Shown here: piece after piece, positions 1 through 64,000 of the stretch | Position numbering within the stretch: position 1 is the stretch's first letter | Layout: every line of letters starts with the position of its first letter | Source of the DNA: Lachnospiraceae bacterium | GTDB taxonomy: Bacteria > Bacillota > Clostridia > Lachnospirales > Lachnospiraceae | Direction: 5' to 3' | Length of the DNA: 64,000 nt | Assembly (NCBI GenBank): GCA_017473905.1 | Contig: JAFUJA010000004.1 | Coordinates: 1 to 64,000, forward strand | Notes under the pieces: generated by a model | The model's database searches: none | Told to the model about the DNA's origin: nothing | The model's input: only the letters and a program-made list of their open reading frames with translations | Translations under genes and position numbers: made by a program

Positions 1-1139
1 AAAATGGTAATCGGCATTTTTTTGCCAATTCCCGTCAAATCTTCCACACGTTCTTTTCCGGTTTCATGAATAACAGCTCCGGCACAAAGGAACAATGCGG
101 TTTTAATGAAAGCATGAAATACAACATGCAATAAAGCACCCTGAAAAGCTGCAGGATTAAAAAGTCCCAACCCCAGAAGAATATAGGAAATCTGACTTAC
201 CGTTGAATATGCAAGTCTCTTTTTAAGCACCTTTTCCCGATATGCAAGCAGAGAACCCATGAATACGGTAATAAGCGCAAGAATCATCCACACTGACTGA
301 ACCCAGGTTCCCTGTAGAAACTCAGGCCCCACAATATAATACACTACCCGGATAATAGCCAGCACACCGGCTTTTACAATCATACCGGAAAGAACTGCTG
401 ACGCAGGTGCCGGTGCTACGGGATGGGCAGTAGGAAGCCATGCATGCATGGGAAACATACCTGCTTTTACACCAAATCCAATCAACGCAGCCATTACAGC
501 AACGAGCAACAGATTCGGATGCTTCTCCACAAGTGTCAAGTCAAGTGTTCCACCTGTCGTAAATGTGAGTGAACTGCAATTCTGATACAGAAAATAAATT
601 GCAAACAAGCCCATATAAGCCCCAAAAAGGGAATAAATCAAATACTTTAATGCTGCCATGACGGAAGCATGGGTTTTATCCTGCAATACAAGAGGGAAGG
701 ATAAAATGGTTACCATTTCAAAAAACAGATACATGGTAACAAGATTTCCGGAAAATTCCAGCCCTTGCAATACACCATATGTCATAAGGAAGAACGCATA
801 ATAACTCTTTTCTCCCTTCATGTAACGAAAAGAGAAAAGCCCGGCACAAATAAATGCAATGGTGGTAATGACCGAAAAAACACAACCGATACCATCTATG
901 CAGAACATAACGGGAATCTCATCTACCAAATGAAATAAAACCAAACCTTCTTTTCCCGCATTACCCAAAACCGCAACCAGACTGCTGCATGCTGATGCGA
1001 TAAGAAGTATGGTAAAAAGACCATGCACTGTCCTATTCGGATTTTTATGTTCTCTTTCTCCGTTTTTAACCGGAACGGCCAAAAGGAGAATTCCGCCCGC
1101 GATTGCAATCAATACAGGCAGTAAAATCAGATAATTCAT
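1..1139 (-). CDS. Second MrpD/NuoL-M-N-like ion-translocating subunit (partial, C-terminus cut by window edge)
   Basis: The frame opens with an ATG at 1139 behind a GGAAGG ribosome site and runs off the left edge after about 379 residues. It is a polytopic membrane protein with the proton-conducting quinone oxidoreductase signature: FPMHAWLPTAHPVAPAP around residue 230, then the VKAGV and YSTVSQISY helices. It starts 21 bases after the stop of another MrpD-like gene, so the operon has two antiporter-like subunits in tandem. Stand-alone Mrp antiporters have one MrpD plus the larger MrpA. Mbx/Mbs complexes of Thermococcales are known to have H and H' copies. I infer that this is the H' subunit of a membrane-bound redox-driven pump. 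The substrate ion and the redox partner cannot be read from the window. Confidence 0.88.
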   Translation of the reverse strand, partial: MNYLILLPVLIAIAGGILLLAVPVKNGEREHKNPNRTVHGLFTILLIASACSSLVAVLGNAGKEGLVLFHLVDEIPVMFCIDGIGCVFSVITTIAFICAGLFSFRYMKGEKSYYAFFLMTYGVLQGLEFSGNLVTMYLFFEMVTILSFPLVLQDKTHASVMAALKYLIYSLFGAYMGLFAIYFLYQNCSSLTFTTGGTLDLTLVEKHPNLLLVAVMAALIGFGVKAGMFPMHAWLPTAHPVAPAPASAVLSGMIVKAGVLAIIRVVYYIVGPEFLQGTWVQSVWMILALITVFMGSLLAYREKVLKKRLAYSTVSQISYILLGLGLFNPAAFQGALLHVVFHAFIKTALFLCAGAVIHETGKERVEDLTGIGKKMPITI

Positions 1140-1160
1140 TTCTTTTTTTCCTTCCGTTAT

Positions 1161-2657
1161 TTAATCAAACATGATAAGTCCTTTTTCTATCAGGAAATAA
1201 AAAACAGTGGAGCTCATTCCCAATAAAACATTTAAAAGCAGAAAACTTACAATAGTCAGTATGTAACGAATGTCACTTTTACATTTCTGTGTTCCCGCAG
1301 CTATTTCTTCACCGGGAGCAGAGTAAATACGAATAATCGTTTTCATGAAATAAATCGCATTTAAAATAGTGCTGACCGCAAGTGCAATCAGTGCTATCAA
1401 CATTTTGTGATTACTAAAAATCGCCGCCTGTGAGAATAACAGCTTGCTGACAAAACCGGAAAAAGTCGGAATACCTACCATGGATAAGCCGCCCACCGTA
1501 AAACCGATTCCGGCCCACAGATGCCTTCTTCCTGCACCTGTCAAATCAATGAATGCCTTGCTTCCGCCGGAAGCATCCCGCAATCCCATGGCCGCGACAA
1601 AAAGCAATGCCTTGGTTGCCGCATGGGAGAAAATATGGAATACGGAGGCAATCATACCCGCCTGACTTCCCAGACCGAAGCCCATATAGATATAACCAAT
1701 CTGCGCCACGGATGAGAATGCAATCATACGCATGATATCGTTTTCCTTAATGGCGCTGACAGAACCTATTATCATTCCCAAAATACCGAAAACAAACAGG
1801 ATGTTAATGATTTTACTGTTAGCAAAAACGTCAAATCCAATTACACGGTACATAATTTTAATTACAAGAAAAATATAACCTTTTGATACCAGACTGGATA
1901 ACATGGCAGCAGATGAAATCGTGGAATATCCATATGCATCCGGAAGCCACGCATGAAAAGGGAACAGGGCACTTTTAATTGCAAGACCCACACTCATCAA
2001 TGCGATTGTCATGGTAAGAGGAATCACGTATTCTCCCTGGCTGACAAGGTTTGCTACAGATTCTTTTAAACTGCTCATTAAAAGATGTCCGGTCAAATCA
2101 TATAAAATACAGATACCTATCAGGAATAAACCGGAACCTAAAAGACTCATAATCATGTAGCGGATTGCTGCTTCAATGGTACGTCCGTTACGGATAATCA
2201 TAATCAGACCACAAGCTGCAATGGTGTTGATTTCCACAAAAACGTATGCCGTAAACAAGTCATTGGTGTATACCATTGCAAGAAGGGAACCCAGTAACAG
2301 GTCAGTCATAATGAAATATAAATTTCTTCTGTCCTCTTCCACATCCTGATAAAAATGTTTTCTTCCGCCTAACAGTGAAAGAATCATAATAATACAGAAA
2401 AATGTTGCCATCAGGCCTTCCAAAACACCGGCCCTGATTTCATTTCCCCAGGGTGCAGGAAATTTACCCATGGTATAGACGAAAAACTCTCCTGTCTGAA
2501 GCGTATATCCCAATACACAGAGTGACATAAGCATGACAATAAATAAAATAACCATGTTCAAATGCTTCGCCCATTTTCCTTTTAAGGCAGAGGAAACAAT
2601 TGCACCCATCATGGATAAAACAATGGAGAAGGCCGGAAAATTACAAACAAAATCCAT
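1161..2657 (-). CDS. mnhD: MrpD/MnhD-like antiporter subunit (MbhH-like)
   Basis: A 498-residue polytopic membrane protein of the MrpD/NuoL-M-N family. It shows the FPFHAWLPDAYGYS loop, VKGYIFLVIKI, and the FSSVAQIGYIYMG and FSHAATKALLF helices typical of proton-translocating subunits. The reading frame extends 16 codons further upstream, but I place the start at the ATG at 2657. It has a strong AAGGAGGG site about eight bases before it and sits one base after the mnhC stop. It is the seventh gene of the antiporter module, and the order C-D matches Mrp and Mbh operons. The role is established for the family: ion translocation across the cytoplasmic membrane. Whether sodium or protons are moved outward is inference. 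Confidence 0.92.
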   Translation of the reverse strand: MDFVCNFPAFSIVLSMMGAIVSSALKGKWAKHLNMVILFIVMLMSLCVLGYTLQTGEFFVYTMGKFPAPWGNEIRAGVLEGLMATFFCIIMILSLLGGRKHFYQDVEEDRRNLYFIMTDLLLGSLLAMVYTNDLFTAYVFVEINTIAACGLIMIIRNGRTIEAAIRYMIMSLLGSGLFLIGICILYDLTGHLLMSSLKESVANLVSQGEYVIPLTMTIALMSVGLAIKSALFPFHAWLPDAYGYSTISSAAMLSSLVSKGYIFLVIKIMYRVIGFDVFANSKIINILFVFGILGMIIGSVSAIKENDIMRMIAFSSVAQIGYIYMGFGLGSQAGMIASVFHIFSHAATKALLFVAAMGLRDASGGSKAFIDLTGAGRRHLWAGIGFTVGGLSMVGIPTFSGFVSKLLFSQAAIFSNHKMLIALIALAVSTILNAIYFMKTIIRIYSAPGEEIAAGTQKCKSDIRYILTIVSFLLLNVLLGMSSTVFYFLIEKGLIMFD

Positions 2658-2658
2658 T

Positions 2659-3033
2659 TTATAAGCCCTCCTTACGAAGCTGTGTAGATACCTCATCCAA
2701 ATCAAGCGTATGGTATCTCTGATACATTCTGATGGTCAATGACAGCATAAGTGCCGTAACGGATACAGATACAACGATACCTGTCAATACCAGACCGCTG
2801 GGAATGGGGTTAATGTAATTTTCTGCTTCAGTAACACCATTTACAATAATAGGGGCAATACGTCCGTCAATATACCCTTTCTGGGCAAGAAACAGATAGA
2901 TGGCCGTATCCATAATATTCAAACCGAGTATTTTTTTAATCATGTTTTTCTGGAGAAGCAGATTGGTAAATCCGATACCAAATAAAATCATTGCAATGAC
3001 TTCTCCGTAATTTGCGATAAAATTAGGACCCAT
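2659..3033 (-). CDS. mnhC: MrpC/MnhC (NuoK-like) antiporter subunit
   Basis: A 124-residue protein with three predicted membrane helices and the NuoK-like core: GIGFTNLLLQKNMIKKILGLNI, with the paired-acid helix region NPIPSGLVLTGIVVSVSVTA near residues 76-95. The length is typical for MrpC. It lies between the MrpB-containing gene and mnhD, in the conserved B-C-D order, with short spacers and its own ribosome site (GAGGAGACTAT before the ATG at 3033). In Mrp and Mbh complexes this subunit packs against MrpD and forms part of the ion channel. Confidence 0.92.
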   Translation of the reverse strand: MGPNFIANYGEVIAMILFGIGFTNLLLQKNMIKKILGLNIMDTAIYLFLAQKGYIDGRIAPIIVNGVTEAENYINPIPSGLVLTGIVVSVSVTALMLSLTIRMYQRYHTLDLDEVSTQLRKEGL

Positions 3034-3051
3034 AATAGTCTCCTCTTTCTT

Positions 3052-4002
3052 CTATAATCCTCCCCGTTTAAACAGCGCATAGAAGGAATACACCGTACAG
3101 GCAACTTCCAGACCGACAAACAGGTTAATATAAAATATCATGCCTGCACTCACAATATTCCCCGGAGTGCCCAGAGGGAATATGTTCGTCAATCCGTTGG
3201 CACCTGTGTAAAAATAATATGTCATAACACAGCCATAAAAAATCAACGCTGTAATTTTAATACACTTATATACATTTTCGTTAAAAAACTTACGGATTTT
3301 TTCTCCGCCGAAGGCACTGCTGTAAAGAATCAGGCCGGAACCGATGATTGCGCCACCGGAAAAACCGCCGCCGGGAGACAAATGTCCGTTTACAATAACA
3401 TAAAAACCAAAAATCATAAGTACCGGTACGATAATTCTCGCAACGTACTGAAGAATTTTATCATCCTTCGGTTCCAGGTTTTTAGGAAGAGTCTTTAACT
3501 TCTCTTCACTGACCATTAGAAGAATCATAACGCAACTGGAAGCAATAAAAAGCACGCAGGTTTCACCAAAAGTATCAAAACCTCTGTAATTGAGAATCAT
3601 ACCCGTTACCGTATTGATAACACCGGTTTCTGCAGTTCCTTTTTCCACATAACGCTCTGCTACCTCATTTACGGTAGGATTGTTGGGATTTCCCGTTTCC
3701 GGAAGATAAGATACACAAATAATCAATGCAGCCATAATCACTCCGCAAAGGAGAACTGCGCTGATACGGTAGAAAATACGGAATAATTTTAATTCCTTGT
3801 TATGGTCAATATCATATATTTTGTTATGTAATTTGATATGGTCAATTTCACGTTCTTTTACAACAATGGGAGATTCCTGAAATACTTCCTGCTCCTTCAT
3901 TTCCATGTTGCCGATATAAGGATCTTTTTCCCCTGACAGCCATTGCCAGAAACGGAAAGCCGAAGTCTTTTCATAATCCTTTTGAGAACGAAGCTTACTC
4001 AT
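3052..4002 (-). CDS. Fused MbhE-like (MrpA C-terminal) and MrpB/MnhB subunit
   Basis: A 316-residue protein in three parts. Residues 1 to about 75 are hydrophilic and charged, with no family I recognise. Residues 80-165 hold two membrane helices and the motif NYRGFDTFGETCVLF, which is the second C-terminal segment of MrpA (MbhE in archaeal hydrogenases). From about residue 185 the MrpB domain follows, with its hallmark GHLSPGGGFSGGAIIGSG. In Mrp operons these pieces are usually encoded as the MrpA tail plus a separate MrpB, so this is a fusion. It overlaps the preceding MbhD-like gene by eight bases, which suggests translational coupling. The long soluble N-terminus is unusual. Confidence 0.88.
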   Translation of the reverse strand: MSKLRSQKDYEKTSAFRFWQWLSGEKDPYIGNMEMKEQEVFQESPIVVKEREIDHIKLHNKIYDIDHNKELKLFRIFYRISAVLLCGVIMAALIICVSYLPETGNPNNPTVNEVAERYVEKGTAETGVINTVTGMILNYRGFDTFGETCVLFIASSCVMILLMVSEEKLKTLPKNLEPKDDKILQYVARIIVPVLMIFGFYVIVNGHLSPGGGFSGGAIIGSGLILYSSAFGGEKIRKFFNENVYKCIKITALIFYGCVMTYYFYTGANGLTNIFPLGTPGNIVSAGMIFYINLFVGLEVACTVYSFYALFKRGGL

Positions 4003-4309
4003 TGGAAGACTCCTCCTTTCCGGCTACCGGTTCACTTCCCGGCAATGCAGTACCTTTTTTAGAAACCATTTCGTCGATGGTTTTTATCTTTTTTAAAGTT
4101 ACAAAAAACAATACACTGGTAATACCCGCACCAACTGCGGCTTCGGTAATTGCCAGATCCGGAGATTCCAAAAGAATCCAGATAATCGCCATTACCGTAC
4201 TGTAAGACATAAAAATAATTACGGAATTCAGCAGATTCTTGGAGAAACTTACCGCAATCGCGCAAATCACAAGAAAAATCAGCAAGAGAAACAGAATATT
4301 ATCATTCAT
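3995..4309 (-). CDS. MbhD-like subunit (MrpA C-terminal hydrogenase-type domain, DUF4040)
   Basis: A 104-residue protein with three membrane helices and the motif SPDLAITEAAVGAGITSVLF, diagnostic of the MbhD/MrpA C-terminal domain; the conserved Glu lies on the channel path in this family. The open frame reaches to 4375, but the upstream part is the mnhG frame. I choose the ATG at 4309, which follows an AAGGAGAATAAAA site and overlaps the end of mnhG by eight bases. The rest of MrpA (the NuoL-like part) is not in this module. Its presence as a free-standing gene is the pattern of Mbh/Mbx complexes rather than of classic MrpABCDEFG antiporters. Confidence 0.9.
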   Translation of the reverse strand: MNDNILFLLLIFLVICAIAVSFSKNLLNSVIIFMSYSTVMAIIWILLESPDLAITEAAVGAGITSVLFFVTLKKIKTIDEMVSKKGTALPGSEPVAGKEESSNE

Positions 4310-4670
4310 TTTTATTCTCCTTTCCCTCTTCCTCAATGGTTTTGATATCCTGAATCTTCTCATATTCATTAGCATCAGGATCAGTAGTTACCTCCAACTG
4401 GGCAATCAGGTGAGAAGACACCGGTGAAGCCAGCCAGAGAAATATAATAACGCAAAGCAACTTTACAGTGGTAAAATTCAAGCCGTTCATCAGCATCAAC
4501 CCTGCAATGCAGGCAGAAAGACCCAACGTATCTCCCATGGCTGCAGCATGCATTCTGTTTAAAACATATTTGAAGCGGAACACTCCGGCAATTTCCACGA
4601 AGAAGATGCTAAGACCAAGTAAAATCAGGGCTGCGCCGCCGATAAAACGAATCCATTCCCAAACCGCCAT
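4302..4670 (-). CDS. mnhG: MrpG/MnhG antiporter subunit
   Basis: A 122-residue protein with three membrane helices followed by a charged, glutamate-rich tail. The segment FRFKYVLNRMHAAAMGDTLG near residue 31 is the MrpG signature, and the length fits the family once the roughly 25-residue acidic tail is allowed for. The start codon shares one base with the mnhF stop (TAATG), a tight translational coupling. It belongs to the E-F-G block that opens the operon. Its family role is structural, in assembly of the cation/proton antiporter membrane domain. Confidence 0.93.
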   Translation of the reverse strand: MAVWEWIRFIGGAALILLGLSIFFVEIAGVFRFKYVLNRMHAAAMGDTLGLSACIAGLMLMNGLNFTTVKLLCVIIFLWLASPVSSHLIAQLEVTTDPDANEYEKIQDIKTIEEEGKENKNE

Positions 4671-5020
4671 TATTCTTCCTCCTCTTCCACACCCGCAAGT
4701 TCTTCCGCAGACAATTCCTCTTTGTGGGCTTTTTTGTACACACCTGTATAAATCTTAGTCAGTACAACAACTGCAAGGAAACTTACCATTGCATAGATCA
4801 GGCAGATATCTACCAGATATCCCTCAATCATGACAGACAACACCGCAATAACAACAATAATCATTGTACCGATCATATTTACCGCAACAACACGGTCAGT
4901 CAGTCTCGGACCGATAACCGCCCGAACGAAACAGCAAAGTGCCATAACCGCAAGTATAACGATAACAATATAAAAGAAAACATCATAAGCCCCTTCCAGG
5001 GCAGAAATTCCACTATTCAT
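4670..5020 (-). CDS. mnhF: MrpF/MnhF antiporter subunit
   Basis: A 116-residue protein with three membrane helices and the conserved RAVIGPRLTDRVVAVNMIG segment of MrpF. The open frame could start earlier, at 5122, but that part lies inside mnhE in another frame. The ATG at 5020 has an AGGAG site seven bases away and gives an eight-base overlap with mnhE, so I use it. The C-terminus is strongly acidic and ends in five glutamates. MrpG has a similar acidic tail, which may be a local feature of this complex. It is the second gene of the module. Confidence 0.92.
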   Translation of the reverse strand: MNSGISALEGAYDVFFYIVIVILAVMALCCFVRAVIGPRLTDRVVAVNMIGTMIIVVIAVLSVMIEGYLVDICLIYAMVSFLAVVVLTKIYTGVYKKAHKEELSAEELAGVEEEEE

Positions 5021-5486
5021 TGCCTGCTCCTTTCTCAATACGTTCCAGAAGATGTACAAAAACAGAATCGTCCATTCCGACTGCCAACTCTTTATCCAGG
5101 CAATGCACCACAAAATCTCCATTCTCGGCAGATACTGTAATGGTGCCCGGTGTCAGAGTAATGGAGTTTGCCAGAATAAAATTGGCAAAATTGGTTTTTA
5201 AGGGAGAATGAAAACTAACCAGCACAGGCTCCACCTGATATTTAACGTAAAAAATCATTTTTACTACGGCAAAGTTAGATTTCAGAATCTCTACCAAAAG
5301 AACGATTATGTATCCAAACAAAAGAAAGAACTTACGGCATAACCAAAGTTCTTTCTTAATACTGTAGTCCATAAATTTGCAGATAAATAAAAACATAAGG
5401 GTAGCAATAACAAGACCGAATAACATGATTTCCAATGTTACCCTGCCGTTTAAAATTACCCAGATTAATAAAAATAACAGAAACAT
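5013..5486 (-). CDS. mnhE: MrpE/MnhE antiporter subunit, first gene of the membrane complex operon
   Basis: A 157-residue protein with two or three membrane helices in the first half and a cytosolic C-terminal half. The motif FILANSITLTPGTITV near residue 105 is diagnostic for MrpE. A clear GCAGGAGGCAGCT ribosome site precedes the ATG at 5486. It opens the module E-F-G-MbhD-MbhE/B-C-D-D', the same order as mbhA-H of Pyrococcus. The trmB stop is only 24 bases upstream, so the module may be read through from trmB; I see no terminator between them. Confidence 0.93.
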   Translation of the reverse strand: MFLLFLLIWVILNGRVTLEIMLFGLVIATLMFLFICKFMDYSIKKELWLCRKFFLLFGYIIVLLVEILKSNFAVVKMIFYVKYQVEPVLVSFHSPLKTNFANFILANSITLTPGTITVSAENGDFVVHCLDKELAVGMDDSVFVHLLERIEKGAGNE

Positions 5487-5510
5487 AGCTGCCTCCTGCG
5501 CGATTAAGCT

Positions 5511-6149
5511 TTACCTTTTTATGATATATTTACAAATCGGATTTCCCATGGAAGAAAACTTTTCTTCATATTCCGTCATAATATTCCCCTGCATCATTTC
5601 CTCATCATGATGCAAATCATAAGACAATTTTATGATTTCCCAGCCGGCCTCCGGCACCTCTTCAACTGCAAAATCAAACAAGTCACGATTGTCGGTTTTA
5701 AATTCTATAATACCGTCCTTCTTCAGACATTGATTGTATCTGGCCAGAAATTCCCTGCTCTCCAAACGTCTTTTCGCATGTCGGTCCTTCGGCCAGGGAT
5801 CTGAGAAATTCAGGTAGATTCTGTCAATTTCGTCTTCTGCAAACACCTGACTCAAATCCTCCGCATCCATACGGATAAAAACAAGATTGGGAAGTTCTTC
5901 TTCCTCCATCTTCTGAATTGCCCTCAAAAGCACAGTGGAATACTTCTCAATTCCCACATAATTAATTTCCGGATTTTCCTTGGCAAGCTGCATAATAAAC
6001 TTTCCTTTGCCCATACCAATTTCAACACGAAGCGGATTGGTATTCCCAAACACCTCATCCCATTTCCCCTTGTGCTCTTCCGGACAGTGAATCACATATT
6101 TACTCTCTGCAATATATTCCCTGGATCCCGTAACATTTCTTAATCTCAT
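5511..6149 (-). CDS. trmB: tRNA (guanine-N7-)-methyltransferase
   Basis: A 212-residue class I methyltransferase that forms m7G46 in tRNA using S-adenosylmethionine. The SAM-binding loop is EIGMGKGKFIMQLA (about residues 42-55), and the family motif YLNFSDPWPKDRHAKRRL follows at about residues 113-130; the Asp and the Arg/Lys run are the substrate-binding residues of TrmB. The length is typical. An AAAGGAAC site precedes the ATG. The gene is upstream of and codirectional with the antiporter module, which is probably a chance neighbourhood. Confidence 0.96.
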   Translation of the reverse strand: MRLRNVTGSREYIAESKYVIHCPEEHKGKWDEVFGNTNPLRVEIGMGKGKFIMQLAKENPEINYVGIEKYSTVLLRAIQKMEEEELPNLVFIRMDAEDLSQVFAEDEIDRIYLNFSDPWPKDRHAKRRLESREFLARYNQCLKKDGIIEFKTDNRDLFDFAVEEVPEAGWEIIKLSYDLHHDEEMMQGNIMTEYEEKFSSMGNPICKYIIKR

Positions 6150-6238
6150 TTTTCTGTTCCTTTAACTTGATAACCTCTAATCGATTTTACTCCTTTTACA
6201 CAATAAAGCAAGCCCATTTTTTTGCGAAAAATAACATA

Positions 6239-6502
6239 TTACTGCCAGTAAGGCGTCTGGTCTTTGTGTGTAAACTTCTTCATTTTTTCCTTATACTCTT
6301 CCAGCTTATGGTCATAATATTCCAACTGCTTGGCAGAAAGCTTCCCCTTGTCTTTTAATTCCTGTAAAAGACCGCAGAATTCCCTGAAATTGGCCTGTGC
6401 CGCATCCTTGTAGTTGTTCTCGCAATTCATCTGCAATTTCCGGAGTGCCTCTTCCAGCTCCTTATTGCCACCGCTTTTTTTCAGAAAATCAAACATTCCC
6501 AT
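6239..6502 (-). CDS. Small conserved helical protein, function unknown
   Basis: An 87-residue soluble protein rich in Lys, Glu and Leu (LEEALRKLQMNCENNYKDAA and a later LEEYKEKMKKF). It is probably an all-alpha helical hairpin, with no signal peptide and no membrane helix. A GGAGG site lies eight bases before the ATG at 6502; a second ATG two codons later could also serve. It lies 15 bases after the GNAT gene in the same direction, so the two are probably cotranscribed. I do not recognise a family. The good ribosome site and the operon position support a real gene. Confidence 0.72.
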   Translation of the reverse strand: MGMFDFLKKSGGNKELEEALRKLQMNCENNYKDAAQANFREFCGLLQELKDKGKLSAKQLEYYDHKLEEYKEKMKKFTHKDQTPYWQ

Positions 6503-6517
6503 CTTCTCTTTCCTCCA

Positions 6518-6988
6518 TTACGAAAGAACCTGTTCCATCATAACCTTCAAGGGTGCCATTCCCATTTTTTCATAAAACTTCATGGCCCCTTCATTTAAAT
6601 TCCAAACATGTAAGGTCACCCGGTAACATCCCAGCGCTTTAGCTTCTTTACATACATGCTCATATAAAAGCCTTCCGATATGTTCTCCTCTGGAATCTTC
6701 ATCCACACACAAATCATCCAGATACAAGGTCTTCATATCCTCAAGATTATGCAATCCTTTTACTTCTTCTAAAATACAGAATGCATACCCCTTCAAATTC
6801 CCTTCTTCATCCAAATATACATAAATGGGACGGCTGTCATCTGCAATGACCGTTTCCAGTTCTTCCCGGGAATACTTCTTCTCCCCTTTTCTGAAAATAT
6901 CCGGTCTAGCCGTGGCATGAATGTCCTGCACCTGATATAACAGCTTCTCAATTCCATCACAATCCGTCCGTTTTGCTCTTCTAATCAT
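6518..6988 (-). CDS. GNAT-family N-acetyltransferase
   Basis: A 156-residue acetyltransferase of the GCN5 fold. The acetyl-CoA pyrophosphate loop is visible as RGEHIGRLLYEHV (R/Q-x-x-G-x-G/A type), preceded by the beta-strand TLYLDDLCVDED and followed by LHVWNLNEGAMKFYEKMGM, which is the typical alpha4/beta7 end. I choose the ATG at 6988, eleven codons inside the open frame, because it has a GGAGG site at correct spacing and avoids overlap with the upstream gene. The acceptor substrate cannot be told from the sequence; the family modifies small molecules, peptides or proteins. Confidence 0.9.
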   Translation of the reverse strand: MIRRAKRTDCDGIEKLLYQVQDIHATARPDIFRKGEKKYSREELETVIADDSRPIYVYLDEEGNLKGYAFCILEEVKGLHNLEDMKTLYLDDLCVDEDSRGEHIGRLLYEHVCKEAKALGCYRVTLHVWNLNEGAMKFYEKMGMAPLKVMMEQVLS

Positions 6989-6999
6989 AGCTGCCTCCG

Positions 7000-9363
7000 T
7001 TACATTCTTAGAATATACCAAATAAATTTCATTTTACCATGATATCGTACCCAGGCATATAACTCTTTCATTTCCCGATTCAAAGTTAAAATGCACTCTT
7101 CATCTGCCTTGCGGCTTCCGTATATACACGCTTCCAGTAAACATAAATAGGTAAAATGTACGGGTAAATCCTCTTCTTTTATCTTTTTACCCTGTCTGTT
7201 TTTATTTTTATACCATACAAATTCCTTGTGCCTCTCTGCGAGCTCTTCCTGTATCCGGTTCCCGAATTCTTCCAGCGTCTCACTGTCTTTCCGCTTCAAC
7301 TTCATGTGTGACAGAAACAGAAAACTCCGTCTGACTTTATACAGAAACTTCTCTTCCATGGTCATATAACGGTATTTTACCAAAGTGGTTATCCGCTCCG
7401 TAACCATTACAATAAAAAGCACAGTCATGAACAGAAGCAAAATTCCTTCCACAAGTAAAAAAATACCGGTGTAATCTTCCTTCTCTTCCGTCATTTCCGG
7501 AAGCGGAACATAACTCTCGTCCTCTTCTTCCTCTTCTTCTCCGTAAAAAGGAGAACTGCCGTCGCCAACTGCAGTGCCGCCCTGATTTCCCTGGGTAAAC
7601 TCACGTACCTCCCAGGGCGTATAGCGTAATGAACCATATCCCGGAGTAGGTTCAAAAGGAACCCATCCAAAGCGCTCATAATATACCTCCGGCCAGGCAT
7701 GCGCCATAGAGCTCATCACTTCCGTTTTTGTCCTTGTATCATTCGGAACACAAAAGCCTTCCACATATCTGCTGGGAATTCCTTTTGCCCTTGCCATTAA
7801 AACAAATGCAGTTGCAAAATAAGAACAATACCCTTCCTTGCGTTCTATGAAATAATCCATAAAATCCGCACTATCCCGGATTGTTTCCGGTAAAGCGCCC
7901 GGGGTCGTGGTATAAGTATAACTGTTTAATTCCGCCTCTATGGCTCTTAAAATTTCCGTGGTCGTTTCTGCTTCTTTGGTTATTTCTTCCAGATAAGCAA
8001 GGGTTTCTTCTGAAAGCTCCGGTACCCTGCCATAAGCTTCCTGATAATATTCCCGGTTATCTTCCAAATCCTGCAGTGTCGGTCTGTAATCGGAATAATC
8101 AATATATGTCTGTACCAGATGCTTCCAAAGTTCCTCATCCTCCGGCAAATCTTTCTCCAGCATCTCATAAAAGGCGTCATTATCCACATTCATCTGCCAG
8201 TAAGAAATGGAATATCCCGTCTCATAGGCCATATCTTCATCCGGTAAAATCAAATCACCATTTTTAATCTCGTATACTGTATCATAAAAACGGTAAGTTT
8301 TTACGGGTGCAAACAGATACTCCGTATTCAAACCATCATAACGGATATGAAGTCTTGAGGTAGCAAAATAATTACTTTTATAATCATTGGGAATCCGTTC
8401 CACATGATAAGCACTTTCCAAAGTATCCCAAAGGCGCTCATCCCCTTCCCGATGACTGTTCTGTGTCCATCCGGTTCCCGTAAAAGTGTCATAAACTTTA
8501 CCAGTCAGATAGATATTGGTTTTCTGTTGTCCGCCGTCAGTCACGGTCATAACCAGGCTGTCTGTTTCTTCTACATTTCCGCCTAATTCCCCGTCAGTAG
8601 AGAAGCCGGTGAATGCCACATCAAAATCCACCATTCCCCCATCCATACCTCTGACAAAACGGGTCAGAATCCGTTGTGCACTGTGATACGCATCTTTTAC
8701 GAACTGCCAGTCATAAGGCTCCTGGGAATAGGGCATGGTAAAAAGTAACACCGCATACACCACAAGAAAAGGAAGTATCCAGAGCATAAAAGGTCTGCTT
8801 CCCCTGTCAACATCCTTTTTCCATTTATGCTTTGTAAATTCCACAAATCCCGCAACGATATATAACAGTGAGAACACCACTCCCAAGTGATTGGCCTCTC
8901 CATGGGTAAGCATATTTAAAAGCATGGCTACAAACAGCCCCACGGTTGCAATTCCCCGTAAATACGGAAGGGCTTCAAAAAAAATCTGAAGCGCAAAAGA
9001 AACCAGTCCGAGAAATACTGCCTGGAACAAAGCAAAATATACAAGATTTTCTTCCGGCCACAATCCTGCTTTCAAAACATATCTTCTGTATTCCCAAAGC
9101 ATTTCCGCCAAGCCTGAAGGTGTAAGCAGAACAAGCAATACCCCTGTTACCAACAGGACAAGTCCGCCTGCTGCCAGTGCCCCCTTCCACTTTCCGTATT
9201 GTACCGACATAATACAGACAATCGGCATCAGTGCAAACAGAAAATGCAATACGGTAGGTGTTTCAATATCAAAAAGACTTCCTGCGCCAAACACAAAAAT
9301 GCCGCACAGAAAGGTGGCATGGAAAAATCGATATAAAATTTCACTCCACTTTAAATTTTTCAT
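7000..9363 (-). CDS. Membrane-anchored transglutaminase-like protein
   Basis: A 787-residue protein. About six membrane helices fill residues 10-220, followed by an extracytoplasmic region. The transglutaminase core holds the catalytic Cys in RKEGYCSYFATAFVLMARA and the catalytic His in MAHAWPEVYYERFGWVPFEPTPGYG. An acidic stretch (about ten Glu/Asp residues), a further membrane helix and a cytosolic C-terminal part that may resemble DUF4129 come after it. The start overlaps the DUF58 stop by four bases (ATGA). MoxR ATPase, DUF58 protein and transglutaminase form a well-known three-gene module; the biochemical role is unsettled, but cell-envelope protein processing is often proposed. The catalytic Cys and His are both present, so it is likely active. 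Confidence 0.9.
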   Translation of the reverse strand: MKNLKWSEILYRFFHATFLCGIFVFGAGSLFDIETPTVLHFLFALMPIVCIMSVQYGKWKGALAAGGLVLLVTGVLLVLLTPSGLAEMLWEYRRYVLKAGLWPEENLVYFALFQAVFLGLVSFALQIFFEALPYLRGIATVGLFVAMLLNMLTHGEANHLGVVFSLLYIVAGFVEFTKHKWKKDVDRGSRPFMLWILPFLVVYAVLLFTMPYSQEPYDWQFVKDAYHSAQRILTRFVRGMDGGMVDFDVAFTGFSTDGELGGNVEETDSLVMTVTDGGQQKTNIYLTGKVYDTFTGTGWTQNSHREGDERLWDTLESAYHVERIPNDYKSNYFATSRLHIRYDGLNTEYLFAPVKTYRFYDTVYEIKNGDLILPDEDMAYETGYSISYWQMNVDNDAFYEMLEKDLPEDEELWKHLVQTYIDYSDYRPTLQDLEDNREYYQEAYGRVPELSEETLAYLEEITKEAETTTEILRAIEAELNSYTYTTTPGALPETIRDSADFMDYFIERKEGYCSYFATAFVLMARAKGIPSRYVEGFCVPNDTRTKTEVMSSMAHAWPEVYYERFGWVPFEPTPGYGSLRYTPWEVREFTQGNQGGTAVGDGSSPFYGEEEEEEDESYVPLPEMTEEKEDYTGIFLLVEGILLLFMTVLFIVMVTERITTLVKYRYMTMEEKFLYKVRRSFLFLSHMKLKRKDSETLEEFGNRIQEELAERHKEFVWYKNKNRQGKKIKEEDLPVHFTYLCLLEACIYGSRKADEECILTLNREMKELYAWVRYHGKMKFIWYILRM

Positions 9364-10526
9364 AAAACATCCTCTAAAGGCACTTCAGTTTCAATTCGGA
9401 TCACTTTTAATCTTTCATTTCCCTGCTTAATAAACTCACCCATATCTTCATCGGTGATTACATACAGCACAATACTGATTCCCTCTTCCGAAAACGCCAC
9501 CGCATCGGAAAGCATGTTACTGTCCAGCTTCCCCAGAACACCGATAAATACCTTATCCCCCTGATAAAGAGTTCTCTCCAGCACATAACGGAATTCTTCA
9601 CCACCAGTTTTCTTGGGAATAAAGATTCTTCTGTCCATCAGTTCATACAATTTATGATACTCCGGCATTCCGGTCACTTTACAGTTATGGAAGGCCTCTT
9701 CCTGTCGGAATACGGAATACGGAATATGCCTTTGGGCAAGAAAAAGACCAATTGCAAGAAAGGTTTCCAGAAGCTGGCTCTCCGCAGGAAGATATTCCTG
9801 CATGTTCATAGAGTATCTGGTGTCGTCAAAATGAAGTACAACCCCCTGCTTTTCTTCTCCCGTGCGGGTTCTGGTCTTTAACTGCCATTCTTTGGCAGTC
9901 GCCTTCCAGTGAATCCATTTTAAGCTGTCCCCGGACACATAATCTCTTACCACCACATCCGGCTCCGTATCCAGTCTGGTATTCTCTTTCTGTACATGGG
10001 CAATTAATTCTCCGATTCCTTTTACTTCTTCCAGGGCAATCATTCTGGGGGAAACAAGGGCTTTTATGGTGTCCTTGTTTTTATATTTAAAAGTAAAAAA
10101 TCTAAAAAAGTCCGTTACGTGAACTTCCTTAATTCCCACTTCATACTGGCCTCTGTATTTGCATATAATGCTCGTATCATGTACATACCGGTCCCCGGGC
10201 AGCAACTCATATTCTGCATCCTCTTTCATTTCCTGTAATGTTGAAAAATCATCGAACATCTTTACCCTGATACTTGCAAATCCAAAGTAATCTTCATTCT
10301 GCAGTACAAAATGATAGGGAACCTCCTGACGACATACGATATCATGACTTTCGATTTTTTGAAAAATGTGAAAGCGCCAGTACACTGCCACTGCGTATAC
10401 TACGGAAATAACCGGAACCAAAGTAACCGCAAAGAAAAATCCGTAAGAAACCGGGCCGCCATAAAAACTTATGCCGACCAGGGAAAGAATCCATATTAAC
10501 AAAAGTATGATTCTTCGTTTCTTCAT
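9360..10526 (-). CDS. DUF58 domain protein
   Basis: A 388-residue protein with two N-terminal membrane helices (residues 7-50), a beta-rich segment, and the DUF58 hallmark VVRDYVSGDSLKWIHWKATAKEWQLKTR around residues 190-218. The C-terminal half resembles a von Willebrand A-type fold that lacks the full metal site. In the family it is the fixed partner of the MoxR AAA+ ATPase encoded 11 bases upstream and of the transglutaminase encoded in the ATGA overlap downstream. AAAGGAATT precedes the ATG. The molecular function of DUF58 is not established. Confidence 0.9.
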   Translation of the reverse strand: MKKRRIILLLIWILSLVGISFYGGPVSYGFFFAVTLVPVISVVYAVAVYWRFHIFQKIESHDIVCRQEVPYHFVLQNEDYFGFASIRVKMFDDFSTLQEMKEDAEYELLPGDRYVHDTSIICKYRGQYEVGIKEVHVTDFFRFFTFKYKNKDTIKALVSPRMIALEEVKGIGELIAHVQKENTRLDTEPDVVVRDYVSGDSLKWIHWKATAKEWQLKTRTRTGEEKQGVVLHFDDTRYSMNMQEYLPAESQLLETFLAIGLFLAQRHIPYSVFRQEEAFHNCKVTGMPEYHKLYELMDRRIFIPKKTGGEEFRYVLERTLYQGDKVFIGVLGKLDSNMLSDAVAFSEEGISIVLYVITDEDMGEFIKQGNERLKVIRIETEVPLEDVL

Positions 10527-10537
10527 GGTAATTCCTT

Positions 10538-11470
10538 TTATAAAACAGGTACTTTAACAGTTAAAATAAGTGAGTGGAGAATCTTGCCTGCGTTCTCTTT
10601 CCGAATCTGGGCATCTGCAGAAAGTGCAAGACGATGGGCAAGCACATGATCTGCCACAGCTTTTACATCATCCGGCTTTACAAATTCCCTTCCCTGCAAA
10701 TACGCATGGGCTCTTGCTGCCTTTGCAAGGGCAAGCAATGCTCTGGGGCTGGCACCAAGCTTAAATCTGCTTTCCTTTCTGGTAAGGAGGATGATTTCTT
10801 CCATGTATTTCAACACTTCTTCTTTGATTTCAATCTTCTTTACTTCTTCCTGCATATTCAGAATATCTTCCGGTGTACACACGGTTTTTACCGTTTTATC
10901 CGGCTCCCCTTTTAAATAAAGGGATGCCATTGCAAGCTCCTGCTCTTCGGAAGGATAACCAATGGAAAGCCGCATCATAAAACGGTCCATCTGTGCCTCG
11001 GGAAGAGGATAGGTACCAAGAAATTCCAAAGGATTCTGGGTTGCCATTACCATAAAAGGCTTAGGAAGCATGAACGTTTCTCCGTCTACGGAAACCTGAC
11101 CTTCTGCCATAGCTTCCAAAAGGGCAGACTGGGTTTTCGGTGAGGTTCTGTTAATTTCGTCTCCCAGCAAAAGATGATTCATTACCACACCGTCACGATG
11201 CTCAAACTCACCGTTTTTCATATTAAACACCGACATTCCCACAATATCTCCGGGAAGTGTATCCGGTGTAAACTGAATTCTGCCGAAGGATAATCCGGTT
11301 ACCTTTGATAAAATCTTGGTAAGGGTGGTTTTACCCACTCCCGGAACATCTTCCAAAAGCACATGTCCTTCTGCAAGAAGACAAATCAAAACTTTATCCG
11401 TCACGTCCTCTTTTCCGATAAAGGAACGATTGATTTCCTGTTTCATTTCCAGTAATTTTTCCCGATACAT
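10538..11470 (-). CDS. MoxR-family AAA+ ATPase
   Basis: A 310-residue AAA+ protein with Walker A (DVPGVGKTTLTKIL, about residues 40-53), Walker B (LLLGDEINRTSPKTQSALLEAM, about 102-123), sensor 1 (VMATQNPLE) and the MoxR lid with KLGASPRALLALAKAARA. The length is typical. MoxR ATPases act as chaperones that assemble or activate partner proteins that carry VWA-like domains. The DUF58 and transglutaminase genes follow at once, so those are the likely clients. A GGGGA sequence precedes the ATG. Confidence 0.94.
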   Translation of the reverse strand: MYREKLLEMKQEINRSFIGKEDVTDKVLICLLAEGHVLLEDVPGVGKTTLTKILSKVTGLSFGRIQFTPDTLPGDIVGMSVFNMKNGEFEHRDGVVMNHLLLGDEINRTSPKTQSALLEAMAEGQVSVDGETFMLPKPFMVMATQNPLEFLGTYPLPEAQMDRFMMRLSIGYPSEEQELAMASLYLKGEPDKTVKTVCTPEDILNMQEEVKKIEIKEEVLKYMEEIILLTRKESRFKLGASPRALLALAKAARAHAYLQGREFVKPDDVKAVADHVLAHRLALSADAQIRKENAGKILHSLILTVKVPVL

Positions 11471-11500
11471 ATCCGGTCCCCACTTTCTTTTATTTCGATC

Positions 11501-12184
11501 CTAGTTGTAATAAGTTTTCCCTTCCGGCCCGGGAGCAAAACCCGTAAGTGCCTGAAGCATTTCCAAGGTATAAGAGGCATACTCCCGATAAAAATTCCGC
11601 ATCAGAAGCTCTGCCCTGAAATTCTGCATCGCATCCAGACGGATGCTTTTATTTTTTAAAACAGGATGACGGAAGGTAAGGACAATCTGGGCATACATGG
11701 GACTGTATACAAGATTTCCCGTCACATCCGTTTCCCTGAAATAAGCGTAGTCAAGGAAGTAAGATTCAATCATGGATGAGTGAAACATTACAGGTTCCCC
11801 TTCCATGTTTAACAGCACATTTTTCAGAGGCTCGCTATAATTTCCCCTGGACACATCAAAATAAAACAATCCTTTGGAATAATCCACCGCCATACCGCAT
11901 TCCGGTATAAAATGACTTTCTTCAAATTCTCTCCAAAGAGCCTTGTTTCCCTGACAAAATGCAATTGCTTCTTTGATATGTCCCACTTCCAGTTTAGAAG
12001 TTATCAGCTTTTCTGCATATTTATTATCCATACCGATTCCTTTTGAAAACCGCATGGTTTTTATTTCCCATGGAAGTGATGTCTCGCACTGTTCACACAA
12101 ATATCCGTCTCTTAATTTTAGGGAATTCCGGGTAATGCCGCCGCATATACTGCATGGCATCTCCCGATTTTCGCTTGTTTGCAT
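11501..12184 (-). CDS. Zinc-ribbon (DUF4428-like) protein, function unknown
   Basis: A 227-residue protein. Near the N-terminus two pairs of cysteines, CSICGG and CEQCE, about 20 residues apart, form a probable zinc ribbon of the DUF4428 kind. The remainder is mixed alpha/beta with no motif I recognise. I start it at the ATG at 12184, which has an AAGGAG site seven bases away; the open frame continues eight codons upstream without a better site. It ends 30 bases before moxR, so it may lead that operon. Such proteins in Firmicutes often resemble membrane-recruited or stress-related factors, but I cannot assign a function. Confidence 0.78.
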   Translation of the reverse strand: MQTSENREMPCSICGGITRNSLKLRDGYLCEQCETSLPWEIKTMRFSKGIGMDNKYAEKLITSKLEVGHIKEAIAFCQGNKALWREFEESHFIPECGMAVDYSKGLFYFDVSRGNYSEPLKNVLLNMEGEPVMFHSSMIESYFLDYAYFRETDVTGNLVYSPMYAQIVLTFRHPVLKNKSIRLDAMQNFRAELLMRNFYREYASYTLEMLQALTGFAPGPEGKTYYN

Positions 12185-12206
12185 ATGATATCTCCTTATG
12201 CACAGC

Positions 12207-12238
12207 ATAAGGGCCGCCCTTTGCAGAACCGCCCTTAT
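12207..12238 (-). terminator. Hairpin after the FucI-family gene, possible terminator or processing stem
   Basis: An eight-base perfect inverted repeat (ATAAGGGC / GCCCTTAT, arms 12207-12214 and 12231-12238) lies ten bases after the stop at 12248. No uridine run follows on the minus strand, so it is not a canonical intrinsic terminator. It may stabilise the 3' end of the isomerase message or attenuate read-through. Confidence 0.4.
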
Positions 12239-12247
12239 CGCTACATT

Positions 12248-13732
12248 TTACTTAAAAGGATTTTCAGTAGGATAACGTACTCCCGCCGGCTGGTTATAGC
12301 CGATTTCGGATACGTCTACACCAATATATTTGAATACTTCAAAAATCGCCTTTCCAAAGTGACCAAACGCTACCGCACCATGATGAGGATAATTTCCTTC
12401 AATCAGGACATGACGATAGAAACGTTTCATTTCCGGAATTGCGAAAATACCGATTGCTCCGAAGGAACGGGTCGCTACGGGAAGAACTTCTCCGTTTGCA
12501 ATATATGCACGTAATCTATTATCCGCAGTACTCTGCAGGCGGAAGAATGTAATGTCTCCGGGCACAATATCCCCCTCCAGGGTACCCTGGGTTACTTCTT
12601 CGGGAAGGTTTCTTGCCATGATTAACTGATATTTCATTTCACAGAACGCAAGCTTTCCTGCCGCTGTATTACCGCAATGGAATCCCATAAATACATCTGT
12701 TGCAGTATAGTCAAACTTACCTTTGATGTCTTCTTCGTATAAATCATAAGGTACCGTATTGTTGATATCTAAAAGTGTTACAACATCGTCGCTTACACAG
12801 GTTCCGATGAATTCACTCAATGCTCCGTAAATATCAACCTCACAGGAAACGGGAATTCCCTTTGCTGTTAAACGGCTGTTTACGTAGCAGGGAACAAATC
12901 CGAACTGTGTCTGGAAAGCAGGCCAGCATTTTCCTGCGATTGCCACATATTTACGATATCCCTTATGTTCTTCCACCCAGTCCAAAAGAGTCAGTTCATA
13001 CTGGGCAAGTTTCGGCAAAATACCGGGTTTTAAATTGCCTGCACCAAGCTCTGCTTCCATCTCAGCAATTACGGAAGGAATTCTTTCATCACCTTCATGC
13101 TTTTTAAATGCTTCAAAAAGATCCAGCTCGGAATTTTCTTCTATTTCCACGCCAAGGTTATATAACTGCTTGATAGGTGCATTACATGCAAGGAAATTCA
13201 AAGGTCTGGGACCGAAAGAAATAATTTTTAATTCTGATAATCCGATGATTGCCTTTGCAATGGGATGGAATTCGTGTAACATATCTGCACACTCATCAGC
13301 ATTTCCCACCGGATATTCGGGAATATAGGCTTTGATATTGCGAAGCGCAAGATTATAGCTTGCATTCAGCATACCGCAGTATGCGTCACCTCTTCCCTGT
13401 ATCAGATTGTTACCGCTTTCTTCCGCTGCGGCAAGGAACATTTTAGGACCATCAAAATGCTTTGCAAGAAGAGTCTCTGAAATTTCGGGACCAAAGTTTC
13501 CAAGATATACCGCAAGGGCGTTACATCCTGCTTTTTTTATATCTTCCAAAGCCTGTACCATGTGGATTTCACTTTCCACAATACAAACAGGACATTCGTA
13601 AATGTCTTCCGCATCATATTTAGCCGCATAAGCTTCCACCAGCGCTTTTCTTCTGTTTACTGACAAAGACTCCGGAAAACAGTCACGGCTCACAGCTACA
13701 ATTCCCAATTTTACCTTCGGTGTATTATTCAT
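12248..13732 (-). CDS. L-fucose/L-arabinose isomerase family protein (FucI-like aldose-ketose isomerase)
   Basis: A 494-residue protein of the FucI family (COG2407 type). It shows the N-terminal KLGIVAVSRDCFPESLSVNRR, the AVYLGNFGPEISETLLAKHF block and a C-terminal HHGAVAFGHFGKAIFEVFKYIG segment, where conserved acids and histidines form the Mn2+ site in FucI. Two starts are possible: ATG at 13732, where similarity to the family begins but the ribosome site is weak, or GTG at 13774, which has AAAGGA five bases away and would add 14 residues. It sits downstream of xylB in the same direction, which suggests that the ketose made here is a pentulose for XylB. The true substrate (fucose, D-arabinose, xylose or another sugar) is unknown. 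Confidence 0.85.
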   Translation of the reverse strand: MNNTPKVKLGIVAVSRDCFPESLSVNRRKALVEAYAAKYDAEDIYECPVCIVESEIHMVQALEDIKKAGCNALAVYLGNFGPEISETLLAKHFDGPKMFLAAAEESGNNLIQGRGDAYCGMLNASYNLALRNIKAYIPEYPVGNADECADMLHEFHPIAKAIIGLSELKIISFGPRPLNFLACNAPIKQLYNLGVEIEENSELDLFEAFKKHEGDERIPSVIAEMEAELGAGNLKPGILPKLAQYELTLLDWVEEHKGYRKYVAIAGKCWPAFQTQFGFVPCYVNSRLTAKGIPVSCEVDIYGALSEFIGTCVSDDVVTLLDINNTVPYDLYEEDIKGKFDYTATDVFMGFHCGNTAAGKLAFCEMKYQLIMARNLPEEVTQGTLEGDIVPGDITFFRLQSTADNRLRAYIANGEVLPVATRSFGAIGIFAIPEMKRFYRHVLIEGNYPHHGAVAFGHFGKAIFEVFKYIGVDVSEIGYNQPAGVRYPTENPFK

Positions 13733-13851
13733 TCGTTTTACCCGGCGCAACGCATCCCCCAATTCCCGCTGCACACAATCCTTTCTTTATTGTTCACGGA
13801 TTCCGTGTTAAACCCATTTTATCAGTTTTTGTATCATAAAAAAATACATTT

Positions 13852-15330
13852 CTAAGAATTCCTGCTAAAAATTGCAAAAAGAGGTTTACATGCCGGATAA
13901 ATTTCTTTGAAAAGCTCATACTTGTGCTGATATTTGGCAACAAGGTCCGCTTCCGGCTCTACAACTTCTGAAATTTTAACAAGTTTTTCTGCGGCTTCTT
14001 CAACAGAGGAGAATGCCCCGCATCCCACGGCCGCCAGCATGGCACCACCCATGGCAGGTCCTTCTTCATTTACGGGAACTTCCAAAGTGAGATTTAATAC
14101 ATTGGCAAGAATTTTTCTCCACAAAGGACTCTTTGCACCACCGCCGCATATTTTGGTTTTACTTAATTCAATTCCCAGGGATGCTGCAACTTCAAGGGAA
14201 TCTTTTAAAGCAAAGGCAACACCCTCCAAAACTGCCTGTGTCATTTCTTCACGGGTAGTATTCATGGATAAGCCGATAAAAGTACCCCGGGCATCCGGGT
14301 CATTATGAGGAGAACGCTCTCCCATCAGATAGGGAAGGAAGAATACTTCATTTTCACCAAGTCCGGTAATATTCTTCTGTTCTTCTGCATATTCTTTTGT
14401 TTTCAGGATTTCATCCATCCACCATTTATTACAGGATGCGGCACTGAGCATGCAACCCATAAGATGATATTTGCCGTCTGCATGGGCAAAAGAATGCAAT
14501 GCATTACACGCATCCACACAGAATTCATTGGATGAAATAAAAACGGTTCCGCTGGTTCCCAGAGAAATGTTACACATTCCACCGCCTACGGTTCCTGTTC
14601 CCACCGCTGCAGCAGCATTATCTCCTGCTCCGGCGATTATTTTGACCTTATCGGTCAAACCTAATTTTTCCGCCACTTCGGGACGAAGGGTACCTACCAC
14701 CTCACTGGATTCATAGATTTTTGCAAGCTGCTCTCTTTTTACATCACAAAGAGCCAGCATTTCATCCGACCAGTCACGTTTTTTTACATCAAACAATAAC
14801 ATACCGGAGGCATCGGATACATCCGTACAATGTACGCCGGAAAGTCTGTATGCAAGATAATCCTTGGGTAACATGATTTTGGAAATACGGGCAAACTGCT
14901 CCGGCTCGTGTTTTTTGAGCCATAAAAGTTTAGGTGCAGTGAATCCTGCAAATGCAATATTCGCAGTGTAATCGGAAATTTTATCCTTTCCGATTACGTT
15001 ATTTAAGTATTCGCATTCTTCTGCTGTACGTCCGTCATTCCAAAGGATTGCAGGACGAATCACTTCATCCTTTTCGTCTAAAATAACAAGTCCGTGCATC
15101 TGACCGCCGAAGCTGATTCCTGCAACCTGCGTTCTGTCAAAGCCGTCTAAAAGGGCATCGAGGCCCTCCATCGACTTTTCATACCAATCAACAGGATTCT
15201 GCTCCGACCATCCGGTTTTAGGAAAGTACAAGGGATATTCCCTTGATACCACGTTTAAAATACCGCCGTCCTCATCCATGAGTAACAGTTTTACCGCAGA
15301 AGTCCCCAAATCAATTCCTACATAAAACAT
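13852..15330 (-). CDS. xylB: Xylulokinase (FGGY family)
   Basis: A 492-residue sugar kinase. The first phosphate motif YVGIDLGTSAVKLLLMDEDG is at the N-terminus. The xylulokinase signature GISFGGQMHGLVILD with RPAILWNDGRT (about residues 75-105) and the second ATP motif AGAGDNAAAAVGTGTV (about 240-255) with ICGGGAKSPLWRKI follow. The substrate-binding motif MHG is typical of XylB and not of glycerol or gluconate kinases. The start at ATG 15330 has an AGGGGGTT site. It lies between pyrF and the FucI-like gene with short spacers. The product would be D-xylulose 5-phosphate, feeding the pentose phosphate or phosphoketolase route. Confidence 0.92.
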   Translation of the reverse strand: MFYVGIDLGTSAVKLLLMDEDGGILNVVSREYPLYFPKTGWSEQNPVDWYEKSMEGLDALLDGFDRTQVAGISFGGQMHGLVILDEKDEVIRPAILWNDGRTAEECEYLNNVIGKDKISDYTANIAFAGFTAPKLLWLKKHEPEQFARISKIMLPKDYLAYRLSGVHCTDVSDASGMLLFDVKKRDWSDEMLALCDVKREQLAKIYESSEVVGTLRPEVAEKLGLTDKVKIIAGAGDNAAAAVGTGTVGGGMCNISLGTSGTVFISSNEFCVDACNALHSFAHADGKYHLMGCMLSAASCNKWWMDEILKTKEYAEEQKNITGLGENEVFFLPYLMGERSPHNDPDARGTFIGLSMNTTREEMTQAVLEGVAFALKDSLEVAASLGIELSKTKICGGGAKSPLWRKILANVLNLTLEVPVNEEGPAMGGAMLAAVGCGAFSSVEEAAEKLVKISEVVEPEADLVAKYQHKYELFKEIYPACKPLFAIFSRNS

Positions 15331-15352
15331 GGCATAACCCCCTAACGAAAAT

Positions 15353-16282
15353 TTATTTGCCGGCAAGTGCCTGCGCAATATCCTCTCTCATATCGATAAC
15401 AGCCTGTCGGGAAGCGTCCGCATAATTTAAGGAACCAAACTTCTCGTACGCAGGACTCTGGTATGCCGCAATAATACCTCTGGAAGAGTTTACAATTGCT
15501 CCAAGTCCGTCTTCATTAAAGAAATGAACCAGATCGGCACCCTTTCCGCCCTGTGCGCCGTAGCCGGGAACCAGAATATAAGACTTGGGCATAATCTTAC
15601 GAAGTACCTTTCCCATTTCAGGATAAGTAGCACCTACAACTGCACCGATGGAGCTGTAACCGCTTTCATCCACACAATCTGCACCCCACTCATTTACTTT
15701 TTCACCAACCCACTCATACAAAGGACGACCGTCGATGATTCTGTCCTGGAATTCACCACTGCTGGGATTGGAAGTTTTTACAAGAACAAAGATGCCTTTG
15801 TTTTCTTCTTTACAAACATCTACAAAAGGCTTCACGCCGTCTGTTCCCAGATAAGGATTTACGGTTGCAAAATCTTCATTAAAGCCATAGTAGGTCTTGC
15901 TGCCGACAGTTACCTTACCAAGATGTCCCGTAGCATACGCGCTGGATGTGGAACCGATATCACCTCTTTTAATATCACCGATGATAACAAGGTCTTTTTC
16001 ACGGCAGTAATCCAAGGTCTTCTGATATGCAATCAGACCTTCAATGCCGAACTGCTCATACATTGCAATCTGAGGTTTTACGGCAGGTACCAAATCATAA
16101 ATTGCATCAATAATACCTTTGTTATACTGCCAAATCGCTTCTCCTGCGCCTTTTAATGTCTCTCCGTATTCAGCAAATGCCTTCTCGGTAATATGTGCGG
16201 GAATAAACTTCATCATAGGATCAAGTCCTACAACAATAGGGGCATTGGTTGCCTTGATTTTGGAAGTTAATTTTTTCATCAT
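15353..16282 (-). CDS. pyrF: Orotidine 5'-phosphate decarboxylase (long form)
   Basis: A 309-residue enzyme that makes UMP from OMP. The catalytic Asp-Lys-x-x-Asp is in DLVIIGDIKRGDIGSTSSAYA (about residues 94-114), the substrate-binding NPSSGEFQDR block is near 170, and VPGYGAQGGKG is near 245. It is the longer group (about 300 residues), as in many clostridia and mycobacteria, not the 230-residue group. Two adjacent ATG codons start the frame, with GGAG upstream. It is directly followed by xylB with a 22-base gap; a shared promoter is likely although the pathways differ. The nrdD terminator lies just upstream. Confidence 0.95.
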   Translation of the reverse strand: MMKKLTSKIKATNAPIVVGLDPMMKFIPAHITEKAFAEYGETLKGAGEAIWQYNKGIIDAIYDLVPAVKPQIAMYEQFGIEGLIAYQKTLDYCREKDLVIIGDIKRGDIGSTSSAYATGHLGKVTVGSKTYYGFNEDFATVNPYLGTDGVKPFVDVCKEENKGIFVLVKTSNPSSGEFQDRIIDGRPLYEWVGEKVNEWGADCVDESGYSSIGAVVGATYPEMGKVLRKIMPKSYILVPGYGAQGGKGADLVHFFNEDGLGAIVNSSRGIIAAYQSPAYEKFGSLNYADASRQAVIDMREDIAQALAGK

Positions 16283-16337
16283 AGTGATTTCTTCTCCTTT
16301 TTATAGAAATTCTATTATCCTTCACGGGAAGGTTTTA

Positions 16338-16370
16338 TAAAAAGCGCCGAACAATTTGTCCGACGCTTTT
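16338..16370 (-). terminator. Intrinsic terminator of nrdD
   Basis: Reading the minus strand after the nrdD stop (16391), an almost perfect stem AAAAGCGTCGGACAA / TTGTTCGGCGCTTTT, with G-U pairs, is followed by TTTTTATAAAA. Both the stem and the U-run are present, so this is a standard rho-independent terminator. Confidence 0.85.
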
Positions 16371-16390
16371 GTCTGTTCTACTATCAGACC

Positions 16391-18778
16391 CTATACGCGA
16401 ACCTGTGCGTTTTCGTCTGCGTACTTTTTAATATTGGATGCATTCACATATCTTTCGTAAGAATCACCCTTTACAACAACCAGCGTCGGAGCAGCTTTTA
16501 CATCGAACTGCTTTGCAAGGTCGCGCTGTTCCATAGCGTCTACCACAACAATATCTTCATCCTTTAAGTATTCCTTTGCGATTCTGCAATTAGGACAGGT
16601 TTTGGTTGTAAAAAGATATTTTACTACTTCTGCATCATTTGTTTCCTCTGTCACCTTATCATGGTCTGTTAAAGTCACACCCTGATTCACCTGTGTTTTA
16701 CAAACGGAGTTTTCAATATCGTATTCGGTACGATTCTTGAATTCCTGCATCTTGCCATCATTCCAGTTCTGAACCGGTCTGTAGTATCCTGTGATACGGC
16801 TGTAAATTTCAGTCTTTGCACCGCATTCGGGACATACATCCTGCTCACCTGCAAGATATCCGTGATTCTTACAGATAGAATAGGTAGGAGACATTGTATA
16901 GTAAGGAAGCTTGTAATTTTCTGCAATGGTACGAACCAGTTTTGCAGCTGCCTTCCAGTCAGGAAGCTTTTCTCCGAGGAAAGCGTGGAATACGGTTCCT
17001 GATGTATACAGAGTCTGTAATTCATCCTGAATATCCAATGCTTCAAAAATATCCGTTGTATAATCTACGGGCAGGTGGGAAGAGTTGGTGTAATAAGGAA
17101 CATCTCCTTCCTTACCTGCTGTTTTAATATCCGGCCATCTCTTGCGGTCATGCTTTGCAAGACGATAGGTTGTACTTTCTGCAGGAGTTGCTTCCAGGTT
17201 GTATAAATCACCGTATTCTTCCTGATAATCGGAAAGTTTTTCTTTCATGTGATTTAAAACATCCCTTGTAAACTTCTGGGTTCTTTCATCTGTCATATCA
17301 GCCTGAAGCCAGCTTGCATTCAGACCTACTTCATTCATACCGATCAAACCGATTGTTGAGAAATGGTTGTTAAAGTTTCCGAGATAACGCTTGGTATAAG
17401 GATAGAGGCCTTCATCAAGCAGTTTGGAAATAACCCCTCTCTTAATCTTTAAGCTTCTTGCAGAAATATCCATCATACGATCCAGTCTCTTGTAGAACTC
17501 TTCCTCACTTGCGGAAAGATACGCAATTCTGGGCATATTAATGGTTACAACACCCACACTGCCGGTGCTTTCACCGGATCCGAAGAAACCGCCGGTTTTT
17601 TTACGAAGTTCTCTCAAATCAAGACGGAGACGGCAGCACATGGAACGAACATCACTGGGTTCCATATCGGAGTTGATGTAGTTTGAGAAATAAGGTGTTC
17701 CGTACTTCGCTGTCATGTCGAAGAGTAACTGATTGTTTAAATTATCAGACCAGTCAAAATCACTTGTGATGGAATATGTGGGAATGGGATACTGGAATCC
17801 TCTTCCGTTTGCATCACCTTCAATCATGGTCTCAAGGAATGCACGGTTAATCATATCCATTTCTTTTTTACAATCTTTATAGCAGAAATCCATCTGCTTG
17901 CCGCCTACCAGCGCAGGAAGTTCTGCAAGGTCGTTGGGAACAGTCCAGTCAAGGGTAATGTTGGTAAAGGGTGCCTGTGTTCCCCAACGGCTGGGTGTAT
18001 TTACACCGTAAATGAAAGCTTCAATACATTTCTTTACTTCATCATAAGAAAGATTATCTACCTTAACAAAGGGTGCAAGATAGGTATCGAAGGAAGAAAA
18101 TGCCTGTGCTCCAGCCCATTCGTTCTGCATGATACCAAGGAAGTTAACCATCTGGTTGCAAAGAACGGAAAGGTGTGATGCGGGAGCTGAAGTAATCTTA
18201 CCGGTAATACCGCCGAGACCTTCTGTTATTAACTGTTTTAATGACCAGCCCGCACAATAACCCGTTAACATAGACAGGTCATGAATATGAATGTCTGCAT
18301 TACGATGCGCTTCTGCAATTTCTTCATCATAAATCTCTGATAACCAGTAATTTGCCGTTACGGCTCCGGAGTTGCTTAAAATCAAACCACCTACGGAATA
18401 GGTAACGGTTGAATTCTCTTTTACACGCCAGTCTTCAACTTTTACATAGCTGTTTACAACATCTTTATAATCAAGAATTGTGGACTTCATGTTACGCATT
18501 TTTTCTCTCTGCTTACGGTAAAGAATAAATGCCTTTGCTGCCTCCACATAACCGGACTGCTCGAGAATCTTCTCCACGCTGTCCTGAATGTCTTCCACAT
18601 GTACATATCCGTCCTTTACCTTAGACTGGAAATCTGCTGTTACACGCAGTGACAACAAATCCACAATATCATCATTATACTGCACATTGGTTGCATTAAA
18701 AGCCTTAACAATGGCTCCGCTGATTTTGGTCAGATTAAAATCAGACTTTTCTCCGTCTCGTTTGATTACTCCAAACAT
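16391..18778 (-). CDS. nrdD: Anaerobic ribonucleoside-triphosphate reductase with C-terminal redoxin domain
   Basis: A 795-residue class III ribonucleotide reductase that reduces NTPs to dNTPs without oxygen. Residues 1-90 are the ATP cone (FGVIKRDGEKSDFNLTKI). The zinc motif (CxxxxG...CPEC at about 649-652) precedes the glycyl-radical loop YSRITGYY, with the radical Gly near 664. After a short linker, residues about 715-795 form an extra thioredoxin/glutaredoxin-like domain with CPNC at 728-731 and a cis-Pro APT motif near 764. The usual activase gene nrdG is not adjacent. The start has GGAGGG at good spacing. The promoter carries two NrdR boxes, so NrdR-dATP repression is expected. The redoxin could deliver reducing power to the active site (inference). 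Confidence 0.95.
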   Translation of the reverse strand: MFGVIKRDGEKSDFNLTKISGAIVKAFNATNVQYNDDIVDLLSLRVTADFQSKVKDGYVHVEDIQDSVEKILEQSGYVEAAKAFILYRKQREKMRNMKSTILDYKDVVNSYVKVEDWRVKENSTVTYSVGGLILSNSGAVTANYWLSEIYDEEIAEAHRNADIHIHDLSMLTGYCAGWSLKQLITEGLGGITGKITSAPASHLSVLCNQMVNFLGIMQNEWAGAQAFSSFDTYLAPFVKVDNLSYDEVKKCIEAFIYGVNTPSRWGTQAPFTNITLDWTVPNDLAELPALVGGKQMDFCYKDCKKEMDMINRAFLETMIEGDANGRGFQYPIPTYSITSDFDWSDNLNNQLLFDMTAKYGTPYFSNYINSDMEPSDVRSMCCRLRLDLRELRKKTGGFFGSGESTGSVGVVTINMPRIAYLSASEEEFYKRLDRMMDISARSLKIKRGVISKLLDEGLYPYTKRYLGNFNNHFSTIGLIGMNEVGLNASWLQADMTDERTQKFTRDVLNHMKEKLSDYQEEYGDLYNLEATPAESTTYRLAKHDRKRWPDIKTAGKEGDVPYYTNSSHLPVDYTTDIFEALDIQDELQTLYTSGTVFHAFLGEKLPDWKAAAKLVRTIAENYKLPYYTMSPTYSICKNHGYLAGEQDVCPECGAKTEIYSRITGYYRPVQNWNDGKMQEFKNRTEYDIENSVCKTQVNQGVTLTDHDKVTEETNDAEVVKYLFTTKTCPNCRIAKEYLKDEDIVVVDAMEQRDLAKQFDVKAAPTLVVVKGDSYERYVNASNIKKYADENAQVRV

Positions 18779-18854
18779 TCTTTTCGCCCTCCATACACTG
18801 TAGTTCTTTTGTTACCTGTAAGGCACTTTTTTCATTCAAGCGCCGATTACGTTT

Positions 18855-18883
18855 ATTTTATCATCCGTATTATAAAAAGTCAA
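18855..18883 (-). promoter_or_regulatory. Sigma-A promoter of nrdD
   Basis: On the minus strand TTGACT (18883-18878) and TAAAAT (18860-18855) are separated by exactly 17 bases, a strong vegetative promoter. It lies 77 bases before the nrdD start and immediately downstream of the proximal NrdR box, so a bound repressor would cover or abut the -35 element. Confidence 0.82.
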
Positions 18884-18891
18884 CGGTAAAA

Positions 18892-18939
18892 ACACAAGAT
18901 ATTCTAATTATTTTTGTCTCCACCCACTATATCTTGTGT
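18892..18939 (-). promoter_or_regulatory. Pair of NrdR boxes upstream of nrdD
   Basis: Two 16-bp sites match the NrdR-box pattern ACACWATATMTWGTGT. Read on the plus strand, the distal one is CCACTATATCTTGTGT (18924-18939, near-consensus) and the proximal one is ACACAAGATATTCTAA (18892-18907, weaker). Their start points are 32 bp apart, three helical turns, which is the known spacing of paired NrdR sites. Together they also form a 15-base perfect inverted repeat. No NrdR gene is in this window. Confidence 0.8.
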
Positions 18940-19030
18940 TTTTGCTTTTTCTTGCATGGTTTACATAACAAAGTTATAAAATGTCGGTTTTTAAGCCTTT
19001 TCGGCGGTTTTTATATATTATGCAAACCAA

Positions 19031-19070
19031 AAAACACCTTGTCTGTCGTAAAAAAACAGTACAAGGTGTC
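19031..19070 (-). terminator. Intrinsic terminator of the TPR lipoprotein gene
   Basis: On the minus strand after the stop at 19133, ACACCTTGT (19069-19061) pairs with ACAAGGTGT (19042-19034), extended by an inner ACTGT/ACAG pairing, and is followed by TTTTTTGG. The rest of the region 18779-19132 holds the nrdD leader, promoter and NrdR boxes; I see no gene in it. Confidence 0.8.
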
Positions 19071-19132
19071 TTAATTCCGGTTTTTAAAATACCATATCTT
19101 GTATACATTAAATGCAATTCACTATATATGGT

Positions 19133-20188
19133 TTATCTGGTTTTTAAAAATTCATATTCACGAAGGGCCGCTTCATCATCGGGATACTCCTTCAGATAAT
19201 CTCCCATGAGTTTCTTGGCTTCTCCGAAGCGTGCAAGCTTTTCGTTGGCTACAATCCTGTTAAAAAACAACTGTTGTCTGCAGGCATTGTCCTGCACTTC
19301 CATACCGGCTTCAAATGCCGTTACGGCATTTATATAATCCTTCATACCGGCATAACAAAGTCCCATCTGATTATAAATGGCTCCGCTGGGGGCCTGAGCA
19401 ACATAATCGGAATACAGTGTAAGCGCATAATTACTGTCACTTAAATGCTCATAGGACTGCCCTAAAAGAAGAATTACTTCCTCACTACGGTTTCCGTCGC
19501 TTCTTGCCTGTTCCAGGAAATTACGGGCATTGGTGTAATCTCCCATATAAAAGAATAACCGGCCCTTATCATAGGAAGACATGTTCTTCTCTCCCTTTTC
19601 CATGGCAATGTTTAAATATTCTTTTCCCTGCTCTTCATATCCCTTGTCAGACATTGCAGAGTACACATCAATATAAAGACCGTAGTTTTTGCTGTCTAAG
19701 GAAATTGCTTTATCAAAATCCAGCTTAGCTGCCGTAAGGGAATCTTTTTCAAGCTCCACCAGACCTCTCTGGAAATACGCATCCGTATCCTTGGGACGAA
19801 GTTCTAAAATGGCATTGTACCGTTCCAGAGCCTCATCCAATCTGTTTGTTTTGTAATAGCAGACTGCCATATAATAATTGATATCATAATCAATATCTTC
19901 AGGAATCACGTCTCCCTGATCCAGTGCTGCCTGAAAATAAACCAGCGCTTCCTCGTATTCTATCATTCCCATGGATGCAAGACCCATGCCCCGATAAATA
20001 AGACGCTCGTTCTCTCCGGCTTCTTTTGCCGCCTGGAAATGTGTCATGGCATCTTCAAACTGAAGTTCCTCAACAGACTGCATTCCCTTATCAATATTTT
20101 CGGTGCTCTGATTTTCTCCGCAGCCTGCCATCATACAAAAAACAAGCAACAGAGCAAACAGGTGTATTTTATGAATTGATACCTTCAC
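19133..20188 (-). CDS. TPR-repeat lipoprotein
   Basis: A 351-residue exported lipoprotein. The signal peptide ends in the lipobox MMAGC at about residues 19-23. The rest is a run of about eight tetratricopeptide repeats with typical W/Y-A-x-x-Y spacing (DAMTHFQAAKEAGENERLIY, EALVYFQAALDQGD, EALERYNAILELRPKDTDAY and later copies). It starts with GTG behind GAGGGGAT. TPR lipoproteins are scaffolds for protein complexes at the membrane; the partner is unknown. The trigger-factor-like lipoprotein gene ends 24 bases upstream, so the two exported proteins may act together in folding or assembly outside the membrane (inference). Confidence 0.9.
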   Translation of the reverse strand: MKVSIHKIHLFALLLVFCMMAGCGENQSTENIDKGMQSVEELQFEDAMTHFQAAKEAGENERLIYRGMGLASMGMIEYEEALVYFQAALDQGDVIPEDIDYDINYYMAVCYYKTNRLDEALERYNAILELRPKDTDAYFQRGLVELEKDSLTAAKLDFDKAISLDSKNYGLYIDVYSAMSDKGYEEQGKEYLNIAMEKGEKNMSSYDKGRLFFYMGDYTNARNFLEQARSDGNRSEEVILLLGQSYEHLSDSNYALTLYSDYVAQAPSGAIYNQMGLCYAGMKDYINAVTAFEAGMEVQDNACRQQLFFNRIVANEKLARFGEAKKLMGDYLKEYPDDEAALREYEFLKTR

Positions 20189-20212
20189 TTTATCCCCTCA
20201 CGATTCACTTCC

Positions 20213-21262
20213 TTAGTTTGCGGGTGTCTCCGCAGGTGCAGTTACAGTGGTATTCTCGTAAATATAATCATAAATCTTCATGGCAAGAAGATACTCTCTG
20301 AAGTACTCCTTATCATTGTTGTACTGAACAAGAAGCTCATCAGCGGTAATTGCGTTTTCCGCAGCCATATTGGTAAGTTCAGTTTCAAGTTCTTCGTCTG
20401 AAATAACAATATCCAGTTCCTGTGCCATGTAAATAATTAACATTCTTTCTTTTACATTGTTGTTAGCGGTTTCCGCAACGGTAGACTGATAAACCACCTG
20501 GAAGAATTCATCAATGCTTACGCCGTACTGTGCAATAATATCGGCATGCTTGTTTGTGATGATTTCAGTCTGCTGTGTCACAAGAAACTCAGGAACTTCT
20601 TTGTATTCCGTAGCATTCATAATTTTATTTTTTGCAAGGGTAATGACACGATTCTTATTGGATTCATCCAATTCTTCCTGAAGGGTTGTTTTTACATAAG
20701 CCTTCATTTCGGCAGCATTGGAGTATTCAGGCTGTTCAAGCCCTGCTACAGTGGTGTCATTGATTTCGGGAACAATAAAATTAACGGTTACATTAAACAC
20801 AACATCCTGTCCCGCAAGATCTGCATTTGTGTAGTTTTCAGGGAATTTCAGATTCAAATCCACAGGCTGTCCGGGAGTTACGCCGATCAATCCGTCTTCA
20901 AAACCATCGATAAAAGTACCGGAACCGATTTCAAGAAGTTCTCCCTGTGAACTTCCGCCGTCAAATGCCACTTCATCCTTATATCCCACGAAATCGATGT
21001 TTACCCAGTCTCCGTTTTCAACGGCTCTGTCGATAATTCCCACGGGTTCGCTCATGGCATTGAATAAATCTCTTGTAGCAGCTTCCACATCCTCATCGGT
21101 CAGTTCGTACAACGTTGCCTCTACCTCAAAGTTATCAAGCTGTTCCACAGTCATATACTTAGACATTTTAATATCAACGGGGTTCTTGTCCTCATCACTG
21201 CATGCCGCAAAGGAAAAAACCATTACTGCAGCCAGTGCAAGTGCTAAAATTTTCTTTTTCAT
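20213..21262 (-). CDS. Trigger-factor-like FKBP-type lipoprotein foldase
   Basis: A 349-residue lipoprotein with signal peptide and lipobox FAAC (Cys near residue 21). A trigger-factor-type FKBP peptidyl-prolyl isomerase domain follows (GDWVNIDFVGY, LEIGSGTFIDGFEDGLIG and LKFPENYTNADLAGQDVVF), then an all-helical arm like the trigger factor C-terminal domain (about residues 185-335). The ribosome-binding N-terminal domain is missing. Secretion and lipidation suggest a membrane-anchored chaperone/PPIase with a role similar to PrsA, but of different origin. It has its own promoter at 21317-21345 and is followed by the TPR lipoprotein gene. Confidence 0.87.
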   Translation of the reverse strand: MKKKILALALAAVMVFSFAACSDEDKNPVDIKMSKYMTVEQLDNFEVEATLYELTDEDVEAATRDLFNAMSEPVGIIDRAVENGDWVNIDFVGYKDEVAFDGGSSQGELLEIGSGTFIDGFEDGLIGVTPGQPVDLNLKFPENYTNADLAGQDVVFNVTVNFIVPEINDTTVAGLEQPEYSNAAEMKAYVKTTLQEELDESNKNRVITLAKNKIMNATEYKEVPEFLVTQQTEIITNKHADIIAQYGVSIDEFFQVVYQSTVAETANNNVKERMLIIYMAQELDIVISDEELETELTNMAAENAITADELLVQYNNDKEYFREYLLAMKIYDYIYENTTVTAPAETPAN

Positions 21263-21316
21263 ACATTCTCTCCATTTTTCTAAAAGGTTCTTTTACGGTG
21301 TACACACACCAAATCC

Positions 21317-21345
21317 TTTATACCACATTTCACGAAAAATCTCAA
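21317..21345 (-). promoter_or_regulatory. Promoter of the trigger-factor-like lipoprotein gene
   Basis: On the minus strand TTGAGA (21345-21340) and TATAAA (21322-21317) are 17 bases apart, with an extended TGG just before the -10. The gene starts 55 bases downstream. The azlD gene ends at 21406, so this promoter starts a separate transcription unit. Confidence 0.75.
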
Positions 21346-21405
21346 TCTGCTCCACAAAATTATCACAATACCGGGATTTTTCGAAGTTTCCATTACTTTT
21401 TCTTT

Positions 21406-21720
21406 TTATAAAAGCATCAAAAGTTCTGTTACAAGTACTGCCAGGCAGGATAAAAGTGCCACAGGCAGAAGTTTTAAATTAAAATATGCCGCAACTACCG
21501 CCACAACAAATCCGATTCCTGCAGAAAGGGGTGAACCCGTGGCATCCAGAATAACCGGGAAGGTCATTGCCGCAAGCACCGTATAGGGTACATATCCCAA
21601 AAAAGACTTCAGGAACTCTGACTTTACTTCCTTTCTCATAAAAACATAGGGAAGCACACGAATCAGGTAGGTAACGGCTACCATTACGAGAAGGTAAGGT
21701 AAAAAGGTTTTAACATCCAT
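21406..21720 (-). CDS. azlD: AzlD-type branched-chain amino acid transport protein
   Basis: A 104-residue membrane protein with four hydrophobic segments and the AzlD pattern YLIRVLPYVFMRKEVKSEFLKSFLGYVPYTVLAAMTFP. The length is typical. It overlaps the end of azlC by 11 bases and has its own AGGAGG site. AzlC and AzlD form a two-component exporter or permease for branched-chain amino acids in the LIV-E family; the direction of transport here is not shown by the sequence. Confidence 0.92.
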   Translation of the reverse strand: MDVKTFLPYLLVMVAVTYLIRVLPYVFMRKEVKSEFLKSFLGYVPYTVLAAMTFPVILDATGSPLSAGIGFVVAVVAAYFNLKLLPVALLSCLAVLVTELLMLL

Positions 21721-22444
21721 CCTGTTTCACCTCCTGTTTCTCTGTTGCAGCGTCTTCTTTTATGGGGAAGAAAACCGCTCCCAGTGCTGAAGCAACCACT
21801 GCACAAATAATCACCGCAAATCCGGAAGAAACATGTTCCCGTAAAAAGGGAACATAATACAGGAAACAGCGCATTGCCACAGCAAGCCCCACAATCATAA
21901 ACATGGGACGGCTCTTCTTCATCTCCGGCACCACAATCGCCACAAACATGGCATATAAGGCAACTCCCAGGGCATTACAGAGAATTTCCGGAAGATTGCT
22001 GCCGCAGATTGCACCGGCAAGAGTTCCGAGAGACCAGCCCAGATAAGGAGCTATGATTACGCCGGCAAAATACTTCCAGCCGACTTTTCCTTTCTGACCG
22101 ATTGCCACTGCATATATTTCATCCGTATGGAACATACCGAAGAAAAGCCGCAGGGGAATATTCATACTTTTATCAACTTTTTGAGACATGGAAAGAGACA
22201 TTAAAGAATATCGCAAATTGATGACAAACTGTGTCAGTGCCATCTCGACCAGTGTTCCCGCCTGAGCCATTACGGTGATTCCCGCAAACTGCCCTGCTGA
22301 GGTTAAGTTGGTCATGGATATCAATACTGCCTCCCATACATAAAAGCCATTGGATACGGCGAGGAGTCCAAAGGTAAAGGATACGGAAAAGTATCCCAGA
22401 CCGATGGCCACGCCGTCAACCAATCCTTTTTTAAAACTATTCAT
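21710..22444 (-). CDS. azlC: AzlC-type branched-chain amino acid transport protein
   Basis: A 244-residue membrane protein with about seven helices. The N-terminal GLVDGVAIGLGYFSVSFTFG and the ALTQFVINLRYSLMSLSMSQ block are typical of AzlC. It is followed by its partner azlD in an 11-base overlap. The ribosome site is weak (AGG before the ATG at 22444). The purH-like gene ends 48 bases upstream, so the pair might be read through from the purine genes; I see no clear terminator between them. Confidence 0.92.
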   Translation of the reverse strand: MNSFKKGLVDGVAIGLGYFSVSFTFGLLAVSNGFYVWEAVLISMTNLTSAGQFAGITVMAQAGTLVEMALTQFVINLRYSLMSLSMSQKVDKSMNIPLRLFFGMFHTDEIYAVAIGQKGKVGWKYFAGVIIAPYLGWSLGTLAGAICGSNLPEILCNALGVALYAMFVAIVVPEMKKSRPMFMIVGLAVAMRCFLYYVPFLREHVSSGFAVIICAVVASALGAVFFPIKEDAATEKQEVKQDGC

Positions 22445-22492
22445 TTTTAAAACCTGTTTCTTTCTTCTCCCCTGTCAGAGAGTCGATTTTCA

Positions 22493-23671
22493 TTAGTGAT
22501 GGAAAAGACGAATCTCGGTAAATGCCATAGCCATGTTGTATTTGTTACAGCATTCGATAACCAAATCATCACGTACGGAGCCACCGGGCTGTGCAATATA
22601 TTTTACACCGCTTCTCTTTGCTCTTTCCACGTTATCGCTGAAGGGGAAGAATGCATCTGAACCCAGTGCCACGTCTTCCATCTGATCAAGCCATGCTCTC
22701 TTTTCTTCCTTGGTAAATACAGCAGGTTTTACCTTGAAGATTCTTTCCCATGCACCGTCTGCAAGTACATCCATGTAGTCATCACCGATGTAATTGTCAA
22801 TTGCGTTGTCTCTGTCCGCACGTCCGATACCGTCTACGAACTGAAGATTCAATACCTGAGGTGCCTGACGAAGCATCCAGTTATCTGCCTTGCTTCCTGC
22901 CAGTCTTGTACAGTGTACACGGGACTGCTGTCCTGCACCGATACCGATTGCCTGTCCGCCCTTTGCGTAGCATACGGAATTAGACTGGGTATACTTTAAG
23001 GTGATCAGGGAAATGATTAAATCGATTGCTGCAAGCTCGGGAATCTCTTTGTTCTCGGTTACAACATTCTTTAAAAGGTCTTTGTTAATTGCAAGGTTGT
23101 TTCTTCCCTGCTCAAAAGTAATACCGAATACATCCTTGTGTTCCAATTCAACGGGAACATATTCAGGATCGATTTCGATTACATTATATTTTCCGCCCTT
23201 CTTTGCACAAAGGATTTCAAGTGCCTCAGGTTCGTATCCGGGCGCAATGACACCGTCAGAAACTTCTCTCTTAATGATTTTAGCAGTGGAAACATCACAC
23301 ACATCGGAAAGTGCAATAAAGTCACCGAATGAAGACATTCTGTCTGCACCTCTTGCTCTTGCATAAGCACATGCCAAAGGAGAAAGTTCTCCCAAATCAT
23401 CTACCCAGTAAATTTTTGCAAGGGTCTCATCCAAAGGAAGACCTACTGCCGCACCTGCGGGAGATACATGCTTAAAAGAAGTTGCCGCAGGAAGTCCTGT
23501 TGCCTGCTTTAATTCTTTTACAAGCTGCCATCCGTTAAAAGCATCCATGAAGTTGATATATCCGGGCTTACCGCATAATACTTTGATGGGAAGCTCCCTT
23601 CCGTCGTTTACAAAAATTTTAGCAGGCTTCTGATTGGGGTTACAGCCATATTTTAATTCTAATTCTTTCAT
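22493..23671 (-). CDS. Stand-alone AICAR transformylase (PurH C-terminal type)
   Basis: A 392-residue enzyme that formylates AICAR with 10-formyl-tetrahydrofolate. It corresponds to the C-terminal domain of Pur[26 protein letters not shown] (catalytic Lys-His, about residues 66-78), [33 protein letters not shown] (about 229-261) and [28 protein letters not shown] near the C-terminus. The N-terminal IMP cyclohydrolase half of PurH is absent. The missing step is supplied by the separate gene just upstream, which encodes a PurO-like cyclohydrolase. GGAGG precedes the ATG. Confidence 0.93.
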
Positions 23672-23722
23672 TTTATCCTCCGGGGAATTCTTCTGTGTAA
23701 CAAAGAATCCTTTTTATAATAA

Positions 23723-24436
23723 TTACTGGTTTTTGTTTACGATTCTGGTTTCTGTTTCGCCTGTTTCAATGTCGATGAAGCGAACAAAGAGAGATACCTT
23801 ATTTTCTTCGTTTAAGCTACTCCAGATGTTCTCTGTAACAGCATCAATGTCATTACCGATGCCAATCCACTTAGGTTCACCTTCAAAGCTGGGAAGGGGA
23901 TCCCCGTCACACTGATATGTATGGATGAAGTGACCTTCACCTGCAATGGGACTTTCGTAAGCAAAAGTGTAACGGTTGCATCCACCGGGGCGACCGTTAT
24001 TGCTCTTTAAAATAGACATTGCATAGTTGTAAATTCCGTTCTCGATATGCATGATACCGGAAATACGAGGTGTATAGTTAGGTGCATCCGGTTCAAATTC
24101 ACGACAGCGAAGTGACTGCTCAAAGGTAAGCTGCTTGTCCATTCCCTCATAAATGGTATCGGTCTGGTCACCGTTTGTTACGATGGTTTTATTACCGAGT
24201 ACACGTACGGGTGCGTAGATAATCAGACTGGGATCCGTAAGCTTGGAAGGGTCAAATGCCTGTGTACGGATACCTGCTCCTTCTTCCACGAATACACGGT
24301 TTCTGCTGTTTACGCTTCTGCCCATAATGAAGTACGCGCATACTGCTTTTTTGCCGTCTTCGGACTTACCGATTACGATGCCTCTTCCGGGATATGCATT
24401 CCCTTTTAAAATGTTTTCCAATGACTGTTTTTCCAT
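23723..24436 (-). CDS. purO: IMP cyclohydrolase, archaeal PurO-like
   Basis: A 237-residue protein that closes the purine ring to give IMP. It matches the archaeal PurO family (AYPGRGIVIGKSEDGKKAV, YFIMGRSVNSRNRVF, NGRPGGCNRYTFAYES) and has no similarity to the N-terminal cyclohydrolase domain of PurH. It is adjacent to a stand-alone AICAR transformylase, so the last two steps of purine synthesis are split over two unrelated genes. AGGAGG precedes the ATG at 24436. Such a split is seen in some anaerobic Firmicutes and in archaea; lateral origin is an inference that needs a tree. Confidence 0.9.
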   Translation of the reverse strand: MEKQSLENILKGNAYPGRGIVIGKSEDGKKAVCAYFIMGRSVNSRNRVFVEEGAGIRTQAFDPSKLTDPSLIIYAPVRVLGNKTIVTNGDQTDTIYEGMDKQLTFEQSLRCREFEPDAPNYTPRISGIMHIENGIYNYAMSILKSNNGRPGGCNRYTFAYESPIAGEGHFIHTYQCDGDPLPSFEGEPKWIGIGNDIDAVTENIWSSLNEENKVSLFVRFIDIETGETETRIVNKNQ

Positions 24437-24475
24437 TTGTGCCTCCTATTGAATGAAAATACTGTTTTCTTTTAT

Positions 24476-25345
24476 CTATTTTACTTTAGATTCTGCATAA
24501 GACATAATACCGATACCGAATGCGCCCGGTCCCACATGGGTGGTAATGGACAAGGGAAGGTGATACATCTCAATGGAATCATCTTCAAAATACGCCTGTA
24601 CGTTTCTGAGCCACTCTTCACCGGGTTTAATCAGACCGGAATAAGCAACAACGATTTTAACTTCCTGATCTGCAAAACGGTTTTCCTTGTCTTCCTGAAT
24701 GGCTTTTAACATGGTTTTCTGTGCAGACTTCATACCTCTGACTTTGGCAAAAGCATCCAGCTTTCCGCCCTGAATCTGAAGCACGGGTTTGATATTTAAT
24801 ACTTCACCGATTGCTGCACCGGCGGGAGTAACACGGCCGCCCTTTTTTAAATATTTCAGGGTATCTACTGCAATATAAATTGCGGAGTTCAAACCGTCTT
24901 CTTTTAAATAATCTGCAATTTCCTTCGCAGACTTTCCTAAATCACGAAGGTAAACCGCATCTTTTACTGCCTGAATCATGGTAACGGAAATTCTCTGGTT
25001 ATCCACTACATGAATTCTGCCGCCGTAATCTTCTGCAAGCATGGTTACGGTATGGCATGTACTGGACAAACCGCTGGACATGGGAATATATACAATTTCC
25101 TCATATTCTTCCAGCAACTTATCATAGATGTCCGTTACATTTCCGGGTGACGGCTGGGATGTAGAAATATCCGCATTTGCTTCCAATTTTTCATAATACT
25201 CAGCCTTTGTAATTGTATCATCCTCATAATAGGTCTCCCCATCAATAATAATGGGCATGGGAACCATATGCACGTCCCATTCTTTCATTTCAGATGCAAG
25301 AATACCACTGTTAGTATCCGTAAGAATTGCAATTTTTGATTTCAC
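24476..25345 (-). CDS. DegV family fatty-acid-binding protein
   Basis: A 289-residue protein of the DegV/FakB family. The N-terminal IAILTDTNSGI, ISTSQPSPGNVTDIYDKLL with the lipid-head-binding Thr-Ser region, and VYIPMSSGLSSTCHTVTMLAED are typical. Family members bind a fatty acid and present it to the kinase FakA for incorporation into phospholipids. The start is a GTG at 25345 with GGAG nine bases upstream. The gene ends 39 bases before purO, and no fakA is visible nearby. Confidence 0.92.
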   Translation of the reverse strand: MKSKIAILTDTNSGILASEMKEWDVHMVPMPIIIDGETYYEDDTITKAEYYEKLEANADISTSQPSPGNVTDIYDKLLEEYEEIVYIPMSSGLSSTCHTVTMLAEDYGGRIHVVDNQRISVTMIQAVKDAVYLRDLGKSAKEIADYLKEDGLNSAIYIAVDTLKYLKKGGRVTPAGAAIGEVLNIKPVLQIQGGKLDAFAKVRGMKSAQKTMLKAIQEDKENRFADQEVKIVVAYSGLIKPGEEWLRNVQAYFEDDSIEMYHLPLSITTHVGPGAFGIGIMSYAESKVK

Positions 25346-25387
25346 TCTCAGTTCTCCTCTTGTATTATATTTTCCCCCAAGAACATC

Positions 25388-26032
25388 CTATTTGCTGTTC
25401 CACTGTGCCAGACGCGTTTCAAATTCTTCATAAAAAGCCTCCGGCGAAGCATAGGGCATAAGATAAAACAACTGCAAATGCTCCATGTTTATTTTTTGTG
25501 CATCAGCCCCGTTCTGCAGGGTATGCTGCACTTCTTTTATATGATTATGCCAGGTCAGTATAAAAGCTTCGTAACGTTTCAGTTCCGGCGTATCCAACCA
25601 GTTTTTTATCTTCTCCTTGGTGCGGTTTGTTTTTACACATTCATCCGCCTGAAGAAAATAAGAAAATCCCTCATCCTCATAGACTCTTCCCAAGGGAAAC
25701 AGCCTGCAAATGCCCGGACGCCAGGGATGAATGCTGCAGCGTCCCTCTCCGTTTAAAAAGGAACATGCTTCACCATCCCCCATGAGCAAATGGGGAATAA
25801 TCACACCTTCTTCCACATGAAGGCCTACTTCCTTCTCAAGAAAGGATGCAAAAGGTCTGTTCGTACCGAAACTCAATCTGCATACATCATAAGGATCCAG
25901 ACAAATGGTATCACCCATACCCGTACAACAGGCATGGCACCCTTCGCAATCGTTACACCCTACTTTTACAAGGTCGGCAGAAGTGTAACGCTTTCCGTCT
26001 GAAATATCCTCAAGATTACATTCTCTGATCAT
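25388..26032 (-). CDS. YkgJ-type Fe/Zn-cluster-binding protein
   Basis: A 214-residue protein with the cysteine-cluster signature of the YkgJ/UPF0153 family: CNDCEGCHACC near residues 26-36, later CSFLNGEGRCSIHPWRPGICRLFP (about 88-111) and a further Cys near 130. These cysteines bind a zinc or iron-sulfur centre in the family, whose reaction is not established. Its ATG overlaps the stop of a 39-residue micro-protein gene by four bases (ATGA), so translation of the two is coupled. There is no signal peptide. Confidence 0.88.
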   Translation of the reverse strand: MIRECNLEDISDGKRYTSADLVKVGCNDCEGCHACCTGMGDTICLDPYDVCRLSFGTNRPFASFLEKEVGLHVEEGVIIPHLLMGDGEACSFLNGEGRCSIHPWRPGICRLFPLGRVYEDEGFSYFLQADECVKTNRTKEKIKNWLDTPELKRYEAFILTWHNHIKEVQHTLQNGADAQKINMEHLQLFYLMPYASPEAFYEEFETRLAQWNSK

Positions 26033-26148
26033 TCTTCGTCATCCCATCCCTTACCCGGATGAGCTGCAACAGATACAACCGTTGCAATCGCTGCAATAAC
26101 AGCCACAATAATGGGAATACCGATTAATCCTGCCAAAATAAGAAACAT
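26029..26148 (-). CDS. 39-residue single-pass membrane micro-protein
   Basis: A short open frame starts at ATG 26148 with a GGAGG site eight bases upstream and ends in a TGA that overlaps the ATG of the YkgJ-like gene (ATGA). The product starts MFLILAGLIGIPIIVAV, continues as one membrane helix of about 28 residues, and ends in a short acidic tail, GKGWDDEE. The strong ribosome site and the coupling argue for a real gene rather than leader noise. It could anchor the cysteine-cluster protein to the membrane or act as a translational leader. I know no family for it. Confidence 0.72.
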   Translation of the reverse strand: MFLILAGLIGIPIIVAVIAAIATVVSVAAHPGKGWDDEE

Positions 26149-26170
26149 AGTTTTGTCCTCCAATACATTT

Positions 26171-26197
26171 TCAGGGTAGCATATAAACATACCCTGA
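26171..26197 (-). other. Intercistronic hairpin between DUF4317 and the micro-protein gene
   Basis: Perfect eight-base arms TCAGGGTA / TACCCTGA with an 11-base loop lie 10 bases after the DUF4317 stop. There is no U-run on the minus strand, so it looks more like an mRNA-stabilising or processing stem than a full terminator. Confidence 0.5.
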
Positions 26198-26207
26198 CTA
26201 ATCTATT

Positions 26208-27368
26208 TTACTCGTTTTCGCCTTCACCTTCAAGTTCTTTTACAATCCTTTTTACAATTCCGTTCACTTCTACGTCGGAATTCATGGGAATTACGATACA
26301 TTTTCGACCGTCAATCACACGGATTTCCACGATATCCGCAGCTTCTGCCTTCATTTTCAGCTGCATGTTATCAGATTTTAGTTCAAAATTTTTACGTTCG
26401 CAGATACTGTCAAGATGAAGTTCCCCGTCCTCACCCACGGTTTTATTGAATTTTTGTTCCACGATGGGAAGGTGTTCCTCCTTCACACCGCTTTTTAAAA
26501 GAAGGTCCTTGGCGCCTTCCTTATCCAGTGTTACCGGGTCGTACACGGTGCGGTTGTCCGTCATTTCCGTCAATTCATTGTTAATGGCACGTACCACCTC
26601 AAAAGTATCGTATCCGGGCACTTCATTAATTACTTCTTCCACAAACTGGCTGAACATTTCTTTCTCCACATTGGAGGGAATTTCTTCCTCACAACCCAGA
26701 ATGCCTTCAACGAATTCGCTGTGCATCTCATCTGTATTTTTTACATAATACAAAACTTCATTCACATCACAGCTTCTGTCATTAAAAGCAGGATATAAAA
26801 ACGCCGCATCCGGCATTTCCACTACCCAGTCACGTACCCTGTTTGCAATGATGTTTTCTTCGGAATGGTAGCTTAAGCCCGGTTTGGATAAATTCACGGG
26901 ACAAATACAGCAAAGACAGTATGTATACACTTCTTCCGACTCATCCAGGGCAATTTTATCGCTTGTTTTGGTCATGACATCATATACATCATGCATAATG
27001 AGAATCAGATAATTTCCCACATAAGAGTAATTCTCAATTACCTTCTGATAAAAAGCATCCAGCAAATCTTTGTTTTTTAATTCGGAATTACGCAAGGCAA
27101 GCAAAGATGCCTGGGCACTTCCCGACTCCTTTTCTTCCTTCGTGAATTCCAACGTAAAAAGATTCTTTCCCAGCACACCGGAAAGTCCTTTTTTAAAAAT
27201 CTCGATATATTTAAACTGCTCCTCTTCTTCCAAATCCGTAAAATAAGAATCAATATATGTCTTAATCCGCTTCTCTTCTCCGGTTACATAGCAGCCGGTG
27301 ATTTTGGTAATGGAAGAGTCCGTTTTTTTAAAACGTTTCCGCAGCTCCAGAATATCTGAATTGTTCAT
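26208..27368 (-). CDS. DUF4317 domain protein
   Basis: A 386-residue soluble protein of the DUF4317 family, which is common in Lachnospiraceae. Typical features are the N-terminal DILELRKRFKKTDSSITKITGCYV, YCLCCICPVNLSKPGLSYH near residue 170 and a C-terminal EIRVIDGRKCIVIPMNSDVEVNG strand. No catalytic motif or membrane helix is visible, and the function is unknown. I take the ATG at 27368 with a GGTAGGA site; a GTG six codons earlier has its purine-rich site too close. The palindromic element at 27480-27690 lies just upstream. Confidence 0.9.
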   Translation of the reverse strand: MNNSDILELRKRFKKTDSSITKITGCYVTGEEKRIKTYIDSYFTDLEEEEQFKYIEIFKKGLSGVLGKNLFTLEFTKEEKESGSAQASLLALRNSELKNKDLLDAFYQKVIENYSYVGNYLILIMHDVYDVMTKTSDKIALDESEEVYTYCLCCICPVNLSKPGLSYHSEENIIANRVRDWVVEMPDAAFLYPAFNDRSCDVNEVLYYVKNTDEMHSEFVEGILGCEEEIPSNVEKEMFSQFVEEVINEVPGYDTFEVVRAINNELTEMTDNRTVYDPVTLDKEGAKDLLLKSGVKEEHLPIVEQKFNKTVGEDGELHLDSICERKNFELKSDNMQLKMKAEAADIVEIRVIDGRKCIVIPMNSDVEVNGIVKRIVKELEGEGENE

Positions 27369-27479
27369 GTATCCTACCTTATGCACGCTCCTTTTATTGC
27401 AGGGCGTGTCCTTTCTGAAAATCTCAATACAGAATTTATTGTAACATAAATTTAAAATAAAAAGAAGAGGGGACTTGCG

Positions 27480-27690
27480 GTACTGTGCCAGTCCACCTTT
27501 TCCACGGATTTCTCTTGTTTCGGGGGATTTTAGTATCCGCGCAGGCGTTTCTCTTTCTTCCGCAGACTGTGTGAATGCGTCGGCACTTAACGAGTGGGCA
27601 TTTGTGGCTCACGAGTTTAGTGGCCGCTACGCATGAGGTCAAGCGAAAGCGTGTCTAAGGAAGAAAGCATAAACGCCTGCGACACCCTAA
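27480..27690. repeat. Large palindromic intergenic element, related to the 53.6-kb tandem repeat
   Basis: The 392 bases between DUF4317 and the cation ATPase hold nested inverted repeats. Outer arms are 27541-27561 and 27659-27680 (GCAGGCGTTT...TTTCTTCC against GGAAGAAAG...AAACGCCTGC). Inner arms are 27575-27596 and 27610-27634 (ATGCGT...CGGC against GCCGCTACGCAT). A small AAGCGAAAGCG hairpin lies at 27641-27651. To the left (27492-27527) is a unit that begins TCCACCTTTT and reaches GGGGGA exactly 36 bases later, the same frame as the half-units at 53.6 kb. Short open frames across it cross the stems and look accidental. It may be a MITE-like or REP-like element, or a structured RNA. Confidence 0.7.
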
Positions 27691-27721
27691 CGCAAGAAAA
27701 CGCAAACGCCGGCAGACATGC

Positions 27722-27755
27722 AAAAAGCGCATCCCCGCCAGCACGAAGATGCGCC
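27722..27755 (-). terminator. Intrinsic terminator of the cation ATPase gene
   Basis: Six bases after the stop at 27761, the minus strand reads GCGCATC, a 14-base loop, GATGCGC and then TTTTTGC. The seven-base stem and short U-run fit a rho-independent terminator. Confidence 0.72.
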
Positions 27756-27760
27756 CTTAT

Positions 27761-30385
27761 TTATTTGATGAAGCTCTTGATGACACGGAAGCCCTGAATC
27801 AATACCGTAGGTGCTGCCGCAAGAATAACAATCCATGCATACTCCATACCGGACAATGCCACCGCATCAAATACCCGGCTTAAGAAAGGTACAAACAACA
27901 ATACTGCAATTAAAATTCCACCGGTTAAGAATGCCACAAGACTGAAAGGATTCTTGCGGAAACCAAGTGCAAAAATGTTGTTTTTACTGCGGCAGTTAAA
28001 TCCGTGGAATAATCTTGCTAGAGTTAAAGTTGCAAATGCCATGGTGCCTGCTGCCTGTGCAGATGTACCAAGTCCGATGTAATATGCCGCCATGGTTGCG
28101 ATACCGATGAATACACCCTGATATAAAAGCTGCAACAGAAAACTTTTGGTAAGAAGCCCTTCCTTCGGATCTCTGGGTTTTTCACCAAGCAAATCCTTCT
28201 CAGGGGGCTCCATGCCGATTGCAAGTGCCGGCAAAGAGTCTGTTACAAGGTTAATAAACAACAGCTGTACTGCGGTAAAAGGCGCCGCAAGCCCCATAAA
28301 AGAAGTATACAGAACCGCCAGAATCGCCGCCGTATTACCGGACAATAGGAACAACACTGCATTCTTGATGTTACGGTATACGTTACGTCCGTTGGCAACC
28401 GCTTTGATAATGGTCGCAAAATTATCATCCGTCAGAATCATGGATGCGGCATCCTTGGAAACTTCCGTTCCCGTAATACCCATTGCAACACCTATATCTG
28501 CCTTTTTCAAAGCAGGTGCATCATTCACGCAATCTCCGGTCATTGCAACAATACGGCCTTTTCTCTGCCAGCTTTCCACAATACGGATTTTATTCTCAGG
28601 GGAAACACGGCCGTATACGGAAACCTTCTCTACCACGGCATCCAGTTCCTCTTCCGTCATGGCATCCAGTTCCGGTCCGGTAAGAGCCATATCGCCCTCT
28701 TCGTAAATACCGATTTTGGCAGCAATCGCCGTTGCGGTAATTTTATGGTCTCCCGTAATCATAACCGGACGGATACCGGCACGTTTTGCCTCTGCAACCG
28801 CTTCTGCAGATTCTTCTCTGGGAGGATCCATCATGGAAATTAACCCAAGGAAAATCAAATCTTTTTCTGATTCCGTAGTAAGAATAAAACGTTCTCCATC
28901 GCCGGCAACATAAGGACGATACGCAAATGCCAATACACGAAGGCCGTTCCGGCTGAAAGTGCTGTTTGCTTCCTTTAACACTTCACTCTGTTCTTCCGTC
29001 ATGGGTAAAATTTCATCCCCGATTTTTATTTCACTGCATCGGGACAAAAGAACATCCGGCGCTCCCTTTGTAAAAAGAATGTATTCCCCGTCCATTTTAT
29101 GAAGGGTACTCATAAGCTTACGCTGGGAATCAAATGGAATTTCTCCGATTCGTGCAAAAGCATCTCTGATTCTGTCTTCTTTGATACCGTCTTCTTTATG
29201 GATGTTTCTAAACATATCAAGAAGGGCATACTCCGTGGGGTCCCCCACACCTTTTCCGTCCACAATGGTGGAATCGTTGGTAAGAACCGCGCTGTACACA
29301 AGCAGTCTGTGTACGGGATTTTCTTCGTCTAATTCTTCAGCAGGTAAAAAATTCCCTTCCGTAAAACAATTCTGTACCTGCATTTTATTCTGTGTAAGAG
29401 TACCTGTTTTATCTGAGCAGATAACGGAAACACAACCTAAACTTTCCACTGCCTTTAACTCTTTGATAATGGCGTTTTCCTTTGCCATTTTACGGGTTCC
29501 CATGGCCTGGACAATGGTTACGATGGAGCTTAATGCTTCCGGAATTGCAGCTACCGCCAGAGCTACCGCAAACATAAGTGCATCTAAAAGTTCCTGTTTA
29601 CGGAACAGACTGATACCGAATACAACTGCTGCCACAATCAGAATGAGAATGGACAATTTCATGGAAAATGCATCCAGACTTTCCTGCAGGGGAGTTTTTT
29701 TCTTCTTTGCCGCATTTAAAAGACCGGCAATTTTACCGATTTCCGTATCCATTCCGGTTCCGGTCACAACCATCCGGGCACGGCCATAGGTTACAAGGCT
29801 TCCGGAATAGGCCATATTCACTCGTTCTCCCAAAGGAATCACGCCGGTAAGTTCCACATCATCTTTATCCACACAAAGAGATTCTCCGGTAAGGGAGCTT
29901 TCATTTACCTGTAAGGAATAGGACTCTAAAATTCTACCGTCCGCAACAACCAGATCACCGGCTTCCAGTTCCACAATGTCACCGGGTACGATTTCCATGG
30001 ATGCAACTTCCTGCTTACAGCCGTCTCTGATTACTTTTGCACTGGGTGCTGACATAGCCCTTAAACCGGCAAGAGACTTTTCTGCCTTCACATACTGTAC
30101 GGTACCAAGAATGGCATTCATGGTAATAACCGCAAGAATAACCACGGTACTTTCACCATTGCCGGAAAAGAAAGAAATAACAGCAGCAATAATAAGTATA
30201 ATAACCAATAAATCTTTAAACTGTTCCAGAAAAATAACAATTACGCTTTTCTGTTTTTCTTCCCGGAGTTTGTTTTCTCCGTATTTTTTTAACCGCTCCG
30301 CCACTTCTTCTTTTGTGAGACCCGATTCCTTTGTTTCCAATTCTTCCAGTACGTTTTTCTTTTGTTCCAAATACCACTCTTTCAT
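27761..30385 (-). CDS. P-type cation-transporting ATPase (Ca2+/Mn2+ type), riboswitch-controlled
   Basis: An 874-residue P2-type ATPase of the SERCA/PMR1 class. It shows the N-terminal cation ATPase domain, ten predicted helices, the actuator motif SLTGESL (about 164-170), the M4 motif IPEAL (about 281-285), the phosphorylation site CSDKTGTLTQ with Asp near 325, GDCVNDAPALKKADIGVAMG in the hinge, and NLVTDSLPALAIG in M6. It pumps a divalent cation out of the cytosol at the cost of ATP. A yybP-ykoY riboswitch precedes it, and that class senses Mn2+, so manganese export is more likely than calcium export here (inference). AAAGGAGAG precedes the ATG. Confidence 0.95.
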   Translation of the reverse strand: MKEWYLEQKKNVLEELETKESGLTKEEVAERLKKYGENKLREEKQKSVIVIFLEQFKDLLVIILIIAAVISFFSGNGESTVVILAVITMNAILGTVQYVKAEKSLAGLRAMSAPSAKVIRDGCKQEVASMEIVPGDIVELEAGDLVVADGRILESYSLQVNESSLTGESLCVDKDDVELTGVIPLGERVNMAYSGSLVTYGRARMVVTGTGMDTEIGKIAGLLNAAKKKKTPLQESLDAFSMKLSILILIVAAVVFGISLFRKQELLDALMFAVALAVAAIPEALSSIVTIVQAMGTRKMAKENAIIKELKAVESLGCVSVICSDKTGTLTQNKMQVQNCFTEGNFLPAEELDEENPVHRLLVYSAVLTNDSTIVDGKGVGDPTEYALLDMFRNIHKEDGIKEDRIRDAFARIGEIPFDSQRKLMSTLHKMDGEYILFTKGAPDVLLSRCSEIKIGDEILPMTEEQSEVLKEANSTFSRNGLRVLAFAYRPYVAGDGERFILTTESEKDLIFLGLISMMDPPREESAEAVAEAKRAGIRPVMITGDHKITATAIAAKIGIYEEGDMALTGPELDAMTEEELDAVVEKVSVYGRVSPENKIRIVESWQRKGRIVAMTGDCVNDAPALKKADIGVAMGITGTEVSKDAASMILTDDNFATIIKAVANGRNVYRNIKNAVLFLLSGNTAAILAVLYTSFMGLAAPFTAVQLLFINLVTDSLPALAIGMEPPEKDLLGEKPRDPKEGLLTKSFLLQLLYQGVFIGIATMAAYYIGLGTSAQAAGTMAFATLTLARLFHGFNCRSKNNIFALGFRKNPFSLVAFLTGGILIAVLLFVPFLSRVFDAVALSGMEYAWIVILAAAPTVLIQGFRVIKSFIK

Positions 30386-30450
30386 TTGAGCTCTCCTTTC
30401 TTTTCAGATGCAGGCTCTCTTTTTTATTTATACGATGGATTTCCATATAC

Positions 30451-30575
30451 AAATAAAAAAGAGACCTTTGCTGCATCCGTTGCAACAAAAGTCTCGTTAC
30501 TTACCTGATTGAGCCGGGTTTCTCACCGTGATGACGACACAATCACCGTTTTTTTAACGGTAACTACTCCCTTTT
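30451..30575 (-). ncRNA. yybP-ykoY Mn2+ riboswitch with terminator
   Basis: The leader of the ATPase reads, in transcript sense, GGGAGTAG near 30573-30562, then GTGTCGTCATCACGGTGAG, then AACCCGGCTC, and later CGAGAC. These are the conserved blocks of the yybP-ykoY class as seen in B. subtilis yybP. The last part forms a stem GAGACTTTTGTTGCA / TGCAGCAAAGGTCTC (30495-30461) followed by TTTTTTATTT, an intrinsic terminator. Binding of Mn2+ is expected to free the downstream message. The ATPase starts 65 bases after the terminator. Confidence 0.9.
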
Positions 30576-30585
30576 ATTTACGGCT

Positions 30586-30594
30586 AGTATACCA
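30586..30594 (-). promoter_or_regulatory. Extended -10 promoter of the riboswitch-ATPase unit
   Basis: TGGTATACT on the minus strand (30594-30586) is an extended -10 element placed just upstream of the riboswitch. No good -35 lies at 17 bases, as is usual for extended -10 promoters. Confidence 0.6.
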
Positions 30595-30667
30595 CGGCCC
30601 GATTTAAAATTCTATCAAATTCTTGTTTTTATCATGTAAAGAACATGTAAATTTTCAGACAGAATTC

Positions 30668-31123
30668 TTACGCCATACCATTGACGGTTTTATATTTATA
30701 AAGCATTTCCGCATGATTCTGTTCTTCCACCTGAATATCGGCAAGAAGCTTACGGATTGCAGCATCTGCAAAGATAAATACATTATTGTTGTATTCGGAA
30801 GACACCATCTTTTCGGTACCGATACAGTCTGTGGCAAGGAAGCAGTCCGCCTTCTTGTCCTCTGAATTGGTAAGGGCATCATAGGTGGCCTGAGGTGCAT
30901 AGGATGCTCCGTCGTTGTCATTACAGTCACAAGTGGGTGTCTTTCCCTCCAAAACCTGATTCAATGACTGAAGATGCTCTGCTTCTTTCTTGGAAAGCTG
31001 CTTAAATAAGTCCTTTAAAACAGGGTCCTTTGCCTGCTGCTCATACTTGGTATACTTTTCGATACAGCACTGTTCCTGTGTACACAAATCCTGAATTGCC
31101 TGCATTTCTTTTTCTTTTAACAT
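30668..31123 (-). CDS. Ferritin-like/CotF-type spore coat protein
   Basis: A 151-residue helical protein. The N-terminal helices (LCTQEQCCIEKYTKYEQQA, FKQLSKKEAEHLQSLNQVL) and a C-terminal helix (LLADIQVEEQNHAEMLYKYKTVNGM) have the E-x-x-H and E-x-x-x-H spacing of ferritin-like four-helix bundles. The overall pattern resembles the CotF/YhcQ spore coat family. A Cys-rich insert with CDCNDNDGASYAPQATYD lies in the middle. It stands alone between the riboswitch promoter and the uronate operon, with GAGGAAAT before the ATG. The coat role is inferred from the family only. Confidence 0.82.
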   Translation of the reverse strand: MLKEKEMQAIQDLCTQEQCCIEKYTKYEQQAKDPVLKDLFKQLSKKEAEHLQSLNQVLEGKTPTCDCNDNDGASYAPQATYDALTNSEDKKADCFLATDCIGTEKMVSSEYNNNVFIFADAAIRKLLADIQVEEQNHAEMLYKYKTVNGMA

Positions 31124-31152
31124 GATATTTCCTCTTTTCTTTTTACTTTTTT

Positions 31153-31192
31153 ACCGGAAAGACAGGCCCGGTCTACCGTCCTGCCTTCCGGT
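31153..31192 (-). terminator. Strong hairpin after the uronate operon
   Basis: On the minus strand ACCGGAAGGCAGG pairs with CCTGTCTTTCCGGT over a 13-base loop. It lies between the end of the GH2 gene (31250) and the CotF-like gene (31123). It has no U-run on the minus strand, so it may be a weak terminator or the leader stem of the CotF-like gene. Confidence 0.5.
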
Positions 31193-31249
31193 TTCCATTG
31201 TTATTTTTTCCCGTCAAAAGGGTTTTATACATAAAAAAGAAATGATTTG

Positions 31250-31390
31250 TTAATTTTTAGAAATCCGGTTCAACTCCCTGTTCAAAGAAAGAAGCTGTTC
31301 CTTGGTTACATGCACTCCTGCCGCTCCCATAAGCCCGGAAAGACGGATAACAGTAAAACCACCCATCATCTCCAGCATTTTCTCATTTTC
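31250..31390 (-). pseudogene. Frame-displaced 3' end of the GH2 glycosidase gene
   Basis: From base 31390 downward, a different minus frame encodes 46 residues beginning ENEKMLEMMGGFTVIRLSGL and ending in NRELNRISKN before TAA at 31250. This looks like the natural C-terminal helix pair of such GH2 enzymes. The upstream GH2 frame runs into TGA at 31366 after the short tail KMRKCWR. One missing base at about 31390/31391, inside GATGCACTGAAAATG, explains both. The restored protein would have about 746 residues. It could be a real mutation, a rare sequencing error or strain variation. Confidence 0.72.
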
Positions 31391-33489
31391 AGTGCATCTC
31401 CCATCATACTTTCCTCACTGCCGGAAGCCAGTTCTTTTAAAAAGCCGGCAATCAGTCCGGCGGAAGCAGGATTGGCAAGGAGGTCGGATATTTTATCATT
31501 CAGGGAATAAAAGCCTTCCGGCTGCTGAACATCAAACCAGTTTAATACAGCACCCTTTTCTTTTAGTCTGTATGCTTCGTTAAAATGCGGCACCTTACGG
31601 ATTCTCGCAGTGTCCGTATGGGCACCCGCAATAGCCATGATTTCGCTCTCTCCCTCGTTGGGTACATCAAAATGAAAGAAATGTGTGGTACTTTCTTTGG
31701 TTTCCAGACTTTTGCCGTTTACAATCAGTTCCACCTTGGGAAGATTACTGTACACCGTAACACGGGTTACACTTTCCACCCTGTCCACGTATCTTTTTCC
31801 GCAGATATGCACGAACTCTTCCTTGGAAAGCCAGGCCTTATAAGCATAAAACGCATCTTTTTTATAACTTCGGTCAAAAGTTACAAGACCTTTGTGATTC
31901 TGTCCGTTTTCTCCCCCTTCATTTCTTGCATCCGCACCGAAATCAAACATATTCCACACATAGGTGCACCAGAGATAATCCCTTGTAAAAAGCTGCTTAA
32001 TCAACTCTTCGTGATAATAGCTCTGATATTCCTCCGTATAATCTCCCTGGGTAGGATTGGAAGTATGCCAGTTTAAGGCTTCACAACCGTATTCGCTGAC
32101 ACCGATGGGAATATTGGGATATTCGGCATGGAATTTGTCAAACCAGGGACCGTTCATGGAAACGTCTCCGCCGTACCAGCCGAAATAGTGATTGTAGGCA
32201 ATCACGTCAGGAATTTTTAAATAAGAGGCATGAATATCACACATGGATACTGCCGCAACGGTAGTAAGACGGGTAGGGTCCATTTTATGGGCAAGATCGT
32301 TTAACATCATATGATTGGAAATCAAATCCCCATCCTCTTCTCCTGCCATGGTGATTTCATTGGAAAGTCCCCACACTACAATACTGGGGTGATTGTAATT
32401 CTGGACAATCAACTCTTCCATTGCCTGCTTCGTATTGTCCCTGCCTTTCTCCATGTGCTGGGAAATATAAGGAATTTCCGCCCATACCACCATACCGTAC
32501 TCGTCACAAAGTTCATAAAAGTACCGGTCGTGCTGATAATGGGCAAGGCGAATGGTGTTTGCACCCATTTCCGCAATCAGCTCCATATCTTTTAAGTGAT
32601 GTTCCTTATGAAGGGCATTCCCCAGTTCCCACCAGTCCTGATGTCTGGAAACACCTCGCAGAGGGTATTTTACACCGTTTAAAAGAAATCCCTCATGGGC
32701 ATCCATCACGAAAGTTCTGCAGCCGAATCTTGTTGAAACACGGTCAAGTTCTTCCCCGTTTAAGGTCAAAACCGCAGTAGCCCTATAAAGATACGGGTCA
32801 ATTCTTCCATGCCACAAATGCACGTTTTTAATTAAAAATCTTGCACCGGTGTCCGTACCTTTTCCCTGAAAAGTACCGAGGCAGTTCCCTTCCATATCCT
32901 CAAGATGAAAGGTTATCGCATGCATTTCCCCGGCATTGTAGTGCTCTACTTTGATTTCCACGTTTGCATCATTACCGTCAATCAAGGGAGTAACATGAAT
33001 CCCCGGCGTACCCATTTTTACAAGTTCAAAATGGGTTGAAGACACGGAGATAACCGATACATCACGATAAAGACCGCCATAAAAAGTAAAATCCGCTTTC
33101 TGGGGATATACCCTGTCATTCACACCGTTGTTGACTTCAATCACAAGAAGATTTCCCTCTTCCTTTAGCCCTGTAAGTTCTACCCTGAAGGTGGAATATC
33201 CTCCCTCATGTTCTCCGAGCTTGACACCGTTTAAAAATACTCCCGCGGTAGAGTTGGCGCCTTTTATTTCCAGAAAATGCTTCGGCAAAGAAGGAAGTTC
33301 TGACAAATCAAAGGTTTTGGCATAATACCCCGTTCCCCGGTAATAATCATTCCCGCCGTCCTGACCGTCAATGGCATTCCATGTATGAGGCAGGTTTACA
33401 TAATTCCATTTTACAGGCATTTCGGAAGGCACATGGTCCGTATCCAGGGAAAATGCCCATTTTCTGTTAAAATTTGTTATTTTACGCAT
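31366..33489 (-). CDS. Glycoside hydrolase family 2 (beta-glucuronidase or beta-galactosidase), 3' frameshift
   Basis: A 707-residue GH2 enzyme with sugar-binding domain (residues 1-150), Ig-like domain (about 155-255) and TIM barrel (about 265-560). The acid/base Glu is E378 in WGLSNEIT and the nucleophile is E466 in IGVSEYGCE. An NHK motif at 531-533 sits where N-x-K motifs occur in beta-glucuronidases, although similar NDK motifs are found in beta-galactosidases. It is the last gene after uxuA, uxuB and a GPH symporter, so a glucuronide or other uronide is the likely substrate. No signal peptide is seen, so hydrolysis is cytosolic. The catalytic part is intact, but the last 46 residues are out of frame. 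Confidence 0.87.
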   Translation of the reverse strand: MRKITNFNRKWAFSLDTDHVPSEMPVKWNYVNLPHTWNAIDGQDGGNDYYRGTGYYAKTFDLSELPSLPKHFLEIKGANSTAGVFLNGVKLGEHEGGYSTFRVELTGLKEEGNLLVIEVNNGVNDRVYPQKADFTFYGGLYRDVSVISVSSTHFELVKMGTPGIHVTPLIDGNDANVEIKVEHYNAGEMHAITFHLEDMEGNCLGTFQGKGTDTGARFLIKNVHLWHGRIDPYLYRATAVLTLNGEELDRVSTRFGCRTFVMDAHEGFLLNGVKYPLRGVSRHQDWWELGNALHKEHHLKDMELIAEMGANTIRLAHYQHDRYFYELCDEYGMVVWAEIPYISQHMEKGRDNTKQAMEELIVQNYNHPSIVVWGLSNEITMAGEEDGDLISNHMMLNDLAHKMDPTRLTTVAAVSMCDIHASYLKIPDVIAYNHYFGWYGGDVSMNGPWFDKFHAEYPNIPIGVSEYGCEALNWHTSNPTQGDYTEEYQSYYHEELIKQLFTRDYLWCTYVWNMFDFGADARNEGGENGQNHKGLVTFDRSYKKDAFYAYKAWLSKEEFVHICGKRYVDRVESVTRVTVYSNLPKVELIVNGKSLETKESTTHFFHFDVPNEGESEIMAIAGAHTDTARIRKVPHFNEAYRLKEKGAVLNWFDVQQPEGFYSLNDKISDLLANPASAGLIAGFLKELASGSEESMMGDALKMRKCWR

Positions 33490-33510
33490 AATATACTCCT
33501 TTTTAGATCA

Positions 33511-34917
33511 TTAGGCTTTGTTTCTATCCTGCTCTTCCTGACGTTTCCGGCGAAGTGCTTCCACATTCTCATCCACTTTCTTTTTATGCAGGGGATACCA
33601 GAACCATAAAATAATGGCAAGCAGGGCAAACCCTGCGGCAGGAACCAGAAGTGAAATATCAAAAATGGAATCCACTACATCCTTTTCAAATGCGGTTTCC
33701 TGGGAATATCCGATTGCGGAAAGCAAAAGCCCGGTAATACCCGCAGATGCTGCCTGTCCCAGTTTACGTGCAAAGGAATACATGGCATAAATAGCACCGT
33801 CTTCCCTGATACCGTTACGGAGTTCCGAATAATCAATCACGTCGGTAATCAACGCCCAGTTTGCCATGGTAAAAATACCCAGACCGAGCCAGGAAACAAA
33901 CTGTAATGCCACATAAACCCATACATTTTCAGGACGGATTATCAACGTTAAAATATTCACCGCGCAGGCAAGAATATTGGCAAATACACTGATTTCCGCC
34001 TTACCGAACCGGCTTGCAAGGGGCTTTACAAAAGCTGCCGCAATTAAAATGGCAACCAGCATGGTAAGTGTGGATGCAGACTGGGCTACCGTATTTCTGT
34101 AATAGTTGGGAAATACGTAATTTGCCATGGTTTGCATGGTAAGCTGTGCCAGAAGCATTACCACGGAGGCAGCCACAATGGAAAGTAACGCTCTGTTGGT
34201 AAATGCATTTTTAAACATGTTAAGAAGGCTGTTTCTTTTATTCAGTTCAGGGTCATATACCGGGCGCACACGTTCCGTCACAAGGAAATAACACAGCAGG
34301 TAACAGATAATTGCCAGAACGGAAAAAATACCCGCAATCCAGGTGAAACGTTCTCCGTTTAAAACCGTATTTCCGTTTACGGTATCGTAGGCAACCAAAG
34401 GAATTCCCGCACCGATAATAACCCCCGCAAGACTTCCGCCAAGGCTTCTGAAAGTAGATAATGACTGTCTGTCCCCGGGCTTTTCGGAGATGGTGGAAGC
34501 CATGGAACCGTAAGGAATGTTAATGGAGGTATAAAAAATGGAACCCCATAAAATATAAGTGACACTTAAATATAAAATTTTCATATACATGGGCAATCCG
34601 GCAATCCCTTCCTGATAAATCAGGAAAGAGGAAATTGCCACCGGAATACACATACGGATAATCCAGGGCTTGAATTTACCGTTTTTATTGCCTTTGCTTC
34701 TGTCGCAGATTCTACCCATGGTAACATCCGTAAAAGCATCCACGAATCTGGCAAGCATGATAATCAGGCCTACAACCGCAGCAGAAACGCCGCAAACATC
34801 CGTGTAAAATTTTAAAAGAAAACTGGAGGACAAGAGAAAGGTAAAATCATTACCGAAATCACCAAAAAGGTAACCCAGTTTATCCTTCCAGCCGAATTTT
34901 TTCTCACCGGTATCCAT
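33511..34917 (-). CDS. GPH-family sugar/cation symporter (UidB-like)
   Basis: A 468-residue transporter with about twelve helices. The GPH family pattern is clear: WKDKLGYLFGDFGNDFTF at the N-terminus, LIIMLARFVDAFTDVTMGRICDRSKGNKNGKFKPWI in the first large loop, and VIDYSELRNGIREDGAIYAMYSFARKLGQA in the second half. Members import melibiose, lactose, glucuronides or pentosides with Na+ or H+. It overlaps uxuB by 14 bases and is followed by the GH2 gene, so it probably imports the uronide that GH2 cleaves. Confidence 0.93.
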   Translation of the reverse strand: MDTGEKKFGWKDKLGYLFGDFGNDFTFLLSSSFLLKFYTDVCGVSAAVVGLIIMLARFVDAFTDVTMGRICDRSKGNKNGKFKPWIIRMCIPVAISSFLIYQEGIAGLPMYMKILYLSVTYILWGSIFYTSINIPYGSMASTISEKPGDRQSLSTFRSLGGSLAGVIIGAGIPLVAYDTVNGNTVLNGERFTWIAGIFSVLAIICYLLCYFLVTERVRPVYDPELNKRNSLLNMFKNAFTNRALLSIVAASVVMLLAQLTMQTMANYVFPNYYRNTVAQSASTLTMLVAILIAAAFVKPLASRFGKAEISVFANILACAVNILTLIIRPENVWVYVALQFVSWLGLGIFTMANWALITDVIDYSELRNGIREDGAIYAMYSFARKLGQAASAGITGLLLSAIGYSQETAFEKDVVDSIFDISLLVPAAGFALLAIILWFWYPLHKKKVDENVEALRRKRQEEQDRNKA

Positions 34918-36538
34918 AAGAATCCTCCCTCTTCACTGCCCGTTTAATCATGTTTCGCACACTTCCTTCCCCGCAGTTCATTGCAAGATAGTAATCATAC
35001 ACTCTGTTGTCAAGACCACAGGAAATAAGATTCACGCCCCAGATGTTTTCATCCTCCATAACCGCTCTTAACTTCTCACTCCCTGTAAGGATTTCCTTTA
35101 ATACATGTTTCTCTTTAAAGTTTTCAGTCACTTCTTTGACTGCCTCCAGCGCTTTTACATTGCCCCGGTCGGGACTGATAGTAAAAGAATTCCCGGAATC
35201 ATCCGTTCCGGAAAGATATCTTAACCAGGCAGCAAACACAAGAGGAACACATATCAAATCCTTGGCGCTTCCCAGCCGGGCAACTTCATGTGCCTTTATC
35301 GTTCCGCCAAAGCGTACACCCAGCTTTTGGGAGGTATCCGTTGCAATCCGCTCAAGTTTGTCTCCCATATAGGGGTTGGGCAGCCTTTTTTTCAATACAT
35401 CATACAAAAAGCTTTCCGGTTCAATTACCTTCTGTGGAAGGAGCACAGGCATTCCTTCCCGATAGGCAAGATGGGCGATAAGACGTTCCAAATCCTCATC
35501 CCGCATTGCTTCTGCCATGGTTTTATATCCTAAAAGGGTTCCGCAAATCGCCAGTGCCGTATGCAAAGGATTCAGACAACAGCCCACCTTCATCCGTTCT
35601 ACTCTCTCCACGCTTTCCCTGTCCGTAAAATACACACCACACTTTTCCAAACGGGGACGACCGTTGGGAAAGGTATCCTCAATGACCAGATATTCACACA
35701 CCTCGCTGTTTACAAAAGGAGCAATCTTGGTTCCTCTTGCAGTTTCCAGTACTTTAAAGCTCCCCTGAGAAAATTCGGTTTCCAGAAGAGATATTTTTTC
35801 TCCGATTTCCGGCATGGGGGACGGCGTTATTTTGTCAATCATGGTAATGGGATAAGATACTCTGTTTTTATCCTGCAGATAATGAAGAAATTCTTCGGGA
35901 CAGAAACCGTTATTCACCCAGCCGGAGGCAATGCGGGTAACTGCTTCATAAAGTCTGTCCCCGTTTTCGGAGCAATTGTCCATACTAACCAAAGCAAGAG
36001 ACGCCCCTCCTTTTAAGAACCTTTCATATAAAAGTGCAGTCACCCTTCCCATATAGCTGCCGGGTGACTGTAATCCCCAGCGTAAATCTTCTTCCACTTC
36101 CGGTAAAAGTTCTCCCTTGCCGTTCTCCAAAGAATATCCTTTTTCGGTAATGGTAAAACTCACCATCTGTAAGGAAGGCTTGGTAAAAAGTTCTTTTAAC
36201 CGGTTCCAGTCCTCCGGAGTCCCCGGTGCCGCAGTAAATGATGCTGCAATGCTTCCCACCTTTTCTATGGTGCATTTTCCGTCACTTTCCAAAACGGCAT
36301 TCCAATAGACATCCTTATACGGACGATAAATCCGTTGTACGATTTCTTTGTCAAAGCCTTCTACAACAATAACGCCCTTATCCGTATGGCCTTCATTCAA
36401 AAGCTGTTCTGCAAGTCTTGCGGGAAATGCCCGGAACAGATTGCCCGCCCCAAAATGAATCCAGACAGGAGCTTCAAGAGTACGTTCTCTCATACGCTCT
36501 CTGTCATACCGGAACGTTTTTATTTTATCCTGTGACAT
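34904..36538 (-). CDS. uxuB: D-mannonate oxidoreductase/fructuronate reductase (mannitol dehydrogenase family)
   Basis: A 544-residue polyol/uronate dehydrogenase of the long-chain family. VWIHFGAGNLFRAFPARLAEQLL near residue 26 is the NAD-binding segment, DNCSENGDRLYEAVTRIA lies near 190, and VCEYLVIEDTFPNGRPRLE and CCLNPLHTALAICGTLLGYK near 330 contain the catalytic and substrate region of the family. It interconverts D-fructuronate and D-mannonate. The start directly follows the uxuA stop (TAGATG), and the two enzymes act in succession. The exact substrate is inferred from the neighbour UxuA. Confidence 0.88.
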   Translation of the reverse strand: MSQDKIKTFRYDRERMRERTLEAPVWIHFGAGNLFRAFPARLAEQLLNEGHTDKGVIVVEGFDKEIVQRIYRPYKDVYWNAVLESDGKCTIEKVGSIAASFTAAPGTPEDWNRLKELFTKPSLQMVSFTITEKGYSLENGKGELLPEVEEDLRWGLQSPGSYMGRVTALLYERFLKGGASLALVSMDNCSENGDRLYEAVTRIASGWVNNGFCPEEFLHYLQDKNRVSYPITMIDKITPSPMPEIGEKISLLETEFSQGSFKVLETARGTKIAPFVNSEVCEYLVIEDTFPNGRPRLEKCGVYFTDRESVERVERMKVGCCLNPLHTALAICGTLLGYKTMAEAMRDEDLERLIAHLAYREGMPVLLPQKVIEPESFLYDVLKKRLPNPYMGDKLERIATDTSQKLGVRFGGTIKAHEVARLGSAKDLICVPLVFAAWLRYLSGTDDSGNSFTISPDRGNVKALEAVKEVTENFKEKHVLKEILTGSEKLRAVMEDENIWGVNLISCGLDNRVYDYYLAMNCGEGSVRNMIKRAVKREDSYGYR

Positions 36539-37621
36539 CTACGCTTCCCCCTTTCCGGAATTTTCCTTGCTGATGGCTTCCCAGAGACCGTTTAAATAAC
36601 ACGCTCCCAACGCTCTGTCATAAAGTCCGTATCCGGGCATGGCCTTTTCACCCCAGATCATTCGACCGTGGTCAGGTCTCATGGGACCGTCAAAACCGGT
36701 TTCATACAATGCTTTCATAATGGAATACATGTCAAAATCCCCGTCGGAAGAAAGATGTGCGGCTTCCTCAAAGTCCCTGTCACCGTGGAATTTCAAATTT
36801 CTTACATGGGCAAAATGAATTCTTCCCTTTAACTTTGTGATGGTTTCCGTTAAATTATTGGCCCTGTCCGTTCCGAAGGAACCGGTGCAGAATGTAATTC
36901 CGTTATGCACGTTGTCCACTTCTTTTAAAAGACGTAATAAATTGTGCTTATTGGTCATAATCCGGGGAAGTCCGAAAACAGACCACGCCGGGTCATCGGG
37001 ATGAATTGCCATGTGAATGTCATACTTATCACACACCGGCATAATGGCCTTAAGAAAATACACCAGATTCTGAAACAGCATTTCTTCATTAACACCTTTG
37101 TAAGCTTCCAGGGAACCTGAAATTTCCTCCATACGTTCCGGCTCCCAACCGGGCATTACCGTGCCGTTCATATCTCCTTTGATAAAAGTAAACAGATTCT
37201 CTGCAATCAGAGATTCAAGCGTACTCTCCCGATATGCCAAAACCGTGGAACCGTCTTCTCTTTCCCTTGCCAGCTCCGTTCTCGTCCAGTCAAAAACAGG
37301 CATAAAATTATAACAAACCAGATGAATCCCTTCCTGCCCCAGATTTTCCAACGTCTCCACGTAATTCCTGATGTATTTGTCTCGCTCCGGTCCTGCCAGC
37401 TTAATTTCCTCATGCACATTTACACTTTCAATACCGGAAATTTTCAGCCCTGCGTCTTCCACTTCTTTTACAAGTCTTCTGATTTCTTCCCTGCTCCAGA
37501 CTTCTCCTGCCGCCTTGTCATACAAGGTGGTAATTACACCTGTCACGCCGGGAATCTGACGGATTTGCTCCAGGGTGACCGTATCATGCCCCTGTCCGTA
37601 CCACCGCAATGTCATCTCCAT
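36539..37621 (-). CDS. uxuA: Mannonate dehydratase
   Basis: A 360-residue enzyme that converts D-mannonate to 2-keto-3-deoxygluconate. It shows the N-terminal LRWYGQGHDTVTLEQIRQIPGVTGVITTLYD, MAIHPDDPAWSVFGLPRIM (metal-binding His/Asp) and ITFCTGSFGTDRANN, then RIHFAHVRNL and the end MRPDHGRMIWGE, all typical of UxuA. The reading frame is open further upstream, but the ATG at 37621 has a GGAAGGAG site and the family N-terminus. It heads the uronate operon after the ptsI terminator. A short palindrome (37637-37649) lies just before its ribosome site. Confidence 0.96.
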   Translation of the reverse strand: MEMTLRWYGQGHDTVTLEQIRQIPGVTGVITTLYDKAAGEVWSREEIRRLVKEVEDAGLKISGIESVNVHEEIKLAGPERDKYIRNYVETLENLGQEGIHLVCYNFMPVFDWTRTELAREREDGSTVLAYRESTLESLIAENLFTFIKGDMNGTVMPGWEPERMEEISGSLEAYKGVNEEMLFQNLVYFLKAIMPVCDKYDIHMAIHPDDPAWSVFGLPRIMTNKHNLLRLLKEVDNVHNGITFCTGSFGTDRANNLTETITKLKGRIHFAHVRNLKFHGDRDFEEAAHLSSDGDFDMYSIMKALYETGFDGPMRPDHGRMIWGEKAMPGYGLYDRALGACYLNGLWEAISKENSGKGEA

Positions 37622-37636
37622 ATTTTTGTCTCCTTC

Positions 37637-37649
37637 CTTACCTGGTAAG
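37637..37649 (-). promoter_or_regulatory. Possible operator upstream of uxuA
   Basis: CTTACCAGGTAAG on the minus strand is a perfect 13-base palindrome around a central A, ending 15 bases before the uxuA start and abutting its ribosome site. Its position in the leader suggests a repressor site, as with GntR-type regulators of hexuronate genes, but it does not match a consensus I can name with certainty. Confidence 0.4.
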
Positions 37650-37691
37650 AAAATTTTGCTTTCTTTTTCCATAAAAGTATTAGCAGGACAC

Positions 37692-37735
37692 AAAAAAAAT
37701 ATGCAGTCTTTGTCCCACAACAAAAACTGCATATT
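37692..37735 (-). terminator. Intrinsic terminator of ptsI
   Basis: The minus strand shows AATATGCAGT, an 18-base loop, ACTGCATATT and then a run of eight T. It lies 16 bases after the ptsI stop and separates ptsI from the uxuA operon. Confidence 0.88.
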
Positions 37736-37751
37736 TCTAATTTTAAAATAA

Positions 37752-39374
37752 TTATAGTGATGTTACGTTTTCTGAATTCAGTGCTCTTTTTACCGCACGT
37801 CTCACACCGGGCAGTGCAGGAAGGGAAACCGAGATTTCATCAATGCCCATACGCATCAGTTCTTCCGTTCTGCTTACGTCCGCACCAAGTTCGCCGCAAA
37901 TGCAAACCTTGCACCCCTTGGCGTGTCCGTTATTTACAATCATATTCAAAAGCCGTACGATGGCAGGATGGGACGGATCAAATAAAGCATCCAGTCTGGC
38001 ATTTTCCCTGTCCGCCGCAAGGGTATACTGCATCAAATCGTTGGTTCCGATACTGAAGAAGTCTACTTCATCTGCTAGCAAATCACTGATAAGTGCCGCA
38101 GCCGGAGTTTCAATCATAATTCCCAGCGGAACCTGTTTCAATTCTGTTCCTTCGGCCCGGAGTTCTTCCCTGACCTGCTTGCAAAGCGCTTTGATTTCTT
38201 CCACCTCTCCCATAGTTGTTATCATGGGAAACAGAATGGATAAGTTTCCGTATGCCGAGGCTCTGTACAACGCACGAAGCTGGGTTTTAAAAACATCCTT
38301 TCTTCGGAGACACAAACGTACGGCGCGGTATCCCAGTGCCGGATTTTCTTCTTTTTCCAGATGAAAATAATCCGCTTTTTTATCCGAACCGATGTCCAGG
38401 GTACGAATGGTTACATTTCGCTCCCCCATGGCTTCCAGAACCTGTTTGTAAATCCGGAACTGTTCTTCCTCACCGGGCATTTTTTTACGGCTTAAAAACA
38501 GAAACTCACTTCTGAACAAACCGATTCCCGCCACATTACTTCTTTTCACTTTATCAAGGTCGCACACATCACCGATGTTGGCACAAAGACGTATGGACTT
38601 GCCGTCACCGAATCCGCTTTCTTCCTTTTCGGATTCCTCCGCTTCTTTTTCCTGAAGGAGAAGCTTCTTTTGATACTCTTCTAAAAGACTTTCTTCCGGA
38701 TCCAGAATCAGAATTCCCTTTTCCCCATCTAAAATTGCTGTTTTACCGTGCCATGCGGGATTGACATTTACACCAAGCAGTGCCGGTGTCCCCATGGAAC
38801 GGGCAAGAATTGCCGTATGGGAGTGAAAAGAGCCGTTCCGGGTAACAAATCCCAGCAGATTTTCCCTTTCCATTCTGACGGTTTCTGCCGGTGTTAAATC
38901 CATGGCAACAACGATGGCAGGTTCTGCCGGTCCCGCATTGGCATCTGCCCGGGTCAGGTATTCTATCAGATAGCCTGCAGCGTCCTTAATGTCTGCCGCC
39001 CTGTCTTTGATGTAAGCATCTTCCATGCTTTCAAACCGTTCTGCATATACATTTCCCGCAAGATTTACCGCTGCCTCTGCGGTCATTCCCGCCTTGTTGA
39101 TATAATCGCTTACCAAACCGGAAAATTCTTCATCCATGCAAATCATTGCCTGGGCAGCAAAGATTTCCCCAACGCTGTCATCCGCTTCTTTTTTTGCTTT
39201 TTCTTCCATGCGTTCGCAGGTTTCCAAAGCCTCTGCCTTAGCCTTTTCATACCGCTCCAGTTCCCTTGCGGCATCCTTGGCACGATATCGTCGAATCACA
39301 TTCTGCTTCCGGTAAAAATAAATCTTTCCGATGGCAATTTTATCTAAAATTGTTTTTCCGTTAAACTGTTTCAC
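37752..39374 (-). CDS. ptsI: Phosphoenolpyruvate-protein phosphotransferase, PTS enzyme I
   Basis: A 540-residue enzyme I that passes phosphate from PEP to HPr. The swivelling domain holds the phospho-His in NGSFHSHTAILARSMGTPALLG (about residues 182-203). The PEP-binding part holds GIGLFRSEFLFLSR (about 283), LDIGSDKKADYF and IMIETPAAALISDLL with SIGTNDLMQYTLAADR (about 440-460) and a C-terminal CGELGAD. It starts with GTG behind GGGGAAA. The gene for HPr is not adjacent. The radical SAM gene ends 17 bases upstream, so ptsI may belong to that transcript. Confidence 0.95.
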   Translation of the reverse strand: MKQFNGKTILDKIAIGKIYFYRKQNVIRRYRAKDAARELERYEKAKAEALETCERMEEKAKKEADDSVGEIFAAQAMICMDEEFSGLVSDYINKAGMTAEAAVNLAGNVYAERFESMEDAYIKDRAADIKDAAGYLIEYLTRADANAGPAEPAIVVAMDLTPAETVRMERENLLGFVTRNGSFHSHTAILARSMGTPALLGVNVNPAWHGKTAILDGEKGILILDPEESLLEEYQKKLLLQEKEAEESEKEESGFGDGKSIRLCANIGDVCDLDKVKRSNVAGIGLFRSEFLFLSRKKMPGEEEQFRIYKQVLEAMGERNVTIRTLDIGSDKKADYFHLEKEENPALGYRAVRLCLRRKDVFKTQLRALYRASAYGNLSILFPMITTMGEVEEIKALCKQVREELRAEGTELKQVPLGIMIETPAAALISDLLADEVDFFSIGTNDLMQYTLAADRENARLDALFDPSHPAIVRLLNMIVNNGHAKGCKVCICGELGADVSRTEELMRMGIDEISVSLPALPGVRRAVKRALNSENVTSL

Positions 39375-39391
39375 TTATTTTCCCCTTTTAT

Positions 39392-40480
39392 TTAAAATAA
39401 AATTCCTTTCAGGCATACCCCGGGTTCATTTTTATCAAAATCCCAGGTATGGAAAGAATCTCCCCCACAATATTTATATTCCTTACATTTCTTACACATG
39501 CCGGTGCATCTGGAATCGTTTCTGTAAACCTGAAACTTATCCTGCCATACGGTCTTAAAATCATCCTTCCGGATATTCCCCTGCACCAGCTCCGGCCGGC
39601 GTTCAATATCCAGACAGGCTGTAATATCTCCGTTATAAGTAACTGCTGCCGTGTAAATTCCTGCATTACACAAAAAATACCAGGGTCTGACTTCCCGTTC
39701 CAGTTCCGTTCCCAGATAATGACTGCATCCGTAGGCCACTTCCATGGTACGGGCAAACCGTTTCTCCTTAATAAAAGTAAGAAGTCTCTTGTACTCTTCG
39801 GGACCAAATAACAATTCAGGATGTTCCTTGGCTCTTCCAATCGGTTCAATGTTTACCGCACGCCAGGAACGCACCCCTGTCTTACAGAAGGTTTCATACA
39901 TGTTATCCAGCTGATGAATGTTATTTTTATGTATCACGGAAGTAATCTGTACGTGGTCAAATCCAACTTCTAAAAGATTCCGGATGCCGGCCATGGTTTC
40001 TTCATAACTGCCTTCCCTTCCCCTGAACCAGTCATGGGTTTCTCCCAAACCGTCCACGCTGATGGAAACCGTACGCATGCCGGTACGTTTTAATTCTCTT
40101 GCCACTTCAGGTGTTATCAGAATGCCGTTGCTGGTCATTCCCCATGCAAACCCCAGAAAACGGGCGTACTCCATAATTTCAAAGAAATCCTTCCGCAGAA
40201 GAGGTTCTCCTCCCGTAATGCAGAGCTGGAGCCTGTCTATGGGAAAGTTTTTCTTCACGTAATCCAAAAAGCTTCTGATTTCGTCTCCGCTTAAAAGTCC
40301 CTCTTCCTTAAAGTCACCGCACCTGCTACCGCAGTGAATACAATGCTCATTGCAAAGTGCAGTCATTTCAATAAAAAGATGGGCTAATCTGGGATTCCTG
40401 TATAACTCTTTTTTATAGGCAGCAAGTTCCGTCATATGCTGTTTTTTCACCCTCGCAGGCAGACTGGTCTGATTCATCAT
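39392..40480 (-). CDS. Radical SAM/SPASM peptide-modifying enzyme
   Basis: A 362-residue radical SAM protein. The cluster motif CNEHCIHC (Cys 43, 47, 50) binds the SAM-coordinating 4Fe-4S centre, followed by TGGEPLLRKDFFEI and SVDGLGETHDWFRG. The C-terminal SPASM domain has CNAGIYTAAVTYNGDITAC, then CTGMCKKCKEYKYCGGD and a last Cys near the end, enough ligands for two auxiliary clusters. SPASM enzymes of this layout usually modify ribosomal peptides or protein side chains. The gene starts 14 bases after the DUF805 gene, whose product has three YGPP motifs in its tail. I infer that this tail is the substrate. I cannot place the enzyme in a characterised subfamily. Confidence 0.9.
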   Translation of the reverse strand: MMNQTSLPARVKKQHMTELAAYKKELYRNPRLAHLFIEMTALCNEHCIHCGSRCGDFKEEGLLSGDEIRSFLDYVKKNFPIDRLQLCITGGEPLLRKDFFEIMEYARFLGFAWGMTSNGILITPEVARELKRTGMRTVSISVDGLGETHDWFRGREGSYEETMAGIRNLLEVGFDHVQITSVIHKNNIHQLDNMYETFCKTGVRSWRAVNIEPIGRAKEHPELLFGPEEYKRLLTFIKEKRFARTMEVAYGCSHYLGTELEREVRPWYFLCNAGIYTAAVTYNGDITACLDIERRPELVQGNIRKDDFKTVWQDKFQVYRNDSRCTGMCKKCKEYKYCGGDSFHTWDFDKNEPGVCLKGILF

Positions 40481-40494
40481 AAAGACTCCTTTAT

Positions 40495-41148
40495 TTACTG
40501 AAACATTTCGGGGGGACCGTAAATTACATTGTTCATATTGTCTTCCGGTATAAACGCTTCGACTTCTGAGTAATTCTCCTCCGTATTCTCCTGAGGCAGT
40601 GCATCTTCACCTTCCGTTTCGGAAGCTTCTTCCAGATATTTTTTATCCTGCTCATACAGGTCATAGATGGACTCGCTTTCTGTGGGAGGCGGACCATACA
40701 CCTCTTCCGGTACATTTTCTTCAGGACGATATTCTATGGGAGGCGGACCGTATAGTGCCACCGGTGTGTTTGCCGCTACACAGAAAGCAAAAGCACTTCC
40801 TCCCGCGCAAAGGAATAACACCATCACGGTTCCGACACCGACAAACAGCAAGAGAACACTCCACCAGGCACTCTTTCCTCCGTCCCGTAATCTTCTTACC
40901 GTAAGAGAAACCATAGGCAGAAGTGCCACAACCTGATACAGACACAAAACCACAGTCACGGCAATACAAACCCAAAACACAACAAATGAATACGTTAAAT
41001 AAATGCCTACCCAAAGGCTCAATGCTGCCAATATCATAAGCACTGCATGGATTGCTACGGGAATCCAATATTCTTTTCGCGTGCTGCGTCCCTTGAAATC
41101 AAAGGTATTGCGCCACATATTTTTATATGCTTTTAAAATCTCACCCAT
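40495..41148 (-). CDS. DUF805 membrane protein with three YGPP motifs in its C-terminal tail
   Basis: A 217-residue protein. Residues 12-128 form a DUF805 membrane domain with four helices and its hallmark FDFKGRSTRKEYW (16-28) and LTVRRLRDGGKSAWW (82-96). The hydrophilic tail after residue 129 is acidic and repeats a motif: ALYGPPP (133-137 for YGPPP), EVYGPPP (151-155) and VIYGPP (210-213), the last only four residues from the end. The tail is Glu/Pro/Tyr-rich and probably disordered. An AGGAG site precedes the ATG. The radical SAM/SPASM gene follows after 14 bases, so the YGPP sites are candidate modification sites on a membrane-tethered substrate (inference). Confidence 0.88.
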   Translation of the reverse strand: MGEILKAYKNMWRNTFDFKGRSTRKEYWIPVAIHAVLMILAALSLWVGIYLTYSFVVFWVCIAVTVVLCLYQVVALLPMVSLTVRRLRDGGKSAWWSVLLLFVGVGTVMVLFLCAGGSAFAFCVAANTPVALYGPPPIEYRPEENVPEEVYGPPPTESESIYDLYEQDKKYLEEASETEGEDALPQENTEENYSEVEAFIPEDNMNNVIYGPPEMFQ

Positions 41149-41174
41149 TTTATAACATTCTCCTTTCTTTCCTT

Positions 41175-43919
41175 TTATCTCCCGGTTCTGGAACCATGGC
41201 AGGTAAAATAAATCACCTGATATTCCCTGGATATTTCCTGCAAAAGCCTCATGCCACCCTTTGTTTTCTCTTCATCCAGATTTACAAAAGGATCATCAAA
41301 AAGTACCATCGGCTTTTCTTCCGTATACATGGCATCCACAAGTGCCATGCGGAAACAGATTCCCGCCATATCCCTGCAACCGGCACTGAATGCCTTCGGG
41401 TCTCTGGGAAGCCCCTGCTCCGTAATGGATAAATTGGTATTTGCATCGAACTGAAAACGGTCTCCCGCTTCCCCTGATAACATACCGTAATACTTTTTAA
41501 ATCCGTCGGAAACAGGCTTGGTATATCTGGCGGTGAAAGATGTCTTTGCCTTTTCCAGATGACCTCTTGTAACCTTAAGAAGTTTGTGACGCTTCTCCGC
41601 TTCTTTTAACCGCTCTTTTAAAAGTGCCCTGCGTTCTGCAGCTTCCGTCAGTTCATCCTGCTGTTCTCCGAGAGACTGAATCTGGCTCTGGTACTGTACA
41701 AGCAGACTACCGATTTCCTCCAGTCTTACATTGGCTTCCTCCATATCGGCTTTACATGCTTCTTCCGTAACCGGAATTTCTTCGAAAACACCGGAACGGA
41801 TTTCTTCCATGTTCTCCACTGCCTCGAAGGCCTCTCTGGAAGCCTTTGCGCCTTCATATTCCTTCCTGCAGTTTTGAACCGCTTCCAGGCGGTTTTCAAT
41901 ATCCAGAAGACAATCCTGCAAAGGTTCTTTTATTTCAAGTTCCAATCCGAGAATATAATTTCTGAGACTCCGTTTCAGGGACTCATACTCTTCCTGTTTT
42001 GCTTCAAAACTCTTTCGCTTCTCACAAAGTGTTTTCCACTGTCTGCTCTCCGACTCAATCCGGTCAAGAGATTGGTTCCAAAGTGCTCTGATTTCTTCGC
42101 TTTTATCAAGATTCTCCAGTACAAAGCGTGTGTTTTCCGCAATTGACCCATTCGGTCGATTTGTTGTAATTCCGTTAAAATCAGGACAAAAACCAAGAAT
42201 ATAAGATTCTATACGCTCTGCAAGATATCTCATTTCATCCGGAGTATGATCCTGCTGCAATCCCGCTTCTTTTTCTGCCAGTGTTGTATAGGTACGGTAC
42301 TTTTCTTTTATCTCATATAATTCTTTCAACACATCGGAACCGGTTTCATTCCATCCGAGTTCAGCAAGAAATGCCCGGATACGTGACTCTCCGTTTTTGA
42401 TAAAAGATTCGCCGTGTATAATCTCTTCTTCCAGTCCGGCAAGCTGCTGTACCTTCGTCGTATCCTCAGGCTGAGGCAATTCCTTCCTGTTATTCACAAG
42501 AATTACGACCATCCCCGCTGTGATACAAACCAATCCGAAAAGAGCCGTCACAATTCCGGTTATGGGTTCTAACATTGCCAGCAGAATTCCCGCAACAGCC
42601 AGAACACCCCCACAGATCAAAAGAACCAACCCCGCAACGGGAAATTTCTTTTTGGAAGGCTTTGTTTCCTTTTGTGCCTGCTGCTCACTCTTTAAGATTT
42701 CCAGTACTTCTTTTTTACCGGCGAGGGACATTTTTTTACTACGGCATTCCTCCCACAAATCCATGTATTCCTGAAGACCGGCATTATCCACGTCCTTTCC
42801 TGCAAAAAGACTTCGGCAGGCATCCAGTGTTTCTTTCTCATTCACACTTAAAATTTTCTTCTCATAACTGCCCGCTTTTTCAAAATATGTACGCACATCC
42901 CTGCGTCTGCCTTCCGGGTCTTCCTGTTTCGAAAGCCTCTCCCTGTAAATTTCTCCCAGCCGGTTTTCAAGCCTCAGCTCTTCGTCGGTAAAGGTTGTCA
43001 TCCTGACACCCTCCTCCAAAGCTTTTAAGGACCCGCTTTCCCGGATTTTATCCTTTAATTCTTCGGCCTCAGGTAACTCACCCCGAAAAAATCCCCTTGC
43101 CCGGTCAAAGCTTTCCCGTCTTTCCTTTTCACTTTTAAGAAGTGACTCGTACCGGCTCTGCTTTTCTGCATTTACACGGTTGCAGCTGATTTGGGCAAGG
43201 TAGGAAGAACACTCTCTTAATTTCCCATTACACCGATCCCGCTCTTCTTTTAAAAGCTTTGCTCCCTCTGTTTTACTCTTCAGATTCTCCTCAAGGGAAG
43301 GCAGGGCAATTAATTTTTTCTCCTGCTCCGCAATTTCCTCTTTCAGCTTATGAATCAAACCGGTAGACCGCTCATAGGAATTCACGTTCTTCTTCAGATG
43401 CTCCATTGCATCCTCAAAGCTGTTTAAATCCCCTTCCTCTCCGGTTAAATTACCAAGCTTTGTGTTAATGCTGTCCGTGGGAAAGGTAACACAGTCATTC
43501 TGTGAAATCATGATACTTCTTTTAAAAGAAGCCCCGTCCAGAAGGAAGAGTTCCTCTCCGATATTTTTCGTAAAATCCCCGCTTGCAATACGGGTATTTT
43601 TATCCTGTAAAAGGAATACATCATCTGATTCCTTTTCACCAAAGGTACGAATCAAAAGATATTCCTTTCCGTTAGCCTCAAAGGAAATATTCCCGCCGTA
43701 CACACCGCCCTGCCAGGGTTTATAACGCTTTCTTTCATTTTCCAGAAGATCTCTTTTTTTGTCGTTTTCAAACCCGTAAAACATGGTTTTTATAAAAGCG
43801 GCAAGAGTACTTTTTCCCCAACCGTTTTCCTGACAGAACACATTCAGTCCGGGGGTAAAATCAAAGGTCTGTTGGGATATTTTACCGAAATTTTCAATAT
43901 GACACTGTATCAGTTTCAT
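41175..43919 (-). CDS. SbcC/YhaN-like SMC-type ATPase with central membrane segment
   Basis: A 914-residue protein with an N-terminal Walker A half (IENFGKISQQTF, CQENGWGKSTLAAFIK, about residues 8-44) and a C-terminal signature and Walker B half (FSAGCRDMAGICFRMALVDAM and PMVLFDDPFVNLDEEKT). Long coiled coils lie between them. Around residue 420-480 there are two hydrophobic helices, which cytosolic SbcC does not have but YhaN-like proteins do. It follows directly on the SbcD-like nuclease gene, with which it should form an ATP-dependent nuclease complex. The role is probably DNA end processing at or near the membrane (inference). Confidence 0.88.
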   Translation of the reverse strand: MKLIQCHIENFGKISQQTFDFTPGLNVFCQENGWGKSTLAAFIKTMFYGFENDKKRDLLENERKRYKPWQGGVYGGNISFEANGKEYLLIRTFGEKESDDVFLLQDKNTRIASGDFTKNIGEELFLLDGASFKRSIMISQNDCVTFPTDSINTKLGNLTGEEGDLNSFEDAMEHLKKNVNSYERSTGLIHKLKEEIAEQEKKLIALPSLEENLKSKTEGAKLLKEERDRCNGKLRECSSYLAQISCNRVNAEKQSRYESLLKSEKERRESFDRARGFFRGELPEAEELKDKIRESGSLKALEEGVRMTTFTDEELRLENRLGEIYRERLSKQEDPEGRRRDVRTYFEKAGSYEKKILSVNEKETLDACRSLFAGKDVDNAGLQEYMDLWEECRSKKMSLAGKKEVLEILKSEQQAQKETKPSKKKFPVAGLVLLICGGVLAVAGILLAMLEPITGIVTALFGLVCITAGMVVILVNNRKELPQPEDTTKVQQLAGLEEEIIHGESFIKNGESRIRAFLAELGWNETGSDVLKELYEIKEKYRTYTTLAEKEAGLQQDHTPDEMRYLAERIESYILGFCPDFNGITTNRPNGSIAENTRFVLENLDKSEEIRALWNQSLDRIESESRQWKTLCEKRKSFEAKQEEYESLKRSLRNYILGLELEIKEPLQDCLLDIENRLEAVQNCRKEYEGAKASREAFEAVENMEEIRSGVFEEIPVTEEACKADMEEANVRLEEIGSLLVQYQSQIQSLGEQQDELTEAAERRALLKERLKEAEKRHKLLKVTRGHLEKAKTSFTARYTKPVSDGFKKYYGMLSGEAGDRFQFDANTNLSITEQGLPRDPKAFSAGCRDMAGICFRMALVDAMYTEEKPMVLFDDPFVNLDEEKTKGGMRLLQEISREYQVIYFTCHGSRTGR

Positions 43920-45008
43920 TTAATCCAACACCTCCCCGGCAAGCGCCTTGATTCCCTGACGGACCACATAGGCTTTTTCTTCCTCTGTCAGATTTTCATC
44001 CTCCATAACACTCCGCACAAACTCTCCTTTTAAGGATTCATCCAAAGCAAAGGAATGATAATCCACATGATAGGTTGTGGCATCTTTTATTCTGCAGTAA
44101 TATGCTGCATCCTCTAACTGTTTCTCAAGAAAAAGCGTATCCAGTTCGCTTTCGTAATCCCGCTCACCCTGTAAAAGAATTTTAATGATGTGCCGGGAAT
44201 CATATCCTGCCTCCGCCATCGCCTTCCTGACTGCCTCATATACTTCAGCAGACGTCATACAGGCAGATACATCCACGGGAATCTCATAGAAATTCCGGTA
44301 GGAAAAGGGTACAAAAGTACTCTCCGCAGTTCCGTCTTTTAAATTTATATCCAGAAGCATAAAACCATGCTCTCCGCACTCATCAAAACCTCTCGGTTCA
44401 AGACACCCGGGATAGCAATAGGTTCCTCTGTTATCCAATGCTTCTTTTTTATAAAAATGGATATGTCCCAGGGCAAGATAATCAATGCCCTTATTCCGCA
44501 AATCCTTCAGTCTGATCAGGTCGGAATTTTTGCCCGCACCTTCCTGACCGTGAAGCATAACAATATTGATATGCTCCGGATTCAGATTCAGTCCGGAATA
44601 AAGAAGTTCACTGTTTTCTTCTATACCGGAAACCGTCAGGGTTTTTCCGGCTTCCGTCAGAGTATAGGTTGTCCACCGGTCCGTAAAAAGCCTCAGATTC
44701 TCCGGCACCTCATCCAACTCGGTAAGAAAGCTGTTTCCGTCATGATTTCCCCGCAGATAGAAGAAGGTTAGTTCCGGATGGGTGACAATGCTCTGCAATA
44801 CGGTGTTGGAGGCGGTTGCGGATACTTTTTTGGTATCAAACAAATCCCCTGCGATGAGAATATATTTTACATCGTTATGAAGGGCATAGTCCACCATACG
44901 AAGATAGGTCTGCAGAAGCTCTGCCTTACGTTCCTTCGCTTTTTCCGGTGATAAATGGGCAGTCATTTTAGAATCCAGATGCAAATCCCCACAATGGATT
45001 AACTTCAT
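43920..45008 (-). CDS. SbcD/YhaO-like DNA repair exonuclease
   Basis: A 362-residue calcineurin-like metallophosphoesterase. All metal motifs are visible: GDLHLDS (7-13), IAGDLFD (about 52-58), LRGNHDG (about 88-94) and ALGHIHFYKKE with YPGCLEPRGFDE (about 180-205). The SbcC/YhaN-like ATPase gene follows after one base. It overlaps holA by four bases (ATGA). By family it is a Mn2+-dependent double-strand exonuclease and endonuclease subunit that acts with the ATPase partner. Confidence 0.92.
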   Translation of the reverse strand: MKLIHCGDLHLDSKMTAHLSPEKAKERKAELLQTYLRMVDYALHNDVKYILIAGDLFDTKKVSATASNTVLQSIVTHPELTFFYLRGNHDGNSFLTELDEVPENLRLFTDRWTTYTLTEAGKTLTVSGIEENSELLYSGLNLNPEHINIVMLHGQEGAGKNSDLIRLKDLRNKGIDYLALGHIHFYKKEALDNRGTYCYPGCLEPRGFDECGEHGFMLLDINLKDGTAESTFVPFSYRNFYEIPVDVSACMTSAEVYEAVRKAMAEAGYDSRHIIKILLQGERDYESELDTLFLEKQLEDAAYYCRIKDATTYHVDYHSFALDESLKGEFVRSVMEDENLTEEEKAYVVRQGIKALAGEVLD

Positions 45009-46012
45009 TCTTTTTCCCCCTCACTATACTTCACAAGAAGCAGTTCCACGCACATGCGGTCATTCATTTTACCGCTTTTATACGCCTCATCAAAATTGGC
45101 ACAGTCCTCAATGGCACGTTTCAATGTGCCCATGGAAAATTTCCCCGCCTGTGTCATATATTTATCTACTATAAACGGTTTCATGTCCAATTTTTCGGAT
45201 ATTCTTTTACGGTCATATCCTCTGTTACGCAAATCTTTTACCGTCAGCAGCTGTAAAAAATGTCTGCTTAAAAGATATAAAATCCTCTGAGGTGCTTCAC
45301 GCAGTGCCAGAAGTTCCCCATAAAGCCGCAGTGCCTCCTGCTGCTTTTTATTTGCCATTGCTTCAATCATGGCAAAAATATGATTGTTTACCCGTACTGT
45401 ACAAACCGCATCAAGATCAGGTAAATCAATTATGTCCCGCTCGCCGGTATAACAAAACAGCTTCTCCATTTCCCGGCTCATCATTTCCATATCGGAAGAA
45501 CACTGCTCAATCAGGGCTTCCACTGCACGCACGGTTATTTTTTTCCCTTCCGTGGTTACAACATTGGTTACCCATCGTTTCAGCTTTTCCTCGTCCATTA
45601 CCCGGAACTCAGCTGCATGTCCCATCTTCTGCACGGCTTTATATAATCGCGAGCGACCGTCGGCATTGTTTTCCACAAAGATAAAAACCGTTGTTTCAGG
45701 CTTCTTCGGAAGGTATTCCGCAAGACGGTCCCCATCTTTTCCAAACAATTCCCCGTTTTCAATCAAAATCACTCTCTTCTCTGCAAAAAAGGGCAAAGTA
45801 TCCCCAAGCTCAATCACCTGCTCAACAGTAAAATCCTTCCCTTTAAAACAGGTAAAATTCATATCATCTTCCAGTTCCGCCTTCTTTCTGCTGCCGCAGA
45901 ACGCCTGAAGCAGGTTATCCCGGTACTGGGTCACCAGATAGTGCTCCACACCGTAAAGAAGATACACGTCTTTTAATTTTCCGCTTTTAATGTCATCTCT
46001 GATTGTATACAT
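45005..46012 (-). CDS. holA: DNA polymerase III delta subunit
   Basis: A 335-residue clamp-loader subunit. It shows YLLYGVEHYLVTQYRDNLLQAF at the N-terminus, the GDTLPFFAEKRVILIENGELF and FVENNADGRSRLYKAV strands, and the helical C-terminal collar domain with LSRHFLQLLTVKDLRNRGYDRKRISEKLDMKPF. The length fits HolA. I place the start at the ATG at 46012, which has an AGGAG site; the open frame upstream (to 46141) overlaps the terminator of the large secreted protein. In many Firmicutes holA is close to comEC, but here about 8 kb separate them. Confidence 0.94.
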   Translation of the reverse strand: MYTIRDDIKSGKLKDVYLLYGVEHYLVTQYRDNLLQAFCGSRKKAELEDDMNFTCFKGKDFTVEQVIELGDTLPFFAEKRVILIENGELFGKDGDRLAEYLPKKPETTVFIFVENNADGRSRLYKAVQKMGHAAEFRVMDEEKLKRWVTNVVTTEGKKITVRAVEALIEQCSSDMEMMSREMEKLFCYTGERDIIDLPDLDAVCTVRVNNHIFAMIEAMANKKQQEALRLYGELLALREAPQRILYLLSRHFLQLLTVKDLRNRGYDRKRISEKLDMKPFIVDKYMTQAGKFSMGTLKRAIEDCANFDEAYKSGKMNDRMCVELLLVKYSEGEKE

Positions 46013-46118
46013 ATCTGCTCCTTTTTCTCCAAAATACATTATACTATAAAATGCAAAGAAAAGAAATAATTTGCAGGAATAATCAATCTCCGATTCCGTG
46101 AAATTTCCACATAACATA

Positions 46119-46151
46119 AAGACGGTCCGTGACCATGTCACGAACCGCCTT
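46119..46151 (-). terminator. Terminator hairpin after the large secreted protein gene
   Basis: A 16-base stem with two G-U pairs, AAAGGCGGTTCGTGAC / GTCACGGACCGTCTTT, and a three-base loop lies 26 bases after the stop at 46177. The U-run is short on the minus strand (TTTATG) and longer on the plus strand, so it may work in both directions. Confidence 0.75.
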
Positions 46152-46176
46152 TTTTACTTCATTCTAAAATTGTTTC

Positions 46177-49100
46177 TTACCGAAAAGGCCACCAGTCCCA
46201 ATCTCCTAAGGTTCTTGTTCCCACTTTGAATTTAATGGTTTTGGTTCCGCCGTACTCATTGATTCCTTTTATGGTAACGGTAGCGGTGCCTTTTTTATCA
46301 TTCTTCTGATAACTGCCCGGAACGATTTCGAAGTCCTCTTCAAAATCAAGATATTCTTTATTCTTTCCGCTTCCGATGGTAACCTTACTTGTTCCGTCCG
46401 CATTGTAGAAGTCATCCCTCGTCAGGTATGCTTTCGATGTGGAAGAATAAGGCACTTCGATGCCGGTTACTTTTACGGAACTGATACTCTTTGCAGTCAG
46501 ACGATAGGTATAGCTTAAACCTTCATCCTCTTCCACCGCATAATTTCCCAGTCCTTTTACGGTAACGGTAATTTCTGCTCCAACGGTACCTACCACATCC
46601 TTGGCACCCAGAATCACATCTTCTCCGTCGGCACCGGTCATGGTATACACAGGAACCGTATAATCTTTGCCCTGCTGTAATGCCTTGCCGTCTGCATCCT
46701 TGATAACGGGTTTGCTGATATAGCCGCCCGGCTTTGTACTTGCCGCTTTATCATCTGCAGTCATGATAACGCCGACTTCGCTATCGCTTAATCCTCTTCC
46801 CGTAATCACGAATGTCTTAGTAAAACTGCCCGTAAAATTGCCTTTTCCTTTTACGGTAATAAGAGGTGCCTTGTTTGCTTTGTATCCCGCTTCGCCTTCA
46901 ACTAAGGTATACACATTTTTGTTGTTTTTATAAGCAAGGGTATAGTCTTTCCCTGCCTGTAATGTTACACCGTCAAATACAAGCTCTACTGCAGGCATTG
47001 CACCACCCTTTGTAAACTTCACGGAAAGTTCCCCGTTCTTCATGGCAAGAAGTCCGTTTACTTCCGTCAAAAGACTGTCCGCTTTCAGATTGCCTGCCGC
47101 ATCGGTTTCTCCGCTCATGTTATAAGCAAGAATCTTGAAGGATTTGGTAACGCTGTCGGTATACGCACCGGTTCCCTTCACGGTTACCTTGGCCGTACCT
47201 GCGTTACTGTTTTTGCTATAGCTTACTTCATAATCCCGGTCCTTCACAAGAACTGTTCCGTCCGGCATTGTTACCTTAAGATTTAAGGTCTGCGCTTTTC
47301 CGTTATACGTTACGTTTTCAAGGCCTTCCACCTTCGCTTTCTTCAAGGAAGTTCCCACAATTTTAAAAGTAACTGTTTTACTTCCCGCAAGACCGCTTCC
47401 TTCCAAAGCTGTAAGAGTTACGCTGGCTGTACCAACTTTTTTGTTATTTTTATAAGTTGTCTCAAAGTGCTCGCCTTCAACCAGTGTGGTCTGGACCCCG
47501 TTTACCTTGGCTGTAACAACAAGCTCGGTCGCATCTAAAATAACCGGATTGCCGTCATTGTATTCCTGAGCCGGAATCGGCTTTACCTTGGCCGCTGTCA
47601 TCTTACCGCCTTTTGCTGCGATAATCAGATTCACGGAACGGCTTCCCGTGTAGTTACCGGTTCCTTCTACGATAATTTCCCATGTTCCGGCATTTTTATA
47701 TGCATTTTCATCCGCTAAATCAGGATAAGAATATACGAAATCTTTTAATTTGGCAGGCATACTTCCGTCTTCCGGCTTTGCAACGCCTGCAAGTTTCTTC
47801 TTGTTGTAGGTAATAACCGGTACTTTCTTCTGCACCTTGCCGTTATACTCCGTAAGAACATCATCTGCCAGAATGCTTGTATCCTCAGGATCCGAAATAT
47901 CTTTCGGGGCAATTGTAAAATATGCGGTAATAACAGCACTGTAATTTCCTTTGCCCTTGATGATAATCTGAGGCGCTTTCTTGGCATCGAAGCCTTCCTC
48001 ACCTTCCTCTAAGGTATAGGCATTCACGTTGTTTTTATAGGTTATGGTATAATCCTTACCCTTTTGGAGAACCACCTCCGTGCTACCGTCATATACATTG
48101 ATTTCCGGTTTGATTGCACTGCCGGTATAGGTAACCTCTCCTACCTCATCCATGTGAATGATACCGGAATAGAGGATAGTAACTTCAATGGTTTTCGGCG
48201 CTGCAACTTCATAGTTTGATGAAGAAGCGGCGTCTACCGTAATGGTAGCTTTACCGGTTCCGAGAATGGTTACAACACCTGCCTCGGATACTTTTAAAAT
48301 GCTTGCTGCGTCTTTATCCGCAGTTCCGAAAAGATTCTTTCCGTTTCCTACGCTGTAACTCAAAGCACCTTCTCCCGTGAAGCTGATTCCTTCTAAAAGG
48401 AATTCCTCTTCTCCGAAGGTTTTACTGTAAGAATCCTTACCTTCTTCAATCAGGATTTCAGCGGGAGCCTTATGAATGGTAACCTGTGCTGAGATACCGT
48501 CGGATACATCCTCAAGCTTATAATAATCTTTATTGCGGCCGGCAAGTTTAAGTCCCGCCGGATATACTTTATCATATGTATTTGCATCCGCACTGCTTAC
48601 GGTTGCTACCAGCTGTGAAACATCAATTGAAACATCATCTGCTCCAACCACGCCGGAAATTTGGATGTTACTGATTGTTACCACATTGGATTTATCAAAT
48701 ATTTTATCTTCCGCAGTAATGGATTCAATTTTAATTTCTGCCTGTTCCGCATTGACGGTAATCTCTTTCTCCGTCACACTGACCGCTTCGTAATTTTGCA
48801 GGGTATGTGCAGAGGGCGTAAATACTACCGTATATGCATTGCTTCCGTAAAGAAGCATTTCAGACTCATTTTCCCATGCAAAGGTTCCGTAAGTGGTTTC
48901 CATGCTTACGAAGGAAATGTCTTTTAACTGTTGTCCGTAAACACCTTCGTCCGCAACAGGCCAGATAAGTTCGGGAGCTGCTGCCTTCTCAATAACAAAA
49001 GTAACGCTCTTTTCTCCTTCGTAATTTCCTTTTCCGGTAATCACGATGCAGGCAGTTCCTGCATTGATATTTTCCTCATATGACAATGTATAATCCGTAT

Positions 49101-52100
49101 CTTTTACAAGAGTAAGATTACCCATGGTTACAACGGGAAGGGGAGTTTTGGCAGTTCCGTCATATGTCACATTGGGAATTGCTGCCACATTTGCGTGTGT
49201 TGCAAGATTTCCTTTTATGGTGTAAGTAACCTGCAGGGACAATCCGCTTACTTCGATTCCGGCTGTATAAGTTCCCACATCTACGGGTTTGCCTTCCACA
49301 AGTCCTTCACCGGAATAGGTGATTTCAGGTGCGGATACATCTGTGATGTTTCCTGTTACGGTTGCTGCCTTGATACTTCCGTCATAGTAGAGATTATCCG
49401 GTGCCTCAAGTCCCCATGCACCTCTGCCGTTTTTGCAGATGCTGCAATCAAGTGAAATGGTTTCACCCTTTTTTGTATAAACATAATCGTGTTCTTCCTC
49501 GGAACCAACATTTTTATATTCTACGGGGCAGTCCACACAAACGGTGGTTGCCGCATGACCGGACTCCGTAATCGTGTATGTTACCTGTTCATTGCTGTTG
49601 TGTAAATGTTCCACACCGTTTACCTGAATGGTACCGTTCTCGGTTACTGTATATCCGTTTAAGACAAACTTAGCTCCGTCAATAAAGTCGTAGATTTCTC
49701 CTGTAGGGATGGTTCTTGCTGAAGAAAGAGTGATTGTACCGTAAATTCTGGTTTTTTTATCACTGCTTGTTGTAATATAACCATTGAAATCTTCCGAACC
49801 TCTGATATTTTCATCCCAGTTTGTCAACTGATAGGTACCGCTGCCCTTCACGGTAACAATACTACCGTCGGTCAAATCAAACGCTTTGTTTTTCATATTC
49901 AGGGTAAATCCGTTTAAATCGATAAAATATTCCCCTGATGTATCAAAGCTCATTACGGAGGAAGAATCCGTTGTAACGTTCTGACAAAGAACAATGGTAT
50001 CTCCCGGCTGTATCACATCCAACACACCACGGGTATATTCCGTCGTATTACCCGTTACGTTACTGAAGTAGAAACAAGGCAATTGTGTTTCAACTCCGGC
50101 TTCAGTATGGCTTACATACGCGACTGCGCCAATATTACAACCTTCTGTCCGGCACAGATAATTGTTTTCAGGATCCAGTGTATGATATTCCCATACATTA
50201 TCCAATGCACACGCACAATCAGTATCCGTACAGCTGAGTCTGTGAATGTACTTAAACTTTGCGACCGTACTGATTGCCAGTTCATGTTCGCTGTCAACAG
50301 ATTCAAAATAACTTGCAAAGGTTGTATCGGTAATTTCCCCGATTGACGTTCCGAATGTATTGCTTGAATTACGCAGGCGGCAATCTCCTTCAACTACGGG
50401 AGCCACGCTGACTCCTCGGGCCACAACCACATGCATGGAACCGCTTACTTTTATTTCATTTGCAGTTACTTTATAATTTACTTTTAAACTGCCGGTACCG
50501 TTCACGGTAAGACTACCGTTGGAAACATTGATATTTCCTTTGAGGGTACTTGTACCGCCGATTGTCAGATGACCGGTTCCGCCGATAACAAGGTCGCCGT
50601 TTTCAATTTCGATATTTCCTGTCAGGGTCACAGGATCCCCCAGGGCAATGTTAATGCTTCTGTCGCAAACCACATTACCGGTCAGATTATCTGTCAAAGT
50701 CAATGTAGTGGTTTCGAAATCATAACTCCAACCCGTACCTGTACTGTCTTTGCTTGTATCCACCACTTCTCCCGCCACGGTAAGCTCCGGTGTGTTACTG
50801 GGAGGCTCATAACTTTCTGTTTCCAATATCGGTCCGTTTATAAAAGGAGCTACACTTTCACTTACCTGATTAGAAACGGGGTGGGATGCAATAAAAGTTC
50901 TGCTTCCGATTACGGTGTCACTTCCGACAAGAAGATAGTTTTCATGTTCGGATCCGGAAACAACCGCATTACTTCCCGTAGTAGGATCATTCCATGTCAC
51001 ATCCACACCATACCATTTGTTATCATCCATCCGGACATAATTCCACATATGAGGGCCGCTTCCGGAATCGGTAATTGCGGTTCCGTCAACAAGTACACAG
51101 GGAATTCCGCTTGCATCACAAAGCACTTTTAACGCCTTGGCATATGCTTCGCAAACCGGTCCGTTGGTACCGCTGGTACCCGTAAGGGCGGTAATACATT
51201 CATGGGCATCATTGCCCGCATTTACATAATCGGAATTGTAGCAGTTGTGTTTTGTAAGCCACTCATTAAAGTATTTCACTTTTTCATAACGGGTGCCTAA
51301 TGACTCTGCGCCTGCCAGAATTGCCTTCTTTCCGCTTGTATTTCCCACAAGCGTATTCTCAATGGCTTCGTCAAGAATGGTTAAGTTCCGATAGGAAGCT
51401 TCACGCATATCAAAGGTATTGCTTTTAAGAAGCAGGTAAAATTCCTGTGTATATGCTACCGTACCTGCCGTATTGTAACCATAGGAGTAACTGCTCATAT
51501 AGCTACAGGTACCCGACAACCAGAATACCTCCGGACAATCCCTGTCAAAAGCAAAGAAAACAGCCGGAATATACGGATAGGTTGCCTGCTTGTTTGCATC
51601 CAGTTCTTCCGCAATCGCATTATAAGCATCCTGGGCAGCAGTCTCTTTGTTATAGACAAATGTACCCGTTCCCTCAATGGTTCGAATACAATATACATAA
51701 CTTTCATTGACACCGTCATTATCAAAATCTTCTCTGGTTATTTCCCCGGTGGAATTTCCTTCCGGATCGTACAGTGCCACTTTACCGGGCTGAGAAAGAC
51801 ATGTTTCAGGATTACTGTTTGTCTTCAGCCACTCATAAAAATCCACGGCGTAATCTGCACCATCCAAATCCAGACGGTCAATCCAGTTTGCGTAGTTTCC
51901 TTCTTTTAAAGCTACTTTGCCGTTCCCGTCGATAGAAAGAAAATCATCTCCGGAAGCAGAAATCCGAGCAACATCCGTCTGAATCTCTTCAAATGTTTTT
52001 TCCACAAAAAAAGTCTCTTCTTCAGATGCCTGTACATTTTCCGCATCCTCTGCAAGAGACTCTTCTTCATATTCATCCTCTGTCAACGCATACTCAGGCA

Positions 52101-52275
52101 CAGAATCACCCTCTGTATCCGCTTCGGTGCAATCCGATACCGTTTCTTCCGTCGCAGGAAGAATTCCTTCCTCGGCATGGGAAACAAATCCGGTCAGATT
52201 TATGGTATTCATCACCATCGCAACCGCCAGAAAGACAACAAATATTCTCTTCAATGTCTTAATCCCTTTTTTCAT
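46177..52275 (-). CDS. Giant secreted transglutaminase/Ig-like repeat surface protein
   Basis: A 2032-residue exported protein. The start at ATG 52275 has AGGAG upstream and gives a signal peptide that ends near VSHA (about residue 31). An acidic linker follows. A transglutaminase-like domain comes next (about residues 355-460), with Cys in GPVCEAYAKALKVLCDASG, His in SGPHMWNYVRMDD and Asp in YGVDVTWND. A Cys-rich segment with CTDTDCACALDN comes next. The last 1000 residues carry about eight MBG/Ig-like repeats with the pattern G-K-D-Y-T-x-x-Y-x-x-N-x-x-A-G-T and GKGNY. There is no LPxTG, no choline-binding or S-layer motif; it ends GDWDWWPFR. It may act in adhesion or matrix cross-linking (inference). 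Confidence 0.88.
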   Translation of the reverse strand: MKKGIKTLKRIFVVFLAVAMVMNTINLTGFVSHAEEGILPATEETVSDCTEADTEGDSVPEYALTEDEYEEESLAEDAENVQASEEETFFVEKTFEEIQTDVARISASGDDFLSIDGNGKVALKEGNYANWIDRLDLDGADYAVDFYEWLKTNSNPETCLSQPGKVALYDPEGNSTGEITREDFDNDGVNESYVYCIRTIEGTGTFVYNKETAAQDAYNAIAEELDANKQATYPYIPAVFFAFDRDCPEVFWLSGTCSYMSSYSYGYNTAGTVAYTQEFYLLLKSNTFDMREASYRNLTILDEAIENTLVGNTSGKKAILAGAESLGTRYEKVKYFNEWLTKHNCYNSDYVNAGNDAHECITALTGTSGTNGPVCEAYAKALKVLCDASGIPCVLVDGTAITDSGSGPHMWNYVRMDDNKWYGVDVTWNDPTTGSNAVVSGSEHENYLLVGSDTVIGSRTFIASHPVSNQVSESVAPFINGPILETESYEPPSNTPELTVAGEVVDTSKDSTGTGWSYDFETTTLTLTDNLTGNVVCDRSINIALGDPVTLTGNIEIENGDLVIGGTGHLTIGGTSTLKGNINVSNGSLTVNGTGSLKVNYKVTANEIKVSGSMHVVVARGVSVAPVVEGDCRLRNSSNTFGTSIGEITDTTFASYFESVDSEHELAISTVAKFKYIHRLSCTDTDCACALDNVWEYHTLDPENNYLCRTEGCNIGAVAYVSHTEAGVETQLPCFYFSNVTGNTTEYTRGVLDVIQPGDTIVLCQNVTTDSSSVMSFDTSGEYFIDLNGFTLNMKNKAFDLTDGSIVTVKGSGTYQLTNWDENIRGSEDFNGYITTSSDKKTRIYGTITLSSARTIPTGEIYDFIDGAKFVLNGYTVTENGTIQVNGVEHLHNSNEQVTYTITESGHAATTVCVDCPVEYKNVGSEEEHDYVYTKKGETISLDCSICKNGRGAWGLEAPDNLYYDGSIKAATVTGNITDVSAPEITYSGEGLVEGKPVDVGTYTAGIEVSGLSLQVTYTIKGNLATHANVAAIPNVTYDGTAKTPLPVVTMGNLTLVKDTDYTLSYEENINAGTACIVITGKGNYEGEKSVTFVIEKAAAPELIWPVADEGVYGQQLKDISFVSMETTYGTFAWENESEMLLYGSNAYTVVFTPSAHTLQNYEAVSVTEKEITVNAEQAEIKIESITAEDKIFDKSNVVTISNIQISGVVGADDVSIDVSQLVATVSSADANTYDKVYPAGLKLAGRNKDYYKLEDVSDGISAQVTIHKAPAEILIEEGKDSYSKTFGEEEFLLEGISFTGEGALSYSVGNGKNLFGTADKDAASILKVSEAGVVTILGTGKATITVDAASSSNYEVAAPKTIEVTILYSGIIHMDEVGEVTYTGSAIKPEINVYDGSTEVVLQKGKDYTITYKNNVNAYTLEEGEEGFDAKKAPQIIIKGKGNYSAVITAYFTIAPKDISDPEDTSILADDVLTEYNGKVQKKVPVITYNKKKLAGVAKPEDGSMPAKLKDFVYSYPDLADENAYKNAGTWEIIVEGTGNYTGSRSVNLIIAAKGGKMTAAKVKPIPAQEYNDGNPVILDATELVVTAKVNGVQTTLVEGEHFETTYKNNKKVGTASVTLTALEGSGLAGSKTVTFKIVGTSLKKAKVEGLENVTYNGKAQTLNLKVTMPDGTVLVKDRDYEVSYSKNSNAGTAKVTVKGTGAYTDSVTKSFKILAYNMSGETDAAGNLKADSLLTEVNGLLAMKNGELSVKFTKGGAMPAVELVFDGVTLQAGKDYTLAYKNNKNVYTLVEGEAGYKANKAPLITVKGKGNFTGSFTKTFVITGRGLSDSEVGVIMTADDKAASTKPGGYISKPVIKDADGKALQQGKDYTVPVYTMTGADGEDVILGAKDVVGTVGAEITVTVKGLGNYAVEEDEGLSYTYRLTAKSISSVKVTGIEVPYSSTSKAYLTRDDFYNADGTSKVTIGSGKNKEYLDFEEDFEIVPGSYQKNDKKGTATVTIKGINEYGGTKTIKFKVGTRTLGDWDWWPFR

Positions 52276-52314
52276 TGTCTCAGCTCCTTTATTTTTAGTA
52301 CAAAACATATAAGA

Positions 52315-52323
52315 ATTATACCA
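52315..52323 (-). promoter_or_regulatory. Extended -10 promoter of the giant secreted protein gene
   Basis: TGGTATAAT on the minus strand (52323-52315) is a perfect -10 with TGG extension, 40 bases before the start. The remaining intergenic DNA (52324-52686) is AT-rich and holds no gene or strong hairpin that I can support. Confidence 0.65.
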
Positions 52324-52686
52324 AAACAAAGTATTTTTTGTAAATATTGCACTGTTTTTTGGTCAATTTAGTCCTAATTATTCAATGACGCTTATACTTT
52401 TTTATAAAATATGGAATTATTGATATTAAAACATCTCCTCTGAAAGCAATTTCACACTTTTTTCATCTCTTTAACACAAATTCTAAATAATCATGTATTA
52501 CCATAACAACTGAACAAGGCAGAAAATATAACATTGTAACCATTTCAAAGCCCTTATTGTTATATATACGCCTAAATTCCCCTCCAAAAGAGCAGAGCTT
52601 ACAACGCTTCCAAAATCCTGCGGAACTTGGAAAAATGTGGTGCTCCTGCTCTTTTATTTTTGACTTTGGTTTCCGATTAATCTTTT

Positions 52687-53496
52687 TTATATTTCTCGGA
52701 ATAATTCCTTCAAAAAGCTGTCCAGAATTCTGGTATTAAGCGGATTTTTAGAAGTCTCATATGTCATAAAAAGATTTTTACCGAGAAAGATTCCGTTTTT
52801 CTCATATGTACCTAGTTTATACATAACTGTTTCCGCATAATTGTCATTATCCATCATACCAAAATGCTCCAGATATACTTCTTCCCTTTCAGGCATTTTA
52901 AGAATCGTAAAATCCGGATATACCTTTACATTCCCGGATAACACAAGAGGATATTCATACCGGTAAGGAATCCCCAGAGAATATAACTTGTCCGCAATTA
53001 TTTTTTCAGATTTCGACCGGACGCGCTCTCCTCTGTCTGTAAAAATTTCCGCAACATCCTCATCAAACCTTTTGCCTGTGTACTCTGTTTCCTGCCATCT
53101 TTTTATAAACTCGTCATCAGGCAGGAGGGGATTACAAAGCAATTCTCTGCGACAAAGATGTATGCTGTCATAAATCTCTTTCAAGTCAGTTTTTTTATAT
53201 GTGTCCAAAAATGTCTGAATAGCTGCTTTCCTTTTATGCGCATTCTTGATTACTTTAATATCATAATCCCGTTGAACAATTCTATAAACTAAAATTCTGT
53301 CGTTTTTGTTTAAATACCTGCCATTAGGATTTTGAGAATCTGTTTCCACATAATAATACTCTGCCGCCTTCTTATGCTTCTTTTTCTTAATACTTATCCT
53401 TCCTTTCGGTGCAGTCTGCATACGAATTTGAGCCTGCATTATTATATTCTCTAATTCGCAAATTTCCTGTCTTAACAAAGCTTCTATCGTTTTCAT
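52687..53496 (-). CDS. PD-(D/E)XK-nuclease-like protein of unknown function
   Basis: A 269-residue soluble protein. The N-terminal half is helical and basic (KKKKHKKAAEYYYVE). The second half looks like a PD-(D/E)XK fold: RVRSKSEKIIADKLYSLGIPYRYEYPL (helix with the conserved Glu), then VYPDFTI with the Asp and VYLEHFGMM with a Glu near residues 190-215. The usual Lys of the motif is replaced by His-Phe, so activity is uncertain. It stands alone between the tandem repeat and the giant surface protein and has a weak ribosome site (GGAAG). Nuclease activity in a defence or repair role is inference. Confidence 0.75.
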   Translation of the reverse strand: MKTIEALLRQEICELENIIMQAQIRMQTAPKGRISIKKKKHKKAAEYYYVETDSQNPNGRYLNKNDRILVYRIVQRDYDIKVIKNAHKRKAAIQTFLDTYKKTDLKEIYDSIHLCRRELLCNPLLPDDEFIKRWQETEYTGKRFDEDVAEIFTDRGERVRSKSEKIIADKLYSLGIPYRYEYPLVLSGNVKVYPDFTILKMPEREEVYLEHFGMMDNDNYAETVMYKLGTYEKNGIFLGKNLFMTYETSKNPLNTRILDSFLKELFREI

Positions 53497-53574
53497 AATT
53501 AATCTTCCTTTCTGTTAATACGGCGGACTCATTTTTATTGTTTTTTCTCATAGAGGACTCATTTGTCTTCTCCG

Positions 53575-53980
53575 TCCACCTTTTTGACTTCTGCCTGCCT
53601 TTTAGGGGGACTTCCCCGGTGTCGGCGTCCACCTTTTTGCCCCTCACTTCCTGTTTAGGTGGACTCTTCTCCTTCCCTCATCCACCTTTTTGACTTCTGC
53701 CTGCCTTTTAGGGGGAATTCCTCGGTGTCGGCATCCACCTTCTTGCCCCTCACTTCCTGTTTCGGGGGACTCCTCTCCTTCCCTCGTCCACCTTTTTGAC
53801 TTCTGCCTGCCTTTTAGGGGGAATTGCCCGGTGCCGGCGTCCACCTTTTTGCCCCTCACTTCCTGTTTAGGTGGACTCTTCTCCTTCCCTCGTCCACCTT
53901 TTTGACTTCTGCCTGCCTTTTAGGGGGAATTGCCCGGTGTCGGCGTCCACCTTTTTGCCCCTCACTTCCTGTTTCGGTAG
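53575..53980. repeat. Tandem repeat: four 106-bp units, each made of two 53-bp half-units
   Basis: The sequence TCCACCTTTTTG recurs at 53575, 53628, 53681, then every 53 bases up to 53946. Half-unit A continues ACTTCTGCCTGCC and TTTTAGGGGGA; half-unit B continues CCCCTCACTTCCTG and TTTAGGTGGACT or TTTCGGGGGACT. A and B alternate, giving exact 106-bp periods with few differences. The last B half decays after 53980, and a degenerate B-like tail precedes the first A. The unit is not a multiple of three and is broken by stops, so it is not a coding repeat. Copies have no unique spacers, so it is not CRISPR. The region 53497-54026 holds no gene; after the repeat come two small hairpins (53981-53999 and 54003-54020). 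Confidence 0.93.
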
Positions 53981-54026
53981 GTCCGCTCGCAACCCGGACA
54001 ACCACGAAAGCCCTATCGTGTTTCCC

Positions 54027-56297
54027 CTAAAGATTCCAGTATTCTTTTTCGCCCCAGATCCTGATGTGCTCTCCAACTTCCATTGTTATTGCACCACATT
54101 CCGGTGTCATCATAATTCTGCTTCCGGCACTTTCCAGACGTTGTATGGTTTCCTCATGAGGATGACCGTAGGAATTATTCTTTCCACAGGAAATTACGGC
54201 CACAACCGGTCTGAGCCGACGGATAAATTCTTCTCCGTTTGTATCAATGGAAGAACCATGATGCCCCACCTTCAGCAAGGTAACATTCTTATACCCGGCA
54301 TCCAGCACCGCCTGCTCTCCCTGTGTCCCTGCATCCCCCATAAAAATTCCGGTAAATCCATCAATTGTCAATGCAAACACAAGAGAGGCCGCATTCTCAT
54401 TTTCATAAAAATCATCCTCCGGAGCCAAAACCGTCATTTCCCATTCATCCAACAACAAAACCTCTCCTACATTTACCTCACACACTTCAATTCCCAAAGC
54501 ATCCGCATGCATTCTTACTTCTGCAAACGCTTCATGCAATACCCGGGGAATGTAAAGTTTCTCCACCGTTACCTCATCTTCCAACTCCATAAAAGCACTT
54601 ACATGGTCCGAATCCGGATGCGTCAGAAACCAGCCCTCCACCTTGGATATTCCTTGAGAATATAAGTAAGGAATCAACACATATTTTCCTGTATTTTTCT
54701 CCGAACTGCTTCCGACATCTACAAGATATGCCTTCCCCCGATCCGTCAGAATACAGCAGCCGTCACCCTGCCCAACATCCAGAAAAGTTATCTGATTTTC
54801 ATTGCGCTCCGGCCATACAAGAAAGACCAGCAGGGTCAGCAGAACCGCATAAAAAAATAACCCATATTTCACACATTCTTTATTGCGCTTTTTCTCAGAG
54901 TCCCGAAACGCTTCCCCCTTTTCCTCAATCAAATGCCGCTCCCCTTGTAATTTCTGCAAATATAATTGCTTCTTTTTACGCATACCCCAAATCACAAATC
55001 CAAGCATCCCACCATAAAAAATACCCAGCCGCAACGCCGACCTGTCCCCGGTCACAATCATGCTAAAAGGCAACGTCTGCAAAAATGCACACGTTTTATC
55101 ATAAAAAAACAGCACCAGTTTACAAAAATAACCGCATAAATCCGCTCCCGCCGGAAACACCGGATGTAAAACAGGAATCAGTAATCCGGCAGTAAAAAGA
55201 TAAGGCATGCAGGGTAAAATCAAGAGATTTGCAAGAAAAGAATAAGTAGAAACACTGTGATACGAACACATCAGAACCGGTAGGGTAAAAATTGTTACCG
55301 CCGCACTGACCCTCAAAGAATCCATCCGCCCCCCTGCCCTTGGATTCTTCCCCGGAAAAAGCGGCACAAGCAAAGCAATCGCAAGCACTGCGAGAAAGGA
55401 TAACTGAAAACCACTGTCTGCAATTACATACGGGTTCATTATCACAAGTAAAAATCCCGCCACGCCAATGGCTGTCAGCATATCATAGCTACGCACCCAA
55501 ATCTTACTTCCGCTTAAAACAATAAACATGCAGATTGCCCGGAAGGCAGATACCGGCATCCCCACCATAATCCCGTAACAACTCAGTAATATGGCAGTGA
55601 TAAATGCTGCCTTCTTTCCTGACATTCCGCCTTTCATCAATATGACAGAAAATACACTTCCCAATAAAGTGATATGCATGCCGCTGATTGCAAGAATGTG
55701 ATAAATACCCGCAGCCTGATACAGTTCTTTTTTCTCGGTCTGCAATTCCCCTTTTTCTCCTAAAATCATGGCAAGCATAACCGGATAATCTTCTTTATCA
55801 AGATGTTGCATCAGACTGTCAGAAATTTCGCTTCGTAGTTTACATAACATATCTCCAAAGATGTTGTATTCTTCGCCCTGCTCCATAACATCCCCTTCAT
55901 AAAGCACATAAAAGTACCCCTTCGAAGCATAAAAACGACCGGAATCAAACCCGCCCGGATTGGATTGGGATTCCGTTTCATAAATTTTACCCCGCAGCAA
56001 AATAAGCTGTCCGACTTTCACATCGCACAACTCTTTCATATAACAAATCACACCTGTTTTATTTTTTTCTTGGAAAATTTCGGCCGAATCGCCTTTCTCC
56101 GGGAATACGGAGAGATAGAGAATTTGTTTTTGATTTGTTCGCTCCACAGAATCCACCCGACCCTGCAAAACAACCGTACTGCCCGCTTCCACGGACAAGC
56201 CTTTCGGAATTCCGCTTTGCATCCGCAACCATAAAACGCAACACAAAACACCGAAAAGGCAGCCCCACAGAAGCGGTCTTTTACACCTTATTTTCAT
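54027..56297 (-). CDS. comEC: ComEC/Rec2 DNA uptake channel
   Basis: A 756-residue protein. The order is an N-terminal helix pair and OB-like DUF4131 segment (to about 150), the competence domain with many helices (YQAAGIYHILAISGMHITLLGS near residue 200, VGMPVSAFRAICMFIV near 250) and a C-terminal metallo-beta-lactamase-like domain with ITFLDVGQGDGCCILTDRGKAYLVDVG, LTHPDSDHVSAFMEL and VGHHGSSIDTNGEEFIRRLRP. The protein forms the membrane channel for single-stranded DNA in competence. The length is normal. comEA is found 3.1 kb upstream in the same direction, with a two-component system and a GerMN lipoprotein between. Confidence 0.94.
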   Translation of the reverse strand: MKIRCKRPLLWGCLFGVLCCVLWLRMQSGIPKGLSVEAGSTVVLQGRVDSVERTNQKQILYLSVFPEKGDSAEIFQEKNKTGVICYMKELCDVKVGQLILLRGKIYETESQSNPGGFDSGRFYASKGYFYVLYEGDVMEQGEEYNIFGDMLCKLRSEISDSLMQHLDKEDYPVMLAMILGEKGELQTEKKELYQAAGIYHILAISGMHITLLGSVFSVILMKGGMSGKKAAFITAILLSCYGIMVGMPVSAFRAICMFIVLSGSKIWVRSYDMLTAIGVAGFLLVIMNPYVIADSGFQLSFLAVLAIALLVPLFPGKNPRAGGRMDSLRVSAAVTIFTLPVLMCSYHSVSTYSFLANLLILPCMPYLFTAGLLIPVLHPVFPAGADLCGYFCKLVLFFYDKTCAFLQTLPFSMIVTGDRSALRLGIFYGGMLGFVIWGMRKKKQLYLQKLQGERHLIEEKGEAFRDSEKKRNKECVKYGLFFYAVLLTLLVFLVWPERNENQITFLDVGQGDGCCILTDRGKAYLVDVGSSSEKNTGKYVLIPYLYSQGISKVEGWFLTHPDSDHVSAFMELEDEVTVEKLYIPRVLHEAFAEVRMHADALGIEVCEVNVGEVLLLDEWEMTVLAPEDDFYENENAASLVFALTIDGFTGIFMGDAGTQGEQAVLDAGYKNVTLLKVGHHGSSIDTNGEEFIRRLRPVVAVISCGKNNSYGHPHEETIQRLESAGSRIMMTPECGAITMEVGEHIRIWGEKEYWNL

Positions 56298-56314
56298 TGA
56301 TACTCCACTAAAAC

Positions 56315-57238
56315 CTACTGTTCCACAATATCCAGATTCCGCTCGAAAGCATTACTTAAACTCATGCTCTCCCTATAAGTGATTTCCGAATTACCATTCA
56401 CCATAATCTGAACCTTGTTTACGTTATTCAGTGCTATGATGGAATTTGCAATGGAATAGATCGTCACTTCGGAATTTACGTTATAGACCTGTGTAAGAAA
56501 GTTCTCATTTAGGTTTACATAACACGTTCCATCTTTTACAATAACACTGATAATTCCGGTCGCAGGATTCATAACGGGATATGCATCTTCTCCGACTGCC
56601 GGTCCTGCAATAAGCTGTTCTGTCACAAGATAGGCTAGGGATATATTTGTATTATATTCCACCGTACGGCTTACCGGAATCAAACAGTTTCCGTCTTCAT
56701 TTGCGTAATACAGCTTCAACGTTACCGTTTCATAATTATTTATCTGGCTACCCTCATTGTCAACAAACTGGGATGCATTCAGAAGACCCACAACCTCTCC
56801 TCTTGCATCTGTTAAGGGACTCCCTTCCACCTCAAAGGATACAAACTGGATTCCGGGAATCTGGGTCAGGCTTCGTACCAACGCTGCCCGTAAAAGAATC
56901 TCAGTGGTAGGTACAAGTTTTTTATAATCTGATGCCAGATTAAGCGTTACTTTTTCTCCTTCCACCGTATATCCCAGCACATCAATTTCCGCAAACGGGG
57001 ACGCTTTTAACTCCTGCTTATCAGGAGCAGTTTTCATATACCCCACAACTTCCCCGATTGCTTCCTGAGTATATTCCGCTAAAAGTTCATATTCCTGATA
57101 ACGTATTGTGGTTTCTTCACGATTCAAATAATATACCTGAATGCCTGTCTCCTCGTCCTGCCCGCTGCTGTTATCCGTACATCCGACCAGCGTGCAAAAT
57201 GCCAGACAAAGAAGCATTATTTTCCAAATTATTTTCAT
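56315..57238 (-). CDS. GerMN-domain lipoprotein
   Basis: A 307-residue lipoprotein with lipobox LVGC at about residues 17-20. Two GerMN domains follow: one at about 35-160 (IQVYYLNREETTIRYQEYEL and VTLNLASDYKKL) and one at about 165-295 (VTLKLYYANEDGNCLIPVSR, TCYVNLNENFLTQVYN and a final strand VQIMVNG). Such domains are found in the sporulation protein GerM and in lipoproteins encoded next to two-component systems. The kinase gene ends 21 bases upstream, so it is in the regulator operon and may act as a sensor partner or peptidoglycan-binding accessory (inference). Confidence 0.9.
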   Translation of the reverse strand: MKIIWKIMLLCLAFCTLVGCTDNSSGQDEETGIQVYYLNREETTIRYQEYELLAEYTQEAIGEVVGYMKTAPDKQELKASPFAEIDVLGYTVEGEKVTLNLASDYKKLVPTTEILLRAALVRSLTQIPGIQFVSFEVEGSPLTDARGEVVGLLNASQFVDNEGSQINNYETVTLKLYYANEDGNCLIPVSRTVEYNTNISLAYLVTEQLIAGPAVGEDAYPVMNPATGIISVIVKDGTCYVNLNENFLTQVYNVNSEVTIYSIANSIIALNNVNKVQIMVNGNSEITYRESMSLSNAFERNLDIVEQ

Positions 57239-57259
57239 TTTATATCTCCGTAATACATT

Positions 57260-58717
57260 TTACTGAATATAGGACAAAGGAATTTTTACGCTAAAAACAG
57301 TACCTTCTCCTTCTTCTCCCGACACCTTAATGGAACCTCTGTGTTTCAAAACCGTACTTCTTGTAATGGCAAGTCCCAAACCGGTTCCGTTTATTTCTCT
57401 GGAGTGAGATTTATCCACTCTGTAAAAACGTTCAAAAATATGTTTTTTATCTTCCTCACCGATTCCGATACCATTGTCGGAAACTTCAAGCATAAAAAAC
57501 TGGTGGTCTGCATCCAGAATTACCTCTACCCAGCCGCCTTCTTCCCGGTTATACTTAATACCGTTTTCAATCAGATTCATAATCGCAAGGGACAACTTAA
57601 TTTCATCCACCTCCGCAATTACTTCCCTGTGACTTTGAAAAATCAGGTCAACCTTCTTCTCATTTGCCAGAGGTTTTAATAATTTAAAAATTCCTTCCAC
57701 CATTTTATTGATATTCACGGGAAGAATATTTAAATCACTGCTGCTTTTATCCAGTTTTACAAGAGAAAGCAGGTCGTTAATAATATCATTTTCCCTGTCT
57801 ATCTCTGCCACAATATCCGTCATAAATTCTTTATATATTTCTACAGGTACATCTTCCTGGGTATTCAGGGAGTCTGCCAGAACCTTAATGGAAGTCATGG
57901 GAGTTTTTAACTCATGGGACACATTGGAAACAAAGTCCTGTCTTGAGTCATCAAGCACCTTCATCCGCTGCCATAACTGATTAAAGGCAGTTACTATTTT
58001 TTCAGTTTCCACATAGTCATTCACGGTAATGATTTCTTCACTAAAGCCTTCTTTCAGATTATTAATTTCTTTGGTAACCCGATCAAAAGGACGCATCATA
58101 AAATGGGAAACTCCCACCGCTACAATGATAACTCCCGTCATTACCAGACAGGAAATCAGCAATGCGTTATGGTTCAGAATATTATAGTTGTTTTCAATAC
58201 TTTTGGTAGACACGCTAACAAGAATAACCCCTGCCACCTGATTGCTCTCTCCGGAATTTATCTGAATGGGAATGGTCATTTCTATGTACTTATTTGCGTC
58301 ATCATAATTGGAAACACTTTCCCCTTTAAAACAACGGATTACTTCTTCTGAAATAATATATTTTCCCTGACTGAGATGATAAGTATCTTTGATAACCGTA
58401 AAACGGTCATTGATAATGATAACCCGCCCTTCATACAATGTGGAAAACTGCTCCAGTTCTGCATTTACCACATCCGAAGAGGGATTTTGAAGATAATTAT
58501 AAGTGACAAGATGATCTGCCAGCACTTTCATTTGATTTTGTATGTCCCCGGTGCGTACCTCTATCGCACGATAAAAATAACTCTGTAAAATACCAAAGCA
58601 CATTACACAGCAGCAGATTACCCCAACGAGAACAATCACAACAGACATGCGGAACCGGATGGACCGCAAAAAAGATATTTTATTCAGTTCGCTTTTGATT
58701 CTTGCAAACCATTTCAT
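57260..58717 (-). CDS. Sensor histidine kinase (WalK/PhoR type)
   Basis: A 485-residue membrane kinase. Two transmembrane helices (about 21-45 and 186-206) flank an extracytoplasmic sensor of about 140 residues. A HAMP domain follows (about 207-258), then the HisKA dimerisation domain with the phospho-His at about 268 in FVSNVSHELKTPMTSIK. The ATPase domain shows LIENGIKYN, VSDNGIGIGEEDKKHIFERFYRVD and GTGLGLAITRS. It lies 14 bases after its response regulator gene. By layout it is close to envelope-stress or phosphate-type kinases; no PAS domain is clear. Confidence 0.95.
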   Translation of the reverse strand: MKWFARIKSELNKISFLRSIRFRMSVVIVLVGVICCCVMCFGILQSYFYRAIEVRTGDIQNQMKVLADHLVTYNYLQNPSSDVVNAELEQFSTLYEGRVIIINDRFTVIKDTYHLSQGKYIISEEVIRCFKGESVSNYDDANKYIEMTIPIQINSGESNQVAGVILVSVSTKSIENNYNILNHNALLISCLVMTGVIIVAVGVSHFMMRPFDRVTKEINNLKEGFSEEIITVNDYVETEKIVTAFNQLWQRMKVLDDSRQDFVSNVSHELKTPMTSIKVLADSLNTQEDVPVEIYKEFMTDIVAEIDRENDIINDLLSLVKLDKSSSDLNILPVNINKMVEGIFKLLKPLANEKKVDLIFQSHREVIAEVDEIKLSLAIMNLIENGIKYNREEGGWVEVILDADHQFFMLEVSDNGIGIGEEDKKHIFERFYRVDKSHSREINGTGLGLAITRSTVLKHRGSIKVSGEEGEGTVFSVKIPLSYIQ

Positions 58718-58731
58718 TTATAACATTCCTT

Positions 58732-59412
58732 CTAGCCTTTATAATAATACCCAACACCCCATTTGGTCAGCACATATTCAGGCTCGCTGGGATTGGCTTC
58801 TATTTTTTCCCGTAAACGACGTACATGTACGTCTACGGTACGTACATCTCCCAGATATTCTGTCCCCCACACAGCCTTCAAAAGTTCATCCCGGGAATAT
58901 ACCTTGTGGGGATTTCTGACAAGAAATTCAAGGACATCAAATTCCTTACCGGTAATATTCATTTCCCGACCCTTAATGTATAATCTTTTGTCCTTCGTTT
59001 CAAGACGTAAATCTCCGGATTCCAGCACACTTTCGTTTTTATGCGCCGGAGTGATACGACGCATAATCGCTTTCATTCTGGCTTTTACTTCCAGTACATT
59101 AAAAGGCTTGGTAATATAATCATCCGCACCGTATTCCAACCCCATAATCTTATCCATATCATCACCTTTGGCTGTCAGCATGATAATAGGCACATCAGAG
59201 GTTTCACGAATTTGACGGCAAACTTCCATTCCGGATAATTTCGGTAACATGATATCCAATAAAATAATATTGTATGAATTCTTTCCGGCCAGCTCCAGTG
59301 CTTCCTCTCCGTCATAAGCACAGTCCACAAGCATTCCTTCCTGTTCCAGACTGAATTTTAAACCTTTTACAATTAATTTCTCATCATCAACAATTAAAAC
59401 TTTATTTTCCAC
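58732..59412 (-). CDS. OmpR/PhoB-family response regulator
   Basis: A 226-residue regulator. The receiver has the acidic pair Asp9-Asp10 (VLIVDDEKL), phospho-acceptor Asp53 in ILLDIMLPKLSG, Thr/Lys in LTAKGDDMDKI and YGADDYITKPF. The C-terminal winged helix carries ITGKEFDVLEFLVRNPHKVYSRDELLKAVWG and TVDVHVRRLREKI. I prefer the GTG at 59412, with a GAGG site nine bases away, over the GTG at 59427, which lies within the comEA end. The kinase gene follows after 14 bases. Confidence 0.94.
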   Translation of the reverse strand: MENKVLIVDDEKLIVKGLKFSLEQEGMLVDCAYDGEEALELAGKNSYNIILLDIMLPKLSGMEVCRQIRETSDVPIIMLTAKGDDMDKIMGLEYGADDYITKPFNVLEVKARMKAIMRRITPAHKNESVLESGDLRLETKDKRLYIKGREMNITGKEFDVLEFLVRNPHKVYSRDELLKAVWGTEYLGDVRTVDVHVRRLREKIEANPSEPEYVLTKWGVGYYYKG

Positions 59413-59423
59413 GATAAAAAGCC

Positions 59424-59969
59424 TCACTCACATTTTATGTAGGGACTGATTTGTTCAAACAGCCCTTCTTTGATACCGGAAACTTTCATTAACTCTTCTA
59501 CGGATGAAAAAGGTCCGTTTTTCTCCCGATAGGAAACAATCGCTTTCGCTTTCGTTTCTCCCACTCCCGGTATGGTGCAAAGCGTTTGTACATCTGCACT
59601 GTTTATATTCACCGGCCCGTCGCCGTTATTTTCTTCTCCCACAAAGGGAATCCTCACCTGCTCGCCGTCTTTTAGCTCCCTTGCAAGATTTATTCCTTCC
59701 GTATATGCTTCCGGTAAAAAACCTCCCGCAGCAAGCGCCGCCTCATAAATCCTGCTTCCTTCCGTCAGGTTATATACCCCCGGTGCGGTTACGGCACCGC
59801 AGACATGAACCGACAACTCTTTTTCTGTAACAGTCGTTTCAGTTACCGGTTCCCCGGACTGACTCTCCTGAATCATTTCCCCTTCCTGTCCGCTCCAGCC
59901 TTTGCATAAAACGAACACTGTTCCCGTAATCAAAAGTATTCCTGCCAGTTCCAATAGTTTTCTTTTCAT
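59424..59969 (-). CDS. comEA: ComEA-type DNA-binding competence protein
   Basis: A 181-residue membrane-anchored protein. One N-terminal helix (residues 4-22) is followed by a linker, a SLBB domain (SVHVCGAVTAPGVYNLTEGSRIYEAALAAGG, about 55-85) and a C-terminal helix-hairpin-helix pair: VNINSADVQTLCTIPGVGETKAKAIVSYRE and FSSVEELMKVSGIKEGLFEQISPYI. It binds double-stranded DNA outside the membrane and passes it to ComEC. The ATG at 59969 has an AGGAG site; a TTG further upstream is less likely. comEC is in the same direction but four genes away. Confidence 0.94.
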   Translation of the reverse strand: MKRKLLELAGILLITGTVFVLCKGWSGQEGEMIQESQSGEPVTETTVTEKELSVHVCGAVTAPGVYNLTEGSRIYEAALAAGGFLPEAYTEGINLARELKDGEQVRIPFVGEENNGDGPVNINSADVQTLCTIPGVGETKAKAIVSYREKNGPFSSVEELMKVSGIKEGLFEQISPYIKCE

Positions 59970-60060
59970 ATGCAATCTACTCCTTTTTCTCAAAAAGGAC
60001 CCGAACTGACTGCATTATTAAGTTTAGAATAATTTCCTTTTAATTACAAGTGATTTTTCC

Positions 60061-60492
60061 TCACTTCCACTTAAAAATCAGCAATCCCACCAGTGCAATT
60101 GCCATTCCGATTGCTTTTCGCCACTCAAAAGGCTGCCTGTCCACGCCAAAAAGCCCCATCAGTTCAATCAGATATGCCACCAGAATCTGCACCACAACAA
60201 TACAAAGCACCGCCTTGGCAGGCCCTAAGGAATTCATTGCCTGAATCACCGTAACGGTAATAAAAGCGCCGATTACGCCTCCTAAAAGCATGTATTTGGG
60301 CTGCACGGCCAAAAGAGACTGAATCGGTGTTCTCTCTTTTATCATCCATGCCCCGAGACAAACCAGAAATGCGGTAAGCTGTACAAACATACTTGCCAGC
60401 CACATCCCGGACTGCTTTGTTACCTGTGTATTAAAAACACCCTGTATACTCATAAGTGCACCCGATAAGGCTGCAATCAAAAAACCGACCAT
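60061..60492 (-). CDS. DMT-superfamily transporter (DUF606/YdcZ type)
   Basis: A 143-residue protein with five predicted helices. The N-terminal LIAALSGALMSIQGVFNTQV and the central LLGGVIGAFITVTVIQAMNSLGPAKAVLCIVVVQILVAYLIE are typical of the DUF606 branch of drug/metabolite transporters. The short length fits a protein that dimerises. Its substrate is unknown. The GGAGG site is eight bases before the ATG, inside the loop of a hairpin that spans the start region. Confidence 0.85.
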   Translation of the reverse strand: MVGFLIAALSGALMSIQGVFNTQVTKQSGMWLASMFVQLTAFLVCLGAWMIKERTPIQSLLAVQPKYMLLGGVIGAFITVTVIQAMNSLGPAKAVLCIVVVQILVAYLIELMGLFGVDRQPFEWRKAIGMAIALVGLLIFKWK

Positions 60493-60543
60493 AGGTCATA
60501 CCTCCGTTTCTAAAAACTAGTGTATACCTGAGGTCGGTTTTTT
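60479..60543 (-). promoter_or_regulatory. Long-range hairpin around the ribosome site of the DUF606 transporter
   Basis: AAAAACCGACC upstream of the gene can pair with GGTCGGTTTTT, which encodes codons 2-5. The 42-base loop holds the GGAGG site and the start codon. It also follows the stop of the solute-binding protein gene at 60550, so it may be a terminator-like or attenuator element. Function is inference. Confidence 0.4.
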
Positions 60544-60549
60544 ATTCAT

Positions 60550-62010
60550 TTACTCTGATTGGATATAGCTTTCCACAATTTCCGGCGTATCAATATGACC
60601 GATGAAAGCTTCTTCACCGAATATCTGCTCATGCACTTTGCTTGCAAGCGCATAAAGGGCTGCATTTACATCTTCGCCTTCCCAGATATCCGTATAACAG
60701 ATTTCCGCAAGAATCCAATAATTACCTGCCTCTACAATTTTAGGAAGGGAAACACTTCCTTCATAACAGCTCCGCACATCGGTTAAAGCTTCATATTCCG
60801 GATTTTCTACCTGATATGCACTTAAACTGCCGGAACGACTGTAAAGATTCGTAACATAATCGCAGGTAAGATATTTTGCAAAAAGTTCCGCTGCTTCCCG
60901 CTCCGTACTGTAACCGTTTACCACAACCACATTTGTTACGGAAAGAGGCTGGGACTGTAACGTAGTATTCAGCATCTCAATATTGGAAATTCCGTACTCG
61001 TAAGGAAAGGTTTCTTCCTGCTTTGCTTTCTCAAGTTCTTCTACAATGCCTGTATCTGCAAGAGTAAACATGATTTTACCCTGTTTGAATTCTTCAACAA
61101 TGGTTTCATAATCAATCTCTTCCGACTCCATGGAAAAGAACTGGTTAAAATCCTGATACACGCTAAGGGCATACATTGCATCGGAGTTATATAAGTTTAC
61201 CTGAGCTTTATCATCACCGCAGGGTCCGCCCACATTCAGATAGGAACCTGCAAACCCATAGCTGAAAAATACATCGGACACATCCCACTTAAAGAAGGCA
61301 TCCATTCCGTCTACGGGATCATAGTTATTGGCAAATTCCAGAATACCGATCATGGATGTGGGAAGAATTTCTTCCATCTTTGCCTTTAACGCTTCTTCCG
61401 TTACTTCTCCGTTCTCATCTACAGCCTGTGTAATCTCGCTTTCCGGAGTTGCACCATTTTCAAGTGCCTGAGTTGCGTCTTCTGCCGCCTGTCGGTCCTT
61501 CTCAGCCTGAATTGCCGCTTTGGCAACCTGCTCTAAATAGGTTTCGTTATAAAGGAATACCGCAGTTTCATAGTTCAAAGGATATCCCATAATTTTATTA
61601 TTATAACTGGCAGCCTCCAAAGCCACCTGGGGAAAATGATCCGTGGTTAACACACCTGCTTCATCCGTAACGGGAATTGCCAAGCCGGAAAGCACAGCTT
61701 TTTCAATACTTTCATTTTCAATCAGATATACATCCGGACCGTTTTCGGTGTGAAGGCTTCCCTGCTGAATCACTTCCAGATATTCCAGACCGGAAACAAG
61801 GGTAGGCACAACACGGATTCCCGTTTCCCCATAAAAGGAAAATGCAGCATTATCCACATAATCTACCAGTTCCGGATCCGTATACCAAAAGTAAATAACA
61901 CCCTCTGTTTCCACTTCTTCCATATCTTCCGAAATGGGAATATAGGTTCCTCTGGTCATTGGTACTATACACAATACACAGATCAGAAAAATCGATATCA
62001 GTTTTTTCAT
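60550..62010 (-). CDS. Extracellular solute-binding protein (family 1), orphan
   Basis: A 486-residue exported protein similar to ABC sugar-binding proteins: VIYFWYTDPELVDYVDNAAFSFYGETGIRVV, GPDVYLIENESIEKAVLSGLAIP and YPLNYETAVFLYNETYLEQV. It has an N-terminal hydrophobic signal (LISIFLICVLCIVPM) but no lipobox Cys, unlike most Firmicute binding proteins. An Ala/Glu-rich insertion of about 45 residues lies near residue 180 (DRQAAEDATQALENG). No permease or ATPase genes are next to it. GAGG precedes the ATG. It may be secreted or held by an uncleaved signal anchor. Confidence 0.85.
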   Translation of the reverse strand: MKKLISIFLICVLCIVPMTRGTYIPISEDMEEVETEGVIYFWYTDPELVDYVDNAAFSFYGETGIRVVPTLVSGLEYLEVIQQGSLHTENGPDVYLIENESIEKAVLSGLAIPVTDEAGVLTTDHFPQVALEAASYNNKIMGYPLNYETAVFLYNETYLEQVAKAAIQAEKDRQAAEDATQALENGATPESEITQAVDENGEVTEEALKAKMEEILPTSMIGILEFANNYDPVDGMDAFFKWDVSDVFFSYGFAGSYLNVGGPCGDDKAQVNLYNSDAMYALSVYQDFNQFFSMESEEIDYETIVEEFKQGKIMFTLADTGIVEELEKAKQEETFPYEYGISNIEMLNTTLQSQPLSVTNVVVVNGYSTEREAAELFAKYLTCDYVTNLYSRSGSLSAYQVENPEYEALTDVRSCYEGSVSLPKIVEAGNYWILAEICYTDIWEGEDVNAALYALASKVHEQIFGEEAFIGHIDTPEIVESYIQSE

Positions 62011-62049
62011 AAAACCTCACATTTTCTAAACATTTACCGTATTATCGGC

Positions 62050-63243
62050 TTATTTACAATTTGCAGCAATTGCGGCATCCAGAATTTCAATCATGTTATC
62101 CACATCCTGATTGGTAATCACCAACGGAGGAAGGAATCTGATGATGTTGGTTCCCGCATTGATTAACACAAGACCGTTATCAATTGCTGTTTTAATAATA
62201 TCTCCAACAGGACAGGTAAATACCAGACCCTGCATCAATCCTGCACCTCTTCTCAACTCAATGCAGTCATATTTTTCCACAAGTTTTTGCAGGCTTGCCG
62301 CAAGATATTCGCCAACCTCTGCCGCATGGGCGGGAATGTTTTCTTTTTCGAAAATTTCAAGCACCTTACAAATTGCTGCCGTAGCAAAAGGATTTCCTCC
62401 GTATGTGGTACCATGATCACCTGCTACCAGGGAATGTTCTGCCACCTTCTGTGTCATAAGGAATGCACCCACGGGTACACCACAGCCAAGTGCCTTTGCA
62501 GTTGTCATGATATCAGGACGGATACCGTATTTCTGCCATGCAAACAAAGTACCGGTTCTACCCATACCACACTGCACTTCATCTAAAATCAAAAGAATAT
62601 CTTTCTCTTCACAAAGGGCTTTTACCTGTTTTAAAAAGCTTTCTTCCGCAGGATAAATACCACCTTCACCCTGAACGGTTTCCATGATAATTGCACAGGT
62701 TTTGTCCGTCACATTGGCAAGAATGCTGTCAAAATCGTTCATGGTTGCAAACTTCACATAACCAATCATGGGTTCAAATGCTTCCCTGTATTTGGGAGTT
62801 CCCGTTACGGAAAGTGCGCCCATGGTTCTGCCGTGGAAGGAATGTTCCAATGCAATGATTTCATGATCATTTTTACCGTCTTTTAAGTATGCATACTTTC
62901 TTGCTGCCTTAATGGCACCTTCCACAGCTTCCGCACCGCTGTTGGTAAAGAAAACACGGTCCATTCCGGATGCCTTGGTAAGCATGGTAGCCGCCTTGAT
63001 GGCAGGCTCATTATAGTAGTAATTGGAAGTATGCATGATTTTATCAATCTGCGCCTTCAACGCATCATTGTATTCCCTGTTATTGTATCCAAGGGCAAAT
63101 ACACCGATACCGGACACAAAATCCAGATATGCTTTTCCGTTTGTATCATAAAGAGTAACACCGTCACCATGGTCAAAAACCACCTGATACCGGTTGTATG
63201 TATGCAGGAGAACGCTTTCTGCCTGCTCTATCATTTTCTGCAT
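62050..63243 (-). CDS. argD: Acetylornithine aminotransferase
   Basis: A 397-residue PLP enzyme of arginine synthesis. GVTLYDTNGKAYLDFVSGIGVFALG is at the N-terminus, FFTNSGAEAVEGAIKAARKYA with the PLP-phosphate loop is at about 95-115, ILDEVQCGMGRTG is at about 215, and the PLP Lys is in TTAKALGCGVPVGAFLM. The start at ATG 63243 has a GAGGA site; the longer frame overlaps the intergenic region after argB. The argB-argD order is the usual one for Firmicute arginine operons. Confidence 0.95.
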   Translation of the reverse strand: MQKMIEQAESVLLHTYNRYQVVFDHGDGVTLYDTNGKAYLDFVSGIGVFALGYNNREYNDALKAQIDKIMHTSNYYYNEPAIKAATMLTKASGMDRVFFTNSGAEAVEGAIKAARKYAYLKDGKNDHEIIALEHSFHGRTMGALSVTGTPKYREAFEPMIGYVKFATMNDFDSILANVTDKTCAIIMETVQGEGGIYPAEESFLKQVKALCEEKDILLILDEVQCGMGRTGTLFAWQKYGIRPDIMTTAKALGCGVPVGAFLMTQKVAEHSLVAGDHGTTYGGNPFATAAICKVLEIFEKENIPAHAAEVGEYLAASLQKLVEKYDCIELRRGAGLMQGLVFTCPVGDIIKTAIDNGLVLINAGTNIIRFLPPLVITNQDVDNMIEILDAAIAANCK

Positions 63244-63285
63244 AAATTCCTCGCTTTCCCGTTTTATATTAAAACGCAAAGACAA

Positions 63286-64000
63286 CTAATTCTCATAATT
63301 TAAAGGATCTTCATCCGCAATAATGGCAGTTCCGATGCCGTTCTTGGTAAAAATCTCCAGAAGCAGGCAATGGGGCATACGTCCGTCAAGAATATGCACT
63401 CTGCTAACGCCGCTTTCCACTGCGGAAGTACAGTTATTCAGCTTAGGAAGCATACCGCCGCCGATGAAACCTTCTTCGATTAAAGCATGTGCCTGTGATG
63501 CACTGATTCTTGAAATAAAAGAACTCTTATCATTAATGTCTCTGTAAAGTCCTTCAATATCTGTCAGGAATGCCAGCTTCTCGGCACCAACGGCTTTTGC
63601 AATTTCGCAAGCCGCATCATCTGCGTTAATGTTGTAAGTCTGAAACTCATCATCCAGACCGATAGGTGCAATAATGGGAAGGAAATCCTTCTCTAAAAGA
63701 TCATAAATAATCTTGGGATTTACTTCTTTAATGTCACCTACAAAGCCGATATCCTTACCGTCGGGACGTTTTTGATTTACCTTAAGAAGGCAGCCGTCCT
63801 TACCGCTGATACCCACAGCTTTTACGCCAAGCTCTTCTACCATGGTAACAAGACTCTTGTTCACCTTATTTAAAACCATTTCGGCAATTTCCATGGTTTC
63901 CGCATCAGTAACACGAAGACCGTTTACAAACTCGGGAGTCTTGCCTACCTTATCAACCCAACGGCTGATTTCCTTACCGCCGCCGTGAACGATGATGGGT
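63286..64000 (-). CDS. argB: Acetylglutamate kinase (partial, N-terminus beyond window)
   Basis: The frame enters from the right edge and ends at TAA 63286. The visible 237 residues include [18 protein letters not shown] near the start (the GGG phosphate loop), [42 protein letters not shown], and [31 protein letters not shown], then [17 protein letters not shown], all typical of ArgB. It lies 42 bases before argD in the same direction. Only the first part, with the N-terminal Lys-Gly region, is missing. Confidence 0.95.

Follow-up and report, generated by a model that had tools for sequence, protein, structure and literature searches.

A radical SAM/SPASM enzyme and its YGPP-tagged partner proteins in gut and rumen bacteria: a candidate tag-modification system

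The gene pair in the window

The window (the whole 64,000-nucleotide stretch of Lachnospiraceae DNA analysed here) carries two minus-strand genes separated by 14 bases (40481-40494), the first encoding a DUF805 membrane protein and the second a radical SAM enzyme with a SPASM domain (Table 1). The enzyme scores over the cut-offs of PF04055 (90.4 bits) and the SPASM profile PF13186 (34.7 bits). Its partner lies above the DUF805 gathering score (PF05656, 59.6 bits vs. 25.7) and gives no match to the NCBIfam models at E 0.01. The tail of the partner is 95 residues long and acidic from the first YGPP onward, with 24 acidic and three basic residues, and its tag sites read LYG, VYG, and IYG. An earlier note on this DNA had placed YGPP at residues 133, 151, and 210 of the 217-residue protein within an acidic tail, the radical SAM gene 14 bases away, and CxxxCxxC and SPASM motifs in the enzyme; the coordinates, the two Pfam matches, and the three plus seven cysteines invariant in 21 sequences agree with this description. 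The note also saw a membrane domain of four helices. Hydropathy gives three, the number found in 12 YGPP-type DUF805 proteins, and for these 12 we infer from hydropathy and the positive-inside rule (i.e., from hydropathy and charge alone) that the N-terminus lies inside the cell and the tail outside it.

Table 1. Features of the gene pair, with positions in the window
Feature	Position	Strand	Description and basis
Radical SAM/SPASM enzyme	39392..40480	-	362 aa, TIGR04133-like; proposed YGPP-tag modifier; profiles and alignment
CxxxCxxC (Cys 43/47/50)	40331..40354	-	SAM-binding iron-sulfur cluster; invariant in 21 aligned sequences
SPASM region	39413..39727	-	Cys 252, 271, 289, 329, 332, 338, 356; invariant in 21 aligned sequences
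Substrate candidate	40495..41148	-	217 aa, DUF805 membrane domain and acidic C-terminal tail with three YGPP
DUF805 membrane domain	40795..41103	-	Residues 16-118, three predicted helices, predicted N-in, tail out
YGPP copy 1	40741..40752	-	Residues 133-136; weak cassette, score 2/4
Tag cassette 2	40687..40731	-	YRPEENVPEEVYGPP, residues 140-154, score 4/4
Tag cassette 3	40510..40554	-	FIPEDNMNNVIYGPP, residues 199-213, score 4/4, followed by EMFQ and stop

In 200,000 shuffles of the 95-residue tail, three YGPP never arose and two or more arose once, which rules out a chance origin of the repeats. At the nucleotide level, TAYGGNCCNCC occurs 15 times in the genome (three of these being the window copies) against 17 times for the reversed control; since there is no genome-wide excess, this count is useless as evidence. 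The genome of the window is itself 71% complete, and the genomes used throughout are samples, some of them incomplete. From the first YGPP on, the window protein contains no cysteine and hence none of the core cysteines of sactipeptides or ranthipeptides, ruling out Cys-based chemistry.

The pair sits in a tightly spaced run of genes on one strand [34904-45008(-)], in the order metallophosphatase, AAA/SMC-like ATPase, DUF805-YGPP protein, radical SAM enzyme, PEP-utilising PtsI-like enzyme, UxuA, and mannitol dehydrogenase. Nearby, at 46177-52329(-), a 2050-aa ORF with transglutaminase-like and YDG domains probably encodes a large surface protein.

Occurrence of the pair across genomes

Only the enzyme was used to gather relatives, which came to 32 loci in genome contigs (24 of them close), 17 further genomes among 299 of the family, 13 further loci among 391 genomes of the class, and nine of 31 genomes from the genus of a Bacteroides timonensis genome, whose enzymes score over the TIGR04133 cut-off. 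Loci L033-L040 (outside the family) and L042 (a copy of L011) were left out before counting, giving 62 distinct loci. An ORF with YGxP or YGPxP (<420 aa, at most 500 bases away, same strand) adjoins the radical SAM gene in 56 of the 62, compared with 1, 2, 2, 6, and 6 when the motif was reversed, permuted, or substituted in five controls; two or more tag copies are present in 34 loci, and in none for the control motifs. The earlier note had taken enzyme and YGPP tail as a unit, and had named homologous radical SAM genes lacking a nearby YGPP protein as the observation that would speak against it; with 56/62 having YGxP or YGPxP within 500 bp, the unit stands.

The six misses are diverse. At L016 the partner is present at a contig edge and was passed over by the overlap rule, at L030 the contig starts within the enzyme gene, and at L043 the partner sits on another contig. 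The lipoprotein at L057 carries YAPPP, and L094 has YG followed by no Pro. The sixth, L051, is a decayed pair [genes L051:1074-1481(-) and L051:1495-2532(-)]: the enzyme homologue lacks CxxxCxxC and GGEP, and the nearby exported protein ends RSGPPEMAG, i.e., the YGPPEM motif minus its Tyr. This joint decay, though a single case, points to Tyr as the residue that matters. The two genes need not be neighbours, as the earlier note had found them in the window. In a genome of the window's genus (G120) no tag gene lies within 1.5 kb on either side of the enzyme gene, and a three-tag DUF805-YGPP gene is kept on another contig.

Co-occurrence was examined in the 299 genomes of the family, 18 of which have the enzyme at E 1e-60. 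Repeat tails are present in nine of these 18 and in none of the 281 enzyme-negative genomes (Fisher p 1e-12), which also answers the note's second concern, YGPP tails in genomes lacking the enzyme. The probe, the five-tag lipoprotein of L044, gave matches in 12 of the 299 genomes; on reading, nine were true YGPP tails, all in enzyme-positive genomes. It is an insensitive probe, which missed the partner in nine enzyme-positive genomes (most with one, diverged, or lost tag), including the L055 partner in spite of its three YGPP. The figure of 0/281 therefore means no repeat tail at the sensitivity of this probe, and some of the 281 could have a more distant enzyme.

Apart from the tag gene, no third gene (ORFs of at least 100 aa) is common to more than four of the 24 closest loci, a survey in which several loci end early at contig edges and the other common ORFs overlap the enzyme gene or occur in at most four loci. 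Tag-free ORFs of 40-150 aa near the enzyme are shared by at most three of the 62 loci. A conserved transporter or protease was likewise looked for, and none was found among the 24 loci; because of this, a released peptide is an improbable product. Collectively, these data identify the pairing of the radical SAM enzyme and the YGPP tag as a real system of gut and rumen bacteria, with members of the enzyme family in the Lachnospiraceae, Oscillospiraceae, Bacteroides, and Treponema.

Among NCBIfam profiles, TIGR04133 is the best for the window enzyme (281 bits), which falls short of the cut-off of 425, as do L010 (289.7), L052 (283.6), and L095 (385.8); the Bacteroides-genus enzyme of L122 reaches 652. 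TIGR04133 and TIGR04134, a radical SAM protein and a putative lipoprotein, are each listed in NCBIfam as "hypothetical equivalog". As in the window, the partner gene of these systems is next door. The TIGR04134 partner, however, is a TTR-like lipoprotein with one tag, whereas the window partner is a multi-tag DUF805 membrane protein and not a TIGR04134 lipoprotein. In the Bacteroides-genus loci over the TIGR04133 cut-off, nine of nine neighbouring lipoproteins carry YGxP or YGPxP shortly past the lipobox Cys (the L112 frame being incomplete), and a plasmid locus of Parabacteroides and a locus of Treponema each have a motif of this kind in the same place. Moreover, the L095 lipoprotein, from a genome of the window's class, carries YGPP and passes TIGR04134 (52.3 bits vs. 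a cut-off of 39.8); judged by sequence, it bridges the YGPP family and the TIGR04134 systems. The note knew of no described product, which agrees with the "hypothetical" status of the nearest family. In the open-access literature, nothing was found on YGPP together with radical SAM, on YGxP together with RiPP, or on TIGR04133/TIGR04134, and for YGPPE and YGPPP tags only unrelated work appeared among the matches listed.

The tag cassette and its carriers

The tagged partners are of several kinds: DUF805 proteins, acidic-tailed lipoproteins, TIGR04134-type TTR-like lipoproteins, two signal-plus-helix proteins, the 117-aa L014 protein with no clear anchor, and double zinc-ribbon proteins, which are anchorless. 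Up to seven tags are present in one acidic tail (L053). At the other extreme, genome G007 encodes a 47-residue, signal-less protein (L111) with one perfect tag, ~4.5 kb from the enzyme gene; its contig (C51, loci L044 and L111) also has two neighbouring YGPP lipoproteins. In several lipoproteins (e.g., L053, L089, L095), no more than two or three residues separate the tag from the lipid-bearing Cys. Two further loci may be mentioned here. In L058:1336-3298, two small YGCPNS lipoproteins flank a divergent enzyme, whose frame extends to 525 aa, the matching stretch being reported with one internal TAA. The tandem zinc-ribbon protein of L140:2997-3977(+) has two YGSP tags and an enzyme homologue as its neighbour; its contig, filed as viral, could be host DNA.

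On a tree of 66 enzymes, with carrier labels given by eye, the DUF805 label changes six times, and well-supported branches force at least five changes. One lipoprotein within the DUF805 clade (L032) starts, as read by eye, with a stretch resembling the DUF805 N-terminus followed by a lipobox, as if the anchor had been swapped and the tail retained. The tag is conserved while its carrier changes, and anchoring is common rather than defining. The earlier note had proposed a substrate tethered at the membrane: anchored carriers are indeed common, but zinc-ribbon proteins and the short signal-less peptide carry the same tag, and the tether was dropped as a principle.

The cassette [FYW]xPxx[ND][VILM]xxx(V/I)YGxP is shared by tails and zinc ribbons. 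Across 124 YGPP motifs in 39 proteins, F or Y is preferred at -11, P at -9, N at -6, and V at -1 (82%), the last position being V, L, or I in about 95%. When scored by its four upstream positions, 67 of the 124 tail motifs reach 3-4, compared with about 1.1% of shuffles. Five of six zinc-ribbon motifs score 4 in the same register, and the sixth (L056) scores 0. Tyr is near-constant, as are Gly (replaced by Ala in L057 and L093) and a Pro at position +2, +3, or +4; the residue after Gly is variable (P, V, S, C, M, T, Q).

Ordinary DUF805 proteins share the membrane domain of the window protein but, in the members read, have neither a long acidic tail nor repeats. In a sample of eight (L130-L136 and L139; L138 was left out), five end just past the last helix with YGx(D/N)P (YGADP, YGDDP, YGTDP, YGPNP), one with FGPDP, one with YGKDS, and one with neither. 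As this ending is so frequent, a lone YGxP is weak evidence. The first YGPP copy of the window sits where these proteins often end, which suggests a route by which a DUF805 protein could have been recruited. The same coincidence could mean that the tail motifs are a remnant of the ordinary end and that the radical SAM neighbour is incidental. This is very improbable, and the data disfavour it: a remnant leaves the lipoprotein, zinc-ribbon, and Bacteroides-genus partners unexplained and is at odds with the lack of repeat tails in enzyme-negative genomes.

It is also conceivable that YGPP serves the enzyme as a binding site for docking or assembly while its chemistry takes place on something else. 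Partners of the zinc-ribbon and TTR-like kinds could have functions and targets of their own, and since no third gene is conserved near the pair, a true substrate could lie elsewhere. The seven tags in the L053 tail, the 47-residue protein with its one tag, and the joint decay in L051 fit a substrate better, and docking is in our judgement improbable. We infer instead that the enzyme acts on the tag. In the window, it would modify the YGPP tags of the DUF805 protein encoded by the adjoining gene, which it would recognise largely through the cassette sequence [FYW]xPxx[ND][VILM]xxx(V/I)YGPP. A cassette that is portable and read by its own sequence would allow evolution to shift the tag among unrelated carriers. 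Such a function would also give meaning to the TIGR04133/TIGR04134 pairs, now listed as hypothetical, together with a substrate rule: X-Y-(G/A) plus a nearby Pro.

Relation to the spliceases and the possible reaction

The splicease reaction at Tyr entails the loss of C8H9NO. We take TIGR04103 to be the PlpX subfamily. X-Y-G, the site used by PlpXY, is also present in the window protein. In the published accounts, the PlpX-type family is named IPR026482 (PMC11002830), and PlpXY splices at XYG, with MYG and LYG as natural sites and no need of a leader (PMC10533398). The same source describes tags of the form PIRPLYGLPI that function in some unrelated proteins, and a sensitivity to context, two of 16 FtsZ tag designs being accepted (PMC10533398). 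Action that is independent of a leader is described as well (PMC10533398, PMC10373908), as are precursors with several sites and products that inhibit proteases (PMC10373908, PMC11117315), and the described spliceases work with a partner, PlpY (PMC11002830, PMC10373908). Scott et al. 2022, as mentioned in PMC10533398, list 939 predicted splicease systems, which may include YGPP/TIGR04133 pairs.

The system in the window resembles the spliceases in its X-Y-G site, in the several sites per precursor, and in probably belonging to a neighbouring clade. It differs in having neither a nearby PlpY nor a Nif11 or nitrile-hydratase leader, and in its candidate substrates, which are whole and mostly anchored proteins. 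A PlpY-like probe (a Nostoc protein, phmmer) found none of 325 small nearby ORFs at E 10 in the 62 loci. The window enzyme reaches 126.7 bits on TIGR04103, against a cut-off of 725, and falls short of membership by score. In the single TIGR04103 locus among those examined, on a Nostoc plasmid (enzyme 853 bits), a precursor ends ALYGLPPELF, which is close to VIYGPPEMF in the window; a second Nif11 precursor and an NHLP precursor from the same locus lack YG. Four of five plasmid relatives of the Nostoc enzyme were examined (H48 was left out). At three plasmid loci of the TIGR03913 type (two annotated so, L148 by our own label), eight DUF1843 peptides carry XYG (four), XYA (two), or XYM (two) near the N-terminus. 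TIGR03913, the GDL-peptide radical SAM maturase, is a SPASM relative of TIGR04103; its DUF1843 partners, however, are small and soluble, come two or three to a set, and lack the YGPP cassette.

In a 26-row tree, the YGPP-enzyme family (100/99) and the TIGR04103/TIGR03913 group (98/96) together split from rows of AhbD, MftC, PqqE, TIGR04053, and TIGR04347 at 92/85, a value below the tool's mark for strong support, with three outgroup rows being long-branched. For the two groups to be sisters, the root must lie among the other SPASM enzymes. A constraint that placed only the four TIGR04103/TIGR03913 rows with the YGPP-enzyme family was rejected (p-AU 5.9e-5); in the tree, L145 and L149 group with these four rows. 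By its apparent substrate, then, the YGPP enzyme resembles a splicease, and it probably neighbours the spliceases by descent.

Overall, the best explanation, to which we assign a probability of about 0.5, is that the enzyme modifies portable YGPP tags, and does so by tyramine excision, removing part of Tyr as PlpX does. The reaction taken by itself has about an even chance. Reactions of another kind at the tag, e.g., a cross-link from Tyr to a neighbour (cyclophane type), oxidation, or epimerisation, are a serious alternative, which we would place at somewhat less than that. Many such reactions are carried out by SPASM enzymes, and by profile the window enzyme is no closer to TIGR04103 (126.7 bits) than to the Tyr-acting MftC (129.8 bits) or the heme enzyme AhbD (170 bits). 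Moreover, aromatic residues are frequent downstream of the tag (F at +6 in 41% and W at +5 in 19% of the 124 motifs). A variable residue after Gly and a Gly that is replaceable by Ala, however, leave only Tyr and the backbone around Gly/Ala near-constant, and such a pattern fits better with cutting at Tyr than with a fixed side-chain link. The earlier note had expected a cross-link (-2 H); tyramine excision seems to us the likelier reaction, since X-Y-(G/A), the near-invariant residues, make up the splicease site. The conserved Pro is left unexplained by splicing.

If the tag is spliced, the enzyme would read a portable tag on whole membrane and surface proteins and turn Val-Tyr-Gly into a reactive alpha-keto-beta-amino acid, a proposal that we put forward tentatively. 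Modification of the tail would take place in the cytosol; once displayed outside the membrane, the tail would bear a row of reactive ketoamides that stay permanently attached. Both lipoproteins and DUF805 proteins with three helices would place the tag just outside the membrane. That splicing leaves fixed electrophilic groups there, in the Lachnospiraceae, Oscillospiraceae, Bacteroides, and Treponema alike, is possible, though we hold it at less than even odds. A ketoamide after Val would be a natural trap for elastase-like proteases, a speculation from its chemistry, and the displayed ketoamides might act as a surface protease inhibitor. Inhibition of proteases by the modified tails is, in our view, rather doubtful. 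Should tyramine excision be true, gut bacteria would have backbone-edited residues in their ordinary membrane and surface proteins, and for site-specific protein labelling the 15-residue cassette would offer a natural tag that needs no leader.

Some observations concern the wider TIGR04103/TIGR03913 group. In 245 genomes of the class, a search for TIGR04103 gave none at E 1e-90 (the controls gave no match either), in viral contigs it gave weak partial matches only, and a phage search gave five records with weak matches. On a Tropicibacter oceani plasmid, a radical SAM gene of the TIGR04103/TIGR03913 clade is directly followed by trypsin-like and M23 peptidase genes [L149:2174-5865(+)]; a small XYG peptide was not seen at this locus. 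On the Agathobacter rectalis plasmid NZ_CP143948.1, a 68-aa ORF absent from the gene table [L145:2228-2434(+)] immediately precedes genes for a radical SAM enzyme and an MFS transporter and ends MYGTGVRM; this suggests an XYG precursor, missing from the annotation, in a bacterium of the human gut.
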